64,000 nt of DNA from Conus ventricosus (lineage: Eukaryota > Mollusca > Gastropoda > Neogastropoda > Conidae), in the NCBI GenBank assembly GCA_018398815.1, contig CM031601.1, forward strand, positions 23,710,667 to 23,774,666, read 5' to 3'. This document shows positions 1-64,000 of this stretch, piece by piece (the stretch's first letter is position 1; every line of letters starts with the position of its first letter). The translations under genes were made by a program, and so were the position numbers. The notes under the pieces are model-generated. The model was not told the DNA's origin, searched no databases, and was given only the letters and a program-made list of their open reading frames with translations.

Positions 1-760
1 TGTGTGTTATGTGTGTGCGCATGTGAGTGTTGTGTTTTACGTGTATTTGTGTGTGTGTGTTCTGTGTGTGTATTTGTGTGTTGTCCTGTGTTGTGTTTTG
101 GTGTGTGTATGTGCGCGAAAAGAAAAAAACGAAGAAAGAAGAAGGAAAGAAAGAAAGAACGACATAGAAAACCCACAAGTTTCTCACCACACATTGAGAA
201 CTTCAGCAATAGATCCGACAGACTGCGGAAGGTCCAGCAGAACTGAACAGCTCCAGTCTCCATCTTCGACGTATCCTTTGTTGTTGTTGTTGTTGCTACT
301 GGACAACACTGAGCATGTGGCGTTCAAACGGGGGCCGGTGGTGGACGGCAGACGGGGGCATTGATGTTAAATCAATGGGCGACTGCCCTGCGTGGTCTGT
401 CCTTCAGAACCCAATCAACCCCTGTGCGAAAGCGGGAAAACATATAAGGATTTTGTATGACGTCTCTTACCGGGGGAAAAAAAGAAGAAAAAAAAAACAA
501 ACAACCGTGGACTTGCTAATCTTGACTGTTTGCCTGCCTGTCAGTCTGTCTGTCTGTCTGTCTCTCACTCTCTCTCTCTCTCTCTTCTCTCTCCTCTCTC
601 TCTCTCTCTCTCTCCATTCATTTTTTTTCTTGGTTAAAGCTTTTCGTTTTACATGCTTCCACGCGTTTTGCTTTGTTATATTTTATAGTATTGTACCTGT
701 TCAAGGCGAGGACTGGATGTAGAAAAAAGCGCACCTTGTAAATAATGAATAGTGTCCTCT

Positions 761-842
<82 letters not shown>

Positions 843-2819
843 TGTGTGTGTTATCTGCATCAGTCTCTTATATATCTTTTTAATGATCCATTTTATCATG
901 TGTACTCGCATGTCTGCATTGTCTAATATTGCAAACCTAACAGATTTATGAGTTTATACACAACGTGACTGATTTTTTTTTTTTTTTAAAGAATGCTCCA
1001 TACAACTTTGCCGAAACAGTTTCTCTGTATGATGACTTTGTAGATGTGTGGAGTAACTGTACACAGCTAAGTGATAAGCTTGCATGCTACCGGACGTATT
1101 TTATAACAGTCCTGTGGAACCCATTATCGGATCATTTTCCCCACTTCCAGCTCCACCGTCTTTCTTTATCTTTCTCGCCTGTGTGCAGACAATATTTCAG
1201 ACCACTTAACTGGTACCAGTTTAGTTAACCCTTTGTTCTAGTTGTCGTTTAGTTAACCCTTTGTTCTAATTGTCGTTCTTGTGCTACCACTCTTCTTGTT
1301 CGCATATGATCACAAGACTGGCAAGACACGGCAAATAAAAGTCTTCTTCAATGCTGCTTTTATAGACGGAAGCAGTTGTTTGCCTACGCTCGATTTCTCT
1401 AATGTTTAGCCCGTAATTATTTGAGGAGCCACAGAGTAGGGGAAGCACTCTTAGGAGATCCAGAATGTATACCTCTCAGTTTGTGTCAGCAGAGTTGTTT
1501 CTCAGACAATGACCTAACCCCCTCATGGTAAAGCCGACTACTTTCGCCGTACAAATCATTTTATCTCCCTTGAATCCTTTGGGTCCTCCCCAGCAATAAT
1601 TACCTTCAAAGATCTGCCGTTTAAGAGTCATTTAGATCATAATTTTTTGTTAACGATTTTTTTTTTTTTTAAAGTATTCATCCAGTTTTGTCGCATCACC
1701 TTCGCTGGCAGCAGTGGACTCGTTGATGGTTGGTTTCGACGGCTGTAATGGCCTGTAACGGTTTTTTCTTTTTTATGGAATATCTAAGAAAGAACTTGGC
1801 CGATCTTTGTGAAAATTAGCAGGTATGTTCACTATGGGTTACGGATGATGCCCGATGTTGCAGTTTACCGTTATATAATAGTTACTAACGGCTATAACGG
1901 CCCATAACGGTTTTCCTTTTTTATGGAATATCTCAGAAACCACTTTGTCGATCTTTCTGAAAATGTGTAGATATGTTCATTATGGGTCAAGATGATGCCC
2001 GATGTTTACGTTTTACCGTTATAGCCGTTACTAACGGCCCATAATGGTTTTCTTCTTTAGGAAAATCTCAGAAAGTACTTGGCCGATCTTTCTGAAAATT
2101 TATAAGTATATTCATTATAGGTCACAGATGATGGTCGATGTTTACCAGAATAGCCATTACCAACGGTTACACCACCCAAGACGGTTTTTCCTCTTTATGG
2201 AATGTCTCACGGGTATTCAGGATAAACTGGAGTACGTTTATACACTTTGCATCTTGTTTGTTGTTGTTGTTGCTTTTTTTTTTCTTTCTTACATAAAGAT
2301 GTTCTCTCGCTTTTTCACATACGCATGCAGTTGTTAGCCTGGACTTGTTTTCCTCTGAGTTTAATTGCGTAATATTGATCAAGAGGAGATCTATGAATAT
2401 AATTATGTATGTATAAGATATATTGTGTGTGTGTGTGGTGTGACCACCCCCTTCTTAGACAGCTGGCGTCGAAACGCAAATATACTGTATAAGATTCCCC
2501 TTTCCTACCCCCCCCCCCCCCCCCCCCCCCCCCCCCATCGCCTACCCCGTTCTTTGTTGCTTACACATGTTAAGGGAACAACGACACTATTCAGTCGATT
2601 CGCCCATCTGTCAACTGTCCCCTTTCCTCCCGTCCCTCTCTTCACTCACCTCCCCCTCACTGCGGTCCTCTCGGGCTCACCATGGCCTCTGTTTTGTTCA
2701 CACCCATTGGTGGGGACGGGATGGGGGGGGGGGGTGAGGACGCCTGTGGCATTCCCTCCCACACACCCCAATCCCCGTCCCCCACCCCTTCTACGTCCGC
2801 TCCTTTTCCCATCCAAGTC

Positions 2820-2870
<51 letters not shown>
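1..2870. other. Non-coding flank with simple repeats
   Basis: No gene is recognisable. The stretch contains a GT-rich microsatellite (1-118), a CT-rich tract (about 541-615), a (CT)n-(GT)n compound microsatellite (about 755-850), a 27-bp direct duplication around 1,228-1,275, a longer tandem repeat (listed separately), a poly-C run (about 2,511-2,536) and a (CT)n run (about 2,823-2,865). Open frames here translate to Cys/Val-rich or Ser/Leu-rich low-complexity peptides and are products of the microsatellites. Base quality looks normal until about 2,870, where homopolymer-rich corrupted sequence starts. Confidence 0.75.
1755..2210. repeat. Tandem repeat, 136-150 bp unit
   Basis: Three full units and a partial fourth begin at about 1,755, 1,905, 2,042 and 2,178. 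Each starts with a TAACGG/TAATGG-like motif followed by a T-rich stretch, then ATGGAATATCTcAGAAA, GCCGATCTTTCTGAAAAT, a GTTCATTATGGGTCA-type segment, GATGATGCCCGATGTTTAC and an ACGG-rich tail. Units have diverged by substitutions and small indels. Each unit contains short inverted CCGTTA/TAACGG motifs. No coding potential is seen; family unknown. Confidence 0.8.
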
Positions 2871-3045
2871 TAAGAGGAAAAAAAAATTAAAGCGCAGGGC
2901 GCTTTGCGGGCGCGCGCCATCCGGGGCCCTTTTACATTTTAATTTTTGGGTAGGGTTTCCCGTGTTCCTGAATCCACAAAGGGTTTAGGGGGGATTTTTG
3001 GTTTTTTTTAAAAAGGGGCCAATACGGTGTTTATCCGCAACATTT

Positions 3046-3729
3046 CCTTTTTTCCTCTCTCTCTCTCTCTCTCTCTTCACCCTCTCCTCCTCCTCTCTCT
3101 CTCTCCCCCTCTCTCCAAAACACACACAACACACACACACACAAAAAAAACACATCAGTAACCCGAACCCAACCTTTCCCCGTCAGCGCTATAATTAATG
3201 TTTTTTTTCCAAAAAATCAGTTTACACGAAAGGAAATGCGTGCACTTACCACGCACGTACCCCCACACAAAACGTCCCGCGCGCGCGCCACGCACCCCGC
3301 ACCACACGCCCCCCACGAAAAGGAAAGTAGGGCCCGCACAAACACAAAATACGCACCACGCATTAGAAAGCAACAAACACCCCACACACACACCACACAC
3401 ACAACACACACACACACACACACCCCGCACGTACGAAACGCCCCACAAAAACCGCGCGCGCGCGCGGGCGCGCGCGAAACACACACACACATACGCGCCC
3501 GCCGCACGCACGCACGTTGCACGGCCCCGCTCGTACACAACAAGCACGCCCGTACCCCACCCTAGCACGCACACAAAACACACACACACACACACACACC
3601 CCACAACCAAAAACACACACACAACACAACACAAAACCAATATATATATATAATATGCAAGCACGGACGAAAACGCACCCACAGACAAAACACACGCACA
3701 CGCACAAAACACAAAACCCCACACCAATT
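3046..3729. repeat. (CT)n and (CA)n/(CG)n simple-repeat tract
   Basis: A CT-rich run (about 3,053-3,112) is followed by roughly 600 bases of CA-, ACGC- and CGCG-rich low-complexity DNA up to the 5' LTR of the Gypsy element. The same kind of CA repeat resumes directly after the 3' LTR at 9,006, so the retroelement appears to have inserted into a CA-type microsatellite. Confidence 0.8.
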
Positions 3730-3912
3730 TGTAGTTTAAATTATAGTTACTATGTACGACTTACGTATTTAAGATAATTATGACGCCCACTCGGATAGAA
3801 CCCCATGACACTTCCGGAAACCCATGGTCAGAATGAGCAACGGGAACCCAAAAACCCAAAAACCCAATTTGACTCGATTTTTTTGTTTATATTGTAACTG
3901 GCACTTTCTTCA
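3730..3912 (+). repeat. 5' LTR of the Gypsy element
   Basis: The repeat starts TGTAG and ends CA. It shares blocks TATGTACGACTTACGTAT, AATTATGACG, CCATGACACTTCCGG and GTCAGAATGAGCAAC with the LTR at 24,446-24,625 and with the noisier one at about 8,816-9,005. At about 180 bp it is short for a Gypsy LTR. Confidence 0.8.
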
Positions 3913-3930
3913 TGGTGCCCAAAAGGTTTT
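3913..3930 (+). promoter_or_regulatory. Candidate primer-binding site
   Basis: TGGTGCCCAAAAGG follows the CA end of the 5' LTR with no spacer. TGG at this place is what the CCA end of a tRNA primer pairs with. The tRNA cannot be named because the base calls here are unreliable. Confidence 0.5.
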
Positions 3931-4842
3931 TAGAACTCATCGAATTATTTTTTGGGACATTTAAAAACCTGGGCCACTTTAGGGTACAAGGTATTTTTTT
4001 TTAATTTCCCATTTGGGGACGCGGGGTTTTTGCCAATCCCTTTTTTTGCGTGCTACAAGGCGTACTCCGACACAACGCTTTAGTGCATTGGGGCCATTTA
4101 AAAATTTTTTTGGGGGGGGGGGGGGGGGGGGGAACAAACAAAACGAACTGGTTCCGTGGGTTCAAAAACCCCGGAAAAAGCTTTGGACTCCCTTACGGAA
4201 CCACTGCCCCCTGTTTTTTGACGGCAACTTTGCTGAAAAAACGGGGGCGAAAACATTTGGGGCCAAATTTTGGGACATCTTTATATAGGGCTGTTTATCT
4301 GCCAAAGATGACCGAAAACAAAGCGTACTTTTTTGCTGAATTTTGGCGGGAAAAATGCCATTGGAAAAAAAGACTTTCATTTATGCTGCTAAAGTAAAGG
4401 GGAACGACTTTTGGTGATTTCACACAAGCTCCCAGAAAAGGGGGGGGAAAACGTCGCTGTCTGAAACAAAATTTGGGTGACCGGGCAATCCCCTAAAGAA
4501 CATTATTACGAGAAAACCCCAATTTAACAACCCACACGATTCCAAAAAAGGCGAGCCAAGCAAAGCTTCATCATACCCTTTTGAAGTTTTTTGGGCCAAA
4601 ACACCGTGAATATGGGAGGGTTAAAAGACCACCCCTTTCAGCCCCGAATTGTTTGGGGAGTAAACGTCAGAGCCTCCAAAACAGCTTCTAAAGGAAAAGG
4701 CGCAAGATCTCCAAAAAAGCAATCCAGATCTGCCCAGATCCACAAGCGGGGGAGAAACACACCGTCCCAAGTATAAAGGATCACGAAGTAAACCGCCACC
4801 CAAACAGAAGAAGAATTTTCTACGTTTTCCCCCCAAAACAAA

Positions 4843-4990
4843 TCTTGTCGCTATTGTGGTCCTGGGAAATGTGCAAAGAAAGAGGAGTGTCCACCATGCA
4901 AAAAATGTTGGGCCCATGCCCCAAGGGGGTGCCCCATTTTGGGCAAAGGTTTTCAAAAAACCACCACGACGGGGGTTGGCAAAGCACCGC
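4843..4990 (+). CDS. Gag nucleocapsid (zinc knuckle) fragment
   Basis: A Cys-rich segment reading CRYCG, then KCAKKEECP, then KKCWAHAP is typical of the CX2C-type zinc-binding nucleocapsid of metazoan Gypsy Gag proteins. The second half of the knuckle and the surrounding Gag are broken by frame changes. Upstream sequence (about 3,950-4,840) is presumably Gag capsid, but nothing identifiable can be read there. Confidence 0.6.
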
Positions 4991-5779
4991 AATGCAATTG
5001 GTGGCCCCCAACTCGGGATGAGGGTGGAGAACCACCTGGAAAACTGGAGTTACACTCGCTCACCCAGGACTACCGCAATGAGAAAACACTGCACACCCAA
5101 ATAATAAAAGGAGGCGCCCTTGAAACAAAAGGGTTTAAAATACTGGGCCAAATGAAACCGCCCCTGCCACTCTAAAAGTCAAGAAGGTCCAAGCAAGAGA
5201 AAACCATCAAAAAAAAGCCAAACCCAAACAACCTCGTCGCATGCGGGGGGGAGGGGTTTCTCGACACAAAGGAAGTGTGGACCTTCTCGGGCAAATTGGG
5301 GGACCGAAAAGGGAAACTTTTGCCCTTTTTCCAGGTCTTTGGGACAGGCAACCACACCCACCCTTTGGGTCCAATGAGCACTTCGACCCCCGTCCTTTCA
5401 CTAGACAAGACTGCTATAAAGGTAAATGAAGCGCCCTGAGGACACCTCCAAAAAAAACTTTTTGGAAGGGACTCCCCAAACCCTTTTAAATGACACATTT
5501 TGGGGACATTGCCTCCAAAATACATCATGCGCATAAAACCCACGTCCCCACCATTTTGCCCAAACCACAAAAAAAATTCCCGGCCCCTGGAAAAGAAAGT
5601 AAAATTGGGGGAACTTGAAGAACAGGGTTTGGGGCGGGGCGCCCCTAGTGCGAGAGACAAAACCACAGAGGGGGTTTTCCACGGGTGGGGGGCGGGGCAA
5701 GAAAGAAAAAGGGTTTGAAAACCGGGAAACTTTTAGACCCAAGAATTTTTAAAACACCGCTCCCCAAAAGCCCCCTTTC

Positions 5780-6225
5780 CCAATGCGCCCCCGGCCGACG
5801 GACGTAGCATCTAGAATGGGCAACGCGAAATGCCACCCCCTTTGGATGAAAAAGGAACGGTTTTGGGGCAAATCCGGATGGATAAAGGAGCCCTTCCAGG
5901 CGAACAATTTCAGCACAAGGGTTGGGGCAATACAGGTTTCTGGGGCATGCCTTTTGGAAATTAAAATACGGCTATGGGGTCTTCCAGGAAAAAAAGGAGG
6001 GGCTATTCGAGGGAAAAACCCAAATGTGCCATCATTGTAAAATGAATCCTCTCTGGGGCTCCCCCGGGACAAAAGGAGCAGGGAAAAGAAAAACCCAAGA
6101 AAAATTTCTGGGGGACAGGGCAGATCGGGCTGAACAAAACTCAGAAAAATTCAAGTTCGGGTTTAAAAGGGGGTCACTTTCTTTGGGCCACAAGTTCACT
6201 GAGGATGGCGGTTAAGCCAGATACG
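5780..6225 (+). CDS. Gypsy reverse transcriptase (fragmented)
   Basis: Pieces of the Ty3/Gypsy reverse transcriptase core are visible in different frames: NNFSTRVGAIQ (the segment before the fingers/palm phenylalanine-leucine motif), a LFEG-type segment, and FLGHKFTEDGG, equivalent to the conserved 'FLG-hydrophobic-x-x-DG' segment at the end of the RT thumb. The YxDD-type catalytic motif, expected between about 6,030 and 6,060, is not readable. The corruption of the read, not necessarily mutation, explains the frame breaks. Confidence 0.7.
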
Positions 6226-6850
6226 AGAAAACAAAACGAAAACCCGGGGAAAACCCGCCCCTGAAAACCGGGGAAAAGCCTTCCAGAGATTCCGGGGCAT
6301 AAACAAACTACCTAAACAATTCATCCAGAACACAGCGGGGAAAAACAGTTTTTTGCGGAAAAGGGGGGGCTACGCAAAACATTTTTTTGGGCCCGGGGAC
6401 GGGACCTCACCAGCAAGCTTCAACAGACCAAAATGACCTCATGAACCCTCCTGTCCTAAAGTTTTTCGACCCGGGCGAACCCGTCGTTTTGCCCTGAAGA
6501 CTTTCCCAAGAGGGGGCGGGGTCCCGGGAAATGCCTGCAAGAGGATGCCCATGGCCTACCACACGAGTTTTTGTCTCCGCGAACAAGGAAAGGGCCCCAA
6601 AATTAAAAAAGGAGCTCCTGGCTCCCCGTTTTTCGCCTGCGGAAGTTTCATAAATTTTTTCCCTATGGTCAAAGGGTGACCATAAAAGACTGACCACAAG
6701 CCTTTAAACACCATCGGAAGAAGTCCTAAATCCCTGCCCCCTGCTCGTCTCCAACGCATGCTTCTACACGCAACGCCCCAACCTTAAATTTCGTCTACAA
6801 AAAGGGCAAAGATTTTGAAACTTGCCCCACCTGTCCGACCCTTTTCCCAA
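6226..6850 (+). CDS. Gypsy RNase H region (fragmented)
   Basis: After the RT core, KFIQNTAGKN matches the usual 'L-x-KFIPN' connection segment, followed by PVLKFFDPGEPVVLP (entry to RNase H), a stretch equivalent to 'QEDxxPVAY', then DHKPL and LQRMLL, which are hallmark Gypsy RNase H strings. They occur in three different frames. VYKKGKD, seen in about 6,795-6,815, is the typical tail before the integrase spacer. Confidence 0.7.
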
Positions 6851-7149
6851 TGATCCACTGAAGAGGGGGATTTTTGACGGGCGACGTCATGACATTTCCC
6901 CCTCCAAAATCCCGGGCGAGAAGACTGAACTCCAGAAAGAAACTTTGGGCTGACCCGACCATGCAGAAGCTTGCAAAGCCTCAAAGAGGGAAAGGCCCGA
7001 CCAGGGACGGGCCTGCCGTCTGAAGTGAAATGCTTCCCCCCATTCGGGGAAGAGTTGGTGTTTGAAAATGACGTGGGTCATAAAGGGACAGAGAGCGGTG
7101 GTTCCGAAAGCTTTGAGGCCCAAACCTACTTTCGCCTTTTCTCCACAAT

Positions 7150-8120
7150 GGCCCCCAGGGGAGCAGAGCGCACCAGCCCCTGCTTGAAAGCGACATGGGG
7201 TTTTTTTTGGCCCCCAAAGGGCGTCAAACATTGAAACGCATTTTCCCCCAATCCCTTCACCCCTTGCAACAGCTCAAGCCCCAAACTGCAGAAACACCCC
7301 CCTCATGAACCCCCCCATTCCCGAACTCCCCGGGTTTCCAAAGGCCTCGCGGGCCGACATATTTGACTGGAAGGGCAAGCAACCCCCCTTGGTTTGGGTT
7401 TGTGGGTTTCCTACTCGGGGTTGGTTCGAGATGGACTTATCAACAAAAATGACTTCAAACAGGGTTGATCCTAAAGAAAAAAGGGCGGCACTTTGCGTCT
7501 CTTTAAAAACCCCCAGAAAACCTGATGACAAAACAAGGCACCAATTCACATGTCGGGGATTTTCAAACAGGGGGGGGCACAAAAAGTGGAACTTCGGGGC
7601 ACTTTCACCAGCCCCCCCCCCTTTTCCCCCCCAGATCCAAGGGTTTTTGGCAGAAAACGCTGTAAAGGGAAAGCCAAACAGCTTTTGGGAAAAAGAGCGA
7701 AAGGACGGATCGACGTGTCCCTTTGGGTTTTGCTGAATCTTCGCAAACACGCCCTGATGACATGTCCCCCCTCGCAGCGCCCAACTCAAAACGTATGCGC
7801 GCGAAAACCGGGCCCATTTCCAAAAACAAAACTTTCTCCAACCCAAGCTGTGAGCACCGCAAAGTCTCCAACCATTTGGGAAGAAGTCCAGACAGCAGCA
7901 AAACAGAAACCAGGGAAAAGATCAGCGGGGAGATTTTGCGCCCTTTTAAAACAGGTAATTTTTGTGCGGATGCAGACGAAAAAGGTTTCCCCAAAAAAAA
8001 CTTGCAATAGTGAAGTCAGCAGGGCCACTTTTTCCCCAAATCGAAACGTCGTAAAGCAGAGGGCGCTGTTTAAAAAAACGCAACAACTTCCCTTCTCCCC
8101 GTCCAGGGGGCCCAACCACG
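7150..8120 (+). CDS. Gypsy integrase (fragmented)
   Basis: The integrase core appears as PPIPELPGFPKASRADIFDW (7,308-7,370), followed by WFEMDLSTKMTSN and TRHQFTCRGF (the region of the second catalytic Asp), then KGKAKQLLGKRAKGR near the catalytic Glu helix. This order is that of the rve-type integrase core of metazoan Gypsy Pol proteins. The C-terminal extension is Pro-rich and continues to the stop at about 8,547. Each piece lies in a different frame because of homopolymer errors. Confidence 0.75.
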
Positions 8121-8815
8121 GCCCCCAAGCCCCAGCACGCTCCCACGTACAACCCTTGGGAGGTCCAGGTAGGGGTGCGACCCCCTTTTTCCCCTGCCCC
8201 CCCGAACGGGCACCCCCCCCAAACCCCCCTCCCGCTCCCTGCCCGTTACCCTCCCCCTTGTCGCCCCCACTCCCTCCCCCCCAAAGCTTGCCAACGTCCC
8301 CACGAAGCGGTTCACCCCAGTAAACTGTTCCCCTCCCCAGCACCTCCCACCCCCCAACCGGGCCCCATGCCCCCAAAAGGCCGGGCCCCCCAAAAAACAT
8401 TTAAGGTCCAATCGGGGCCCACGAAAACCGGGCCCCCCTTTTCCGGGCCCACTACCCCAGGTAAAACCACCACCCCAACCCTTTCGGGTCCAGCCCCCGG
8501 ACCGCCGGGGCCACCCCCCACCCTGGGACCCGTGCCGGTAGAGCCGTGAAACGCCCCCCCAAAAATACTTTTACGAGAGATGGGGGGCCCAAACTACCAG
8601 GGGCCTTGATTTTGCCCTTTTGCGGGTTTAATTGTTTTGGGTTATGTAAAATTTTTCTATTTCGGGAAAGGAAATGAACATAAAAAATTTTGCTTTAAAT
8701 TTTTTTTGGGCTCTAAGGAAAAATTTTGGACAGTAAAAAATTTTCCCCCATTTAACTTGCTCAGCTTACCCTCAAAATAAATTTTTTTTTTAAAAAAAAC
8801 CCTTTAAAAGGAAAA

Positions 8816-9005
8816 ATTTAGATTATTAAATTACATAGGTACGACTTAGGGATGTTAAGCTGAATTATGACGTCACTGGGAAAGAAAACGCCAGACATTT
8901 CCCGGGTACCCCTGATGTCAGAATGACCCAACTGAACAAGAAACCAAAAAAAAAGCTTGACTCGCCCTCCTTGTTTAAAATTGGGTATAAACCGGCACAT
9001 CTTCA
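8816..9005 (+). repeat. 3' LTR of the Gypsy element
   Basis: Noisy version of the LTR, recognisable by TACGACTTAGGGATGTTAAG, AATTATGACGTCACTGG and GATGTCAGAATGA. It ends in CTTCA and is directly followed by a (CA)n tract at 9,006-9,090. Confidence 0.8.
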
Positions 9006-9023
9006 CACACACACACACAAAAC

Positions 9024-9054
<31 letters not shown>

Positions 9055-11080
9055 CCCAAACACACACACACACACACCACACACCACACACACAACCCAA
9101 ATTTCTTTACCCCCCCTTTTAAAGGGCTGATAAAATTTCCAAAACAAAAAAAAAAAAAGAAAAGCCGAACTCCGTTTACAAACGGGTTCAATCAATCATC
9201 CATAAATAAAGAACGGAAACCCCCCCCAAACCCCCCTCCCCCACCCACAAAAAGGGAACCCAGCAGATGATAATCAATGCAAACCTCCCCACGCCGGAGA
9301 CCCAAGGGCCGATCCGCTCGGGGCCCCCCCCCCCCCGGGATAAACTAAACCACTGTCGTTTTGCTTTCACAACCGCCGCGGGTTCGCGGGCGCGCGGGCC
9401 CAAAATTTCCCCCCTTTCGGTCTTTTTTTTAAAACCCCAAACAGTTTTTCCTTAAATTTTTGGCGCATGTGCACTTTTGTCTCGTCCTGCTTGCTAACAA
9501 ATTTTTGTTAAGAGGGGGTGTTCGCTATTGTCCCTTTTTTCTTTGTTTGAAAATTTGTCCCAAACAATTTTTCTTGATTTTTTTTTTTTTTTCCCCAAAC
9601 CAAAATGTGCACCGAGGGCCCTTTCCGGAAATTGTCCCCAGCCATTGGGGGGGGAAACCGGGGTTGGTTCGATGGGGTTTCGGAAAGGGTAAAACCCGTG
9701 TAGGGGACTTGAACGCCCCGTGTTAGCGGTCCCCCCTGCCCCTTTTGGGTGTCCAAAGGGTAAAAGGGAAAAAAGGGTTTTTTTGTTTTTCGAAATTTTG
9801 CCCCTCTTATTTTTTTAAAATGATTTTTTTTTTAATTTTTTTAAAGGGTTGTGTTATTCAGGGAGTACGGGGGCTGACTTTTTTTTACTTTTTTTCTGTA
9901 AATTTAAATTTGAATCAGGGGGGGTTTGATGTGTGTGGGTTGTGGTTTTGTGGTGTGTTTTGTGTGTGTTTGTTTGTGTGTTTTGGGGTTGTCAGTACAA
10001 CACAATTTTAAAATCTGACAGAATTTGGTTTCAGCCCATCGTGTGGTGTGTGTGTTTTGGCGCGAGGGGCGCGCGCGCGTGCGTGCGTGAAATGTGTGGG
10101 TTTATTTGCGGCGTGCGCGCGCGCGATTACGGTGAAATGGGTGTGCGTGTGTGTTTTTTTTTCCTTTCAAAGGACGTTCTTTTTTATCCGAATATACTTT
10201 TCACAAAAACAATTTTAAGAAACATCGAAAATTTTTTTGTCATCAAAACAGCTAAAAAAAATTGTTTTTAAAAACCCTTACCAAAAAGTTGAAAACCAAA
10301 AAAAAGGGTTAAAAAATTTTTCTCCTCTGTCTCTCTCCCCCCTTCTCCCCTCTCTCTCTCACTCCCCCGGTCTTTTCCTCTCTCTCTCTCAAACAAAATA
10401 AAATATATATATTGGAGTGGTGTGTGTGTGTTGATTTGTGGGGGTGTGTGCGTTGTTTTGTGGGGTGTGTGTGTAGTGTTTTAAATCTAAAAAAGGATTT
10501 GAAGTCATTTTTGTAAAGAAAAAACCCCCTTTTTAAAATTTTTAACTTTAACCCCATCGTGTAAGCTTCTCTGCGGCATGTGCTTTTTTTTTTGGCACCG
10601 TGCAAAATTTGGTTCAGATCAGCCAAAATGCCCGCAGTTTTGGGTTTTCAAAATTAAATCCGTATCTGCAGAAAACGGGCCCCCAAAGACCATTAAATAA
10701 ATTTACTGTTTTACCATCTGAATTTGGGGGTTTAAAATTGCCAGGTCGAGGGGTGGGGGACGCGGCACCGGCTGGGACCCCTTTTTTTCCCCCCAAACCC
10801 AAAAACCCCCCAAACCCCACCCCCAAACCACCCCCACCCCCCAGTGGGGTGAAGCCAAAAAAATGGGAGGCATGTCCCCCCCCCCCCCCCCCCCCCCCCC
10901 CCTGCCCCTGCCCCTTTTTTTCCCCCCCATGTACAAAACCTTGGGGAAGATGGAAGAACACCCCACTCTAAAGATTTTTTTTTTCAAATCTTGTATACAA
11001 ATTTTGGGTAACCCCCCTCCCTCTGCCTCTGCGCGTTTATGAAAATTTGAACAGATTTAACCTCCCAATTTTTTTTCACA

Positions 11081-11123
<43 letters not shown>

Positions 11124-12990
11124 CACACACACCCCACCCCGCGCCGCTTTTTTTTCTAAGAAAGGGGAAGAGCTACAGTAAAGTAAACCCCAATTCAGGG
11201 GGGCTTCCCCCCCCCTAACCCCCCCCCTCCCCCTTCCCCCCTTTTTGCAAAATATCTTTTAAATATCTTTCAACGCCCAACCGAACATTTCTTTTATAAA
11301 AAGTTTTGGTTTTTTTTTTAAGTTTTTTTATCGTCGGGAAACAAAAAAAGTCATTCAAAAGATGCACGCACCACGGACACCACAAGCCCAAAACACAAAA
11401 AAAGCACTTTACCACTAAAGCACATACACGACAAAAGGACAGAAAAATTTTAAAAAAAAAAAAAAAAATGTCGGGGGGGGGGGGGGAATTGCCCCGGCGC
11501 GGGGGTGCGTGCTTGTGTTGGGGTGTCCCGCCCCGCGCCGGCGTGTGTGTGTGCGCGGCGCGTGCGGGGCGTGTGTGTGTGTGCGCGCGCGCGGCATGCG
11601 TGTGTGTTTTGGGGGTGTGAGCGCCTCCGTACGTGCGTGTTTGCGTAGGTTGTGAATTGAAAAACCCCAAAATTTTTAAATCAAATCAAAACAGCTTTCC
11701 CCCAACAACCCTACCACCATTCCAGGGGGGAAAAAACCCTTGCGGGGCCCCTTGAAAGTATTCCAATTTTTTTATGAAAGTTTTAAAAACAAAGACGAAT
11801 TTATCAAATTTTTTGTACTTAAAAAACCCTTTTTCGCATGCATTATTCGGTTTAGGGGCCCTGTTGCTCTAAAGGATCATTTTAAACCATTTTCCCGACC
11901 CGATTCAGTAATTTTGGGGTTACCGGACGACAGGGAGTGGAAAAACCCCGCGGGCCCTTTTTTTTCAACTTTGTGGGCAAACATCCCTTTTCCCCTCCAC
12001 CCAGACAAAACCCGCGCCTTAGTCGGGTATTTTTAAAATTTCCCCGCCTCAAAAAGAAGGGGTTTTTTTTTCAACTGGGAAAACATTACAGTGTTAAAGC
12101 AAACCCGCAGAAAAAAAAAATGAAAGATATCTATCAGTTGAAAGAAAAGAATACCAATGGAAAAATCGGGGCCTTCAGCAGGTTTAATACAGGGTACTGA
12201 CTTCCCGCTAAATTTTTCCAAACCCCTCCACTCACACATACTTTGGGAGCGGGAAATGAAGGAGCGGGGGAAAAGCAAAAGGGGGGAAGAGAGGAGAGGG
12301 GTAGGGGGCGGGGACGAGGCTACCCCCAAGATTCCAATATGTTTTTTAACAAAAGTAAAAAAAAACCCACTGCCTATGCCCAAATGAGGGGGCCAATTTC
12401 CCAAACCCTGCTGGTTTAAAAAAACCCAAGCGCTAAGTATGCCAAATTTTTTTTAAAATAAGCATAAAAAGAGCTTAAAAGCTTAAAAAAACGGGCCCGT
12501 TTCTAAACTAAAACTTAAATGAGCTTTAAAAGCTAAATGAAAAGGCCAAAAATTTTCCCCAAAATATACCCTTTAAAAAAACTAAACGCCAAATGGGGGG
12601 GAAAGGGGCCAATGTTTTTTAAAAATAAAGCTTAAATGGGGGCTAAAAAGCAAAAGAACGGGAAAAATTTTCCCCCAAACAAAGCGGGGAAAAAGAGCGA
12701 AACGCAAAATGAGCAGCCATGTTTTCTAAAACTAAGCTTTTCATTTTCCTGGTTTCATGTCCTTTTGGAAAATCTCGCTTTCCCCCCGAGTAAAATACCC
12801 CTTTCAACCCCCCGGGCTTCGATATGGGCAAACCTTTGGCTAAAACCCCCCCCCCCCCCCCCCCCCCCAAAAGGAAAAGACAAGACCCCCACCACTCCCC
12901 CCACACCGCCCCCCCCAGCTCTCCCCAAAACAACAACGTTTCCCCCCCGGGCCGGGCCCCCACCGCCCACCACCAAACCCCCACCAAACC
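9006..12990. other. Corrupted copy of host intron (matches 24,626-28,350)
   Basis: No gene is seen. Landmarks are colinear with the clean copy: (CA)n after the LTR, a (GT)n/(GC)n block at about 9,930-10,150 (matches 25,455-25,690), CT-rich sequence at about 10,320-10,390, poly-C at about 10,876-10,904, (CA)n at about 11,083-11,132, GC/GT-alternating DNA at about 11,500-11,615, and the 48-bp minisatellite region at about 12,380-12,740. All open frames in this stretch are artefacts of the base-call corruption. Confidence 0.8.
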
Positions 12991-13425
12991 ACCAAACCCC
13001 CTCGCTCACCAAGTCCCGCAAGAAGGGCCACGGGGGGGGGGGGGAGGAGGAGGGGGGGAGGGGGGAGGAGGGGGGACAAAGAGACCTGGTGACGGAAGAC
13101 GGAGCTTCACCAGCACCTGGGCCAAAGTTTTCCCCGCTGAAAAGCGCGCCCCAGTTTCCCAAGCAAACCTGCGGGAAAGGGGCACTTTTCCCCATCGGGC
13201 GCGCTTTGGGGCCGAGAAATCAAAACATCGCCGTCGTCCCGGGGGGGGCCGGCCCCCCTCCCCCCCCCCGCCCAGCAGCGGAGCGCCGGGGGCATGGGGC
13301 CCGCTGTGGGTGAAGCGACCCAAAATGGAGGGGGAAAAGACGACCCCGCCCTCCCGCGGGGAAGGCCCCGGATTAAAAGGGGCCCTTTGTCGCCAAAGAA
13401 AGGTGGAAAAGGTGTGTGGTTGTGT
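12990..13425 (+). CDS. Corrupted copy of host exon (Mieap-like, matches 28,360-28,744)
   Basis: The stretch retains GACCTGGTGACGGAAG, GGAGCTTCACCAGCA, a GCCGTCGTC segment and CAGCAGCGGAGCGCCGG in the same order as the clean exon, between the same poly-C upstream and (GT)n downstream markers. The reading frame is not usable. It is best regarded as the other-haplotype version of the exon. Confidence 0.6.
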
Positions 13426-13919
13426 GCTGTGTGTGTGTGTGGGGTGGGGTGGTTTTTGTTTTGGTGTTTGAAAAAGATAAAATAGGAAAACCCGACAGGC
13501 GGAAAAGATGGATAGAAAGAGAAAAAAGGGAAGGAAATGTTGCTTATAGCCCACGACCGCAAAGGGCCATATCGGGCTGTCACCGGTTTTAAGCAACTCA
13601 CAAAATCATTCATTCACACAACTCTTTAAAAAATAACTTCTAAAAAAACCCCCAACCCCAAATTTTTTTTTTTTTAAAAAACTTTCCACAAAAAAAACTC
13701 AGATCCGTTAAAAAAGTTAATCCCCTTTCAAGGGAAATTTAAAGAAAAACAACCAGTGGAACATCCTGAACAAGGTTTTTTTGGAATTTTGCTGTAAAAA
13801 ATTTTTTGTCTCAAATCCCGCAAATCCCAACATTCTTAAAAAAAAAAATTTTTTGTTTTATTGTGAGTGGCACATGACAAGGAAAAGCCCAAAAAGAAAG
13901 GAACTTCTTCAAATCTTTA

Positions 13920-14890
13920 AAAGGTATGAATAGTAAATACGAAAGGCCGGGTGCACCGGGCATAGAACCGTTTTTTCTTTTCGAACCCACCAGAGGGGAG
14001 GAAAGAACCCCTTTTTGGTTTGGGGCGGATCTGAAAGAGTTTGTTACCTTTTGTGTAAATTTAAATCATCCCTGCCAGAGGTCACGAAAAAAAATTATTA
14101 ACTTTTTGGTTTTTGATCTGGTAGGGATAGGGGTATTTTAGACAGTTTTCCCTTTTGGCATTCTTGGCCAAGCGAACAGCCATATTTATTCCCCCCATGC
14201 CATCATGACGGGAAACCCCAAACCAGAAAAGATTTTTTGACCTTCCGCTTTCCCCAAATGGTTAAAAAAATTCAAAAAAAATGTAGAATTCCCGGGGTGA
14301 TGGGGGAAAGGTCAGCCTTTTGGCCTCCAAAGCGACCCGCGGGGAAAGCACAAAAAACCAAAAGGGGCCTTCTTTTTTGGTTGAAAAAATTATCTTCAAG
14401 GGTAGAACCAGAGCTGTAAGTTCCGGGGATAAACCCGGGGGCATCGTTTGGAAAATGTTTTTAATAAAATTTTGGGAAAAGGCACCCGGGCCCAAAAGGG
14501 GTTTCCCCAGGCCAAACCCCTCTTCAAACTTGGGAAACGTCAAAGAAAATTTTCTGAAAGGGGGGAATTTGAAAAAAGATCAGCAAACAGTGCCCCTTTT
14601 AAGCCAGAGACTGTGGAATTTTTTGCGAAAAACTGCCAAAATCAGGGGCGGATTTTTTTGGTGTGAAAAAGGGCCACGGAGGCTTCTGGGAAAACCCGGA
14701 GAAGTTTGGACACAAATCCTAGATCAAAAACCCATTCTGCGCATGAGGCCCGCAAACGAAGACAAACAGAGGGAAACAGTTGGGATTTTTTTTTTGATTT
14801 TTTTTTCTTCAAACTGGGGGGTTTTAAAAAAAACATTAAAAGGCCCCGGGGGTTTTTTTGGGGGCAGAACACAGTCTAAAAACAATAGAT
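13920..14890 (-). mobile_element. Corrupted copy of LINE RNase H fragment (matches 29,222-30,060)
   Basis: The sequence corresponds blockwise to 29,222-30,060, for example CGAAAGGCCGGGTGCA, CATCATGACGGGAAACCC, AACCAGAGCTGTAAGTTC and GCGCATGAGGC. The fragment is therefore older than the split between the two copies of the locus. The coding frame is destroyed by base-call errors. Confidence 0.75.
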
Positions 14891-17800
14891 TGTAAGTAAT
14901 AGATTTGATAGAGACCGGGCAGGGGAGAAAGGACCACAGAGAGAAGAATTTACCAAAAGACAGACAGACAGATAGGAGATAGATAGATAGATAGAAAGAC
15001 AGATGATAGATAGATAGATAGATAAGGGGTGATGGGATGGATAGGTATATAATTTGAAAAACATAAGTAAGATTGATCGTGAAATAATTTGATACGAAGA
15101 TAGACAAATGCCCAAAAAAGGGAACGGGGTGAAAAGGGACGACTTTTGAAAAAGGGACTTACAACGCCCAAAAGAATGGACACATTTACGTAACAAGTGG
15201 TTTTTTTGCCAAGAATGAAACAAGATAGGGAAAGGGGAAAAAAATCAAAAGAACCCAAAAAAAATCAGTGACCGAATCACTCAAAGAAAAACGTTAAAAA
15301 ACGTGATTTTGCGTATTATGATGAACACAAAACCCAACTGTGGCCCAGAATTTGGGGGCTGAAAAATTTCAATTTTTTTAATTCTATTTTCTTAAAAGGG
15401 CCCCGGTCTCTCCGTTGCCCGGAAAAAAGCCGGGTGTTCACAACCAAACGACCCGCAAAATAAAAAAATCTTTCATGGAGTAATTTGGGGGGGGGGGGGG
15501 GGTGGAGTGGGGGGGGGGGGGGGGGGGGGGGGCTTTTTTAAACGCCGCACTCAGAAAAATCGCAACAAACCTTTTACCACTTAAAAGAGAAACAACGCGA
15601 AATCCCCACGCACGTGTTCTAAGGAACGGCCCCGGCGAAAGATCTGATTTCAACTGAAAAAAAAGGTCCCTTTTCACCAACAAAAGTCATAAGCAACGTT
15701 AATCGAAAGGGTAGGTAAGCCTCCCCATTTCCCCAAAGAAAGTTGATGTTCTTTTAAGCTATCCTTTTTCACCATAGAGGTTTCTCTCCACGACTTTCTG
15801 ATCCGGGTACACGGTTCTTCTACAGGGGCTTTTTTCCCGCACCCGGGTAGTCCTCACGAATCCCCTTTTTTCCCGTTCAGCGTTTTAGTTTGTTGGCATG
15901 TGTGCAAGCACTTTGAAAGTGTCCCACAAAACAAACAAAAAAAAAAACAGGATCAAAGCATTTCCTGACGGAAAAAGCTTTATTTGTCCTCTTGTCGAAG
16001 TCCCGGGTGTTTTTTGAGAGAATTTTTTTTTCTTTTAAGGGGAAAAAGTTTTGGGTTGCATGTTCCCTCCTCAAATGAAAAGGAACTACCAATGGGAAAT
16101 CGGGGGGCTCCCCACTTTTTAAAGTGCAGTCGGATTGCTCCTTTTCTTTTATTGAAATTTTAAAAAGATGAAAAAAAAGGCATAAAAAATCTGGAAAGGC
16201 CCACCAAAACATTTTTTTAAAATTTTCAAACGGGTATCATTCTTAAAACCCTCCCAAAAAGCAAAGTTTTAAAAAACACCCAGACAATCAGTTTTATGGC
16301 AATTTTAGCTATTCGCAGACCATAAAAGGGAGAAAAATAACGAAAAAACACTAGGGAAAGGAAAAAAGCGAGAGGGTAAAGCAAAAAAACGAACCCGGGA
16401 CAAAGAAACACGAAGTAAAAAAAGTTAAAAGAGGGGGGGGAAAACACAAAAGCATGAAAAGAAACAACCGCATGAATTGGGTTTGGTTTGGGGGGGGGGG
16501 GGGGGGGGGGGGCTATAAAAAGATTTGCGGGGAAAAAAAGTACCACGTTCGAAAAGGAAATTTTAAAATATTTTTCCCGCGAACCCCGCTTTTAAAAAAC
16601 AAGGTCAATCGTTTTGGGGACGCCCCTTGGGAGGGGAAAAGATCTTTTAAACCCGTTCCAGACTCAGCGCAAATCGGCAGTGGGCAACCGTGATAGCAGG
16701 GGGCTTTGAATTCTTTGGGGGACATTTAAAAAGCAAAATAAAGACGATGTTGCATTTTCTATGCGATTTTCTCTAAATTTGGGAAATTTTTTTTCCTTTT
16801 TTGTTGAAAAATTTTTAAAATGCTGATAAAACGTCCCTATAGCTTAGAAATATGGCAAATTTTGGCCCGGGGCAAAACTTTTTACAAGTAAAAAAAAAAA
16901 AAGTTGTGATCTTACGAGGAAAAGGGAGTGAAGAAAAAAAATTTTTAAAAAGCAAAACAAAAACAAGAAACAAACAGCATGTTTGGAACCACCCAAAAAG
17001 AAAAAAGGGGTTTTGGGGGGGGACCCAAGGGCTCTTGTACCAGCCCTCCTCTACTTGGGGTTTTTTTTTAAAGTCTGTTGTCCTTGAAAAAAAACAGATG
17101 CCGAAATAAACGCACTTTTTTTTCTTTTTTTCTTTTTTTTTTTCCTTTCTTGTTTCGTCCTTTTTAAAAACTTTCCCTCTCCCCTCTCTTTTCTCCGGTT
17201 TTCCCCTCTCTCTCCCCTCTCTCCCCTCTCTCCTCTTTCCCGTACATTTCGTATATTATTTACTCACCTCCTCTCTCTCTCTCCTCGTCCCCTCTCTCTC
17301 CCCCTTTTCCCCTCTCCCCTCTCTCTCTGTAAACATCCATTTACAATATGGGTTAGCCCTCCTGTGGGGCCCGAAGGTTCCCGCCCTTCCTTGTGCGATG
17401 AGGAAACAAAAACTCCGAAACGCGTGTCCGGGGCCCAAACGGGGGGGAAAAAAAAAACTGGGGCTTTTTGTGCTGTCATGAAACAGCCCCGGGATCGACT
17501 CTCAAGGGTTTTCTGCGCTATATTTTGGGTTTGGGGGGGGGGGGGGGGGCTTTTGGGACATAAAGAAGAAGGAAGGAAAAAGACGGGAACCCAAAAAAGA
17601 AAACCAAGCTAAATTTGGGAAAAAAAGTTGCAAGTACTGACACCCCTCCTAAACCCCCCCCCCCCCCCACCCCGGCCCCCCCCCCAAGCCCCGACCTCTT
17701 TGGGCCAACCAAAAAAAAACAAAAAAGCCAAAAAAAGTGAAGGCTGGAAAATCGTGCGTTCCATGAAATTTTGGGGCCAGATGAATTTCCCCATCGTCAC

Positions 17801-18090
17801 TGCACGAAAAGAAAAGAGATGCACTGTAATGCATTTAAAATTTTAATTTTATAGTACGGGTTGTATTTTCATTTTATTGTAACGCGTTGTATTGGGAATC
17901 CTCCCCAAACCTTTTTATTTGGGGCGTATTTCCGGGGGGGGGAAAAAGAGGGGGGGGGGGGGGGGGCGGGGTTTTTTTTTGGGGGGGGTTTGGGGGGCCC
18001 AAATTTAGGGGTTTGGTTGGTGTGGGGTTGGTGTGTGTGTTGTTGGGGGGTTTTTTGTGTTGTTTGATTTGATTGATTGATTAAAATTTT
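14890..18090. other. Corrupted copy of host intron (matches 30,120-33,057)
   Basis: No gene. Contains a GATA-type microsatellite (about 14,960-15,025), a poly-G block (15,487-15,532), another at about 16,489-16,512, CT-rich sequence (about 17,170-17,330), a degraded hammerhead motif (about 17,394-17,430), poly-G at about 17,533-17,550 and a G-rich end at 17,933-18,060. The similarity to the clean copy ends close to the Polinton insertion point (33,057). Confidence 0.75.
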
Positions 18091-20016
18091 AAAAGTCCCG
18101 TTCCCAACAAAGGTGAAATTTTGCCCGTGTCTCTCCCACTGAAAATTTCTGGTAAGCTAGCTACTGAAAACCCAAGGAAAAGGGGAGAAATACTGAATGC
18201 ACCCGTTTTTAGTCAGCAATTTAGCAGCAAAAGTCCTTTCACCAAAGAAATTTTTTAGTTTTCCCGGACGGGCAGGGGCCCAGAGCCCGAAGGGCCTACC
18301 TGTGACCACATCCACATCTCAATAGCGGGAGTTAGAAAACTGTTAAAAGGCCTAGACCCGAGCAAAGCCCCTGGACCAGACGGAATCACCCCTCGCCTCC
18401 TGAAGGAAATTGGTGATGAAATTGCCCCAGCTCTCACGCTTCTCTTCCAGTCCTCCATAAACACAGGCATTGTACCAAAAGACTGGAAAAGGGCAAACGT
18501 CTCTCCGGTGTTCAAGAAGGGTGAACGATACAGGCCTGAAAACTATCGCCCCATCTACCTCACGAGTGTGCCGTGCAAAATCCTAGAGCACATTGTAGTC
18601 AGCACAATTATGGGATTTGCAGAGGCAAACAACATCCTGCGCGAGGAACAGCATGGCTTCCGGCGAGGCAGATCCTGTGAAAGCCAACTGCTGGGGCTTG
18701 TGGATGAGCTATCCTGCAATATGGAAAAGGGAAAACAATCAGACGTCTTGGTGATGGATTTCTCCAAAGCCTTTGACAAAGTCTGCCACTCCCTTCTAAT
18801 CCACAAGCTCCGACATTACGGGATCACTGGCCAGGTCCATGAATGGATAAAGAACTTCCTGGCAAACCGACAGCAGCGGTGGTTGTTGATGGAGCCTCTT
18901 CAAAGGCCGTCCCAGTAGAGTCAGGAGTCCCCCAGGGATCAGTCCTGGGCCCAGCCCTTTTTCTCCTCTACATAAACGACCTCCCTGAACAACTCTCCTC
19001 AACAACACGGCTCTTTGCAGATGACACTCTCTGCCACAGAACTGTAGTTTCCCCCCAAGACCAAAGGAAGCTACAACAGGACCTGGACCACATGGCAGCC
19101 TGGGAAACAAAATGGAAAATGTCCTTCCACCCAGACAAGTGTCAAGCCCTCCACGTCTCCAGGAAGAAAAACACACTGACTGGCACATACCATCTCCATG
19201 GCCAAAATCTCAAAAGCGTTGATGAGACAAAGTACCTGGGTGTCACCATCTCCCAAGATCTCAGCTGGGACACCCACATCTCCAATACAACAAACAGGGC
19301 AAACAAGACCTTAGGGTTCCTCAGGCGAAACCTGAGAGTAGGCTCTATTAACATCAAGGAAACTGCCTACAAGGCCCTAGTTCGCCCCACCCTAGAATAT
19401 GCCTCACCTGTCTGGGACCCCTATACTGCTAAAAACATCAACAAAATGGAAAAAGTCCAACGCCGTGCAGCTCGATGGGTTGTGAACCGCCACCGTCACA
19501 CCTCTAGTGTCGATTCCATGCTGACACATCTACAGTGGTCCACTCTAGCTGACAGAAGAAGAGCAGCAAGGCTGACCGCCTTCTTCAAATACCATCGTGA
19601 AGAGGTCAGCATAAACACCCCATTCAGGCCCATACCAAACACCCCAGCACGGTCTACAAGACAGTCTCATGGGGAGACTTATCTCCTCCCTGCTTGCAAA
19701 ACCAACTACAGGAAGTTTTCCTTCTTCCCGAGGACTGTCAGGGACTGGAACAGCCTGCCTCCTGAGTTATTTCCTCAGCCTCAGTGGAGTGTTTCAAGTC
19801 CCAAATCTGACCAACCAGCGCCCTCCCCCCCCCCCCCACCCCCCCCCCCCCCCCACCCCACAAGTCCCCTCCCTCCCCCCCCCCCCCCCCCCCCCCCCTA
19901 CTGCCAGTCCTATGCATCTATGTCAACACCCTGTGGAAACCCCCCCAGTTTTTTTTACACACATCAGAACCATCAAAATGATGATGGCGGATGTTTAAAG
20001 AAAGAAGAAGAAGACT
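18090..20016 (+). mobile_element. 5'-truncated Jockey/CR1-type LINE
   Basis: A non-LTR retrotransposon of about 1.93 kb containing reverse transcriptase and its C-terminal tail, then a poly-C-interrupted 3' UTR ending in AAAGAAAGAAGAAGAAGAC. Similarity to LINE Pol begins in noisy sequence near 18,090, so the endonuclease domain is missing, which is typical of 5' truncation during target-primed insertion. The corresponding place in the second copy of the locus has no LINE, so the insertion is specific to this copy. Target-site duplications could not be recognised because both flanks are GT-rich and the left one is corrupted. Confidence 0.85.
18290..19990 (+). CDS. LINE reverse transcriptase, one frameshift
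   Basis: RNA-directed DNA polymerase of a Jockey/CR1-like element; it would copy the element RNA at a nicked chromosomal target. Conserved blocks in order: SKAPGPDGITPRLLKE (about 18,360-18,410), NYRPIYLTSV (about 18,540-18,570), HGFRRGRSCESQL (about 18,650-18,690), MDFSKAFDKV (about 18,755-18,785), SGVPQGSVLGP (about 18,920-18,955) and the catalytic box LFADDT (about 19,010-19,030, F replacing the more common Y), then KYLGV and EYASPVWDPY. The first part (to about 18,885) and the second part are in different frames, consistent with one lost base near 18,885-18,900. The end of the protein runs into a poly-Pro tail encoded by poly-C, so the true stop is uncertain. Inactive as written. Confidence 0.9.
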
Positions 20017-20018
20017 AA

Positions 20019-20049
<31 letters not shown>

Positions 20050-20762
20050 TGTGTGTGTGTGGTGTGTGTACCTTTGTGCGAATGTAAGCGTTCGCGCGCA
20101 CGCGAGAGACAAAGACCATATCTGTCTCTGTCGATCACCATACCCCGTGTTTATCAAATCTTTCAAATTCCCGATGTCTGACCAGCGCGTTGGGCTAATG
20201 CGTGTAAGTCAGTCATCTGCCAAGACGTAGCCATGAGACCTTCTGCTTAAGACTGTCTCATCCTAGTCATTAATTAATTTATCCATCAGCTTTGAATCGT
20301 TCTGCAGTGTGGTCTCCAAACTTAGCAGATGTGGTGTAGCGTATATGGACTAGTCCGCACGCAGTGACGCCTTCTTGATGAAACTGAAACGCAAACCCTT
20401 TTTTCCAATCATCTATCAAACCTCTCTCCAGACTTTTTCCTGCTGCTGGCTAAATACTACATTTACACATGTTAATTCTAGAAAAGGAATTTCCTCATGT
20501 AAATGTGTTTATTAAGTTATTAGAAGACGGGTATGAAATAGGAATGTACGTCGCTTATTTTAATTTGAACATGGTTAAGTTTAGCACTGACTGGCATATG
20601 TATAAAGAATTAATTGAAAGTGAAGAAATGTAAACACAAAATATATGCTTCATTAAAAAAAAATGACCAAAAAACAGAACAACCTCCAAGACAGTAAACA
20701 GTATGAATTCATAAAAAATTACTTCTTGATACTCAGAGATACCATCAATATACAATGATAGG

Positions 20763-20802
<40 letters not shown>

Positions 20803-21047
20803 TGTGTGTGTGTGAATGGCTGCAGTTATTCATGGTCTGCTTTTCTGTGTGTATATGTGTGTATTTTTTTATATGTTTATGTTGCTCTTTTTACTGGATT
20901 TTCCTTTTTTTCTGTCCAGAATTTAGTTATATTTCCCCTTACCTTTTCATCTGTGAAATGTTGAAATTGTATATACACAAGCTTGAAAATGAAAGTATAA
21001 TTGTGAAAAAAAAACACGCTCTCCATCCACACTCCACACATACTCAG
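20017..21047. other. Intron sequence, copy A (matches 49,345-50,408)
   Basis: No gene. A (TG)n tract at 20,021-20,068 is followed by sequence nearly identical to 49,420-50,408, including GACCAGCGCGTTGGGCTAAT and the (GT)n tract at about 20,766-20,813. The segment ends in a pyrimidine-rich acceptor, ACACATACTCAG, before the exon. Confidence 0.8.
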
Positions 21048-21303
21048 GGTCCCGGCGAGGTCATCATCAATGACCTGCACAAGACCAAGACGGACAACGA
21101 GAGCCTGAAGACGCAGGTCATCCAGCTGCAGAAGGCCCTGCGCGAGCAGCAGGCGGTGAACAGCAGCGCGCAGGACGAGTAACCGGCGCTCCAAGGCGGC
21201 GCTGGAGGCCGCCCAACGGTCCGTGGAGAAGGCACGCCACGACTACCGCAAGTTGGAAGGCCCATGGCCGCCCTCAAGGCGAGAACGAGGCGCTGAAGCT
21301 GAA
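21048..21303 (+). CDS. Host coiled-coil exon, copy A (damaged)
   Basis: Second copy of the exon at 50,409-50,665, bordered by the same AG acceptor and GTGAGT donor. It would encode a Glu/Gln/Lys-rich coiled coil. Compared with the other copy it carries an extra A that converts GAG TAC into GAG TAA (about 21,178-21,184), loses bases in the GGCACCATG segment (about 21,256-21,262) and loses a C in AAGGCCGAG. These may be assembly errors in an allelic contig or real damage in a duplicated gene; the sequence alone cannot separate these. Confidence 0.75.
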
Positions 21304-22948
21304 GTGAGTGGACGACGGGTTCGCTTGGGGGGGGGGGGGTGGGGGGGGGGGGGAGTCGGTTGGATGTGATTGAGAAATGGGGAGAAGAAAGGTGGGGGGG
21401 TGTGGTGGAGGGAGGGAGAATGGTGGAAAGGGTGGATGAGGTGTATGTTGTGTGTATTGGTGGGTGGGTGGGTGTGCGTGTGGGTGTGTTTGTGTGGGAT
21501 GGGGAGGGGGTAAGAGGAGGATAGGGGATGGGAAGAGGGGTGTTGAAATAGCGTCTGGCTGGTGGATGAAGTGTATGTTGTGTGGGTGGCTGGGTGTGGG
21601 GTGTGTGTGGGGGGGGGGGGGGGGGTAAGAGGAGGATAGGGGATGTGAGAGAGGTGTTGAAATAGCTCCTGGCTGTAGTGAAAGCCTTCCCTTCAATACC
21701 CCCCCGAACACGTAGAAACTTGCGAAGACTTGAAGCTCGGTAAAACTCTCGAGTCTGTATTTGTCGAGCCTGCCAGTGAGATATGAGAGTAGAGTACCGA
21801 AAGATTAGAATTGCAGACTGTTTGGGTTATCTCCTGGTCCTGGATTAGCGTCAAGGTCAGATACCCCAAACAGATCTTGCGCGGCTTACTTCCCGTCCAC
21901 CACACGTAAAAATGGCGCTATGTTTCTGTTGATGGCAGTTAAAGTGTAAATTGTGTCACACATGTAGTTAAAGTGTAAGTTCTATCACACATGTAGTTAA
22001 AGTGTAAATTCTTACACACGTGTACACACACGAAAATGAATGAGTTCAAAACAAGCAAATTGATGAATATTATGAACTGCACATGCATGAGCTGAACCGG
22101 AAGGCGTTCAACGGCACAAACCAGTGGCCAGGGGAATAAATTGCCATTGAGTTAGAATTTCGTCGACCATGTGTGACCACAGACCCAACAGGCCCACAAG
22201 CGAGAGCGGTTACAAGTGTATATGTGGGGTCGAGTATCATGCACAACACAGAATAATTGTGTCATATTCAATGTATCGTCGTCTTGCTGCGGGCGTCAGT
22301 TCCCTGTGAGGTGGCATAGCAGCGAACACCGAGGGAGAGCTGGCAACTCTCCTTTGAGGGACACTGATGTGAGAGGTCAGTGTCAGGCGGCGCAGCGAAC
22401 CTTCCAGCCGCATGGGTGACGGCGGGTCTAGCTTGTTTCGCCGTGGGACGGCTCTTAGAGATGTGAGGCAATCGGCGATGGAGCTCTGCCTGACTCGATT
22501 ACCGTGGCCTGGGATACCATGCTGTTAAGGGTCGGGCATGGTGGGGAACACTTCTAAGGGATGGGCTGAAAAATTGCCCCCTCCGCCATTTGTCAGCGTG
22601 GACATAGACAAGACTCGTGCAGCGCTGCAGCGACTTTCGTCCTGCTCCTTCTTTGAGGCGGCCTCACGCGGCACAGAACCATCGCCACCCGAGCACGAAG
22701 AAGGCCGCCTGGTGGCCCTGACGACAGGCCTTTTGAGGGGGAAGGGGGACAAAGAAAATCGACGCCCATCGGCCGATTAAAACCACAGAGTGAACGAAGT
22801 TCACACGGGACCAGACCTGGACAGCAAACGACAACAGCCCCATACACCACACCATGCAACGAAACGACGAAAAATGCCAAAATCTGGTGTAAACCCCTTT
22901 TCCTTAAGACCTCTGGCCAAAGGATATGAATCTAACCTCCCAGTTTTT
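21304..22948. other. Intron sequence, copy A (matches 50,666-53,670 without mariner)
   Basis: No gene. G-rich and GT-rich minisatellite-like DNA follows the exon (21,320-21,640), then a three-times repeated GTTAAAGTGTAArTT unit of about 30 bp (about 21,940-22,020). From 22,289 the sequence corresponds to 52,980-53,670. At 22,274-22,275 it has a single TA where the other copy contains a complete mariner. The contig ends at the N gap. Confidence 0.8.
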
Positions 22949-23948
22949 NNNNNNNNNNNNNNNNNNNNNNNNNNNNNNNNNNNNNNNNNNNNNNNNNNNN
23001 NNNNNNNNNNNNNNNNNNNNNNNNNNNNNNNNNNNNNNNNNNNNNNNNNNNNNNNNNNNNNNNNNNNNNNNNNNNNNNNNNNNNNNNNNNNNNNNNNNNN
23101 NNNNNNNNNNNNNNNNNNNNNNNNNNNNNNNNNNNNNNNNNNNNNNNNNNNNNNNNNNNNNNNNNNNNNNNNNNNNNNNNNNNNNNNNNNNNNNNNNNNN
23201 NNNNNNNNNNNNNNNNNNNNNNNNNNNNNNNNNNNNNNNNNNNNNNNNNNNNNNNNNNNNNNNNNNNNNNNNNNNNNNNNNNNNNNNNNNNNNNNNNNNN
23301 NNNNNNNNNNNNNNNNNNNNNNNNNNNNNNNNNNNNNNNNNNNNNNNNNNNNNNNNNNNNNNNNNNNNNNNNNNNNNNNNNNNNNNNNNNNNNNNNNNNN
23401 NNNNNNNNNNNNNNNNNNNNNNNNNNNNNNNNNNNNNNNNNNNNNNNNNNNNNNNNNNNNNNNNNNNNNNNNNNNNNNNNNNNNNNNNNNNNNNNNNNNN
23501 NNNNNNNNNNNNNNNNNNNNNNNNNNNNNNNNNNNNNNNNNNNNNNNNNNNNNNNNNNNNNNNNNNNNNNNNNNNNNNNNNNNNNNNNNNNNNNNNNNNN
23601 NNNNNNNNNNNNNNNNNNNNNNNNNNNNNNNNNNNNNNNNNNNNNNNNNNNNNNNNNNNNNNNNNNNNNNNNNNNNNNNNNNNNNNNNNNNNNNNNNNNN
23701 NNNNNNNNNNNNNNNNNNNNNNNNNNNNNNNNNNNNNNNNNNNNNNNNNNNNNNNNNNNNNNNNNNNNNNNNNNNNNNNNNNNNNNNNNNNNNNNNNNNN
23801 NNNNNNNNNNNNNNNNNNNNNNNNNNNNNNNNNNNNNNNNNNNNNNNNNNNNNNNNNNNNNNNNNNNNNNNNNNNNNNNNNNNNNNNNNNNNNNNNNNNN
23901 NNNNNNNNNNNNNNNNNNNNNNNNNNNNNNNNNNNNNNNNNNNNNNNN
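22949..23948. other. Scaffold gap of exactly 1,000 N
   Basis: The N run is exactly 1,000 long, the conventional placeholder for an unknown distance. Left of it is sequence matching about 53,670; right of it is sequence matching the end of the Gypsy Pol at about 8.3 kb. The flanks therefore belong to two overlapping copies of one locus and do not adjoin naturally. Protein frames that run across the N are meaningless. Confidence 0.95.
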
Positions 23949-24224
23949 GCTCCAGCAGCCTCACCCCTCCCTGTGCCAGCTTGTCCCGCGTCACCCCAGC
24001 AGCCCCTCCCCACTCCCACCAACCTGTTCCATGCCTCGTCAAGCCGGTGCCACCAACAAGACACTAGTCCAATCGCGCCCACGACACCGGGTCCTGTGCC
24101 GGCCACTACACCAGGTACACCACCAGCCAAGCCTTCAGGTCCAGCACCGACCGCCTTGCAGCCCCAGCCCGTGGTGACCCGTGCCGGTAGAGCCGTGAAA
24201 CGCAACCCCAAATACTTTGACTGA
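23949..24224 (+). CDS. C-terminal end of Gypsy Pol, copy B
   Basis: An open frame enters from the gap and stops at 24,222-24,224. It is Pro/Ala/Thr-rich and ends VVTRAGRAVKRNPKYFD. A basic 'TR(S/A)GR-x-x-K/R-x-x-x-Y/F' ending is common at the end of metazoan Ty3/Gypsy integrases. The corrupted copy of this tail is at about 8,260-8,549. The rest of the element is lost in the gap. Confidence 0.8.
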   Translation, partial: APAASPLPVPACPASPQQPLPTPTNLFHASSSRCHQQDTSPIAPTTPGPVPATTPGTPPAKPSGPAPTALQPQPVVTRAGRAVKRNPKYFD

Positions 24225-24429
24225 GTGATGTCGGGCCATCTACCAGTGCCTTGATGTGACATTTTGCTGTTTATTGTTTTAGTTATGTATATTTTTTCTA
24301 TTTCAGGAAGGAAGATGAACATGAAAAGTTTGCATTATTTCTTTTGGCTCTAAGGAAGCACTTTGGACAGTAAATAATTTCCATTTAACTTGCTCAGCTT
24401 AGCTCATAATAAATTTTATTTTAAAAAAA

Positions 24430-24445
24430 ACCTTGAGAAGGAAGA
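24430..24445 (+). promoter_or_regulatory. Polypurine tract of the Gypsy element
   Basis: GAGAAGGAAGA lies directly before the TGTAG start of the 3' LTR, the expected place of the plus-strand primer. The preceding 200 bases (24,225-24,430) are AT-rich 3' untranslated sequence with an AATAAA motif. Confidence 0.7.
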
Positions 24446-24625
24446 TGTAGATTATTATAATTACATATGTACGACTTACGTATGTTAAGCTGAATTATGA
24501 CGTCACTCGGATAGATACGCCATGACACTTCCGGTACGCCGATGTCAGAATGAGCAACTGAACAAGAAACCAAAAACAAGCTTGACTCGACTCCTTGTTT
24601 ATATTGTATGACTGGCACATCTTCA
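24446..24625 (+). repeat. 3' LTR of Gypsy element, copy B (clean)
   Basis: 180 bp, begins TG and ends CA, preceded by a polypurine tract and followed by a (CA)n microsatellite exactly as in the noisy copy. This is the best version of the LTR in the window. No TATA box could be assigned with certainty. Confidence 0.85.
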
Positions 24626-24655
24626 CACACACACACCACACACACACACCCCCAC

Positions 24656-24707
<52 letters not shown>

Positions 24708-25471
24708 CAACACTATTTCATTATCAACCTTAAAGGTCTGATGAAAATCCAAAACAAAAAAAAGAAGAAGACAGCCGAGACTTCCGTTTACTACTGTTCA
24801 ATCAATCGATCCATCAATCAAGAACGGTAACTCCTCCACCACCCCCCTCCCCCACCCACAACACTGGAACTCCAGCATGATGATAATCAGATGCGACCTC
24901 CCCACGCCGATGAGTCAATGCCGATCCTGCTCAGGTCGGGATGACTCAGCTCACTGTCGTCTGCTTTCACAACCGTCCGCTGTCGTCTGCGCGCAGGCAA
25001 ATTCCCACTCGGTCGTATTTTAACCCCAAACAGATTTTCCTTGATTGTGGCGCATGTGCTACTTTTGTCTCGTCTGCTTGCTACGATTTTGTTAAGTGGA
25101 GTGTTCGCTAGTTGTTACTTTTTCTTTGTTTGAAAATTTGTACGAGCAGATTCTCTTGATTTTTTTTTTTTTCTCCACCAAAATGTGCACCGTATGGCCT
25201 TCGAAATTGTCGGCAGCCATTGGGCGAACCGTTGTTCGATCGTTCGGTAAGGTGAACCCAGTGTAGTGTACTTGAACTGTTCGTGTTTAGCGGTCGTCTG
25301 TCTTTTGTGTCAAAGTTCAAGGAAAGAACGGTTGTTTTGTTTTTCGCATTTTGTCTCTTATGTTTTGATGATTTTTTTTTTAATTATCTTTAAGTTGTGT
25401 TATTCATGGAGTACGTGGCTGACTTTATTTACTTTTTTTCTGTAGAATTATTGAATGCATGTGGTGTGTGT

Positions 25472-25522
<51 letters not shown>

Positions 25523-25839
25523 GTCAGTACAACACTATGTTAATCTGACAGTAAATGGTTTCAGTCAGTCAGTGTGTGTGTGTGTGTGTGTGCGCGAGCG
25601 CGCGCGGCGCGTGCGTGCGTGCATGTGTGTGTGTATGTGCGTGCGTGCGCGCGCGCGATTACGTGCATGTGTGTGCGTGTGTGCTTTTTTCCTTCAAAGG
25701 ACTGTTCTGTGTTATCCGTAATATACTTTTCACAATATCTTTAAGAAACATCGTTTATAATTTTTGTCATCAAAACAGCTAGTATAATTGTATTTAATAT
25801 TCTATACCATAAGTTGTAACAATAAAGGTAAATTTTGTA

Positions 25840-25894
<55 letters not shown>

Positions 25895-26528
25895 CACATA
25901 TATATATAATGTGTGTGTGTGTGTGTGTGTGGTGATGTGTGTGTGTGCGTGTGTTGTGTGTGTGTGTGTAGTGATTAATCTAAAAAAGGACTGAAGTTCA
26001 TCTTTGTATAAGAACAATCATTAATTTTACATTAATCCCATCGTGATAGCTTCTCTGCTGCATGTGCATAATTTTTGCACCGTGCACATTTGGTTCAGAT
26101 CAGCCAAAATGCTCGCAGTTTGGGTTCAGTATTAATCCTGTAGTCTGCATGTAAACTGGCCCATAAGACCATTAAATCAATTTACTGTTTTACACCATCT
26201 GAACTTGGCTTACAATGCCAGTGTCGATGGGGTGGGGGTACGCGGCACCGGCTAGACTCCCTTATGCTCCCCCCAACCCCAACCCCCACACCACCACCAC
26301 CACCCCCACCCCCCAGTGTGTGAAGCCAAAAAATAGGAGGCATGTCTCCCCCCCCCCCCCCCCCCCCCCCTGCCCCTGCACTTTCCGCATGTACAGGAAC
26401 TTGGAAGATGGAAGAACATCCACTCTAAAGATTTTTTTTTCAAAATCTTGTATACGAACTTTGTAACCACCCTCCCTCTGCCTCTGCGCGTTTATGAAAA
26501 TTTGAAACATGAGTACCTCTCCAACTTC

Positions 26529-26593
<65 letters not shown>

Positions 26594-28359
26594 CCACCCC
26601 GCGCCGCTTTTATTTCTAAGAAATGGAAGACTACAGTGATGTAACTGTCAATTCAGGCTGCCTTCCCTCCCCCTAACCCTCCCCCTCCCCTTCCCCGTTT
26701 TGCAAAATATCTTTTAAATATCTTTCAACGTCACTGAACACTCTTTTATCAAATGTGTTGTCAGTTTTAAGTTGTTTTATCGTCTGTACAAAACAAGTCA
26801 GTCAAAAGATGCACGCACGCACGGACACGCACAAGACCACACAAGAAGAGCACATGTACGCACTAAAGCACATACACGCACAAAAGGACAGAATAATTTT
26901 AAAAAAAAAATAGAAAATGTCGGGAGGGGGGGGAATGCGCGCGCGCGTGCGTGCGTGTGTGTGTGTGTGCGCGCGCGCGCGTGCGTGTGTGTGTGCGCGC
27001 GCGCGTGCGTGCGTGTGTGTGTGTGCGCGCGCGCGTGCATGCGTGTGTGTGTGTGTGTGTGCGCGCGTCCGTACGTGCGTGCTTGCGTATGTGTGTGAAT
27101 TGTAAACACCAAACTTTATCTATCACAACAGCTTTATCCAACAAGCTACCACCATTCCAGCGACCGACCACTGCAGGCCCTTGTAGTAGTCCATATTTTT
27201 TTATGAAAGTTTTAAACAAAGACGAGATTTATCAAATATTTGTACTTAATAACCCGTTTCGCATGCATTATTCTGTTATATGGCCCTGTTGCTCTAAAGG
27301 ATCATTCAGCCATTCCTGACTGATGTCAGTATGAGTGTTTGACCGGACGACAGTAGTGGAAACCGCGCGCCAGTTTTTTACAACTTTGTTGGACAAACAG
27401 TCCTTTTCTCTCCACCCAGTACAAACCAGCGCCTGTAGTCGGATATTAATTCCTCGCCTCAAATGAAGTGTTTTTCTTTCAACTGAAAGCATTACAGTGT
27501 TATGCACCTGCGAGAAAAAGAAAATGATAGATATCTATCAGTTGATAAAGAAATGAATACCAATGGAACATCGACCTTCAGCAGGTTGAATACAGATACT
27601 GACATCAGCTACTTTTTCACCGCTCCACTCACACATACTTAGGCAGCGGGAGAATGAAGGAGCGGGTGGAAAAGCGAAAGAGAGAGAGAGGAGAGGGGTA
27701 GGGGACGGGGACGAGGCTACCACAAGATTCCATATAGTTTCTAACAAAGTAAACAAAACGCACTGCCTATGCCTAAATGAGCGGCCATATTTTCCAAGCC
27801 ATGCTGTTAAACTAGCTAAGCGCTAAGTGAGTGCCATGTTTTCTAAACTATGCTTAAATGAGCTTAAACGCTAAATGAACGGCCATGTTTTCTAAACTAT
27901 ACTTAAATGAGCTAAACGCTAAATGAACGGCCATGTTTTCTAAACTATACTTAAATGAACTAAACGCCAAATGAACGGCCATGTTTTCTAAACTATGCTT
28001 AAATGAGCTAAACGCTAAATGAACGGCCATGTTTTCCAATCTATGCTGTTAAATGAGCGAAACGCTAAATGAGCAGCCATGTTTTCTAAAACTATGCTTT
28101 TCATTTGCCTGTGTGCATGTCCTTGGTAGTATCTCGCTTTCCCTGAGTAAAATACCCGCTTACGAAGCACCCCCGGTCTTCGATATGTCAAACCTTTGTG
28201 TCTAACCCCCCCCCCCCCCCCCCCCCCCCAACAGGAAAAGACAAGACCCCCACCACTCCACCCACACCGCACCCCCAGCTCTCTCTAAACAACAACGTCC
28301 CCCCGGCCGCCGCCACCGCCCACATCACCACCACCACCACCACCACCACCTCGCTCACC
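24626..28359. other. 5' flank or intron, copy B, rich in simple repeats
   Basis: No gene is recognised upstream of the first host exon found. Contents: (CA)n (24,626-24,708), (GT)n (25,462-25,520), GT/GC-alternating tracts (25,573-25,682 and 26,937-27,065), (CT)n (25,842-25,890), (GT)n (25,911-25,968), poly-C (26,348-26,370), (CA)n (26,532-26,590), a 48-bp minisatellite, and a poly-C run (28,206-28,228) just before the exon. If the ATG at 28,360 is the true start, the promoter should lie within the last few hundred bases, but no core promoter element can be pointed to. Confidence 0.7.
27775..28100. repeat. 48-bp minisatellite, about 6-7 copies
   Basis: The unit contains AACGGCCATGTTTTCTAAAC, TATACTTAAATGAGC and TAAACGCTAAATG and repeats every 48 bp with few changes. 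As 48 is a multiple of 3 it produces an open frame on the minus strand with a 16-residue repeat (ENMAVHLAFSSFKYSL), which is not evidence for a protein. Confidence 0.9.
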
Positions 28360-28744
28360 ATGTCCGGCGGCAAGAAGGACCACGGCGGCGGGGGGAGGAG
28401 GAGGGGGGGCGGAGGAGGAGGAGGGGTACACGAGACCTGGTGACGGAAGCACGGAGCTTCACCAGCAGCCTGGCCAACGTGTTCCTGCTGAAGAAGCGCG
28501 ACCAGCAGTCCAAGCACCTGCTGGAGAAGGCGCACTTCCTCATCGACGCGCTGGTGGCCGAGAACCTGAAGCAGTCGCCGTCGTCTGGGGGGCGGCCGGC
28601 CCCCGTCACCCCCCGCCAGCAGCGGAGCGCCGGCGGCATGGGCCAGCTGTGGGTGAAGCTGACGAACTGAAGAGGGAGAACGACGACCTCCGCCGTCAGC
28701 GGGGAAGGTCCCAGGATGACAGGTCTTCGTCGCCTAAAGATAAG
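28360..28744 (+). CDS. Mieap/SPATA18-like gene, first identified coding exon
   Basis: An ATG in good context (CACCATGT) at 28,360 opens a Gly/Lys-rich leader (MSGGKKDHGGGG) encoded by G-rich repeat DNA, followed after a frame change in the G run by TRDLVTEARSFTSSLANVFL, LKKRDQQSKHLLEKAH and LVAENLKQ. The exon ends ELKRENDDLRRQRGRS then SPKDK at a GTGAGA donor at 28,745. A second one-base loss lies near 28,668 (ACGAACTG). The helical, charged sequence fits the coiled-coil front half of mitochondria-eating protein, which acts at the mitochondrial outer membrane and in mitochondrial quality control in mammals. Assignment to the family rests mainly on the last exon. Both frame breaks could be base-call errors; the ATG as the real start is a guess. 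Confidence 0.6.
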
Positions 28745-28749
28745 GTGAG

Positions 28750-28807
<58 letters not shown>

Positions 28808-29221
28808 GAGTAGATAGATAGAAGGTTTGACAGACAGGCGGACAGATGGATAGATAGAGAAAAGGTAAGGTAATGTTGCTTATAGCCCAGCTGACTGCAA
28901 GGCCATATCAGGGCTGTCACCGCGTTGAAGTCAACTCACAAGTCATTCATTCACACAACTCTTTAAAATATATCTTCTAAAAAACCCACCCGAATTTTGT
29001 TTAAAATCTTTCCACTATAAAATCTCAGATCCGATGAAAAATGTTAATCTCTTTCAAGAATTCAAAGATCGCAACCAGTGGAACATCTCTGAACAAGGTT
29101 TTTATGGAATCTGCTGTAAAATGTTTGTGTCTCAAATCATGCAAGTCCCAACATTCTTAAAGAATATGTTTCATTGTGAGTGGCACATGACATGGAACGC
29201 ACTACGGAGCTTCTTCACTCT

Positions 29222-30060
29222 TTAAAAGGTATGAATGAGTAAAATACGAAAGGCCGGTGTGCAGCCGACATAGAACCGTTTCTTCTTTGCGACCACCAGA
29301 GGTGAGGAGAAGAACTCTTTTAGGTTTGGACGGATCTGAAAGAGTTTGTTATCCGTCTGTGTATTCAAATCATCCTGCCAGAGGTCACTGACATAATTAT
29401 TAACTTTTGGTTTTAGATCTGTGTAGGGGATAGATATGTTAGACAGTTTCCCTGTTGTGGCATTCTTGGCCAAGCGATCAGCCATTTCATTCCCTCCGAT
29501 GCCATCATGACTGGGAACCCAAGCCAGAACGATGTTGTGACCTTCCGCTTTCAACGTGGTAAAAAGTTCAAAAAAGTGTAGAAGTTCGGGATGATGGGGG
29601 TTACGGTCAGCTATGGCCTCCAAAGCTGACAGCGAATGCGACAAAACCAGAAAGTCCTTCTTTTTGGATTGAAAGATTATCTTCAGTGCTAGAACCAGAG
29701 CTGTAAGTTCAGAGAGTAAACGGAGGCATCTGATGGAATATGTTCTAATAATATTTGAGAAGGAGCACCAGGCAATAGGCTGCACAGGCCACTCCATCTT
29801 CAGACTTGGAATCGTCAATGAATATTTTCTGAAAGGATGGGAATTTTGAACAGAGATCAGCAAACAGTGCCTTGTAGCCAGAGAGCTGGTGGATTCTTTG
29901 CGAAAAGCTGCAAGATCAGAGCGGATTTCTGGTGTGAAAAAGGTCCACGGAGGCTTATCTGGAAACCTGGAGAAGTCGGACACAACTCCTAGATCAAGAC
30001 CTGCATTCTGCGCATGAGGCTGCATACGAAGACCAAACAGAGGAATACAGTTGGGATTTT
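29222..30060 (-). mobile_element. LINE fragment with RNase H domain (I/Jockey type)
   Basis: On the minus strand an open frame encodes an RNase H-like domain as found at the C-terminus of I/Ingi/Jockey-type non-LTR elements: SELTALVLALKII (entry with the catalytic Glu), VLSHSLSALEAI (the segment carrying the second acidic position in active enzymes; here SHS replaces the usual S-D-S), and VLAWVPSHDGIGGNEMADRL with the conserved 'W-V-P-S-H-x-G-I-x-G-N-E-x-A-D-x-L-A' block. Loss of the D in the second block suggests decay. No RT domain is seen upstream of it. Present in both copies of the locus, so it is an old insertion. Confidence 0.85.
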
Positions 30061-32303
30061 TTTTTCGATTTTTTTTACTTCAAACTGAGGGTTAAAAACA
30101 CAGTCATAGGCAGGGTTTTCGGGGTCAGAACACAGTCTGAGATAAGCAGATAGATATGTAAGTAGATAGATAGATAGAGACAGACAGGTAGACGGACACA
30201 GAGAGAGAGATTGACAGACAGACAGACAGACAGATAGGTAGATAGATAGATAGATAGATAGACAAGATAGATAGATAGATAGATGGATGGTTTAGGTATA
30301 TAGATAGAAAGACATAAGTATAGATTGATCGATAGATAGATAGATACGAAGATAGACAGAATGCAACAGAAGTGGAACTGGCGTGAATTGGACGACTTGT
30401 GAAAATGGTACTTACAACGCCCAGAGAGAATGGACACATCACGTAACAAGTGGTCTTTTTCGCCAAGATATGAAACATGAGTAGGAAAGGCGAAAAGTAT
30501 CAAACGACAACATCAGTGACCGAATCACTCAAAGAATCGTGTAAGACGTGATTTTGCGTATTATGATGAACACAAACCTAACTGTGGCCCAGAATCGGCT
30601 CTGAAATTGCATTTTCAAGTTCTATTTACTTAAAGGCCACGTCTCTCCGTGTGCAGAAAATAGCCGGCTGTGTCACATCCAAACGACTGCAAACTAAAAT
30701 AATCAGTTCATGGAGTAATTGCTGGAGGGGGGGGGGGGGGGTCATTTTAAACGCCGCGACTCAGACAATCGCATCAAACAGTTGACCACTTAATGAGAAA
30801 CAACGCGAGAGATCCTTCACTGCACGTGTTCTAAGGAACTGCAGGCGAATGATCTGAGTTTCAACTGAAGAATGTCTTATCATCAGAGTCATAAGCATCG
30901 TTATCGTAGGCTAGGTATGCCTCCCCAGTTGCCGTCAATGACGTTGATGTTCTTTTAAGCTGATCCATTTCACCATAGAGGTTTCTCTCCACGACTTTCT
31001 GATCTGGCTACACGGTTCTTCTACAGCAGCTTTTTGCTGCACCTGGGTAGTGCCTCACGAATACCTTTGCGTCTGTTCAGCGTTCAGTTTGTTGTGCATG
31101 TGTGCATGCACTTTGATGTGTCTACAAAACAAACAAACAAAAATAACAGGATCATGCATGTCCTGACGGTAGTAAGCTTTATTTGTCGCTCTTGTCGAAG
31201 TCTGGATGTTGTGAGAGAATTTTTTTTTCTTTTAGGGCAAAAAGTTTGATTGTCATGTTCTCCTCCTCAAATGAAATGTATCTACCATATGGTGAAATCG
31301 AGCGTCCCACTTTTGTAAAGTGTCAGTCGGATTGCTCCTTTTCTTCATTGATTTGAAAATGATGAAACAAAGTCATAAAAAATCTGGAAAGGCCTACTAT
31401 ACATTTTTCTAACTTGTCAAACGGGTAGTCATTCTTACCATCAACAAGCAAAGTTTTAAATCACTCAGACAATCAGTTCATGCAATTCAGCTATTCGCAG
31501 ACCATAAGGGTAGAAAAATAACGAATATAAACACTAGGGAAAGGAAACTAGCGAGAGGATAAAGCAAAAAAGACGAACTGTACAAAGAAAGCACGAAGTA
31601 AGAAAAAGTTAAAAGAGGGCGGGAAAACACAAACGCATGAAAAGAAACAACACGCAATGAATGGTTTAGGTGGGAGGGGGGGGGGGGGCTATATAAAGAT
31701 TTGCGGGGAGAAAAATCGTACGCACGTTCGAACGAACTCAAAATATCCCTGCGAACCCCGCTGTAAAAACAAGGTCAATCGTTTTGGCGACAGCATTGCA
31801 GGAAGAAGATCTTTAAACCAGTTCCAGACTCAGCGCACTCGGCAGTGTCATCCGTGATAGCAGGGGACTCGAATTTCTTGTGACATTTATAGCTAGATGA
31901 CGACGATGTTGCTATTTTCTGATGCGATTACTCTATTTGTATATCTTTTTTTTCCGTTCTTGTTGAAACTTGCCAGTAATGCTGATATAAACGTCATATA
32001 GCTTAGAAATATGGCAGTCTTGGCGGGTCATCTTTTCACATGTAAAAAGAAAAAAAGTTGTGATCTTACGAGGAAATGGTAGTGGAAGAAAAAAATTTTA
32101 AAGAAGCAAAACAACACAGAGAAACAAACATGCATGTTTGGAACCACCAAACAGAAATGTGTTCAAAGACTCTTGTATCCAGCCCTCCTCTACTTGGTGT
32201 TTATATAAAGTCTGTTGTCCTTGAAAAAGAACAGATGCTCGAAATATCGCACTTGGTTTTCTTTTTTTCTTTTTTTTTCCTTGCTTGTTTCGTCCTTTCA
32301 CTT

Positions 32304-32359
<56 letters not shown>

Positions 32360-32381
32360 GTACATTTACGTATATTGATTA

Positions 32382-32463
<82 letters not shown>

Positions 32464-33057
32464 ACATCCATATACATATATGCTTATGCAGTCTCTGTGG
32501 ACCCGATAGGTTCCAGCCATTCGCTTGTGCTGATGAGGAGCAATAACTCCGAAACGCGTGTCCGGGCCAGCGGGGGAAAAAAAAACAACTGGTGCTTGTT
32601 GTGCTTGTCATGAAGACAGCCGGCATCGACCTGCTCAAGGTTCTTCTGCGCTATATTTGGGATCGGGAGGGGGGGGGGGGGGGCTTTGGTACATAAAGAA
32701 GAAGGAAGGAAAGAGACAGGGAACAGACAAAGAGACACAGCTATTTGGAAAAGAGTTGCAAGTAGCTGACACCCCTCCTACCCCCCACCCCCCACCCCTG
32801 GCCTCCCTTCCTAAGCCCTGACCTCTGCCTGTCCAACCAAACAAAACAAAAACCAAATAAAGTGAAGGCTGAAGATCGTGCGTTCCATGTATTTGGCGCC
32901 AGATGATTGCCGATCGTCACTGCACGACGAAATGAGATGCACTGTAATGCATTGTATTGTATTGTATAGTACTGTGTTGTATTGCATTGTATTGTAACGC
33001 GTTGTATTGTAATCCTCCAGAACCTTTATGAGACGCATCCGGGAAAGAAGAGGGCGC
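30060..33057. other. Intron sequence between LINE fragment and Polinton
   Basis: No gene. Contains a GATA/GACA microsatellite (30,150-30,360), poly-G runs (30,727-30,741 and 31,677-31,688), long (CT)n runs (32,311-32,356 and 32,382-32,460), a hammerhead ribozyme core (32,530-32,562), a poly-G run (32,669-32,684) and a TATTG-type repeat (32,945-33,010). The Polinton begins at 33,058. Confidence 0.75.
32521..32570 (+). ncRNA. Hammerhead ribozyme motif (type I-like, minimal stem III)
   Basis: The conserved core is complete: CTGATGA (32,530-32,536), stem II GGAG/CTCC with a six-base loop CAATAA, then GAAAC (32,551-32,555), a GCGT loop closed by two pairs AC/GT, and the cleavage triplet GTC (32,560-32,562). 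Such small-stem-III motifs are known from Penelope-like elements and related retroelements of animals. Stem I is weakly formed: the bases next to the core pair only partly, with a possible outer CGCT/AGCG stem. A corrupted copy is at about 17,394-17,430. No Penelope coding sequence is attached here. Confidence 0.6.
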
Positions 33058-33304
33058 AGAGAACTAATAAATGTTCATTCTAGCTTTTTACTGCCCTCAA
33101 TGAATTTCGGGCAGTAAAAAGCTATAATAAACATTTATTAGTTCTCTGACAAGTAACATTTCAACAATGAATTAAAAATGATAATCCATCACACATTCTC
33201 TTTCAATAACCAAAAATAACGATTTTTTACAAACAAACATACTGTGTAGGATTATCCGTTTTCAATACTAATTTACTAAACTTTTTAGATTCTAGTTTTT
33301 GCTT
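33058..33304 (+). repeat. Left terminal inverted repeat of the Polinton
   Basis: Matches the reverse complement of 49,061-49,307 with only scattered differences. The outer 90 bases are themselves an inverted repeat: arms 33,058-33,096 and 33,109-33,147 pair at 37 of 39 positions around a 12-base loop. The inner part (about 33,225-33,304) is an inverted copy of the last ATPase codons. Confidence 0.9.
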
Positions 33305-34461
33305 TGAAAATCCACACACTTATCCTTGCGTGATAAATTTTATAAAACGAAGTAGATAGACAAGCAGACAAACACTATGCAATGGTGGGGGTGGGTAAGA
33401 CTAGCCGGATCACACCATGTACGACGCAAAGCCTGCTATTATCTATCACTTTACAAGTTCTTACTGTGGGCCCCAGCATTTACCTTTCTCATATTACCAG
33501 TGACAGAGACACACAGTTGGTACTGCACAGACATGGAAATACAGAGGCCTGTCATTAGGCTGAAACCTGATTACTTAATTTTGGCTCGGCAAGGTGCAAC
33601 ACCACGTGACCGGACATGACGATCTAGACCCAACGCCTCTCAGTTTAGCAATAGCATTCAATGCAGGCGGGTGTGTTTGTGTTTACAGAGGAACAGCTTT
33701 TGCCATAGATGAACATATGTTTTATTACAACTGTATGGCGGAGTATTTAAACAAACGAAAATCAAAATTTCAAAATGGAGTGACTGAAGGCGGCGAACGA
33801 AGCAAGATTAGGAATAGAGTTTTTAGAACTTACCGCCAATGACAATGACAAACAAAGCACAAGACAAGACACGATGCATTTCAACCACTTGGGTCTTCAT
33901 CAGGCGAAAAAATAAATCACATTTAACATGTGGGACAGTACAAACTACGAAAAACAAAAACAAAAAAAAAAGGAGAATGAAAAATGACTCATCCGTTAAT
34001 CTCCATGAAGGCGGAAATGACATGAGGCCAGGGGGATTATGGGAGAGGAAACAGAGGGGGGGGGGGGGGGGGGTTGCGTCAGGGGAGGTGTGTGTGTGTG
34101 ATATGATAGGGTTGTGTGTCTAGTTTATTAGGATGGTATGATATCTTTGTGATGGTTGTGGTAATGGTAAAAAAAAAAAAAGAAAAATAAAGAAAAAAAA
34201 AAAAAAAAAAAAAGGGTGTGTGTGTGGGGGGGGGGGATTTAAGGGGAAGGATCAAAACAAAATTAAGATTAGATAGATGGAGGGTTGCTGTAACTACTGT
34301 ATGAAGTGAGTGAAGGGGATGTGGTGGTGGTGTATGTAAGTGTGTGTGTACGTGTGTGTGTTGGTAGGGGATATTGCCAACTGATGTGGAAGAGGTGGGT
34401 ATGTGTGTTTGGTTATTGTTGGATATTGATGCCTTGGGGGTGTAGTGTGCCCAGTTTGGAA
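33305..34461. other. Left arm of the Polinton, unassigned
   Basis: Clean sequence with short open frames only; none was recognised. A hammerhead-like core lies on the minus strand at 33,879-33,903. A poly-G run (34,057-34,072), A-rich tract (34,169-34,213) and GT-rich DNA (34,216-34,360) follow. Gene content may have been lost or interrupted here. Confidence 0.6.
33879..33903 (-). ncRNA. Possible hammerhead-like core in Polinton arm
   Basis: On the minus strand CTGATGA and GAAA are separated by AGACCCAAGTGGTT, where ACC can pair with GGT around a CAAGT loop. The following stem III would need G-U pairs, and stem I was not established. Only the core is suggestive. Confidence 0.3.
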
Positions 34462-34792
34462 ATGAAAAGAAAATCAGGCGTGCCCGGTTCTTTACTTCCT
34501 AAGCTAAAGAGAAGTATTGCTTTTTTGGAAGGTGAGGAGAAAGAAAAACGAGAACCTACTATTGATAAACTACACAAGCGCTTGAAAGCTTGTTGATTCA
34601 AGACAGAGATTTAGCTGATATATTTGAAAGAGATGTTGTTAACTTTGAAAAGCTTTTAACTTTTGAAGAAATGATTCTATTTTAAAAAATGGCGCTGTTT
34701 TATTTAAAAAGCTGGAGTCGCGAAAGGAAACGTTTATTCGCCGCACTCCAAAACCGGCCTTGAAGCCACAGTCCCAGCTTGACACTGGCTGA
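34462..34792 (+). CDS. Hypothetical Polinton protein, left arm (frameshifted)
   Basis: A frame opens at ATG 34,462 with MKRKSGVPGSLLPKLKRSIA and runs to 34,596. Coding character continues in the next frame with LLIQDRDLADIFERDVVNFE and then, after another shift near 34,681, with FKKLESRKETFIRRTPKP to a stop at 34,790-34,792. Taken together this suggests one basic, helical protein of about 110 residues with two one-base breaks. It was not matched to any family. The position next to the left terminus of a Polinton suggests a small accessory or virion gene, but that is only an inference. Confidence 0.4.
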
Positions 34793-37164
34793 CCTATTTG
34801 AGCGCTACAGGCAGTTGCGCGACCTGCTTCAGTGTTTGGACTGTGTGTCGAGACAGTTATGGAAGGCCGGCCAACTATTCGCCAAATGATAGGTCTGTTC
34901 ACACAGCGGGCGCGTACTAACACGTTGAATGCTAGCCAGGCAACGAATCACTACTCAGCGCATGGGACACAACCTGTTCAGTCACAAAGCAAGTGGTCCT
35001 CCAGTTCCACTTTTCTTGGCAGCTCCTTCCACTTTGGGACACTTAAAACCTTCCCCCCAAGCCCCCCCAAAAGTTTAATTTTTTTGGCCCCCAACCCTTA
35101 ATTTCCACCTAAAGCCCTTATTAAATCCCCCCCAAAACCCCTTATTAAACCACCCCAAGCCCTTTAAATTTTTGTTCTTAATTAAGTCACCCCCCAAGTC
35201 CAATCAATTTTTTTGATCAAGTCCCCCCAAAAGGGTTCTTAATTAAGTTCCAAAAGTTTTTTTAAAAAATTTCCCTTAAATTTCAAGTTCTTACTAAAGG
35301 TCCCCTTTAATTTCCTTACCAATTTATCCTCAAGTAAACCCCCAATTTTTTAATTTAAAGTCCCCCCAATTCATAACAAAAGTCATCCTCTAAGTTCTAC
35401 CAAGTTTTATTCAAGTCAACTTATAATTATTTTTTTTAAGTTCTTAAAGTATTTTTTCCATTTTAAAAGGGGATCAAAATGATCTTTTTTTGGTTGGTGG
35501 TTTTGGAAACTTTTTGTTTTGGCTTCTTTTTTTTTAGGGGCAAAAATTGTTTGGACAGTTTTGGGTTTTTTGTTGTTTTTTGTTTTTTATATTTTAAAAA
35601 CCGAAAAACCCGCCCCCACACAATGCCCCCAAAAAAGGGAAAAATGCTTTAAGAAAATTCTGTGGGCCCTTTGGGGGGGTTAGGCCCCCCTGGCTTTTCC
35701 CTGTAGGAAACTTGTTCTGTTTTTTTTTATAGCGGGCATTAAAAACAACGGGTTTGCGGCTCGGGGAAATTTTTAAATTATAACAAATTTTCTTGATTGA
35801 AACCCTTTAAATTTTTTTTGGTTTGTTCCACTCAAAAAATTTTTTCCCCCTGCTGAAAGGCGTCCAGGTTTTTTTCTGATAAATTTCTTACCTAAATTCA
35901 ATGTTTTTGATTCTATTTTTCGCTGATTTTCGGGCTCTGTTTTTTTTTAAGGGAAACAAAACTATTGATTAAAAGAAATTTAACCCCCAGGGATTGGGCA
36001 GGGGAAAATTTAATTTTCCCCAAATCTGAAATTTACAGATCAAAATCTAGAGACTCTAATAAACTTTGTTAAAACTGGAACCGGGCTTTAAAATCATACA
36101 AAAAATTCTTTTTCCAAAATTTTCAGGGGGAACAAATCGGCCAAAGTTTAGTGAAAAAAAACAAAAAACCCGGTTTGCCCGACATTTTTTAACCATTCTT
36201 GATCCTAGTTGGCTTCATACCTTTTGAATACTTTTATAAAGGGTCTTGTGGGGACTTTCTTTTGAATCTTTCAAAACTGAATTCTTTTCCCGGGGAACGT
36301 TTTTTTTTTCCGAATGTGCCAAAAAATTACAACCCCCCTTTTGGGGGCCCAAAACAGCTTGGCACCCAACTTCTTCTTTTGAAAAGTCCAAACTTTTTTA
36401 GGCATTTGTAGCTGATAGATCATCGGTTTTCCATTTTTTAATTACTAAAAAATAATTTTTTTTTTGGTTTTTAAAAAATGAGCGCCAAAAAGGACTGTTG
36501 CCAATTTGTAAAACCATTCTGCTTTTATTGGGGGCCTAAGTGTGGAAAAACACAATCCCGGGTAAAACCCTTTAAAAATTTAAAACCAGCAAAATTTTGG
36601 AAAACTAACTTTGAGGACTCAGCAAAGCTTTTTTGCTGTTTTTAAACAGTTTTCTTTTGTTTCAAAAGATTTTCTATTTTTAAGCAAAAAATAATTCCTG
36701 CCCAGTATCAATAGAAATTTTTAAAAAAAAAACATTTAAAAAAAAATGGCTTCCCCTTTCTTTAATGTTTATAGGCGGGCTGGGGTTAAATTGCGTTTGC
36801 TTTTGGGCGGAAGAAATTACGCAATTAGTAAACGGGGGATGAGGGGGAAAAAAAAAGGGACATAACAAAGCTAGGGGAAAACTACACGCACAAACCCCTA
36901 TAAAAAAGCAAAAAATTGAGCTTTAGATTTTAAAATAAAAAACTGAAAAAAAGGGACATGCAGCTTACACTTTTAAAAAGAGGGTTGATAAAGCAAAAAA
37001 AGAAAAATATTGTAACGGAAAACCCAAATTAAAGGGAAAAATTGCCCCCCCCAAAAATTTCAGCGACTTTTTTTCAACCATCAAAAAACAAAAAAAGCAA
37101 GAAATCGTGTTTATTGTCTTTGGGCATGACCGGGTATTTTTTTTCGCATAATTTTGGGCCTAAA
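34793..37164. other. Polinton interior, unassigned (corrupted from 35,050)
   Basis: Sequence is clean to about 35,045 and then turns into homopolymer-rich corrupted consensus. No protein family could be recognised. AT content is high. One or more genes upstream of the integrase may be hidden here. Confidence 0.5.
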
Positions 37165-38140
37165 ATAAAAATGGACAAAATCTTTATTTCCCAAAAAGGA
37201 TATTGGAAGGGAATCAGGGCCCAATAAAAAACTAACCCCAAGCGCAGGATTTTGTGAACAAACAGCAAAGGAAGGGTTTAACTAAACAAGCGATTTGGGC
37301 AAATTTATTCCCTGCCCTAGCAAATACAGAGCCACATTTTGGGAATACAATGCCGAAGGGGACCCCCTCAAATGGATCTTCTAAAATTTCCCCCAGATAC
37401 ATTGACAAAAAAAGTTTAAGTACGCATTACATAAAGGGGACATAGCTTAAAGATACAAAGATCCAGAACCATTAACAAAAAAGAGGGGTTTCCCTGCGTT
37501 GCTGTCGCTTTTACAACAAAAAACCCAAAACGGGGCCCCAAAACTTACCCCCTCGTTTTTTAAAGCGAGGGATGGAAAAAAATTTTAAAAAGGCCAAGTG
37601 AATCAATTATTTTTTAAAAAAAAAAAACATAGAGTTCCCATTAAAAGAGGCTTCCCGGGTTTTTCCCACAGATAACGGGCTTTAGTTGAAAACTTTAACA
37701 AACATTTACCCTGAAAGATTTTTTTCCCTACCGTACACAGAGACTGATTGAAAAACTCGCAAAAAACAAATGGGTTAGAAGACTGCCCCTTTTGCGCCCC
37801 AAGAATAATGAAAAAAAAAAAAGGGCTAAACCTTTAAAAAAAACCCAAAAAACAAACAAAAATGTTGCTAAGACTCCAGTAAAACCCAGCAAATTTTACC
37901 ATTTGGATTGAAATTTAAGGCCCTTTTTTTTCCCGGGGGGAAAGGCAAAAAAAGGGGACCCTCGCTTCGGGGAAACCAAACCAGTTTGGGGGTTTTGTTC
38001 CAAAAAGAAATAAAAAGAATTGTAAAAGTGAATCCCCCGTTTTTTTTAACGAGAAACTGAAACAACAAAAAAACCCCCCCCCCAAAAAAGATTTTTTTGT
38101 GAAGGAAGAACTGCAGATAATCCTACCAATAAAAGTTCCG
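37165..38140 (+). CDS. Polinton retroviral-type integrase (fragmented)
   Basis: DDE-type integrase that would insert the element. Readable pieces in order on the plus strand: GYWKGIRA (37,200-37,226, N-terminal segment), KQAIW (about 37,285), a piece with MDLLKFPPDT (about 37,374-37,403, the region of the first catalytic Asp), RYKD-EPLT (about 37,450-37,480), a GPKTYPLVF piece, ALVENFNKHLP (about 37,680-37,712; the E is in the place of the catalytic Glu of 'VERFNRTL'), RLIEKLAKNK, then VAKTPVKPSKFYHLD (about 37,864-37,908) and DFFVKEELQIILPIKVPVV near the C-terminus (about 38,090-38,145). The order and spacing fit the rve-type integrase of Polintons. Frames alternate because of corrupted base calls, so activity cannot be judged. 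Confidence 0.8.
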
Positions 38141-38149
38141 GTTGTTTAA

Positions 38150-38650
38150 AAAAAATTTTTAAAATTTTACAAAAAAATATTTAATCTAAAATAAAAAGCT
38201 CAAAACCAAAACAAGAATGAAAATGAAGAGAATTTGGGAAATTAAAAGGGAAATCATATGTTTCCGTGTTCTGCAAAAAAAGGGAAATTTAAAACCCAGA
38301 ATCAACAGGGTTTATTCTGCTTTTAAAAGAAAAAAAATTACGAGGTTTCATGGGCCCACATGGCTCGCATCCAATCCTTACAGCCCAAAAACCCAAATTT
38401 TGCCTATCAAAAAAGGGGAAAAAGAAAAATTTTTGAAATAAAAAAAAAAAAATTCGAGCACGTCAAGAAAACATGAAAAAAAAATTTGAATAAATTTGGA
38501 AAGATGTAGGGAATTAAATTTTCTAAAATAAATTTCGGGAAAAAAATTAATAAAACCCGAATAAAAAAATCTTCGGTAAGAAGATATTAAAAAATTTTTA
38601 ATTGGCCCTTATCCCATGAAAAATTTGCATATAAAAAACTTGGATAAACC
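38150..38650. other. Spacer between integrase and polymerase genes
   Basis: AT-rich, corrupted sequence between the ends of two convergent genes (integrase on +, polymerase on -). No feature is supported. Confidence 0.5.
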
Positions 38651-40720
38651 AAATACTTTCTTTGTTTTTTTTCTATCAAAATGACTTTTTTGTTACAACA
38701 GTTGTTTTTGATCTCATTAGATTAAAACGTATTTTTAACGTTGTCGGGAAAAAAGTATTTTTTATTGAAAAAATTGCTTTTTTTGTAGTTGTCTTTGTGA
38801 TTTGTTTTGATGCCCAACACTCCCGAGATTTTCCCTTTTTTGTTTTTTTGGATGGTTTTCCCTGGCTCAAAAATACTGTACATTTTCGACCTTAAACCCA
38901 AAAAACCCCCCCTTGATCCCCCCCTCCAATAATTCATCCTTACTTTCTAAAACCTTCTTTTAAACCATTTTGGAATGCAAAACAATCTTTAGGTAATCAG
39001 ATGTGCCCGTAAAACCCCCGCATCCCCCTTTAGCTACTTCAAATTCCATTTTCTTTATAGATGTCTTCAGAAAGGGAAATATCAATAACAAAACTGTCTG
39101 TATTGTGTAAATTTACTCGGATTTCCGGGATACGAGGGTTTAAAGAATTCAAAAAAGAAATTCAAACCACCCAAAAGTTTTGATAATTCTAAAACAGAAA
39201 ACCCAAATTTAAATACAGGTTTGCAAATTTTATTTTCTTTTTTTTCATCATTATCCCAAAAAGCTGATCATGAAATCTTCTAAAATCCTGTAATTTTTTT
39301 TTGGGAAGTCAGCTTTTTGGCTTCGTTTCTTTGGGGGCCCAAATTTTGGACATCTTTGCGTTTGTGGGGAAATTTTCCATTGTCTTTCCGAAACAGCTGT
39401 TGTTCATCACCCCTTAAAAAAGGGTTTTTTTCTAAAGCATCTGTGGATTTATTTTTTCCCTAAGATTCATGTTTTTTCCATAAATGTAGGGTTTTCAAAA
39501 CTGTTTCTTGATCAAAAGCAATTCCCCCGTTTAACTGTCTCAATTTAAAAACCTTTTCCCTTTAAAAAAAAATTGGGAAAAGTCTGTAATGACAACAAAA
39601 TTTTTTTTTGCCTCAAAGATTGGGCCAAAATTTTTAGGGGGCTCTTTTGGATTCATTTTTAAAGACTTTCTTGCAGCTAAGGGGTAGCATTTTGTGGGGT
39701 CAGGGAAATTTAAAGAGGTTTATTCAAAGCAATTTCTAGAATGAAACCGCGCTGTCGATCGGACGGTCAATCGCTAAACCCCAATTTAATGCCTTTGCAC
39801 TTTAAATTTGTCCCGCCCCCTTTTTGGTACATTTAAAGTTGCGTAGTGGAAGTGATTGCGCCTTTGCCCATCCATCCCGATTGTTTGCATCAAAAATACA
39901 GGGGAAAGTTAGCCTTTTACGGGATCTTAACGCCCAATTATTTTTTTGTTTTGTTTTTAACAGTAATGATCCACCCATACTTTTCCCTCCCCGCAACCGT
40001 TTTCAATCACCCGGAATCTTTGGAAAATCGGGAAATAAATCCCAATTTTTTACTCCAGTATTTTTTAAAAAAGGTCCCACTCTCGGGGAAAAAAATTTTT
40101 AATGCGCAGGACCCCGGGAAAAAAAAGTTTCATGCGGGTCTTTCTAAAAATTTCAAAATTTTCCCAACAAACATAAAACTGCCACAAGTATAATCATGAA
40201 AAGTCTCCCATCTTTTTTAAAATCAACTTTTGCCACGCATTTTTGGCATGCGGGAAAATGGGAATAAAAAAACCCCCTTTTCTCTAAGACTGAAAAGAAA
40301 TCTTTAGGTGGATGAATCTTCGCAAACCCCCCCCAATGTTCTTTGTCCTCAAAAGGGGTAAACGCCCTTTCTAACAAGAGTTGGGCCCAAAATTTTCCTT
40401 CTGTTTTGGAAAAAGGGACTTTAAGGACATACCCAGGGATTTAAAAACCCCCAATAGGTTGTTGGCATAGAGTCTAAAAAGACATGTTTTTAAAAGGGAA
40501 AACCATGTTTTTTTCTGACGACTGTGCAATGCATAAAAACCTGAAGGCGTATCAAATTCTTTTTTTTTAAAGGGGTGAGAGTCGTAACCCCCAATTTTAT
40601 GAAAGAAGAGGGGCAGCTTCCATTTTTTGGGTTCAAACTTTAGTTGAAGATTCCCAGTTTTTGTGCGCGCTCCTCTGAACTTTCCGCTAATGTGACCCAT
40701 GGTCTTACTTTTGGGTTTGG
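38650..40720 (-). CDS. Protein-primed DNA polymerase B of the Polinton (fragmented)
   Basis: Family B polymerase of the protein-primed type that would replicate the element from its ends. On the minus strand, from high to low coordinates: HISGKFRGA and FFHKIGGYDSH (about 40,685-40,565; treble-clef/exonuclease region, compare 'HxxGKxRGxAH...N...GYDSH'), KEHWGGFAKIHPPKDFF (about 40,345-40,290), DANNRDGWAKAQSLPLRNF (about 39,895-39,840; palm motif A 'DxNxLYG'), MNNSCFGKTMENF (about 39,407-39,369; motif B 'NSxYGK'), NTDSFVIDI (about 39,105-39,079; motif C 'DTDS') and GLRSKMYSIFE (about 38,900-38,865; late 'GLRxKMY' motif). All hallmarks are in the correct order over 2 kb. The N-terminal part probably extends to about 41,150, where a minus-strand frame is open but unrecognised. 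Repeated frame changes are attributed to corrupted consensus. Confidence 0.88.
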
Positions 40721-43700
40721 CCCCTTAAACTGTTAAAATTAGCTTTTAAGCCCCCATATCCAAAAAATGTGTGGCTGATTCATACTGTTTTTTTTGGTTT
40801 CAGGCGCCCAAAAAAATTTTCTAGAGATTCAATTATTAGAACAGGCGTTTACGCACTTGCTGCATGCTTTTCTAAGAATGTTTCGGGCAGCATCTGGCCT
40901 TTTTAAAAAATTTCGGTTCGTTTTACTCCGTCCCCTGCAATAATAAAAGGCAAATGAAAAAAACTGATGTTTAATCTTAAGACTTTTTTCCGGAAATTTT
41001 TCCCGGGGGGGTTTGGGGCCCTTTTTCATAGGGAACAATAAGCGACCCCAAGTCTCGTAATTTACGTTTGGGATTTTGTTTACCCTTTCCCCCAGCTTAA
41101 AACTAATTTTTAGATCCAGGCAGGGCGCAATTAGTTCTGTTTTAACAGTCAAACAAGAATTTTTTTTTTAAAAATGTTTTTATTTTAAAAGGCGCGGCTG
41201 GAACAAATGGGATTCTTTTTAAAAACTTTTTCAAACAAAGTTTGTTTGCCATGTTTTTTGAATATGCTGCATTAGTCTACTCATTTTTCGTATAAAGGGG
41301 GAAATTGGGTTTCCCCCGGCTGATGAAAACTTAGGAGTAAGCCCCTTTGGTTTTTGGGCCGGTTTCACCAAATTTTTGGGCTGCTTAGCCCACTCTAATG
41401 GGGGCCCCAAAATTTTTTTCCCTCACCCCATGTTATCTTTAACATTTAAAGGGTTTTGTTTTTTTCTTCAAAATGATAAATTTTTGCCCACGCTAACGGG
41501 AAAGGATTTTCCCAAACTAAAGTTAAATCATTGATGTAAGAACAATGTTAGACATTTTCTCTGCTTTTTTTTTTTTGCGGATTTAATGCCCCTTGAAAAG
41601 AAACACCAAAAGAAACTTTTTGTCGTCGGTATTTTTTATGTTTAAAAATTTGCTTTTTTTTGGGGGAAAATTCTGGAGGTAGTAAATGTAACCTTTTGGC
41701 CAAACAATCGGTGCATACTTACCCTTTTTTTTAAAATCTGATCTCTGGACTTCGCCCTTGCCCAAACCCAAAGAGCCTCTCATTTTGGCTTCTTAAAGCG
41801 GCCACTAAAACTGTTGTAAGCTTTTGGTCCCCCCAACCGGGTAAAAAAGGGTCATTATGAGAAAAAAAAAACCCTGTTTTTGAGTCGGAAAACCCGACTT
41901 CTAGATTTTCTTCATTTATTGTTTTTATAGTCGATTTAAAAAAGCTAACATTACTTTTTAAATGGGGGGTCTATTGTTAAATTTTCCCGGAAATTTAGAA
42001 AATTGCATTAAAAAAACAACGCTTGCCCCCCGTTGTTGGATCAATTTATTCTAATCAAAATCGTTTAAAGCTTTTGACAAACGCTCTCCCTTAAGCAAAC
42101 CTTCAAAAAATTCGTCTGGTTTCCTTTATTAAAATCTTAGCCATGTTTTAGGTTTTTTTTTCTAATTTTAAACAAATTTAAAAATTTTAAAAATTAAAAA
42201 AAAAAAAATTAAACAGAATCAAAATCAAAGGCTTTTTTTTGCTTGGCTCAAAAACTAAAGTATAAAACGGGCCCCTTTTGGGGTTGTTAATCGACGTTTT
42301 GAACGGTTTTTAAAGTCTCGTTTAAATTTTTTTAAAAAAAATTCCTTTTTTATCTGCTCGGGGTCTGGGTGTTGAGAAAAAATTGCCCTTGCCTTTTTTT
42401 TGAAGATTTTAAACTTTTGTTTTTTTTAAAGTCCACCCAAAACACTTGTAAAAAGACTAAATTCTTCATTCCGGATGTTTGAGTCAACTAGCGCTTTAAA
42501 ATTTTTTGTTTATTTAAAGAGCTAAGTTTTGCTGTTATTAGTTGAAACCATAGCCCGGGTGCCCTTTTTGGGGTTTATTTTTTAATTTTTTGCTTTCAGC
42601 CCAAAAGCCCAAAAGAAAACACAAAGCCGAGAGTTTAAAAACAAAACCCCCTAAAGGTAAAGCGCGGGTGCACCAACACCTGTTGCTAAAAGAGCAACCC
42701 CTTGTCCCCGCTGATAGTGCATTTTTGTTGATGTTTTCCGTATTAACCTATGTAACAGCATTAAAGGCAGCAGAATACCTTCCCCTTTGGTTTTGCTGAA
42801 ATTTTTAAAGGTCCGCTCAAATTTTTGTTGCATTTGTGTAATGTTTGGGTTTAAACTAAAGGTTTTTTATGTCAGGGGGTTTTTACTTCCCCTTTTTTTG
42901 GCGACTCTGGCGCTGTAGGCACTTTTGGGGAAAAAACCGAACAGACATGCTTTTTTTAAAAAAAAAATAATTTTTTATTGTATAAACTTTTAATTTTGTT
43001 ATTTTGGGAAAAATTTAGCGCCATCAAAATATTAAAAACAAAGGGACAATTTAATGGTTTATCACCATCTTTTTCTTTATCAATTTGAAAAGTTTACCCC
43101 CTTTTAAAAGTTTTCTCCCCCCTTCCATGGGAACTGATTATCCTCGTCGATTTTTAGGTCAATTTCCCTTAAAAACCCTATTTTGTTGTTAAAAAAAAAT
43201 CCCTCGAGTCTAACCTGTGAAGGTGTAGATCTTTTTGGGCACAAGGTTTTAAATGTTGGACTTCCCCCACACCCCCCCCCCCCAAAAAAATTTTTTTTTT
43301 TTCGTCAAAAAGAATAAGGGCCCAAGCCCGCAAACGTAGATTTGGTTTTGGAAATACCCCTCAAACGAACCAAATTTTACTTTCGTTATTTTTTGGAAAA
43401 AAAACTTTTCACTTTTCCCCTTTTTAATTTGGGCTTCAAATTTTACACAGCAAAAAAAATACCTTTAAAACGATCTTGCTCCCGGGAAAAAAAACTAAAA
43501 TTCCATTTAAAAAGGGCATTCTTTTCTTTTGGGTATTTGTTTGATTAAACACTCTTTTGTAATATTTTCTAATTTTGAAATGAAATTTTTGCTCAAATCA
43601 GCCTTGCTAAAAATTGGGTTTTCTAACAAAAAAAACCCCAAAAATCTAACAGATGTCCCGAAAATTTCTGTAAATTTGCTTCGGTTTGATGATTTGAAAC

Positions 43701-46700
43701 CCCTTTGTAAACCCTTAAAAGTTTGTTCATATACAAACTGTCCCTTTTTAAAGCCCTTGGGAAAATTGGCGCAGCGCTTTTAAACCCCCTCAAAATCAAA
43801 AGGGAAAAGAAAAGCGATTTTTCCAAAAAGCAAAATTTAAAAGCTACATACTTTTTTCCCTCCTTTTGTATCTGCGGCGCCAAATTTTATTTTTAGGGCT
43901 TCTTCATTTTTGATTCCTTAAACCGCAAGATCAGCCCCCTTTTTCCCGGGTTTGCCATTTAAACAGAATTGGTTTAAAAAAAAGTCTGGATTTGTTAAAA
44001 AAAAAATATTTCTTGCCCCCCAATTTTAAAAAAGAAATTTTTTTAAAAAATTGGCCCCTCCCCCGATTCTGAACAACTGTCCCCCGTTTGGTCTGTTTCT
44101 GATTCGAGTTCTATTTTGAAAAAATTTGGTTTCCAGACCTGGAAAAATCACTTTTATCTGCTCCTAGGTTTGGAAAATTTTAAAATAAGAATTTGATCTG
44201 CCCCAATTTGTAGAGGATTATTTTGGGAAAAGAAATTAAACCCCCTTTTTTTTCCCTTTAAAGCCCAAAAGGGGTCTTTCAATCTTCTATGCGGGGGTTT
44301 AAGAACGAAAAAATAAGCTTGTGACATTTTTTTAAAACAAAAAAAAAAAGTTTTTTTATTTAAAAACCCTGGAGGGGAAATTTAAGGTGAAGAAGATAAA
44401 GATTTTTTGATCCTGGAGACGACATTTAGTGAAATGACTCCTTTGACACCGCTCGCTCAACCCACCTCATTGCGACGTAAAATTTAAAGAAAGTACGGCC
44501 CGATCATTTTTCCAAAGTTTAAAGGGCCAAAAACCTCCCCAACTTAATAGACCCCGATTTTTTAAGGGAAAAGGGGTCATTTGTTTGTGAAAAAGCGGCC
44601 CCGGCCCCAGAACAACCCTTTTTCAGCTTACAAAAAAACGAGACCCATCAAAAATTTTTTAGGCATTAAAAACAATTTGGGCAAAGACTTAGGGTGGAAG
44701 TTTGAAATTTGCCCTTTGCAATTTTTAAACCGAAATTAAGGGGGGAGGTGTTTCTAAACTTCAAACCCCACGCAAGGGGAAACCCCCAAAAGATAAACCA
44801 AATACAAAACATGAACTTCCCAAAAATTTTAATTTAAAAACAGGCAAAATAATAAAAAAAAAAAGAACAGAAACCAGTTCTTCAGAAGAAAAAGTACCCC
44901 CAAAAAAAAATTGATGATTCTTCCCTTTTCCTAGGGGAAAAATTATTGCCCCCTTAAAACGGGTTTAAGAACCATTTGAGGTGAATTAGAAAAAAAATTT
45001 TAGCAAAAAACTGGGTGAACTAGATGAGGGTATAAAAAGAGAAAAAAAAAAACTCGTTGAGGCTGAAGGGCGGCCCCAAATTAAAGGGGTGAAAAATTTA
45101 AAGGGGAAAAAATAACCCCAAAAACTAAAAATTCTCGAAAAACGGAAACCCCTAAGACTAGAAGTGTCCCTCTTCTAACCGAGAACAATTACGAACTCAA
45201 GTGAGCAGAATAAAGAAAACTATCCAAAGAATTTTTAAAATTTTAAAACACAACGGTAAAAGAACGAAAACGAACGTGTTTAGAGGGGCAAGGAGTCACA
45301 TTAGCAAGCGTTAAACCCGGGCCTTTTGGATTTGCAAAAAGTAAACTGGCATGGCTATTACAGGCGGGGGGGTCAAAACCCAGTGCCCCGTCGCCATCGC
45401 CCCCCATCCCGCCTGACAAAACAAAGGGGAAAAAAACGCTTTTTCCCCTCTTTGGGGGGGGTTTTATTTAAAAAAAATTTTGCCCGTAAAAAGCCGGGGA
45501 CGCTTTAAAACCGGGGAAATTAAAGGGGGGGTTGTTTTGCTGGCTTTTTTCTTCTGCCCCAAAGTATTGGCTTTTTTGGCCGGGGGCCTTTTTGGACATT
45601 AGTTCTCTTTAAAAGTTGGGGTTAAATTTTTTGTAAAATAAAGGAGTAATCCAGGCCCGTTAATCCAAAAACAAGTCTTTTTCTTTTCATATTCATGGTC
45701 CTTAAATTTTTTTTTTTTTTTTCAAAGGGCTTTAGGGTTTGGGCCCGGGGATTGGGTGAATTATTCGGGGGGGCATCTTGTTTGTTTTTTGCTTGCAATA
45801 AAAAAATGGCTCAGAATTTTTTTTCGTTTTTTTTTTTGAAAATTTTTTTCAAATTTCCGCCCCAAGGATTTCATTATTGGAGTTTTTAAATTTTTTCCTA
45901 TCGGGGCCTGAGGTCAGAAGGCTCAAAGTATAAACCAGTCCAACACAAATTCCCCCCTTTTGATCTTGGGGTTTTGTAAAACATTTTGGTTCCTTTTTTT
46001 ACTTGAAGGGGGAAAAACAACTGTAAAATTAAAAGGGTCCTCTAAATTTGCTAAAATAAATTTTTTTTGTGCTCAAAGCCCCCCAGGGGGGAAACGTTAT
46101 GTTCCCATCTCGTTTGTGCTTTCGAACCTAGCAAACACCAAAGTAAGGAAAAAAGTCTTTTATTTGTTTTTATTCCCGCTTAGTTAGCGCTAATATAAAT
46201 GTTTTTCCCCTGCGTTTTGGCTCTTGCCTATGGCCCGAGGGGAACAGCTGGCCTGAAAAAAAGATGTGTAAGGGGATTCCAGGCCTTTGTTAAAACTTTC
46301 TGTGCCGCCCCCCAAAAAAAAACGTGCCCAGACCTTGATTAAGATCCAAATTTTGTTAAAAATCTGTCATAGCCTTTAAAATTGAATTTGTTTTTCAGAC
46401 CTTTCCAAAAACCTTTTTAAGCTTTCTGTTGCTTTAAAGGGTTAAACGGTTTTTTCAATTTTTTAAAGGCGCTTGCAGTTCAGTTTAAAATATCTGAAAA
46501 GGGGAATAAAAAAAAAATCTGTACCCCTGACCTTTACCAAAGGTTTAGGGTTATTTAAGTGTCGGGGATACGACACCCCCACACCCAGTTGATGCACAAA
46601 AACCCCCCAAAGTTTAACTGGTTCGATAAAAATTTCTCGGATTACTAAACCCCCACTTTTGGGATGGAGTCGTTTTTAATAGGGGGGTTAAGAAAGGGTT

Positions 46701-48200
46701 TCCAAAAGGGGGAAATAACCTTTTTCTTGAAAGGGGTCAGAAATGAGTACGAAATGTCAAGAGAATAAAAAAGTTATATTTTTAAAAAATTTTGTGGGCC
46801 CAACAGAATTTTTTTGCCCTCAGTAAATTTAAATTTCAATCATTTTTTTTTCGTTTAAAAAAAGGGTTTTTAACAAAAAAACTCCAAAAACTGTCCTTTT
46901 TTTTAGAACATTTCATTTATAAAAAATTGCGGAGCCAAAAGGGTTTCACTTCCCTGAAAAATTTTTTTCAAATTCCCTATGGTTTAAATAAAGTTTAATC
47001 CCCAAAGGGAATAATAAAATTAAAAAATATAATAAAGCAGAAAAATTAGTTAGCCAGTTTTAAAAATACCTGAAGGTTTTTTACGGGTTTTTTCTCCTAA
47101 AAAAGCAAAGAGTAACTTTGACAATTTCTCTCAAACTTAACAATGCCAAATCAAAAAAAAATGTTTACCTTTAAACCTGAAGAAGAAGAAGTGGGGACTA
47201 TTTTGAAAAAGACAAACTAAAAAAGTTAAGGTTTTTTCAACTTTCCCATCGGTCCATTTATAGTTTTTGAAATTGCAGGGAAAAAAAACAAAATTTTGAG
47301 GGAGGAAAAAACCGCTCGAACTTGCTTTAAAAAACATTAAAACCAAAAAATTTATTTGGATGAGCTAAGCACTTTATGGAAAAATTAAAATTTATGGAAG
47401 GGGCCCCCAATGTTTTTTAAAAAAGCTCTTCCCCTCAGGGAAAGCTGCCCTATTTTCGATTAAGAAATTAAAACAATTCCCCAATTTACATTTTAAAAGT
47501 TTTGTTTTTTGGGGGGGGTCGGGGTAAATTAATAAAAAAAATCGCAGACAAAACGGGAAAAAGTGAAATGTGAAAACCCGCAGATTGTTTTGGAAAAAAA
47601 AATAAAAAAATGTACTAAAAAAAGCGCGTGGGCCCCCAAGAACCAGGAGTTACATTACGCCTTGAGGTGTATAACTTAGAATTAAAAGACCTTTTTAACG
47701 TTGCGGACTTTGAACAGAATGGTGAGAAAGGGGCTTTTTAGGGTTTGATACACAAAAAAGGGGGAAAAAAACGCAAAGAAGGTTTGGGGACAACAGAAAA
47801 TTTCCTAAAAAAAGAGCAAAATGCGGGAATGTAAAAAGAAATAAAGCGGCCATTAAAGAAAATAAAATAGTTCGAAAACCCCACAGCAAAAAGGGGACTT
47901 TTGAACCCCAAATTTTTAAGGGGAAAAAAAAAATTTGAATTCAAAAGCCAAATTTCCAAAAATTTTTTTCCGTCAAAAAAATTTTCCCCAAAAGCACTCA
48001 AAACCCGGGCCCCTTTTCATTAAGTCTTATGCCAGAGGACAATAGTCGGAAAAGAGAAAGAAATAAAAGCCGTATGGGAAAAAACAAATTAAAATCCTCC
48101 CCAGAAAAGAAACGGTTTTAAAAAGGGAAGGGTTCCCACAAAAATTTCAGTTCATTTTCCCCGCAGGAAAAATTAAAAGAACACGTTCACAAAAGAAAAT
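40721..48200. other. Polinton interior, unassigned (corrupted)
   Basis: Seven kilobases in which the capsid proteins, protease and the polymerase N-terminus would be expected. The minus strand has a frame at 40,829-41,152 directly upstream of the polymerase domain. A plus-strand piece EVYNLELKDLFNVADFEQ (about 47,661-47,715) looks coding and precedes the clean gene at 48.24 kb. A Lys/Glu-rich coiled-coil-like stretch is seen at about 45,000-45,120 (+). None could be assigned to a family. Confidence 0.45.
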
Positions 48201-48235
48201 TGAAATTTTTTGGGCTTAAAAAAAGGGGGAGGGAT

Positions 48236-48511
48236 GGGGTTGTGGGCGTTAGTGACGTCCTTATAAAAGGAATTAATATTAGCTGGCAAAACTTAGACGT
48301 TAAACGTCTTAAAGTTACCATCGTCGTTGTTCACAATGGTGAGGATATTAAGGTCATAACAACAAGCAACAAAATCAATATTGACTTAAATAGGAACAAT
48401 CTTACAGAACTAAATTGGATTAATCTTACACATTTAGGCCTTATGGGGTTTTATTATACTGAACAAGTTTTGACAGAGAGTATGATAAATATAATAACTG
48501 GATTAAATTAA
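48236..48511 (+). CDS. Hypothetical Polinton protein upstream of the ATPase (3' part)
   Basis: The readable C-terminal 90 residues contain GINISWQNLDVKRLKVTI, VVVHNGEDIKVITTSNK, LNWINLTHLGLMGFYYTEQV and end in TGLN at a TAA (48,509-48,511). The N-terminus lies in corrupted sequence. Its alternating beta-like pattern and position 17 bp before the ATPase start fit a virion structural gene, but I do not recognise the family. The tight spacing suggests the two genes are expressed together or compactly arranged, as usual in Polintons. Confidence 0.6.
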   Translation, partial: GVVGVSDVLIKGINISWQNLDVKRLKVTIVVVHNGEDIKVITTSNKINIDLNRNNLTELNWINLTHLGLMGFYYTEQVLTESMINIITGLN

Positions 48512-48528
48512 ATTCTGTTATAAAAACC

Positions 48529-49139
48529 ATGGAGCAGTTAAACTTTATGACAAAAGAGCCTCATTGTTCATTAATTGTGGGCAAACTGGTTGCGGAAAAA
48601 CAATATTTGTCCTAGACCTATTACAAACAGTTTATCGCTATAATTTTGATTATATTGTGATTTTCTGTCCAACGCTTGAATTTAACAAAGCATATCATGA
48701 TAGAAGGTTTATATGGGCAGATGATGACGTATATTTAGCTGATCCTAGCAATAAACTGAGTGAGTGTTTAGAATACTTTTATAGACTGTTTAAAGGAACG
48801 CAGACACTATTTATTATAGATGACTGTTCAGCAGAAAGAGACATAGTTAAAAAGAGAAACACTTTGTCAAAACTAGCCTTCAGTGGAAGACATGCTGGAA
48901 TAAGTGTGTGGATTTTATGTCAAAAATATAACTCAGTTTTAAAAGACTTTAGAGAACAGTTAAAGACTGTAGTTTTATTTCACATGAAAGACAGAGACGC
49001 ATTTGATGAATGTATGCGCGAAAATGATGTTATTGAAAATGATCAGGAAAAACATAGGATTAAGCAAAAACTAAAATCTGAAAAGTTTAGTAAATTAGTA
49101 TTGAAAACGGATAATCCTACACAGTATGTTTGTTTGTAA
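48529..49139 (+). CDS. A32-like (FtsK-HerA) DNA-packaging ATPase of the Polinton
   Basis: P-loop ATPase that in related viruses and Polintons drives genome packaging into capsids. Walker A GQTGCGKT (about 48,579-48,602), Walker B LFIIDD (about 48,806-48,824), and FSGRHAGISVWILCQKYN (about 48,877-48,930), the family motif with polar sensor residue Q. The end is TDNPTQYVCL. About 200 residues is short but complete for the family. A well-placed ATG lies at 48,529 (AAAACCATGG), but its frame differs by one base from the Walker A frame; the break is in or near the GGG at 48,579-48,581, a short G run, so it may be a base-call error or a real mutation. The last 25 or so codons lie inside the right terminal inverted repeat. 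Confidence 0.9.
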
Positions 49140-49307
49140 AAAATCGTTATTTTTTTGTTTATTGAAAAAATGTGTGATGGATTATCATTTTTAATTCGTT
49201 GTTGAAGTGTTACTTGTCAGAGAACTAATAAATGTTTATTATAGCTTTTTACTGCCCGAAATTTATTGAGGCAGTAAAAAGCTAGAATGAACATTTATTA
49301 GTTCTCT
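49061..49307 (-). repeat. Right terminal inverted repeat of the Polinton
   Basis: Reverse complement of 33,058-33,304. The outer 89 bases (49,219-49,307) form a hairpin like that of the left end. The inner third is coding sequence of the ATPase, whose stop codon is at 49,137-49,139. Confidence 0.9.
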
Positions 49308-49367
49308 GGCGCGTTTGTATACTTGTGTGCATGCGCGTAAGAATCAGTGAGTGAGTGTGTGTGTGTG

Positions 49368-49416
<49 letters not shown>

Positions 49417-50110
49417 CTTTGTGCGAATGTAAGCGTTCGCGCTCACGCGAGAGACGAAGACCATATCTGTCTCTACCGATCACCATAAACCCGCGTGTTT
49501 ATCAAATCTTTCAAATTCCCGATGTCTGACCAGCGCGTTGGGCTAATGCGTGTAAGTCAGTCATCTGCCAAGACGTAGCCATGAGACCTTCTGCTTAAGA
49601 CTGTCTCATCTTAGTAATTAATTCATTTATCCATCAGCTTTGAATCGTTCTACAGTGTGGTCTCCAAACTTAGCAGATGTGGTGTAGCGTATATGGACTA
49701 GTCCGCACGCAGTGACGCCTTCTTGATGAAACTGAAACGCAAACCCTTTTTTCCAATCATCTATCAAACCTCTCTCCAGACTTTTTCCTGCTGCTGGCTA
49801 AAGTCTACATTTACACATGTAAATTCTAGAAAAGGAATTTCCTCATGTAAATGTGTTTATTAAGTTATTAGAAGACAGGTATGAAATAGGAATGTACGTC
49901 GCTTATGTTAATTTGAACATGGTTAAGTTTAGCACTGACTGGCATATGTATAAAGAATTAATTGAAAGTAAAGAAATGTAAACACAAAATATATGCTTCA
50001 TTTTAAAAAAAAATGACCAAAAAACAGAACAACCTCCAAGACAGTAAACAGTATGTAATCATAAAAAATTACTTCTTGATACTCAGATACCATCAATATA
50101 CAATGATAGG

Positions 50111-50173
<63 letters not shown>

Positions 50174-50408
50174 GCTGCAGTTATTCATGGTCTGCTTTTC
50201 TGTGTGTATATGTGTGTGTGTTTTTTATATGTTTATGTTGCTCTTTTTACTGGTTTTTCCTTTATTCTGTCCAGAATTTAGTTATATTTCCCCTTACCTT
50301 TTCATTTGTGAAATGTTGAAATTGTATATACACAAGCTTGAAAATGAAAGTATAATTGAAAAAACAAAAAACAACCACGCTCTCCATCCACACTCCACAC
50401 ATACTCAG
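49308..50408. other. Intron sequence, copy B
   Basis: No gene. Starts with the GGCGC duplication, then (GT)n (49,355-49,413), and from 49,415 is nearly identical to 20,069-21,047. A second (GT)n tract is at 50,112-50,168. Ends with the acceptor CACATACTCAG. Confidence 0.8.
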
Positions 50409-50665
50409 GGTCCGGGCGAGGTCATCATCAACGACCTGCACAAGACCAAGACGGACAACGAGAGCCTGAAGACGCAGGTCATCCAGCTGCAGAAGGCCCT
50501 GCGCGAGCAGCAGGCGGTGAACAGCAGCGCGCAGGACGAGTACCGGCGCTCCAAGGCAGCGCTGGAGGCCGCCCAACGGTCCGTGGAGAAGGCGCGCCAC
50601 GACTACCGCAAGTTGGAAGGCACCATGGCCGCCCTCAAGGCCGAGAACGAGGCGCTGAAGCTGAA
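50409..50665 (+). CDS. Mieap/SPATA18-like gene, coiled-coil exon
   Basis: An open exon of 257 bp between AG (50,407-50,408) and GTGAGT (50,666). It begins GPGEVIINDLHKTKTDNES and continues with heptad-like QLQKALREQQAVNSS, RRSKAALEAAQRSVEK and AALKAENEALKLK: a parallel coiled coil suited for oligomerisation. In mammalian Mieap a coiled coil precedes the C-terminal lipid-interacting domain. It ends with two bases of a codon that the following exon completes (AA+A, Lys). A damaged second copy is at 21,048-21,303. High GC and codon use contrast with the AT-rich surroundings, as expected for a real exon. Confidence 0.8.
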
Positions 50666-50955
50666 GTGAGTGGACGACGGGTTCGCTTGGGGGTGGGGGG
50701 GTGGAGGTGGGGAGTCGGTTGGATGTGATTGAGAAATGGGGAGAAGTAAGGTGGGGGTAGGGGTGTGTGGTGGAGGAGGGAGAATGGTGGAAAGGGTGGA
50801 TGAGGTGTATGTTGTGTGGGTGGGTGGGTGTGCGTGTGGGTGTGTTGTGTGGGATGGGAAGGGGGTAAGAGGAGGATAGGGGATGGGAGAGAGGTGTTGA
50901 AATAGCGTCTGGCTGGTGGATGAAGTGTATGTTGTGTGGGTGGCTGGGTGGGCGT

Positions 50956-50986
<31 letters not shown>

Positions 50987-51655
50987 TAAGAGGAGGATAG
51001 GGGATGTGAGAGAGGTGTTGAAATAGCGCCTGGCTGTGGCTGTAGTGAAAGCCTTCCCTTCAATAACCCCCCCCCCCCCCCCCCCCCCCGAACACGTAGC
51101 AACTTGCGAAGACTTGAAGCCTCTGTAAAACTCTCGAGTCTGTATTTGTCGAGCCTGCCAGTGAGATATGAGAGTAGAGTACCGAAAGATTAGAATTGCA
51201 GACTGTTTGGGTTATCTCCTGATCCTGGATAGCGTCAAGGTTAGATACCCCAAACAGATCTTGCGCGGCTTACTTCCCGTCCACCACACGTAAAAAATGG
51301 CGCATGTTTCTGTTGATGGCAGTTAAAGTGTAAATTCTGTCACACATGTAGTTAAAGTGTAAGTTCTATCACACATGTAGTTAAAGTGTAAATTCTTACA
51401 CACGTGTACACACACGAAAATGAATGAGTTCAAAACAAGCAAATCGATGAATCTTATGAACTGCACATGCATGAGCTGAACCGTAAGGCGTTCAACGGCA
51501 CAAACCAGTGGCCAGGGGAATAAATGCCATTGAGTTAGATTTCGTCGACCATGTGTGACCACAGACCCAACAGGCCCACAAGCGAGAGCGGTACAAGTGT
51601 ATATGTGGGGTCGAGTATCATGCACAACACAGATAATTGTGTCATATTCAATGTA

Positions 51656-51682
51656 CGAGGGTTGTTCAATTTAAGATGACAC
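51656..51682 (+). repeat. Left terminal inverted repeat of mariner
   Basis: 27 bp, directly after the target TA; pairs with 52,951-52,977 with one mismatch at position 24. Confidence 0.95.
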
Positions 51683-51844
51683 TAGGCTTGCCGTTTGGAA
51701 ACGAAGCACCGCACAGAAAAATGTTTATACCAAACACAACTTTAAAGTTTACCTGATTAGAATTGCAGAAAATAAAGTTGTCATGACGCAACTCGGAGTA
51801 TGACGTAATTACAACTGTGTTTCAAACAGCTGAGCCTGAAAAAA

Positions 51845-52927
51845 ATGGACGTCACCAATGAGCAATTTCGTTTCTACACTTTCACAAGGCTACAACTTGG
51901 TGACGATTGTAGGAGGATACACGCAGATTTGCAAGCTGTTTACGGAACGGATTGTGTGTCTTACCGCACAGTTTGCAGATGGGTCAAACAATTAAGAGCA
52001 GGTAGGGCGCCATCTGATTGGGGTAATCGTGCAGAGCGAGCTTTACCAGCTCGGAACGAACAAAACATTGCATTTGTGAAAAGACTGATAGAGGAGGATC
52101 CACATTCGACTGTGCGGGAATTAAGCGAGGCATGTGAGCTTTCAATTGGCACCATTAACAACATTCTGCACAAAGACCTTCACATGAGAAAACTGGCTGC
52201 AAGATGGGTGCCACATCTCTTAAGCGATGATCAGAAGCAGCAGCGGGTGGCATGTTCACGCAAACTGCTCGACGAGTTTGAGCCCAATGGGCCAAAACGA
52301 CTGTGTGACTTAGTGACGGGAGACGAGAGTTGGCTGACATTCTACGGCATCCCCAACAAACGCTGCAACCGCATGTGGGTTGGCCCTGACGGAGACCGAC
52401 CAGTTGTTCTTCGCCCAGGATTCCAGAGTCGCAAGCGAATGTTTTCTATTTTTTTCAACACGCAAGGCCTTGTGGCAATTGACATTTTGCCTGAGAAATC
52501 AACAATCACTGCCTCCTACTATACCCAAGTTGTGCTCCCAAAAGTTGTAGGAAAAATCCATGAGCAGCGCCCAACCGTCAGCACCCAGAGGACCCTTCTT
52601 CTGCATGACAATGCCAGTGTCCATAAGGCGAAGGTCACCACGACCTTCCTGAGCGAGCAAGGAATCCAAGTTTTGGACCACCCACCCTACAGCCCCGACT
52701 TGGCCCCATGCGACTTCTGGCTGTTCCCTGCTCTGAAGGAAAAGCTCGCTGGGCGTAAGTTTGACCGGGTACAAGACCTCGCCAAAGCCGTAAGATCAGA
52801 GTTGTCCGGTCTGCCTAAAACCGACTACCAGAGGGCGCTTGAGAATTGGCGTAGGAGGCTTGAAATTTGCATTCGAGCCAACGGAGAATACTTCGAGGGA
52901 TGTAAAAGTTTCAAGTTGCTGAGATGA
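51845..52927 (+). CDS. Mariner transposase, intact
   Basis: A 360-residue DDE/D transposase that cuts and inserts the element at TA sites in the nucleus. The N-terminal part (residues 1-110) has the paired-type helix-turn-helix DNA-binding modules (RTVCRWVKQLRAGR; GTINNILHKDL), followed by the linker WVPHLLSDDQK (compare mariner 'WVPHxLxxxQ'). Catalytic residues: D in VTGDESWLTFY, D in LLHDNASVHKA and D in YSPDLAPCDFWLFP; the last two are separated by 34 residues, hence DD34D, the mariner signature. Length is typical (about 345-360). Start: ATG after AAAAA at 51,845; stop TGA at 52,925-52,927. No frameshift or stop, unlike every other mobile-element gene in this window. Confidence 0.97.
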   Translation: MDVTNEQFRFYTFTRLQLGDDCRRIHADLQAVYGTDCVSYRTVCRWVKQLRAGRAPSDWGNRAERALPARNEQNIAFVKRLIEEDPHSTVRELSEACELSIGTINNILHKDLHMRKLAARWVPHLLSDDQKQQRVACSRKLLDEFEPNGPKRLCDLVTGDESWLTFYGIPNKRCNRMWVGPDGDRPVVLRPGFQSRKRMFSIFFNTQGLVAIDILPEKSTITASYYTQVVLPKVVGKIHEQRPTVSTQRTLLLHDNASVHKAKVTTTFLSEQGIQVLDHPPYSPDLAPCDFWLFPALKEKLAGRKFDRVQDLAKAVRSELSGLPKTDYQRALENWRRRLEICIRANGEYFEGCKSFKLLR

Positions 52928-52950
52928 GAGGTACGTTTTTTAAGGGGGTG

Positions 52951-52977
52951 GTGACATCTTAAATTGAACAACCCTCG
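52951..52977 (-). repeat. Right terminal inverted repeat of mariner
   Basis: 27 bp, ends CAACCCTCG just before the duplicated TA at 52,978-52,979. Confidence 0.95.
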
Positions 52978-53999
52978 TATCGTCGTCTTGCTGCGGCGCG
53001 GGCGTCAGTTCCCTGTGAGGTGGCAAAGCAGCGAACACCGAGGGAGAGCTGGCAACTCTCCTTTGAGGGACACTGATGTGAGAGGTCAGTGTCAGGCGGC
53101 GCAGCGAACCTTCCAGCCGCATGGGTGACGGCGGGTCTAGCTTGTTTCGCCGTGGGACGGCTCTTAGAGATGTGGGGCAATCGGCGATGGAGCTCTGCCT
53201 GACTACGATTACCGTGGCCTGGGATACCATGCTGATAAGGGCCGGGCATGGTGGGGAACACTTCTAAGGGATGGGCTGAAAAATTGCCCCCTCCGCCATA
53301 GTCAGCGTGGACCATAGACAAGACTCGTGCAGCGCTGCAGCGACTTTCGTCATGCTCCTTCTTTGAGGCGGCCTCACGCGGCACAGAACCATCGCCACCC
53401 GAGCACGAAGAAGGCCGCCTGGTGGCCCTGACGACAGGCCTTTTGAGGGGGAAGGGGGACAAAGAAAATCGACGCCCACCATCGGCCGATTAAAAACCAC
53501 AGAGTGAACCGAAGTTCACACGGGACCAGACCTGAGACAGCAACCGACAACAGCCCCATACACCACACCACTGCCAACGACAACTGCCACGAAAAATGCA
53601 CACTACAATCTGCGTGTACACCTTGTCCTTAAAGACTTCTGGCCAATAGGATATAAATCTAAACCTCCGACAGTTTTCATCTCAACTGTTCCAAAGTTCC
53701 GCGCAGTAACCTCACAATGACAACGGATTCTTCTTCCGAATATCTGACGTGCATGCTCACCAGACCGCACGTGCATAAAGCAAGGTGAAAGGTCAATGGT
53801 GAAAATGACGAGTTCACAGAGTTTTGTTGTTGCTGTTTTTCGTGTGGACAAGCCAAAAATACGCACGTTTGTGCAATACTGGTGCAACAATATTGATCCG
53901 TTTAACGTCTGCGGGCCGCCCCATCAGAGAGCTTCTTTGCTTGCCGTCTTGAGCTGAAGTAGGCAGAGCAGTTGAGGCCACAGCGGGTTCTGGTTAGGA

Positions 54000-54935
54000 T
54001 GGGGTGGTTGGTGTGGGGCTTTGGAAGTTGGAGTGGCAAGTATTTATAGGATGGGTTGGTTGGTGTGGGGCTTTGGAAGTTGGAGTGGCAAGTATTTATA
54101 GGATGGGTTGGTTGGTGTGGGGCTTTGGAAGTTGGAGTGGCAAGTATTTATAGGATGGGTTGGTTGGTGTGGGGCTTTGGAAGTTGGAGTGGCAAGTATT
54201 TATAAGATGGGTTGGTTGGTGTGGGGCTTTGGAGGTTGGAGTGGCAAGTATTTATAGGATGGGTTGGTTGGTGCGGGGCTTTGGAGGTTGGAATGGCAAG
54301 TATTTATAGGATGGGTTGGTTGGTGCGGGGCTTTGAAGGTTGGAATGGCAAGTATTTATAGGATGGGTTGGTTGGTGCGGGGCTTTGGAGGTTGGAATGG
54401 CAAGTATTTATAGGATGGGTTGGTTGGTGCGTGGCTTTGGAGGTTGGAATGGCAAGTATTTATAGGATGGGTTGGTTGGTGCGGGGCTTTGGAGGTTGGA
54501 ATGGCAAGTATTTATAGGATGGGTTGGTTGGTGCGGGGCTTTGGAGGTTGGAGAGTGGCAAGTATTTATAGGATGGGTTGGTTGGTGTGGGCTTTGGAGG
54601 TTGGAATAGCAAGTATTTATAGGATGGGTTGGTTGGTGTGGGGCTTTGGAGGTTGGAATGGCAAGTATTTATAGATGGTTGGTTGGTGTGGGGCTTTGGA
54701 GGTTGGAATGGCAAGTATTTATAGGATGGGTTGGTTGGTGGCAGGCTTTGGAGGTTGAATGGCAAGTATTTATAGGATGGTTGGTTGGTGCGGGGCTTTG
54801 GAGGTTGGAATTGGCAAGTATTTATAGGATGGGTTGGTTGGTGGGGGCTTTGGAGGTTGGAATGGCAAGTATTTATAGGATGGGTTGTTGGTGTGGGGCT
54901 TGAGGTTGGAATGGCAAGTATTTATAGGATGGGGT
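54000..54935. repeat. 52-bp minisatellite, about 18 copies
   Basis: The unit, with GGATGGGTTGGTTGGTG, CGGGGCTTTGGAGGTTGG and AATGGCAAGTATTTATA, repeats with single substitutions and a few one-base indels. Early units have GTGTGG and GGAAGTTGGAGTGG, later ones GCGGG and GGAGGTTGGAATGG, showing array-internal homogenisation in blocks. The peptide-like open frames on both strands come from the repeat. Confidence 0.95.
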
Positions 54936-55170
54936 GGGATGTGGGTAGGGTTGAAGGGATGAGGCGGGGGTGAGTGTGTAAGAGAGAGAGGAGGGTAGGG
55001 GAAGGAAGAAGATGGGCGGGGAGATAGACTTCAGAGATGGGGAAAGAGAAAAGAGGATTAGGGCTGAGGATGGGATGAGTCGGGAACTCGCTGCGACTGT
55101 AGGAAGAAATGACCATTGAAAGAAGTAAAAAAAAATCAGCGTGGATTGGTTGGCTATGAGGTGTGGTGTG

Positions 55171-55201
<31 letters not shown>

Positions 55202-55537
55202 TGTGTGTGTAAGTAATATCAAGAGAGATACTGAGAGAGAGAGAGAGAGAGAGAGAGAGGGCAGCGTCCTTGATTTGAGTGACCGGTCGAAAAATCAACA
55301 TGAGGATTAACGTATAATTTTATAATGTTGCTGCTATGGGAAGCAATAATCACACCCTGTGCAGACACTGAAAGGGTTAGGCAATTCAAAATAACGCGCG
55401 TGCCTTAAAGGACTACACGAATGAATGGGTTGTGACTGAGAAAAATCCCCAACCACAGTCCACCCCTTCTTTCCTTTTTTTTCTTGAATAACTTAACCAC
55501 CAACTTCCCTCTCCTCACACACACACCACACACACAG

Positions 55538-55768
55538 ACTGACCATCGCCAACACTCCGGCGAAATCCAACATGGCGCCGCCGGTACCCAGGGCCGACAA
55601 CCGCTTGACGGAGAACATCAGCGAGCGTTGTCGCCCTTCCACCATCGCTCTGCGCTACAACAACCTGGAGAGCCAGCAGTGGGTGGACGCCAAGGAGGCG
55701 GTGGAGGACGATCCGGAGAATCACCTGGAGGAGGCTCAGATCGTGGGACTGCTGTGCCAGGGCTCATG
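55538..55768 (+). CDS. Mieap/SPATA18-like gene, exon with start of C-terminal domain
   Basis: After a CACACAG acceptor the frame, completing the Lys codon of the previous exon, reads LTIANTPAKSNMAPPVPRAD, then SERCRPSTIALRYNNLE, WVDAKEAVEDDPENHLEEAQ and IVGLLCQG before a GTGAGT donor at 55,769. The 'RPS-x-hydrophobic-x-x-x-Y...W-x-DA' pattern is like the beginning of the mitochondria-eating protein C-terminal domain. One G seems to be missing near the end (CCAGGGCTC here, CCAGGGGCTC in the duplicate that follows). The 3' part of the exon is duplicated downstream. Confidence 0.7.
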
Positions 55769-55798
55769 GTGAGTGGGGTGGAGGAGGGGGGAGGCGGG

Positions 55799-55895
55799 GA
55801 GTGGGTGGACGCCAAGGAGGCGGTGGAGGACGACCCGGAGAATCACCTGGAGGAGGCTCAGATCGTGGGACTGCTGTGCCAGGGGCTCATGGTTG
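55799..55895 (+). pseudogene. Tandem partial duplicate of the preceding exon
   Basis: About 97 bases from GTGGGTGGACGCCAAGGAG to GGGGCTCATGG repeat 55,678-55,770 at a distance of 121 bp with one substitution (GAT/GAC) and a one-base indel. It has no acceptor of its own and its donor is altered to GGTTGAGT, so it is probably not spliced in. It is possibly a recent tandem duplication or an assembly stutter. Confidence 0.75.
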
Positions 55896-56110
55896 AGTGG
55901 GGACCTTGGGAAGGTGGGGGTGACTACGGAGACCGGGGGGGGGGGGGGGGGGGGTTGGTGGAGTGTGGGGAGAGGTTGGTGGAGTGTGGGGAGAGGGGGG
56001 GGGGGCAGTGTTGGATGGGAAGTCAGCGGTCGGGGAAAGAGGGAGGGCAGGGTCGTGGAACGTGCAAGGTGAAATGACTAGGGAAGGAGGGACAAGAGAG
56101 AGCACACACA

Positions 56111-56154
<44 letters not shown>

Positions 56155-56700
56155 GCGCGCGCGCGCGAACGCGCGCGCACAGACCGGGAGGGGGGGGTGA
56201 GAGACAATGTTCCTATTTTGTTTGCAGCCGTATTAACAAGACTGTATAAGACCTTTGTTTCCCTCGTTTGTGCCTGCGTAATTTTTCAGCAAAAAAAAAT
56301 GTGTGTATATCGTATTGCTTCTAACCCAACAATACTACATCATGCTTGGGGTGAGGGGTATGAAGGAATTCGTTCTGCCCTTCCCGTTGACTAGTTAAAG
56401 CGATTTTCTTTGTGCAGACTTTATGAAACACGCAAACAAACACACAAACAAATAAGCGAATCAATGAAAGTAAAAGGCATGAATTTGTCTTCTGATTACA
56501 GAACGCGTAGCGTAGATGAGTAACTTTTCGGGCTACTTCTTTATGTGGTTGTAGCAAGTCAAGGCCAGGGTCACATCATGGCTTTAAAACAGAAAGATAA
56601 GTTAGAATATAGGTTTCTGGGTTCTGGATTCGACATTAGAAAAGTAGTTACATACTCAGAATCAAAAACTTACTTGAGAATATTTCGACAGGGTCGCCCT
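55896..56700. other. Intron sequence with microsatellites
   Basis: No gene. Poly-G (55,936-55,954), G-rich repeat (55,955-56,010), (CA)n/(GC)n (56,103-56,180). From 56,230 unremarkable AT-rich sequence. Confidence 0.6.
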
Positions 56701-57180
56701 GTCTTCTTCAGCTCACTGTTGATGTTGTGGCAGCGAGGCTTGATGGGACGACTGTTGTGGGGGGTGAACAGTTGTCAGGATCTGATTGTAGATGGGGGGG
56801 GTGGGGGAGTTCAAAGCCTTGATCTCTGTTCAGGCTGGGGCGTCTGGTCTTAATTCGATGGCTTCTTTGACTTTTCTTTTTGTGAGGAAGGGCTCTGTAG
56901 ATAGGATCTAGTTTCTTGGGGCTGAAACTGTGGCCTGTGGCTTGTAGATGTTCATGTATGGCAGAAGTAGATCGGTTTTGGTGTTCCTGTAGACGGGTGG
57001 TGAGTGGTCTTGCTGTCTCGCCAATGTAGGTATGGTACAGTCTTGACACCCTACCTGGTACACTACACCACACCTGCTTGAGGGGATCCGTTTGTCTTTG
57101 ACATGGGTCAGTTGCTGGCGTAGGAGTTGGTGGGTTTGTGGAACACTTTGCATCCATATTGTTGGAAGGTCCAGGCTAGA
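56700..57180 (-). mobile_element. Penelope-like element fragment with GIY-YIG endonuclease
   Basis: On the minus strand pieces read FQQYGCKVFHKPTNSYA-like linker, GVVYQVGCQDCT and then, in the adjacent frame, YIGETARPLTTRLQEHQ, AIHEHLQATGHSF and LDPIYRALPHKKKSQRSHRI. 'C-x-x-C...YIGETxRxLxxRLxEH' is the zinc-binding linker plus GIY-YIG nuclease of Penelope-like retroelements. The reverse transcriptase part is missing upstream, and at least one frameshift lies near 57,040. A dead fragment. Confidence 0.85.
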
Positions 57181-58925
57181 CGCTCTGAGACCCTTTAATG
57201 TAAGGGATCCCCACTTAGAATAGGGAAGAAAGATAAGTTAAGTACGAACAAGAGAGAGTCCCGCCTTGCTTCCCCTTTCCGAAGATGATGAGCACGAAGC
57301 CTTTAATACTTCAAGGTCAGAGTTTAAGAGTCAAGTACAAGCAATGAATTAGTGAGAGAGCTTCTGAGCATGATAGACATTGGCTCATACATAACAACCC
57401 ATGTCTGATTTAGTATGAATGAATACTCGTCGGGAGAAGAAAATCGTGAACAATGTCAAGGTCCAGGGTCAAATGTCAGGTCATGATATGAGATATCTTG
57501 GAACCATTCTAAATCAAGTTTAGTCTAGAGGTTTTTTCTTGGCCAAGCATGGGACCGTGCATGGAAGTGGAGTTCAAAGGTACAAGGTCAAGGCCACAAC
57601 ACGTTTCATTTAAAATCACTTGGGAAAAAAAATGAACAGGTACCATTCAAAATAGAAGCGTTACTTCGCATGGTTTTCTTTTTACCCTTCTGTCGAGTAA
57701 ATCCGATGGTTGGAATTAGTAGGGTTTTTTTTTTCAAGGTCTTTAATTTCTTTTTGCTTCATGCGGGATACTGGGGACCAAATCAAAGGGCAGCAATTGA
57801 TCAACGTTACGAACAACTGTAAAAAAATAATGCACAACGACAAAAAACACATCAACAGACAAATTCCAAACAAAAATACTTGTTTTTTTTTTTGTTTGTT
57901 TTGTTTTTTTGTTTTTTAATGACTCTGGAATTCATGAATCACTCGTGCTAATAACTTAATATTTATTCATCCCACAGGTTCGTTATGCTAGCAGGTTAGA
58001 ATAACTGCTCGCATTTCCAACGATCAGGTTTCTTGCACGTTGCGATCAGCCTTTTCCGAGATTTGACACAGTGTGGGCCAATCAAGAGAGATGAAACTGT
58101 CCACTGATCCACTCCTCCCGTTAATTACTGATTTGTGTGCCACTGGCTTTCTGTTTCACACGTCTGGCCTGAATGTGTTGGCAGAGTACGTACGCTGCTT
58201 CCCAAAGGCTGTTCTCCAACGTGGAACTTGTGCTGAGCGAACTGCTGAGACGACCCACCTTAGCTGTGAGTAAATGGGTTCAAAACCTGAACGCCAGTAG
58301 TTCCTGTTAATACCGGGTTTGTTTTTGGGTTTTTTTTTGGGGGGGTTGTTGTTGTTTTTTTGATGTGTTTTTCTCCTGCTTGGGTTTTGCTGTATTGAGA
58401 AGAGGGGTGGGGGATAGGAGGATGCATTATTTGTTGTTGTTGTTGTTGTTCGAGACCTGTTGGCTATGAATACAGTTTCATCCCTGAAATTCTTAAAGAT
58501 ACAAATTGTGATGAAGGGATTTTGCATATGTCGGTCACGGGGGAGTGGGGGGGGTTGTTGTTGTTGTTGTTGGTGTTTGTGTTTTGTTCTTGTTTTATTT
58601 TGTTTTTGGCTCCAGGTCAGGTTTTGCTGTATTGATAAGAGGCGTACGTGGGGATAGGAGGGTTGCATCATCTTTCTTTCTTTCTTTCTTTTTTTTAACC
58701 TGTGGTTGTGGATACTTGTATCAAAGCTTCATCCATGATATATATTCATCGTGTGCTACGGAAAATAAAATTGTGATGAAGGGATTTTACAACTGAATCC
58801 GCTTGTGTGTAGAAGGATGGATAAGCAGAGTGGGGAGGGGGGGGGGGGGGGGGGTGAGGGAGAATGTGCGAGATAAACTGTATGCCAACAGGCAGACCCA
58901 GAGTGAATGAGGGTGTGGTGATGTT
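57181..58925. other. Intron sequence, no recognised gene
   Basis: Mostly AT-rich unique-looking sequence. Contains two related segments (about 58,330-58,420 and 58,545-58,660) sharing GTTGTTGTTGTT and TTTTGCTGTATTGA-GAAG motifs, and a poly-G run (58,838-58,853). A short frame at 58,073-58,273 was not recognised. Confidence 0.55.
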
Positions 58926-58929
58926 GCAT

Positions 58930-59520
58930 CAGTCAGTCAGTCAGTCATTCTTCTCCTGACCGCAGGGGTCGTTGGGGAACGTGATGAGGCGAGCCGCCGT
59001 TTCTCTCCAGCTCTTCTGTTTGTAGCTGTCGTGAGGAGGTCTGGCATGGTCATTTTTGTCCAGTCCTTTATATTTTCGGACCAGCTCTTTCTCTGCCGTC
59101 GTCGTCTGCGCACTCCTTCAACGGTACTTTGAAGGATGGTTTTTGGGAGGTGTTATGACGAATGACGTGGCCAAACCATGCCATCTTCCGTCGTTTGACA
59201 GCTGCCAGTAGTGGTTCGTGGGCCCAACTAGGTTAGTGACCAGGTTCCGCGCATAATCATTGGTCTTGTGTTCTTTGTAGGAGATGCGGAGTAGTTTCCT
59301 CAGGCACCTGGTCTCAAACGCCTGGATTTTTCTTTCTGTTTCGGCCATCAGGGTCCATGTCTCGCAACCATATAACATGATGGAGACCACTAGTGACTTG
59401 TAGAGCCGGAATTTTGTGTGGAATTTGATGTTGCTCTTCCACACTCTGTTCAGTCTGGCCATCGCTGCGATGTTGCGTGCCAGTATCAGTGTTGTGTACA
59501 GGCGGTCGTAACACATGGAT
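58930..59520 (-). mobile_element. 3' fragment of a LINE (reverse-transcriptase C-terminal tail)
   Basis: On the minus strand: MARLNRVWKSNIKFHTKFRL, KSLVVSIMLYGCETWTL, ETERKIQAFETRCLRKLLRI, SYKEHKTNDYARN and after a frame change WHGLATSFVI, followed at lower coordinates by a basic tail. 'LYGCETWTL...KIQAFExxCLRxxLxISYxEHKTN' is the C-terminal region of many animal LINE polymerases after the RT fingers/palm/thumb. The catalytic RT domain is absent. Frame breaks at about 59,165-59,180 indicate decay. Confidence 0.85.
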
Positions 59521-59645
59521 GTAATTGTTTCTACATATGGAAGCCCGCGTGTGTTTCTTTGCCTGAGTGTAAGTAAAATAGGTTATTCGGGAAGAATTGG
59601 AAAGAGCGTTCGGTGATAACGTCTGTTCTGTTTGGATGTGTGCAG

Positions 59646-59750
59646 ACTGCTGTAATTGAAAACAGTCTGGTGACCAATTCTCACTGCAGTCCCCTGCCCG
59701 ACGACCTGGCCGACATCGTCAAGTTTAGATTACGTCAAAACGTTGATAGC
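59646..59750 (+). CDS. Mieap/SPATA18-like gene, small exon
   Basis: A 105-bp in-frame exon, 35 codons, between TGTGCAG and GTAAGA. Sequence begins TAVIENSLVTNSHCSPLPDD and continues LADIVKFRLRQNVDS. Position, phase 0 at both ends and GC-rich coding character between the flanking exons support it. Alone it would not identify the family. Confidence 0.6.
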
Positions 59751-60260
59751 GTAAGACACTGACGTCATTTCTGCGGTAAGCGCGCGCGTGCGGAATGTAA
59801 TTATGTGTGCTCGCCCAAAGGGTCTGACAGTGGCTTTGTGTGTGGTGGTGGTGTGTGGTGTGTGTTAGGAGGTGGCTTAGAGGGAGGTTGGCTGAAGGTG
59901 GGTGAGTGGTGGAGTGTCAACACATTTAATCTTTCAAAACGACTCTGTCTCTCACTCTTTCTCTGTCTGTCTGTTGTCTGTCTCTCCTCTCTCTCTCTCT
60001 CTCTCTCTGTCTGTCTCTCTCTCTCTCTTCCTCCTCTCCTCTCTCTCTCTCTCTCTCTTCTGTCTTACTCACAAACACACACACACACGCACGCACGCGC
60101 GCGCGCACACACACTCACAAACATACATACATATCACAAACATGCATACATACATAGTCGGTTTTACAACAAAAACAAAACTGTGCTTCTGAAACCATCC
60201 CGAGTCCCCGGAAAGACCCCAAACAACAAATAATACAACACACCATTTCCCTCTTGCCAG
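59751..60260 (+). other. Intron before the last exon
   Basis: GTAAGA donor to CTTGCCAG acceptor, 510 bp. Includes (CT)n (about 59,985-60,060) and CA/GC repeats (60,072-60,115). Confidence 0.65.
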
Positions 60261-60555
60261 ATGGCCCAGGAGCACCAAGACCCGGACGCCAGACAGGCCC
60301 TGCAGACCCTGTCCTCCGCCAACAAGGCCGTGCTCAACTACCTGCACGAGTGCGCCGCCACCACCTGGCAAATGGCCGTGCAGGTCCCGCCCATGAGGCT
60401 GGTGGCCGACGACCCACTTTCGATGACGTCAGGCACAAGTTGTGGTGGTCATGTGACCAGTCGCGCGCCAGAAACGTGGACCTCTTCGGTGGCCCGCGCT
60501 CTTCGATTACGAAGGCGGGAACGTGCTGGTGAAAGGGGGTGTCTGTGCGAGCTAG
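60261..60555 (+). CDS. Mieap/SPATA18-like gene, last coding exon
   Basis: After GCCAG the frame reads MAQEHQDPDARQALQTLSSA, NKAVLNYLHECAATTWQMAV and QVPPMRLVADDP, then in a shifted frame TFDDVRHKLWWSCDQSRARN and VDLF, then after another shift WPALFDYEGGNVLVKGG and a stop at 60,553-60,555. The combination of a Cys/Trp helix followed by 'Q-x-PP-x-x-hydrophobic' and a closing 'WPAL...xxVKG' is what I know from the C-terminal domain of mitochondria-eating protein (Mieap/SPATA18), a protein of mitochondrial quality control. The two one-base breaks (near 60,411 and 60,492) lie in C or G runs, so may be base-call errors. If real, the gene is broken here. Confidence 0.7.
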
Positions 60556-61007
60556 GCTTCTGCATCTCACCCCCACCCCCCCCCACCCCCCCCCCCCCCC
60601 CCCCCCCCACACTTTCTTCTGTCCCTTTCACGGCTTGGAACTCCCGTTCTTTTTCATAGAGAGACTGATGCGGCAGGCCAAAATTTGCTGGTAGCTGTTT
60701 CGCCGCAGACGTTACAAAACAAAAATCTCTCCCTCTGATTTGTTGCTGTTGGGTTGAAACTAGAACGTCGGCTGCGAATTGGACTCTCCCGCCACGGATT
60801 GAACTAGTACACACGACAACTTTAGTTAGTTCATTAAGTAGTTAGTTTAGGGGATACGTCAATTACCCATCACAGCACAGGTGTTACGTCCATGGCCACC
60901 GAAGATAATGTGGCGGACAGGGACAATCGTCCCAAGGGGGAAAAAGCGACAGCACTCATATCACCAGAACGACAACACGTGAAGATAGGCAGTGAAAAAA
61001 AAAGCCA

Positions 61008-61090
61008 ATGTTCATGCTAGCACAAGCGAGATTCGAACTGGTAACCTCTAACGGCAAACTAGGTGCTCTGCCACTAAACTTCACAGTAGT
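61008..61090 (-). repeat. tRNA-like segment, possible SINE head
   Basis: On the minus strand TTTAGTGGCAGAGCACC resembles an internal A box and CAGTTCGAATCTCGC a B box, spaced as in tRNAs. Acceptor and T stems do not pair, so this is not a functional tRNA. It could be a tRNA-derived SINE or pseudo-tRNA. Confidence 0.4.
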
Positions 61091-61324
61091 TTAGTAAGTG
61101 ACATTCAGCTTAAACGTCTTCAACCACCAGTTTGGCAGACAGGGAGAGTGAGAGTATGGACCTGTCTGACGCATACACACAATGCCACAACAACATCAGC
61201 ACGTTAATCGGGGGTGGGTAACCAGCAGACTATAAGCAGCCTCTCACCTGTCCTTGAAGGATCTTGAGGCGGACACCACAGGAACTCCTTCTCACAGAAA
61301 CTTGACGCCACAAATAGGCTCTAC

Positions 61325-61422
61325 GGGCGTATATAGCCCCTCATCGCAACGCTCCGTCTAAGAACTATCCTTTTGGCGTATATGCCCCTCATCGCAACGC
61401 TCCGTCTAAGAACTATCCTTTG
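61325..61422. repeat. Direct duplication, about 48 bp
   Basis: GGCGTATATAGCCCCTCATC with CGCAACGCTCCGTCTAAGAA and CTATCCTTT occurs twice in tandem with two small differences. Confidence 0.85.
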
Positions 61423-61540
61423 GAACAGCGGATGGACGGATTTGGCGGGCAAAGTACAAGTCTGGAATGTCGCAGCCAGTCACGGAGATCGACACCAATC
61501 CAGACGTCTCCTCTGAACCCCGGTTACCCTGACCAACGGT

Positions 61541-61819
61541 ATGGACTTCAGCCAAAGAACAGCAGCGGTGATCTCACCCGAAGAACCACTCAAGCACACA
61601 CATCGACGTCGTCTACAGTACAGACTGTCGTCTGTGAACGACAGGCACAGAGCCTTCTCCTCAAAGGATGTTGATGTCGTCATCCAGGCCTACCGTGGCT
61701 CCTCTACCCTGTTGCCTATGACTGTGGACAGAGAATCTGTGAAGATCGTTGACAACGCTGATGTCCTCACGAGCCCCAACAAAGACATGGTACCGCAAGT
61801 TTGGGCAAGAAGTGTTTAA
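61541..61819 (+). CDS. Unrecognised open frame, possible exon
   Basis: An open frame with non-repetitive, balanced composition (for example RAFSSKDVDVVIQAYRGSST and MTVDRESVKIVDNADVLTS) ending at 61,817-61,819. No family was recognised. It lies 1 kb downstream of the last Mieap-like exon. It could be part of another gene, a repeat, or chance. No splice signals were assigned. Confidence 0.25.
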   Translation: MDFSQRTAAVISPEEPLKHTHRRRLQYRLSSVNDRHRAFSSKDVDVVIQAYRGSSTLLPMTVDRESVKIVDNADVLTSPNKDMVPQVWARSV

Positions 61820-63071
61820 GACGCTTTCGCTGGGGCGTCTTTATACTGCAAGGAAACGAAGCCAGCAAACTGGCCGTAGCAAATTGACATGAAAAGAATA
61901 TATACATGTAGCCAAACAGGGGTTGTAGCAATTTGTTTTTTTTTTCTCTCTAAATCTCCCCGTTCTAGTTGATTTTGATCAACCTGTTTCGCGAATAGTA
62001 ACTGTCGCTACAGCAGAGTTCCACAGGCCACAAGTATCCTCATGGTCTCAGTTCCGTTATTTGCGGCAGATGATTGCAAGTTGTCATGGACCTCTCTGAT
62101 TCTGTCGCTGCCCCGAGGGAAAACATGGGACAGGGCAGTGCCTCGTGGACTGATGAAACTGCACAGGAATCAGGCCGTTTTCCTTTGGCATTGTGCTGAG
62201 AGAGAAAAATTCCAGAGTCAAAAGAAGCCATCCGTATGGTGTGTTATGGGTGCTTGGAATCGCATCGACCCCCCCCCCCCCCCCCCCATACAACCCAACC
62301 CTCCCCCTCCCACCATCCCCATGGAAGAGTACACAATCTCCTTCAGCGCCCCCCTCCCCACCCCCACCCCCTACCCCCCCTAGCCAAATAATCTGCTGAC
62401 CTGTGATTTTGCCATCCTTTCCAATTTCCGTTCTGTGTGCTGGCTAACCTTCGTTTTCCTCGTCCTTGTGGTTTGTGTCGCTGTCCTCGCTACTGATGAA
62501 ATGTTTGAGTTCAGCATGTCCATTCGGGAAATTAGAAATTCGAGATCGTTTGCTTTTCTTTTCATTTTTTTTTTCACCATCTTCACCATCCTCCCCCCCC
62601 CCCCCAACCCCGCACCCCCATCCACACACCAGCACCATCGCAGTCCTACATCCATCATCCATCCGCCCACTCCCTCCTCTCCCCCCCCCCCTCCCCCCCA
62701 GTCCTCAGCCAGCATGATGTAGAAGTATTATCCAGATCCTACGATCTCTTTTTCCCACCAGTTCCCCTTCCAGGCCTCCATCTCCCCACTCCGCATCCCC
62801 CCCCCCCCTATTTTTTCTGCCTTTCCTTTTCCTTAATCAATCCTGACTGTCCACTCTGCAATGTTTCTGTGCCCTTTTGGCCTTTTTTGTTTTCATTTAG
62901 ATGTTTTTCAATACTTTTTTCAATCTGGATGCAATCAATCATACGGAATATCTGACGCTGTCAGGACGGCCCGGGCTTGACGGCTTCAGGGACGTCAGCA
63001 GTTCAGCTAACATGCCGGGAAGGGTGTGTGTTAATTCGGAAATGAGATGAGGTAAGGGAACAGTAAACGAT

Positions 63072-63349
63072 AAACAGTAAACAAGTGGGGTATGTTTTGC
63101 TCCCATAAGAAAACCTAACACAGAGCAACTTTTATTCAAGATTGGCACAGCCTTTTAAACTTGAATAAAGTAGGACAAATACATAGACGAACAATCTAAT
63201 AGTGGGGGAAAAACAATGTATGTACAATGTTCGTCTATGTATTTGTCCTACTTTATTCAAGTTTAAAAGGCTGTGCCAATCTTGAATAAAAGTTGCTCTG
63301 TGTTAGGTTTCCTTATGGGAGCAAAACATACCCCACTTGTTTACTGTTT
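63072..63349. repeat. Foldback palindrome with 122-bp arms
   Basis: Arms 63,072-63,193 and 63,228-63,349 are reverse complements with about one mismatch and enclose a 34-bp loop. The 12-base string TGTGTGTTAATT occurs on both sides (about 63,025 and 63,349). The structure could be a foldback MITE or a recent inverted duplication. No coding capacity. Confidence 0.9.
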
Positions 63350-63679
63350 GTGTGTTAATTGTTTATTTTCATGACGTGATTTTTTCATTGTAGGATCTGA
63401 ACTTTCCTACCGTGTGATTGAAAGGCAAAAAAATAAAAATAAAATAAAAAATAAAATTAAAAACCCAGGCCCAGTGTGATCGGCTTGACTATAATGATTT
63501 TTTTTAATTAATCCTAAGCGACTCTCAGTCTTACTCAGAACGGTGTTCCATCTGGATTATCTTCATCCCAGTGCGTATACTTTTGCCCTGCAAACTGAAC
63601 CGTCATTACAGACTCCAGTCGTCCTCCCTGTCCACCCCACCGCGATCACAACTGCCAGCACTTCTGAGAGTAATTTGCG

Positions 63680-64000
63680 TTCGAAATGGTTATCAGCCAG
63701 AGAATGTGGAAAGTGAAATGGTTATCAACCATAGAAAGTGGAGGGTGAAACGATTATCAACCATAGAAAGTGGAGGGTGAAATGGTTATAGAAAATGGAG
63801 GATGAAATGGTTATCACCATAGAAAGTGAGAGGCGAAATACTTATCAACCCTAAAAAAGTGGAAGGCGGAATACTTGTCGACCCTACAAAGTGGAAGGTG
63901 GAATAGTTATCGACCCTAGAAAGTGGAAGGCGAAATGGTTATTAAGCATAGAAAGTGGAAAATGAAACCGTTATCAACCATAGAAATGGAAGGCGAAACA
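63680..64000. repeat. 32-bp minisatellite reaching the window end
   Basis: The unit GTGGAGGGTGAAATGGTT plus ATCAACCATAGAAA repeats about ten times with substitutions (GTTATCAACC, CTTGTCGACC, GTTATCGACC) and one- or two-base length changes. It continues past the window. Confidence 0.9.

What the first reader, a model, noticed from the sequence alone, without database searches (positions are those of the whole stretch)
33058..49307. A Polinton/Maverick inside an intron, recognisable through a corrupted interior
Seen: matching 247-bp terminal inverted repeats, GGCGC on both flanks, integrase pieces (ALVENFNKHLP), protein-primed polymerase motifs (GYDSH, MNNSCFGKTMEN, NTDSF, GLRSKMY) and an ATPase with GQTGCGKT and LFIIDD. 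Known: this set defines Polintons. An annotation pipeline would probably report only the ATPase, since the other genes are shredded by homopolymer errors.
Basis: partly seen in the sequence, partly recalled or inferred. Interest (0 to 1): 0.9.

Follow-up and report, generated by a model that had tools for sequence, protein, structure and literature searches.

The report
Polinton transposon in smeared genome assembly
This is an ordinary virus-like giant transposon (a Polinton) that appears to sit in an intron of an animal gene; its interior looks shredded because the assembly is locally bad, and the same scaffold also carries a second version of the locus without the transposon.

Summary
The finding holds: a Polinton/Maverick lies at 33,058-49,307. 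Its roughly 247-bp terminal repeats are 95% identical, with GGCGC on both flanks. It carries an A32-type packaging ATPase and, in frame-broken pieces, a protein-primed DNA polymerase: 220 of 223 tblastn matches of polymerase relatives fall at 38.5-41.0 kb minus, none on the reversed window. The integrase rests on a short string only; capsid and protease genes were neither found nor excluded.

Added: (1) The shredding is an assembly fault, also present at about 3.8-18.3 kb, where a clean copy of the same DNA lets it be measured: 97% of mismatches copy a neighbouring base. Intact or dead cannot be read from this sequence. (2) The scaffold holds two copies of the locus, probably two alleles, either side of an N gap; one lacks the Polinton. 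(3) The host gene is a MIEAP homologue.

Somewhat unusual: each end is a 91-92 bp near-perfect palindrome, and the ATPase gene runs into the repeat. New member of a known kind; low interest.

The parts
33053..33057 (.). left target-site duplication GGCGC (5 bp exact; read as 6 bp it has one mismatch)
   Evidence: sequence read
33058..33304 (+). left terminal inverted repeat
   Evidence: 95.2% to the right repeat
33057..33148 (.). terminal near-perfect palindrome of the left end (hairpin-capable)
   Evidence: 45-bp arms, 91%; -34.2 kcal/mol, z -15.6, 0 of 200 shuffles
33230..33304 (-). copy of the last 25 ATPase codons inside the left repeat
   Evidence: tblastn of ATPase relatives, residues 179-203 of P0002 and others
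34990..48245 (.). smeared (corrupted) stretch of assembly inside the element; edges approximate
37679..37711 (+). ALVENFNKHLP string proposed as integrase; not supported by a profile
   Evidence: string; no rve hit in six frames
38752..40694 (-). [quoted passage not shown]
   Evidence: linked matches, best E 1.2e-13; 0 on reversed window; for the relatives
48122..48511 (+). open frame upstream of the ATPase, partly in the smeared stretch; identity unknown
   Evidence: no Pfam hit; fold of its clean part too poor to use
48507..49139 (+). A32-type packaging ATPase; homology 48,576-49,136; N-terminal residues lie in another frame; last 25 codons inside the right repeat
49062..49307 (-). right terminal inverted repeat
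49218..49308 (.). terminal near-perfect palindrome of the right end
   Evidence: 39-bp arms, 95%; -35.7 kcal/mol, z -16.5, 0 of 200 shuffles
49308..49312 (.). right target-site duplication GGCGC
   Evidence: sequence read
8338..17914 (+). smeared second copy of the left flank (equivalent of 24,000-33,027), no element
17950..20018 (+). stretch of copy 1 between the two flanks, in place of the Polinton: GT-rich, then a reverse transcriptase in two overlapping frames (18,259-18,918 and 18,843-20,018); left bound approximate
   Evidence: (RVT_1 E 1.5e-17 and 2.1e-16)
20019..22947 (+). second copy of the right flank (equivalents 49,362-51,655 and 52,977-53,677), ends one base before the N gap
22949..23948 (.). 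1,000-N scaffold gap between the two copies
28430..28744 (+). probable upstream host exon followed by GTGAGA; one frame break; no profile hit; start approximate
   Evidence: inference from reading frames
50409..50665 (+). host coiled-coil exon, 1.1 kb right of the element
55551..55766 (+). host exon, start of the MIEAP domain; bounds approximate
   Evidence: joined with the next exon: PF16026 E 4.4e-8, 33.8 bits, cut-off 27
60261..60401 (+). host exon, later part of the MIEAP domain; bounds approximate

Best explanation
A Polinton/Maverick of 16.25 kb inserted into an intron of a MIEAP-homologue gene of an animal; the host species could not be identified. Shown: paired terminal repeats, a flanking GGCGC duplication, a packaging ATPase and a protein-primed DNA polymerase inside, and a second copy of the locus without the element. 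Inferred from knowledge of the family: the polymerase copies a linear form from its ends using a protein primer, an integrase inserts it with a short target duplication, and the ATPase packages it into capsids. The two copies of the locus are probably the two alleles of one heterozygous animal, left unmerged by the assembler. The interior looks broken mainly because the consensus there is bad: runs of bases are lost and neighbours lengthened. Whether the real element is intact cannot be told.
For: TIRs 95.2% over 250 columns; GGCGC on both sides; Pox_A32 E 1.8e-14 and 690 of 712 candidate relatives at E<=1e-3, hits 2 to 13 by E-value being 70-78% identical; polymerase matches 220 of 223 in one place and strand, 0 on the reversed window. 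Left flank 24,000-33,027 and right flank 49,362-51,655 lie 2.1 kb apart in copy 1. Copy 1's match ends at 22,947, one base before the N gap, and copy 2's match begins at 24,000, 51 bases after it, as expected of two unmerged overlapping contigs. Copy 1 also holds the exact pre-insertion site of a mariner that copy 2 carries. Smearing: 821 of 847 mismatches copy a neighbour, against 24 of 44 between two clean stretches; of 5,052 single-base runs 25% are lost, and 1,498 runs exist only in the clean copy against 14 only in the smeared one.
Against: No integrase, capsid or protease profile hit in the smeared interior, though the polymerase escaped the same searches, so this says little. The clean 33.3-35.0 kb of the element also gave no Pfam hit in six frames, so 1.7 kb of readable element carries no gene that I could name. 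The target duplication is 5 bp exact, where intact vertebrate Mavericks have 6 (PMC8097293, passages). Polymerase and ATPase diverge and lie 7.8 kb apart, unlike the vertebrate layout. The exact empty site in copy 1 is unreadable: its continuation fits the right flank (score 162) better than the TIR (134), but 374 of 500 dimer-shuffled right flanks and 25 of 500 random clean stretches reach 162. The first 51 bases of copy 2 cannot be placed on copy 1 (84 of 1,000 random stretches do as well).
Confidence: 0.93

Rival explanations
1. The two copies are a true tandem segmental duplication, and the element inserted into one of them, rather than two alleles.
For: The right-flank copies differ by 44 mismatches and 85 gap columns in 2,318, and the loci by three mobile-element insertions, which a duplication would also give.
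Against: Both overlaps end at or near the N gap: copy 1 at 22,947, copy 2 from 24,000 with the gap ending at 23,948. A real duplication would not be expected to end at a scaffold gap on both sides.
Confidence: 0.13
2. The element is a true fossil: the interior is broken in the genome, not only in the assembly.
For: The ATPase, in a clean stretch, has its N-terminal residues in another frame; the two TIRs differ at 7 positions in 250 columns, about as much as the two copies of the right flank differ in aligned bases (44 of about 2,230).
Against: The broken look matches the smearing measured in flanking host DNA, so it is no evidence of decay by itself. Copy 1, outside the smeared blocks, shows three one-base gaps against copy 2 in about 200 columns around a host exon, so the ATPase break may be a residual error too.
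Confidence: 0.3
3. The element is a chimaera made by the assembler: ends of one Polinton copy around the interior of another.
For: Smeared and clean stretches meet inside the element at about 34,990 and 48,245, which look like fill-in or joining points.
Against: The outer flanks belong to one locus, the TIRs match, and the size is normal for the family. The interior could still come partly from another copy.
Confidence: 0.12
4. It is another protein-primed element with an A32 ATPase (polinton-like virus, virophage) rather than a Polinton proper.
For: Integrase and capsid type were not shown.
Against: Among the 120 listed polymerase relatives the few named ones are sea slugs (Elysia), a ribbon worm (Tubulanus), the L001 archaeal bin and bins of Thiodiazotropha, a bivalve symbiont; these are relatives of L001's polymerase, the query, and also match the window. 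TIR size, element size and the AG...CT ends fit Mavericks.
Confidence: 0.04

Closest known systems
Polinton/Maverick transposons of animals
   Same: 16.25 kb (intact vertebrate elements 12.7-24.6 kb), TIR about 247 bp (46-1,447), protein-primed PolB, A32-type ATPase, termini AGAG...CTCT close to the (AG)3//(CT)3 end motif (PMC8097293, passages)
   Different: 5-bp exact instead of 6-bp duplication; two AG units at the end, not three; polymerase and ATPase on opposite strands pointing apart, ATPase at the far right end and running into the TIR; 91-92 bp palindromic termini
L001, a 4.6-kb contig in a Diapherotrites archaeon bin (JAADDH010000017.1), by content a Polinton fragment
   Same: an ATPase piece (47.7% over 44 residues) and a polymerase C-terminal piece (52% over 23 residues) match the window
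   Different: polymerase and ATPase converge there; no inverted repeat of 25 bp or more on the contig

Membership tests
[quoted passage not shown]
   220 of 223 tblastn matches at 38.5-41.0 kb minus, best E 1.2e-13, 0 on the reversed window; Pfam scans of pieces and frames gave nothing
Polinton/Maverick | packaging ATPase (A32 type) | tested here: met
Polinton/Maverick | retroviral-like (rve) integrase | tested here: inconclusive
   string ALVENFNKHLP present; no rve hit in six frames of 35.0-38.6 kb or in three neighbouring pieces, none of them the one with the string; the method also missed the polymerase, so it lacks power here
Polinton/Maverick | terminal inverted repeats at both ends of a 15-25 kb element | tested here: met
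Polinton/Maverick | 6-bp target-site duplication | tested here: inconclusive
   5 bp exact (GGCGC); a 6-bp reading has one mismatch either way; the empty allele is smeared at this point
Polinton/Maverick | major and minor capsid proteins | tested here: inconclusive
   no hit in six-frame Pfam scans of 33.3-48.5 kb, mostly smeared sequence; no capsid references were in hand
Polinton/Maverick | adenovirus-like cysteine protease | tested here: inconclusive
   no such hit; same lack of power
Parvovirus-like hairpin termini (considered for the palindromes) | both orientations (flip and flop) of the terminal palindrome | tested here: inconclusive
   only one element seen; its two ends carry the same orientation: outer 39 bp identical between ends, outer and inner arms differ at the same places in both

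The most novel reading that the evidence does not exclude
A Polinton lineage whose termini are long palindromes (91-92 bp, near-perfect, same orientation at both ends) inside the TIR, with the ATPase gene running into the repeat. If conserved in relatives, the hairpin-capable ends could be part of how the element starts replication or presents its ends to the integrase, a terminus design that no title or abstract start in the two search listings made for it describes.
Probability: 0.18. Interest if true: 0.45.

Novelty: new member of a known kind. Interest (0 to 1): 0.22.

Why it matters
It shows a large virus-like element apparently present on one allele and absent from the other, in an intron of a MIEAP homologue, so it would be segregating in the population. 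It also gives a practical warning: here a clean copy of the same DNA proves that the 'shredded' look is a consensus fault, so calling the element a pseudogene or fossil on this sequence would be unfounded. If the palindromic ends recur in relatives, they bear on how Polintons start copying themselves.

Tried and rejected
Integrase by profile: three nearby pieces and six frames of 35.0-38.6 kb, nothing. I also looked by eye for DDE spacing around the stretch with the string; no clear pattern, left open.

Protein search with a 117-residue polymerase piece: 3 candidates, none scored E<=1.

Polinton contigs in the viral collection: one protein scan, one alignment scan and two motif patterns, nothing usable. 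Phage records: no match. The genome-contig scan gave one contig, L001; its polymerase frame has no Pfam hit itself, but opened the way to relatives.

Identity of the frame 48,122-48,511: no Pfam hit; single-sequence fold of its clean 87 residues, mean pLDDT 43, so no fold search was made. The clean 33.3-35.0 kb: no Pfam hit in six frames.

Exact empty site in copy 1: low-complexity GT sequence leaves the test undecided. Placing the first 51 bases after the N gap on copy 1: not above chance (84 of 1,000).

Literature for palindromic Polinton ends: two searches ('polinton' with hairpin, palindrom, terminal inverted repeat; 'polinton' with 'palindromic'), judged from the listings only (15 of 137 and 20 of 41 papers listed). 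Most subscription papers are not in that library, so this is weak.

The window's own assembly was asked 12 times through the genome search and never answered, so copy number in the genome is unknown; the host species was not identified by any search.

Rejected: smearing as biology, since it also affects flanking host DNA and almost every error copies a neighbour. The first smear script stopped with an error at the N gap; the count was redone.
Full report
What is there. GGCGC stands on both sides (33,053-33,057 and 49,308-49,312). The element proper is 33,058-49,307, 16.25 kb, and begins AGAGAAC and ends GTTCTCT.

ATPase. The frame 48,507-49,139 (plus) matches Pfam Pox_A32 (E 1.8e-14, 54.3 bits, cut-off 22.8). 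The protein search gave 690 proteins at E<=1e-3 of 712 candidates, 120 listed. The first is a 368-residue protein with an internal repeat, 53% identical; hits 2 to 13 are 70-78% identical. The nearest relatives align only from their residue 17 (48,576-49,136, 77.5% over 187), so the N-terminal residues are in another frame. The last 25 codons lie inside the right repeat; their copy sits in the left repeat at 33,230-33,304 minus (of 156 matches 131 are at the ATPase and 25 at this copy, 0 on the reversed window).

Polymerase. Ten short pieces gave no DNA_pol_B_2 hit, nor did six frames of 38.6-42.2 kb. Relatives were reached by a detour: the ATPase alignment (A1, 32 rows) found one contig, L001, a 4.6-kb piece in an archaeal bin. 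Its 358-residue frame has no Pfam hit itself, but 2,811 relatives at E<=1e-3 among 7,994 scored candidates, 120 listed, many with PF03175. The few named ones are Elysia (sea slug), Tubulanus (ribbon worm), the L001 bin and bins of Thiodiazotropha, a bivalve symbiont. All 120 were used as tblastn queries against the window, with composition correction and low-complexity filter off. Of 223 matches at E<=0.01, 220 lie at 38.5-41.0 kb on the minus strand; the other 3 lie near 32.4 and 51.0 kb, and those of them printed are low-complexity. The reversed window gave 0. The matches run in order through HIxGKxRGA...GYDSH (40,694-40,575), a DANN site (near 39.9 kb), MNNSxFGKTMEN (near 39.4 kb), a TDTDS-like site (near 39.1 kb) and GLRxKMYSI (38.9 kb). 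That these are polymerase motifs is general knowledge; that order and strand fit is shown.

Integrase and other genes. The string ALVENFNKHLP is at 37,679-37,711 plus, but no profile supports it. Six-frame Pfam scans of the rest of the interior found nothing credible (the only hit, HDV_ag E 0.58, is noise), and the clean 33.3-35.0 kb gave nothing. The scans of smeared sequence also missed the polymerase, so absence there means little.

The corruption. In 500-base bins, adjacent-equal bases are 1.44-2.14 times expectation in all 29 bins of 4.0-18.5 kb and 1.45-1.92 times in all 27 bins of 35.0-48.5 kb, against 0.55-1.41 in the 70 other bins that could be scored. The first block is at least mostly host flank, so the fault is not a property of the element. 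It can be measured, because 8,338-17,914 is a smeared copy of the clean 24,000-33,027. Of 847 mismatches 821 (97%) equal a neighbouring base in the smeared copy, against 24 of 44 (55%) in a clean-to-clean comparison. With runs collapsed to one base, 1,498 runs are missing from the smeared copy and only 14 are new, with 16 mismatches, in 6,588 columns; 25% of the 5,052 single-base runs are lost. So the fault drops short runs and lengthens their neighbours. Reading frames cannot survive this, and 'shredded genes' is no evidence of decay. What caused it is not known; filling of gaps from few noisy reads is my guess.

Two copies of the locus. Besides the left-flank copy, 20,019-22,275 matches 49,362-51,655 at 94.3% and 22,273-22,947 matches 52,977-53,677 at 93.3%. 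Copy 1's match stops one base before the 1,000-N gap (22,949-23,948), and copy 2's begins at 24,000; the 51 bases in between cannot be placed on copy 1 (84 of 1,000 random stretches do as well). This is how two overlapping contigs of two alleles look when a scaffolder puts them side by side. Copy 1 lacks the Polinton; between the flanks it has about 2.1 kb with a reverse transcriptase in two overlapping frames (RVT_1 E 1.5e-17 and 2.1e-16), by its lack of other parts a LINE. Copy 2 has a mariner at 51,656-52,977 (Transposase_1 E 1.8e-9) where copy 1 shows the exact pre-insertion TA site. In the right flank the copies differ at 44 aligned bases and 85 gap columns of 2,318. The two TIRs differ at 7 positions in 250 columns, so the insertion is not obviously younger than the split of the two copies. 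The exact empty site for the Polinton cannot be read: continuation into the right flank scores 162, into the TIR 134, but 374 of 500 dimer-shuffled right flanks and 25 of 500 random clean stretches reach 162.

Host gene. Two downstream exons joined match MIEAP (PF16026, E 4.4e-8, 33.8 bits, cut-off 27); singly they are below cut-off (16.9 and 18.0 bits). A coiled-coil exon lies at 50,409-50,665 and a probable upstream exon at about 28,430-28,744, followed by GTGAGA; the latter has one frame break and no profile hit. The element is thus in an intron of a MIEAP (SPATA18) homologue, the upstream side resting on reading frames alone.

Ends. The outermost 91-92 bp of each repeat form a near-perfect palindrome (arms 91% over 45 and 95% over 39) that as single-stranded DNA folds to -34.2 and -35.7 kcal/mol, z -15.6 and -16.5, 0 of 200 shuffles each. 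The outer 39 bp are identical between the two ends, while outer and inner arms differ at the same sites in both, so in this one copy the two ends have the same orientation.

Comparison. In 134 intact vertebrate Mavericks size is 12.7-24.6 kb, TIRs 46-1,447 bp, TSD 6 bp, end motifs such as (AG)3//(CT)3, and polymerase and ATPase share one module (PMC8097293, passages). Polintons typically measure 15-25 kb and carry PolB, a DDE integrase, protease and ATPase (PMC6431247, passages). This element fits in size, repeats, polymerase, ATPase and nearly in its ends. It differs in the 5-bp exact duplication, the divergent placement of polymerase and ATPase, the ATPase running into the repeat, and the terminal palindromes.

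Verdict. A Polinton, probably heterozygous, in a badly resolved stretch of an animal assembly. Membership is well supported although integrase, capsid and protease genes remain unshown. New member of a known kind.

Noticed in passing
8338-17914 and 24000-33027; 20019-22947 and 49362-53677: The scaffold holds two overlapping copies of the same locus on either side of a 1,000-N gap, most likely unmerged alleles; gene and repeat counts from this assembly may be inflated.
   Followed up: yes
3800-18300: A second smeared stretch, at least mostly host flank, with the same error pattern as the element's interior.
   Followed up: yes
51656-52977: Mariner-type transposon with a 372-residue open transposase frame, CGAGGGTTGTTCAATTTAAGATG ends and TA duplication; absent from copy 1, which shows the exact pre-insertion site.
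   Followed up: partly
18259-20018: Reverse transcriptase in two overlapping frames (RVT_1) in copy 1 only, close to the point where the other copy carries the Polinton.
   Followed up: partly
53995-54945: Minisatellite of about 52-bp units (self-matches at steps of about 52 bp), between two exons of the host gene.
   Followed up: no
55678-55778 and 55800-55902: Part of a MIEAP exon is duplicated in tandem at 97% identity.
   Followed up: no
29225-30079: RNase H domain on the minus strand (PF00075 E 9.5e-8), probably a fragment of a retroelement.
   Followed up: no
L001 1-4602: A contig binned as a Diapherotrites archaeon carries Polinton-like ATPase and polymerase pieces, so it is probably eukaryotic DNA misplaced in that genome bin.
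   Followed up: partly
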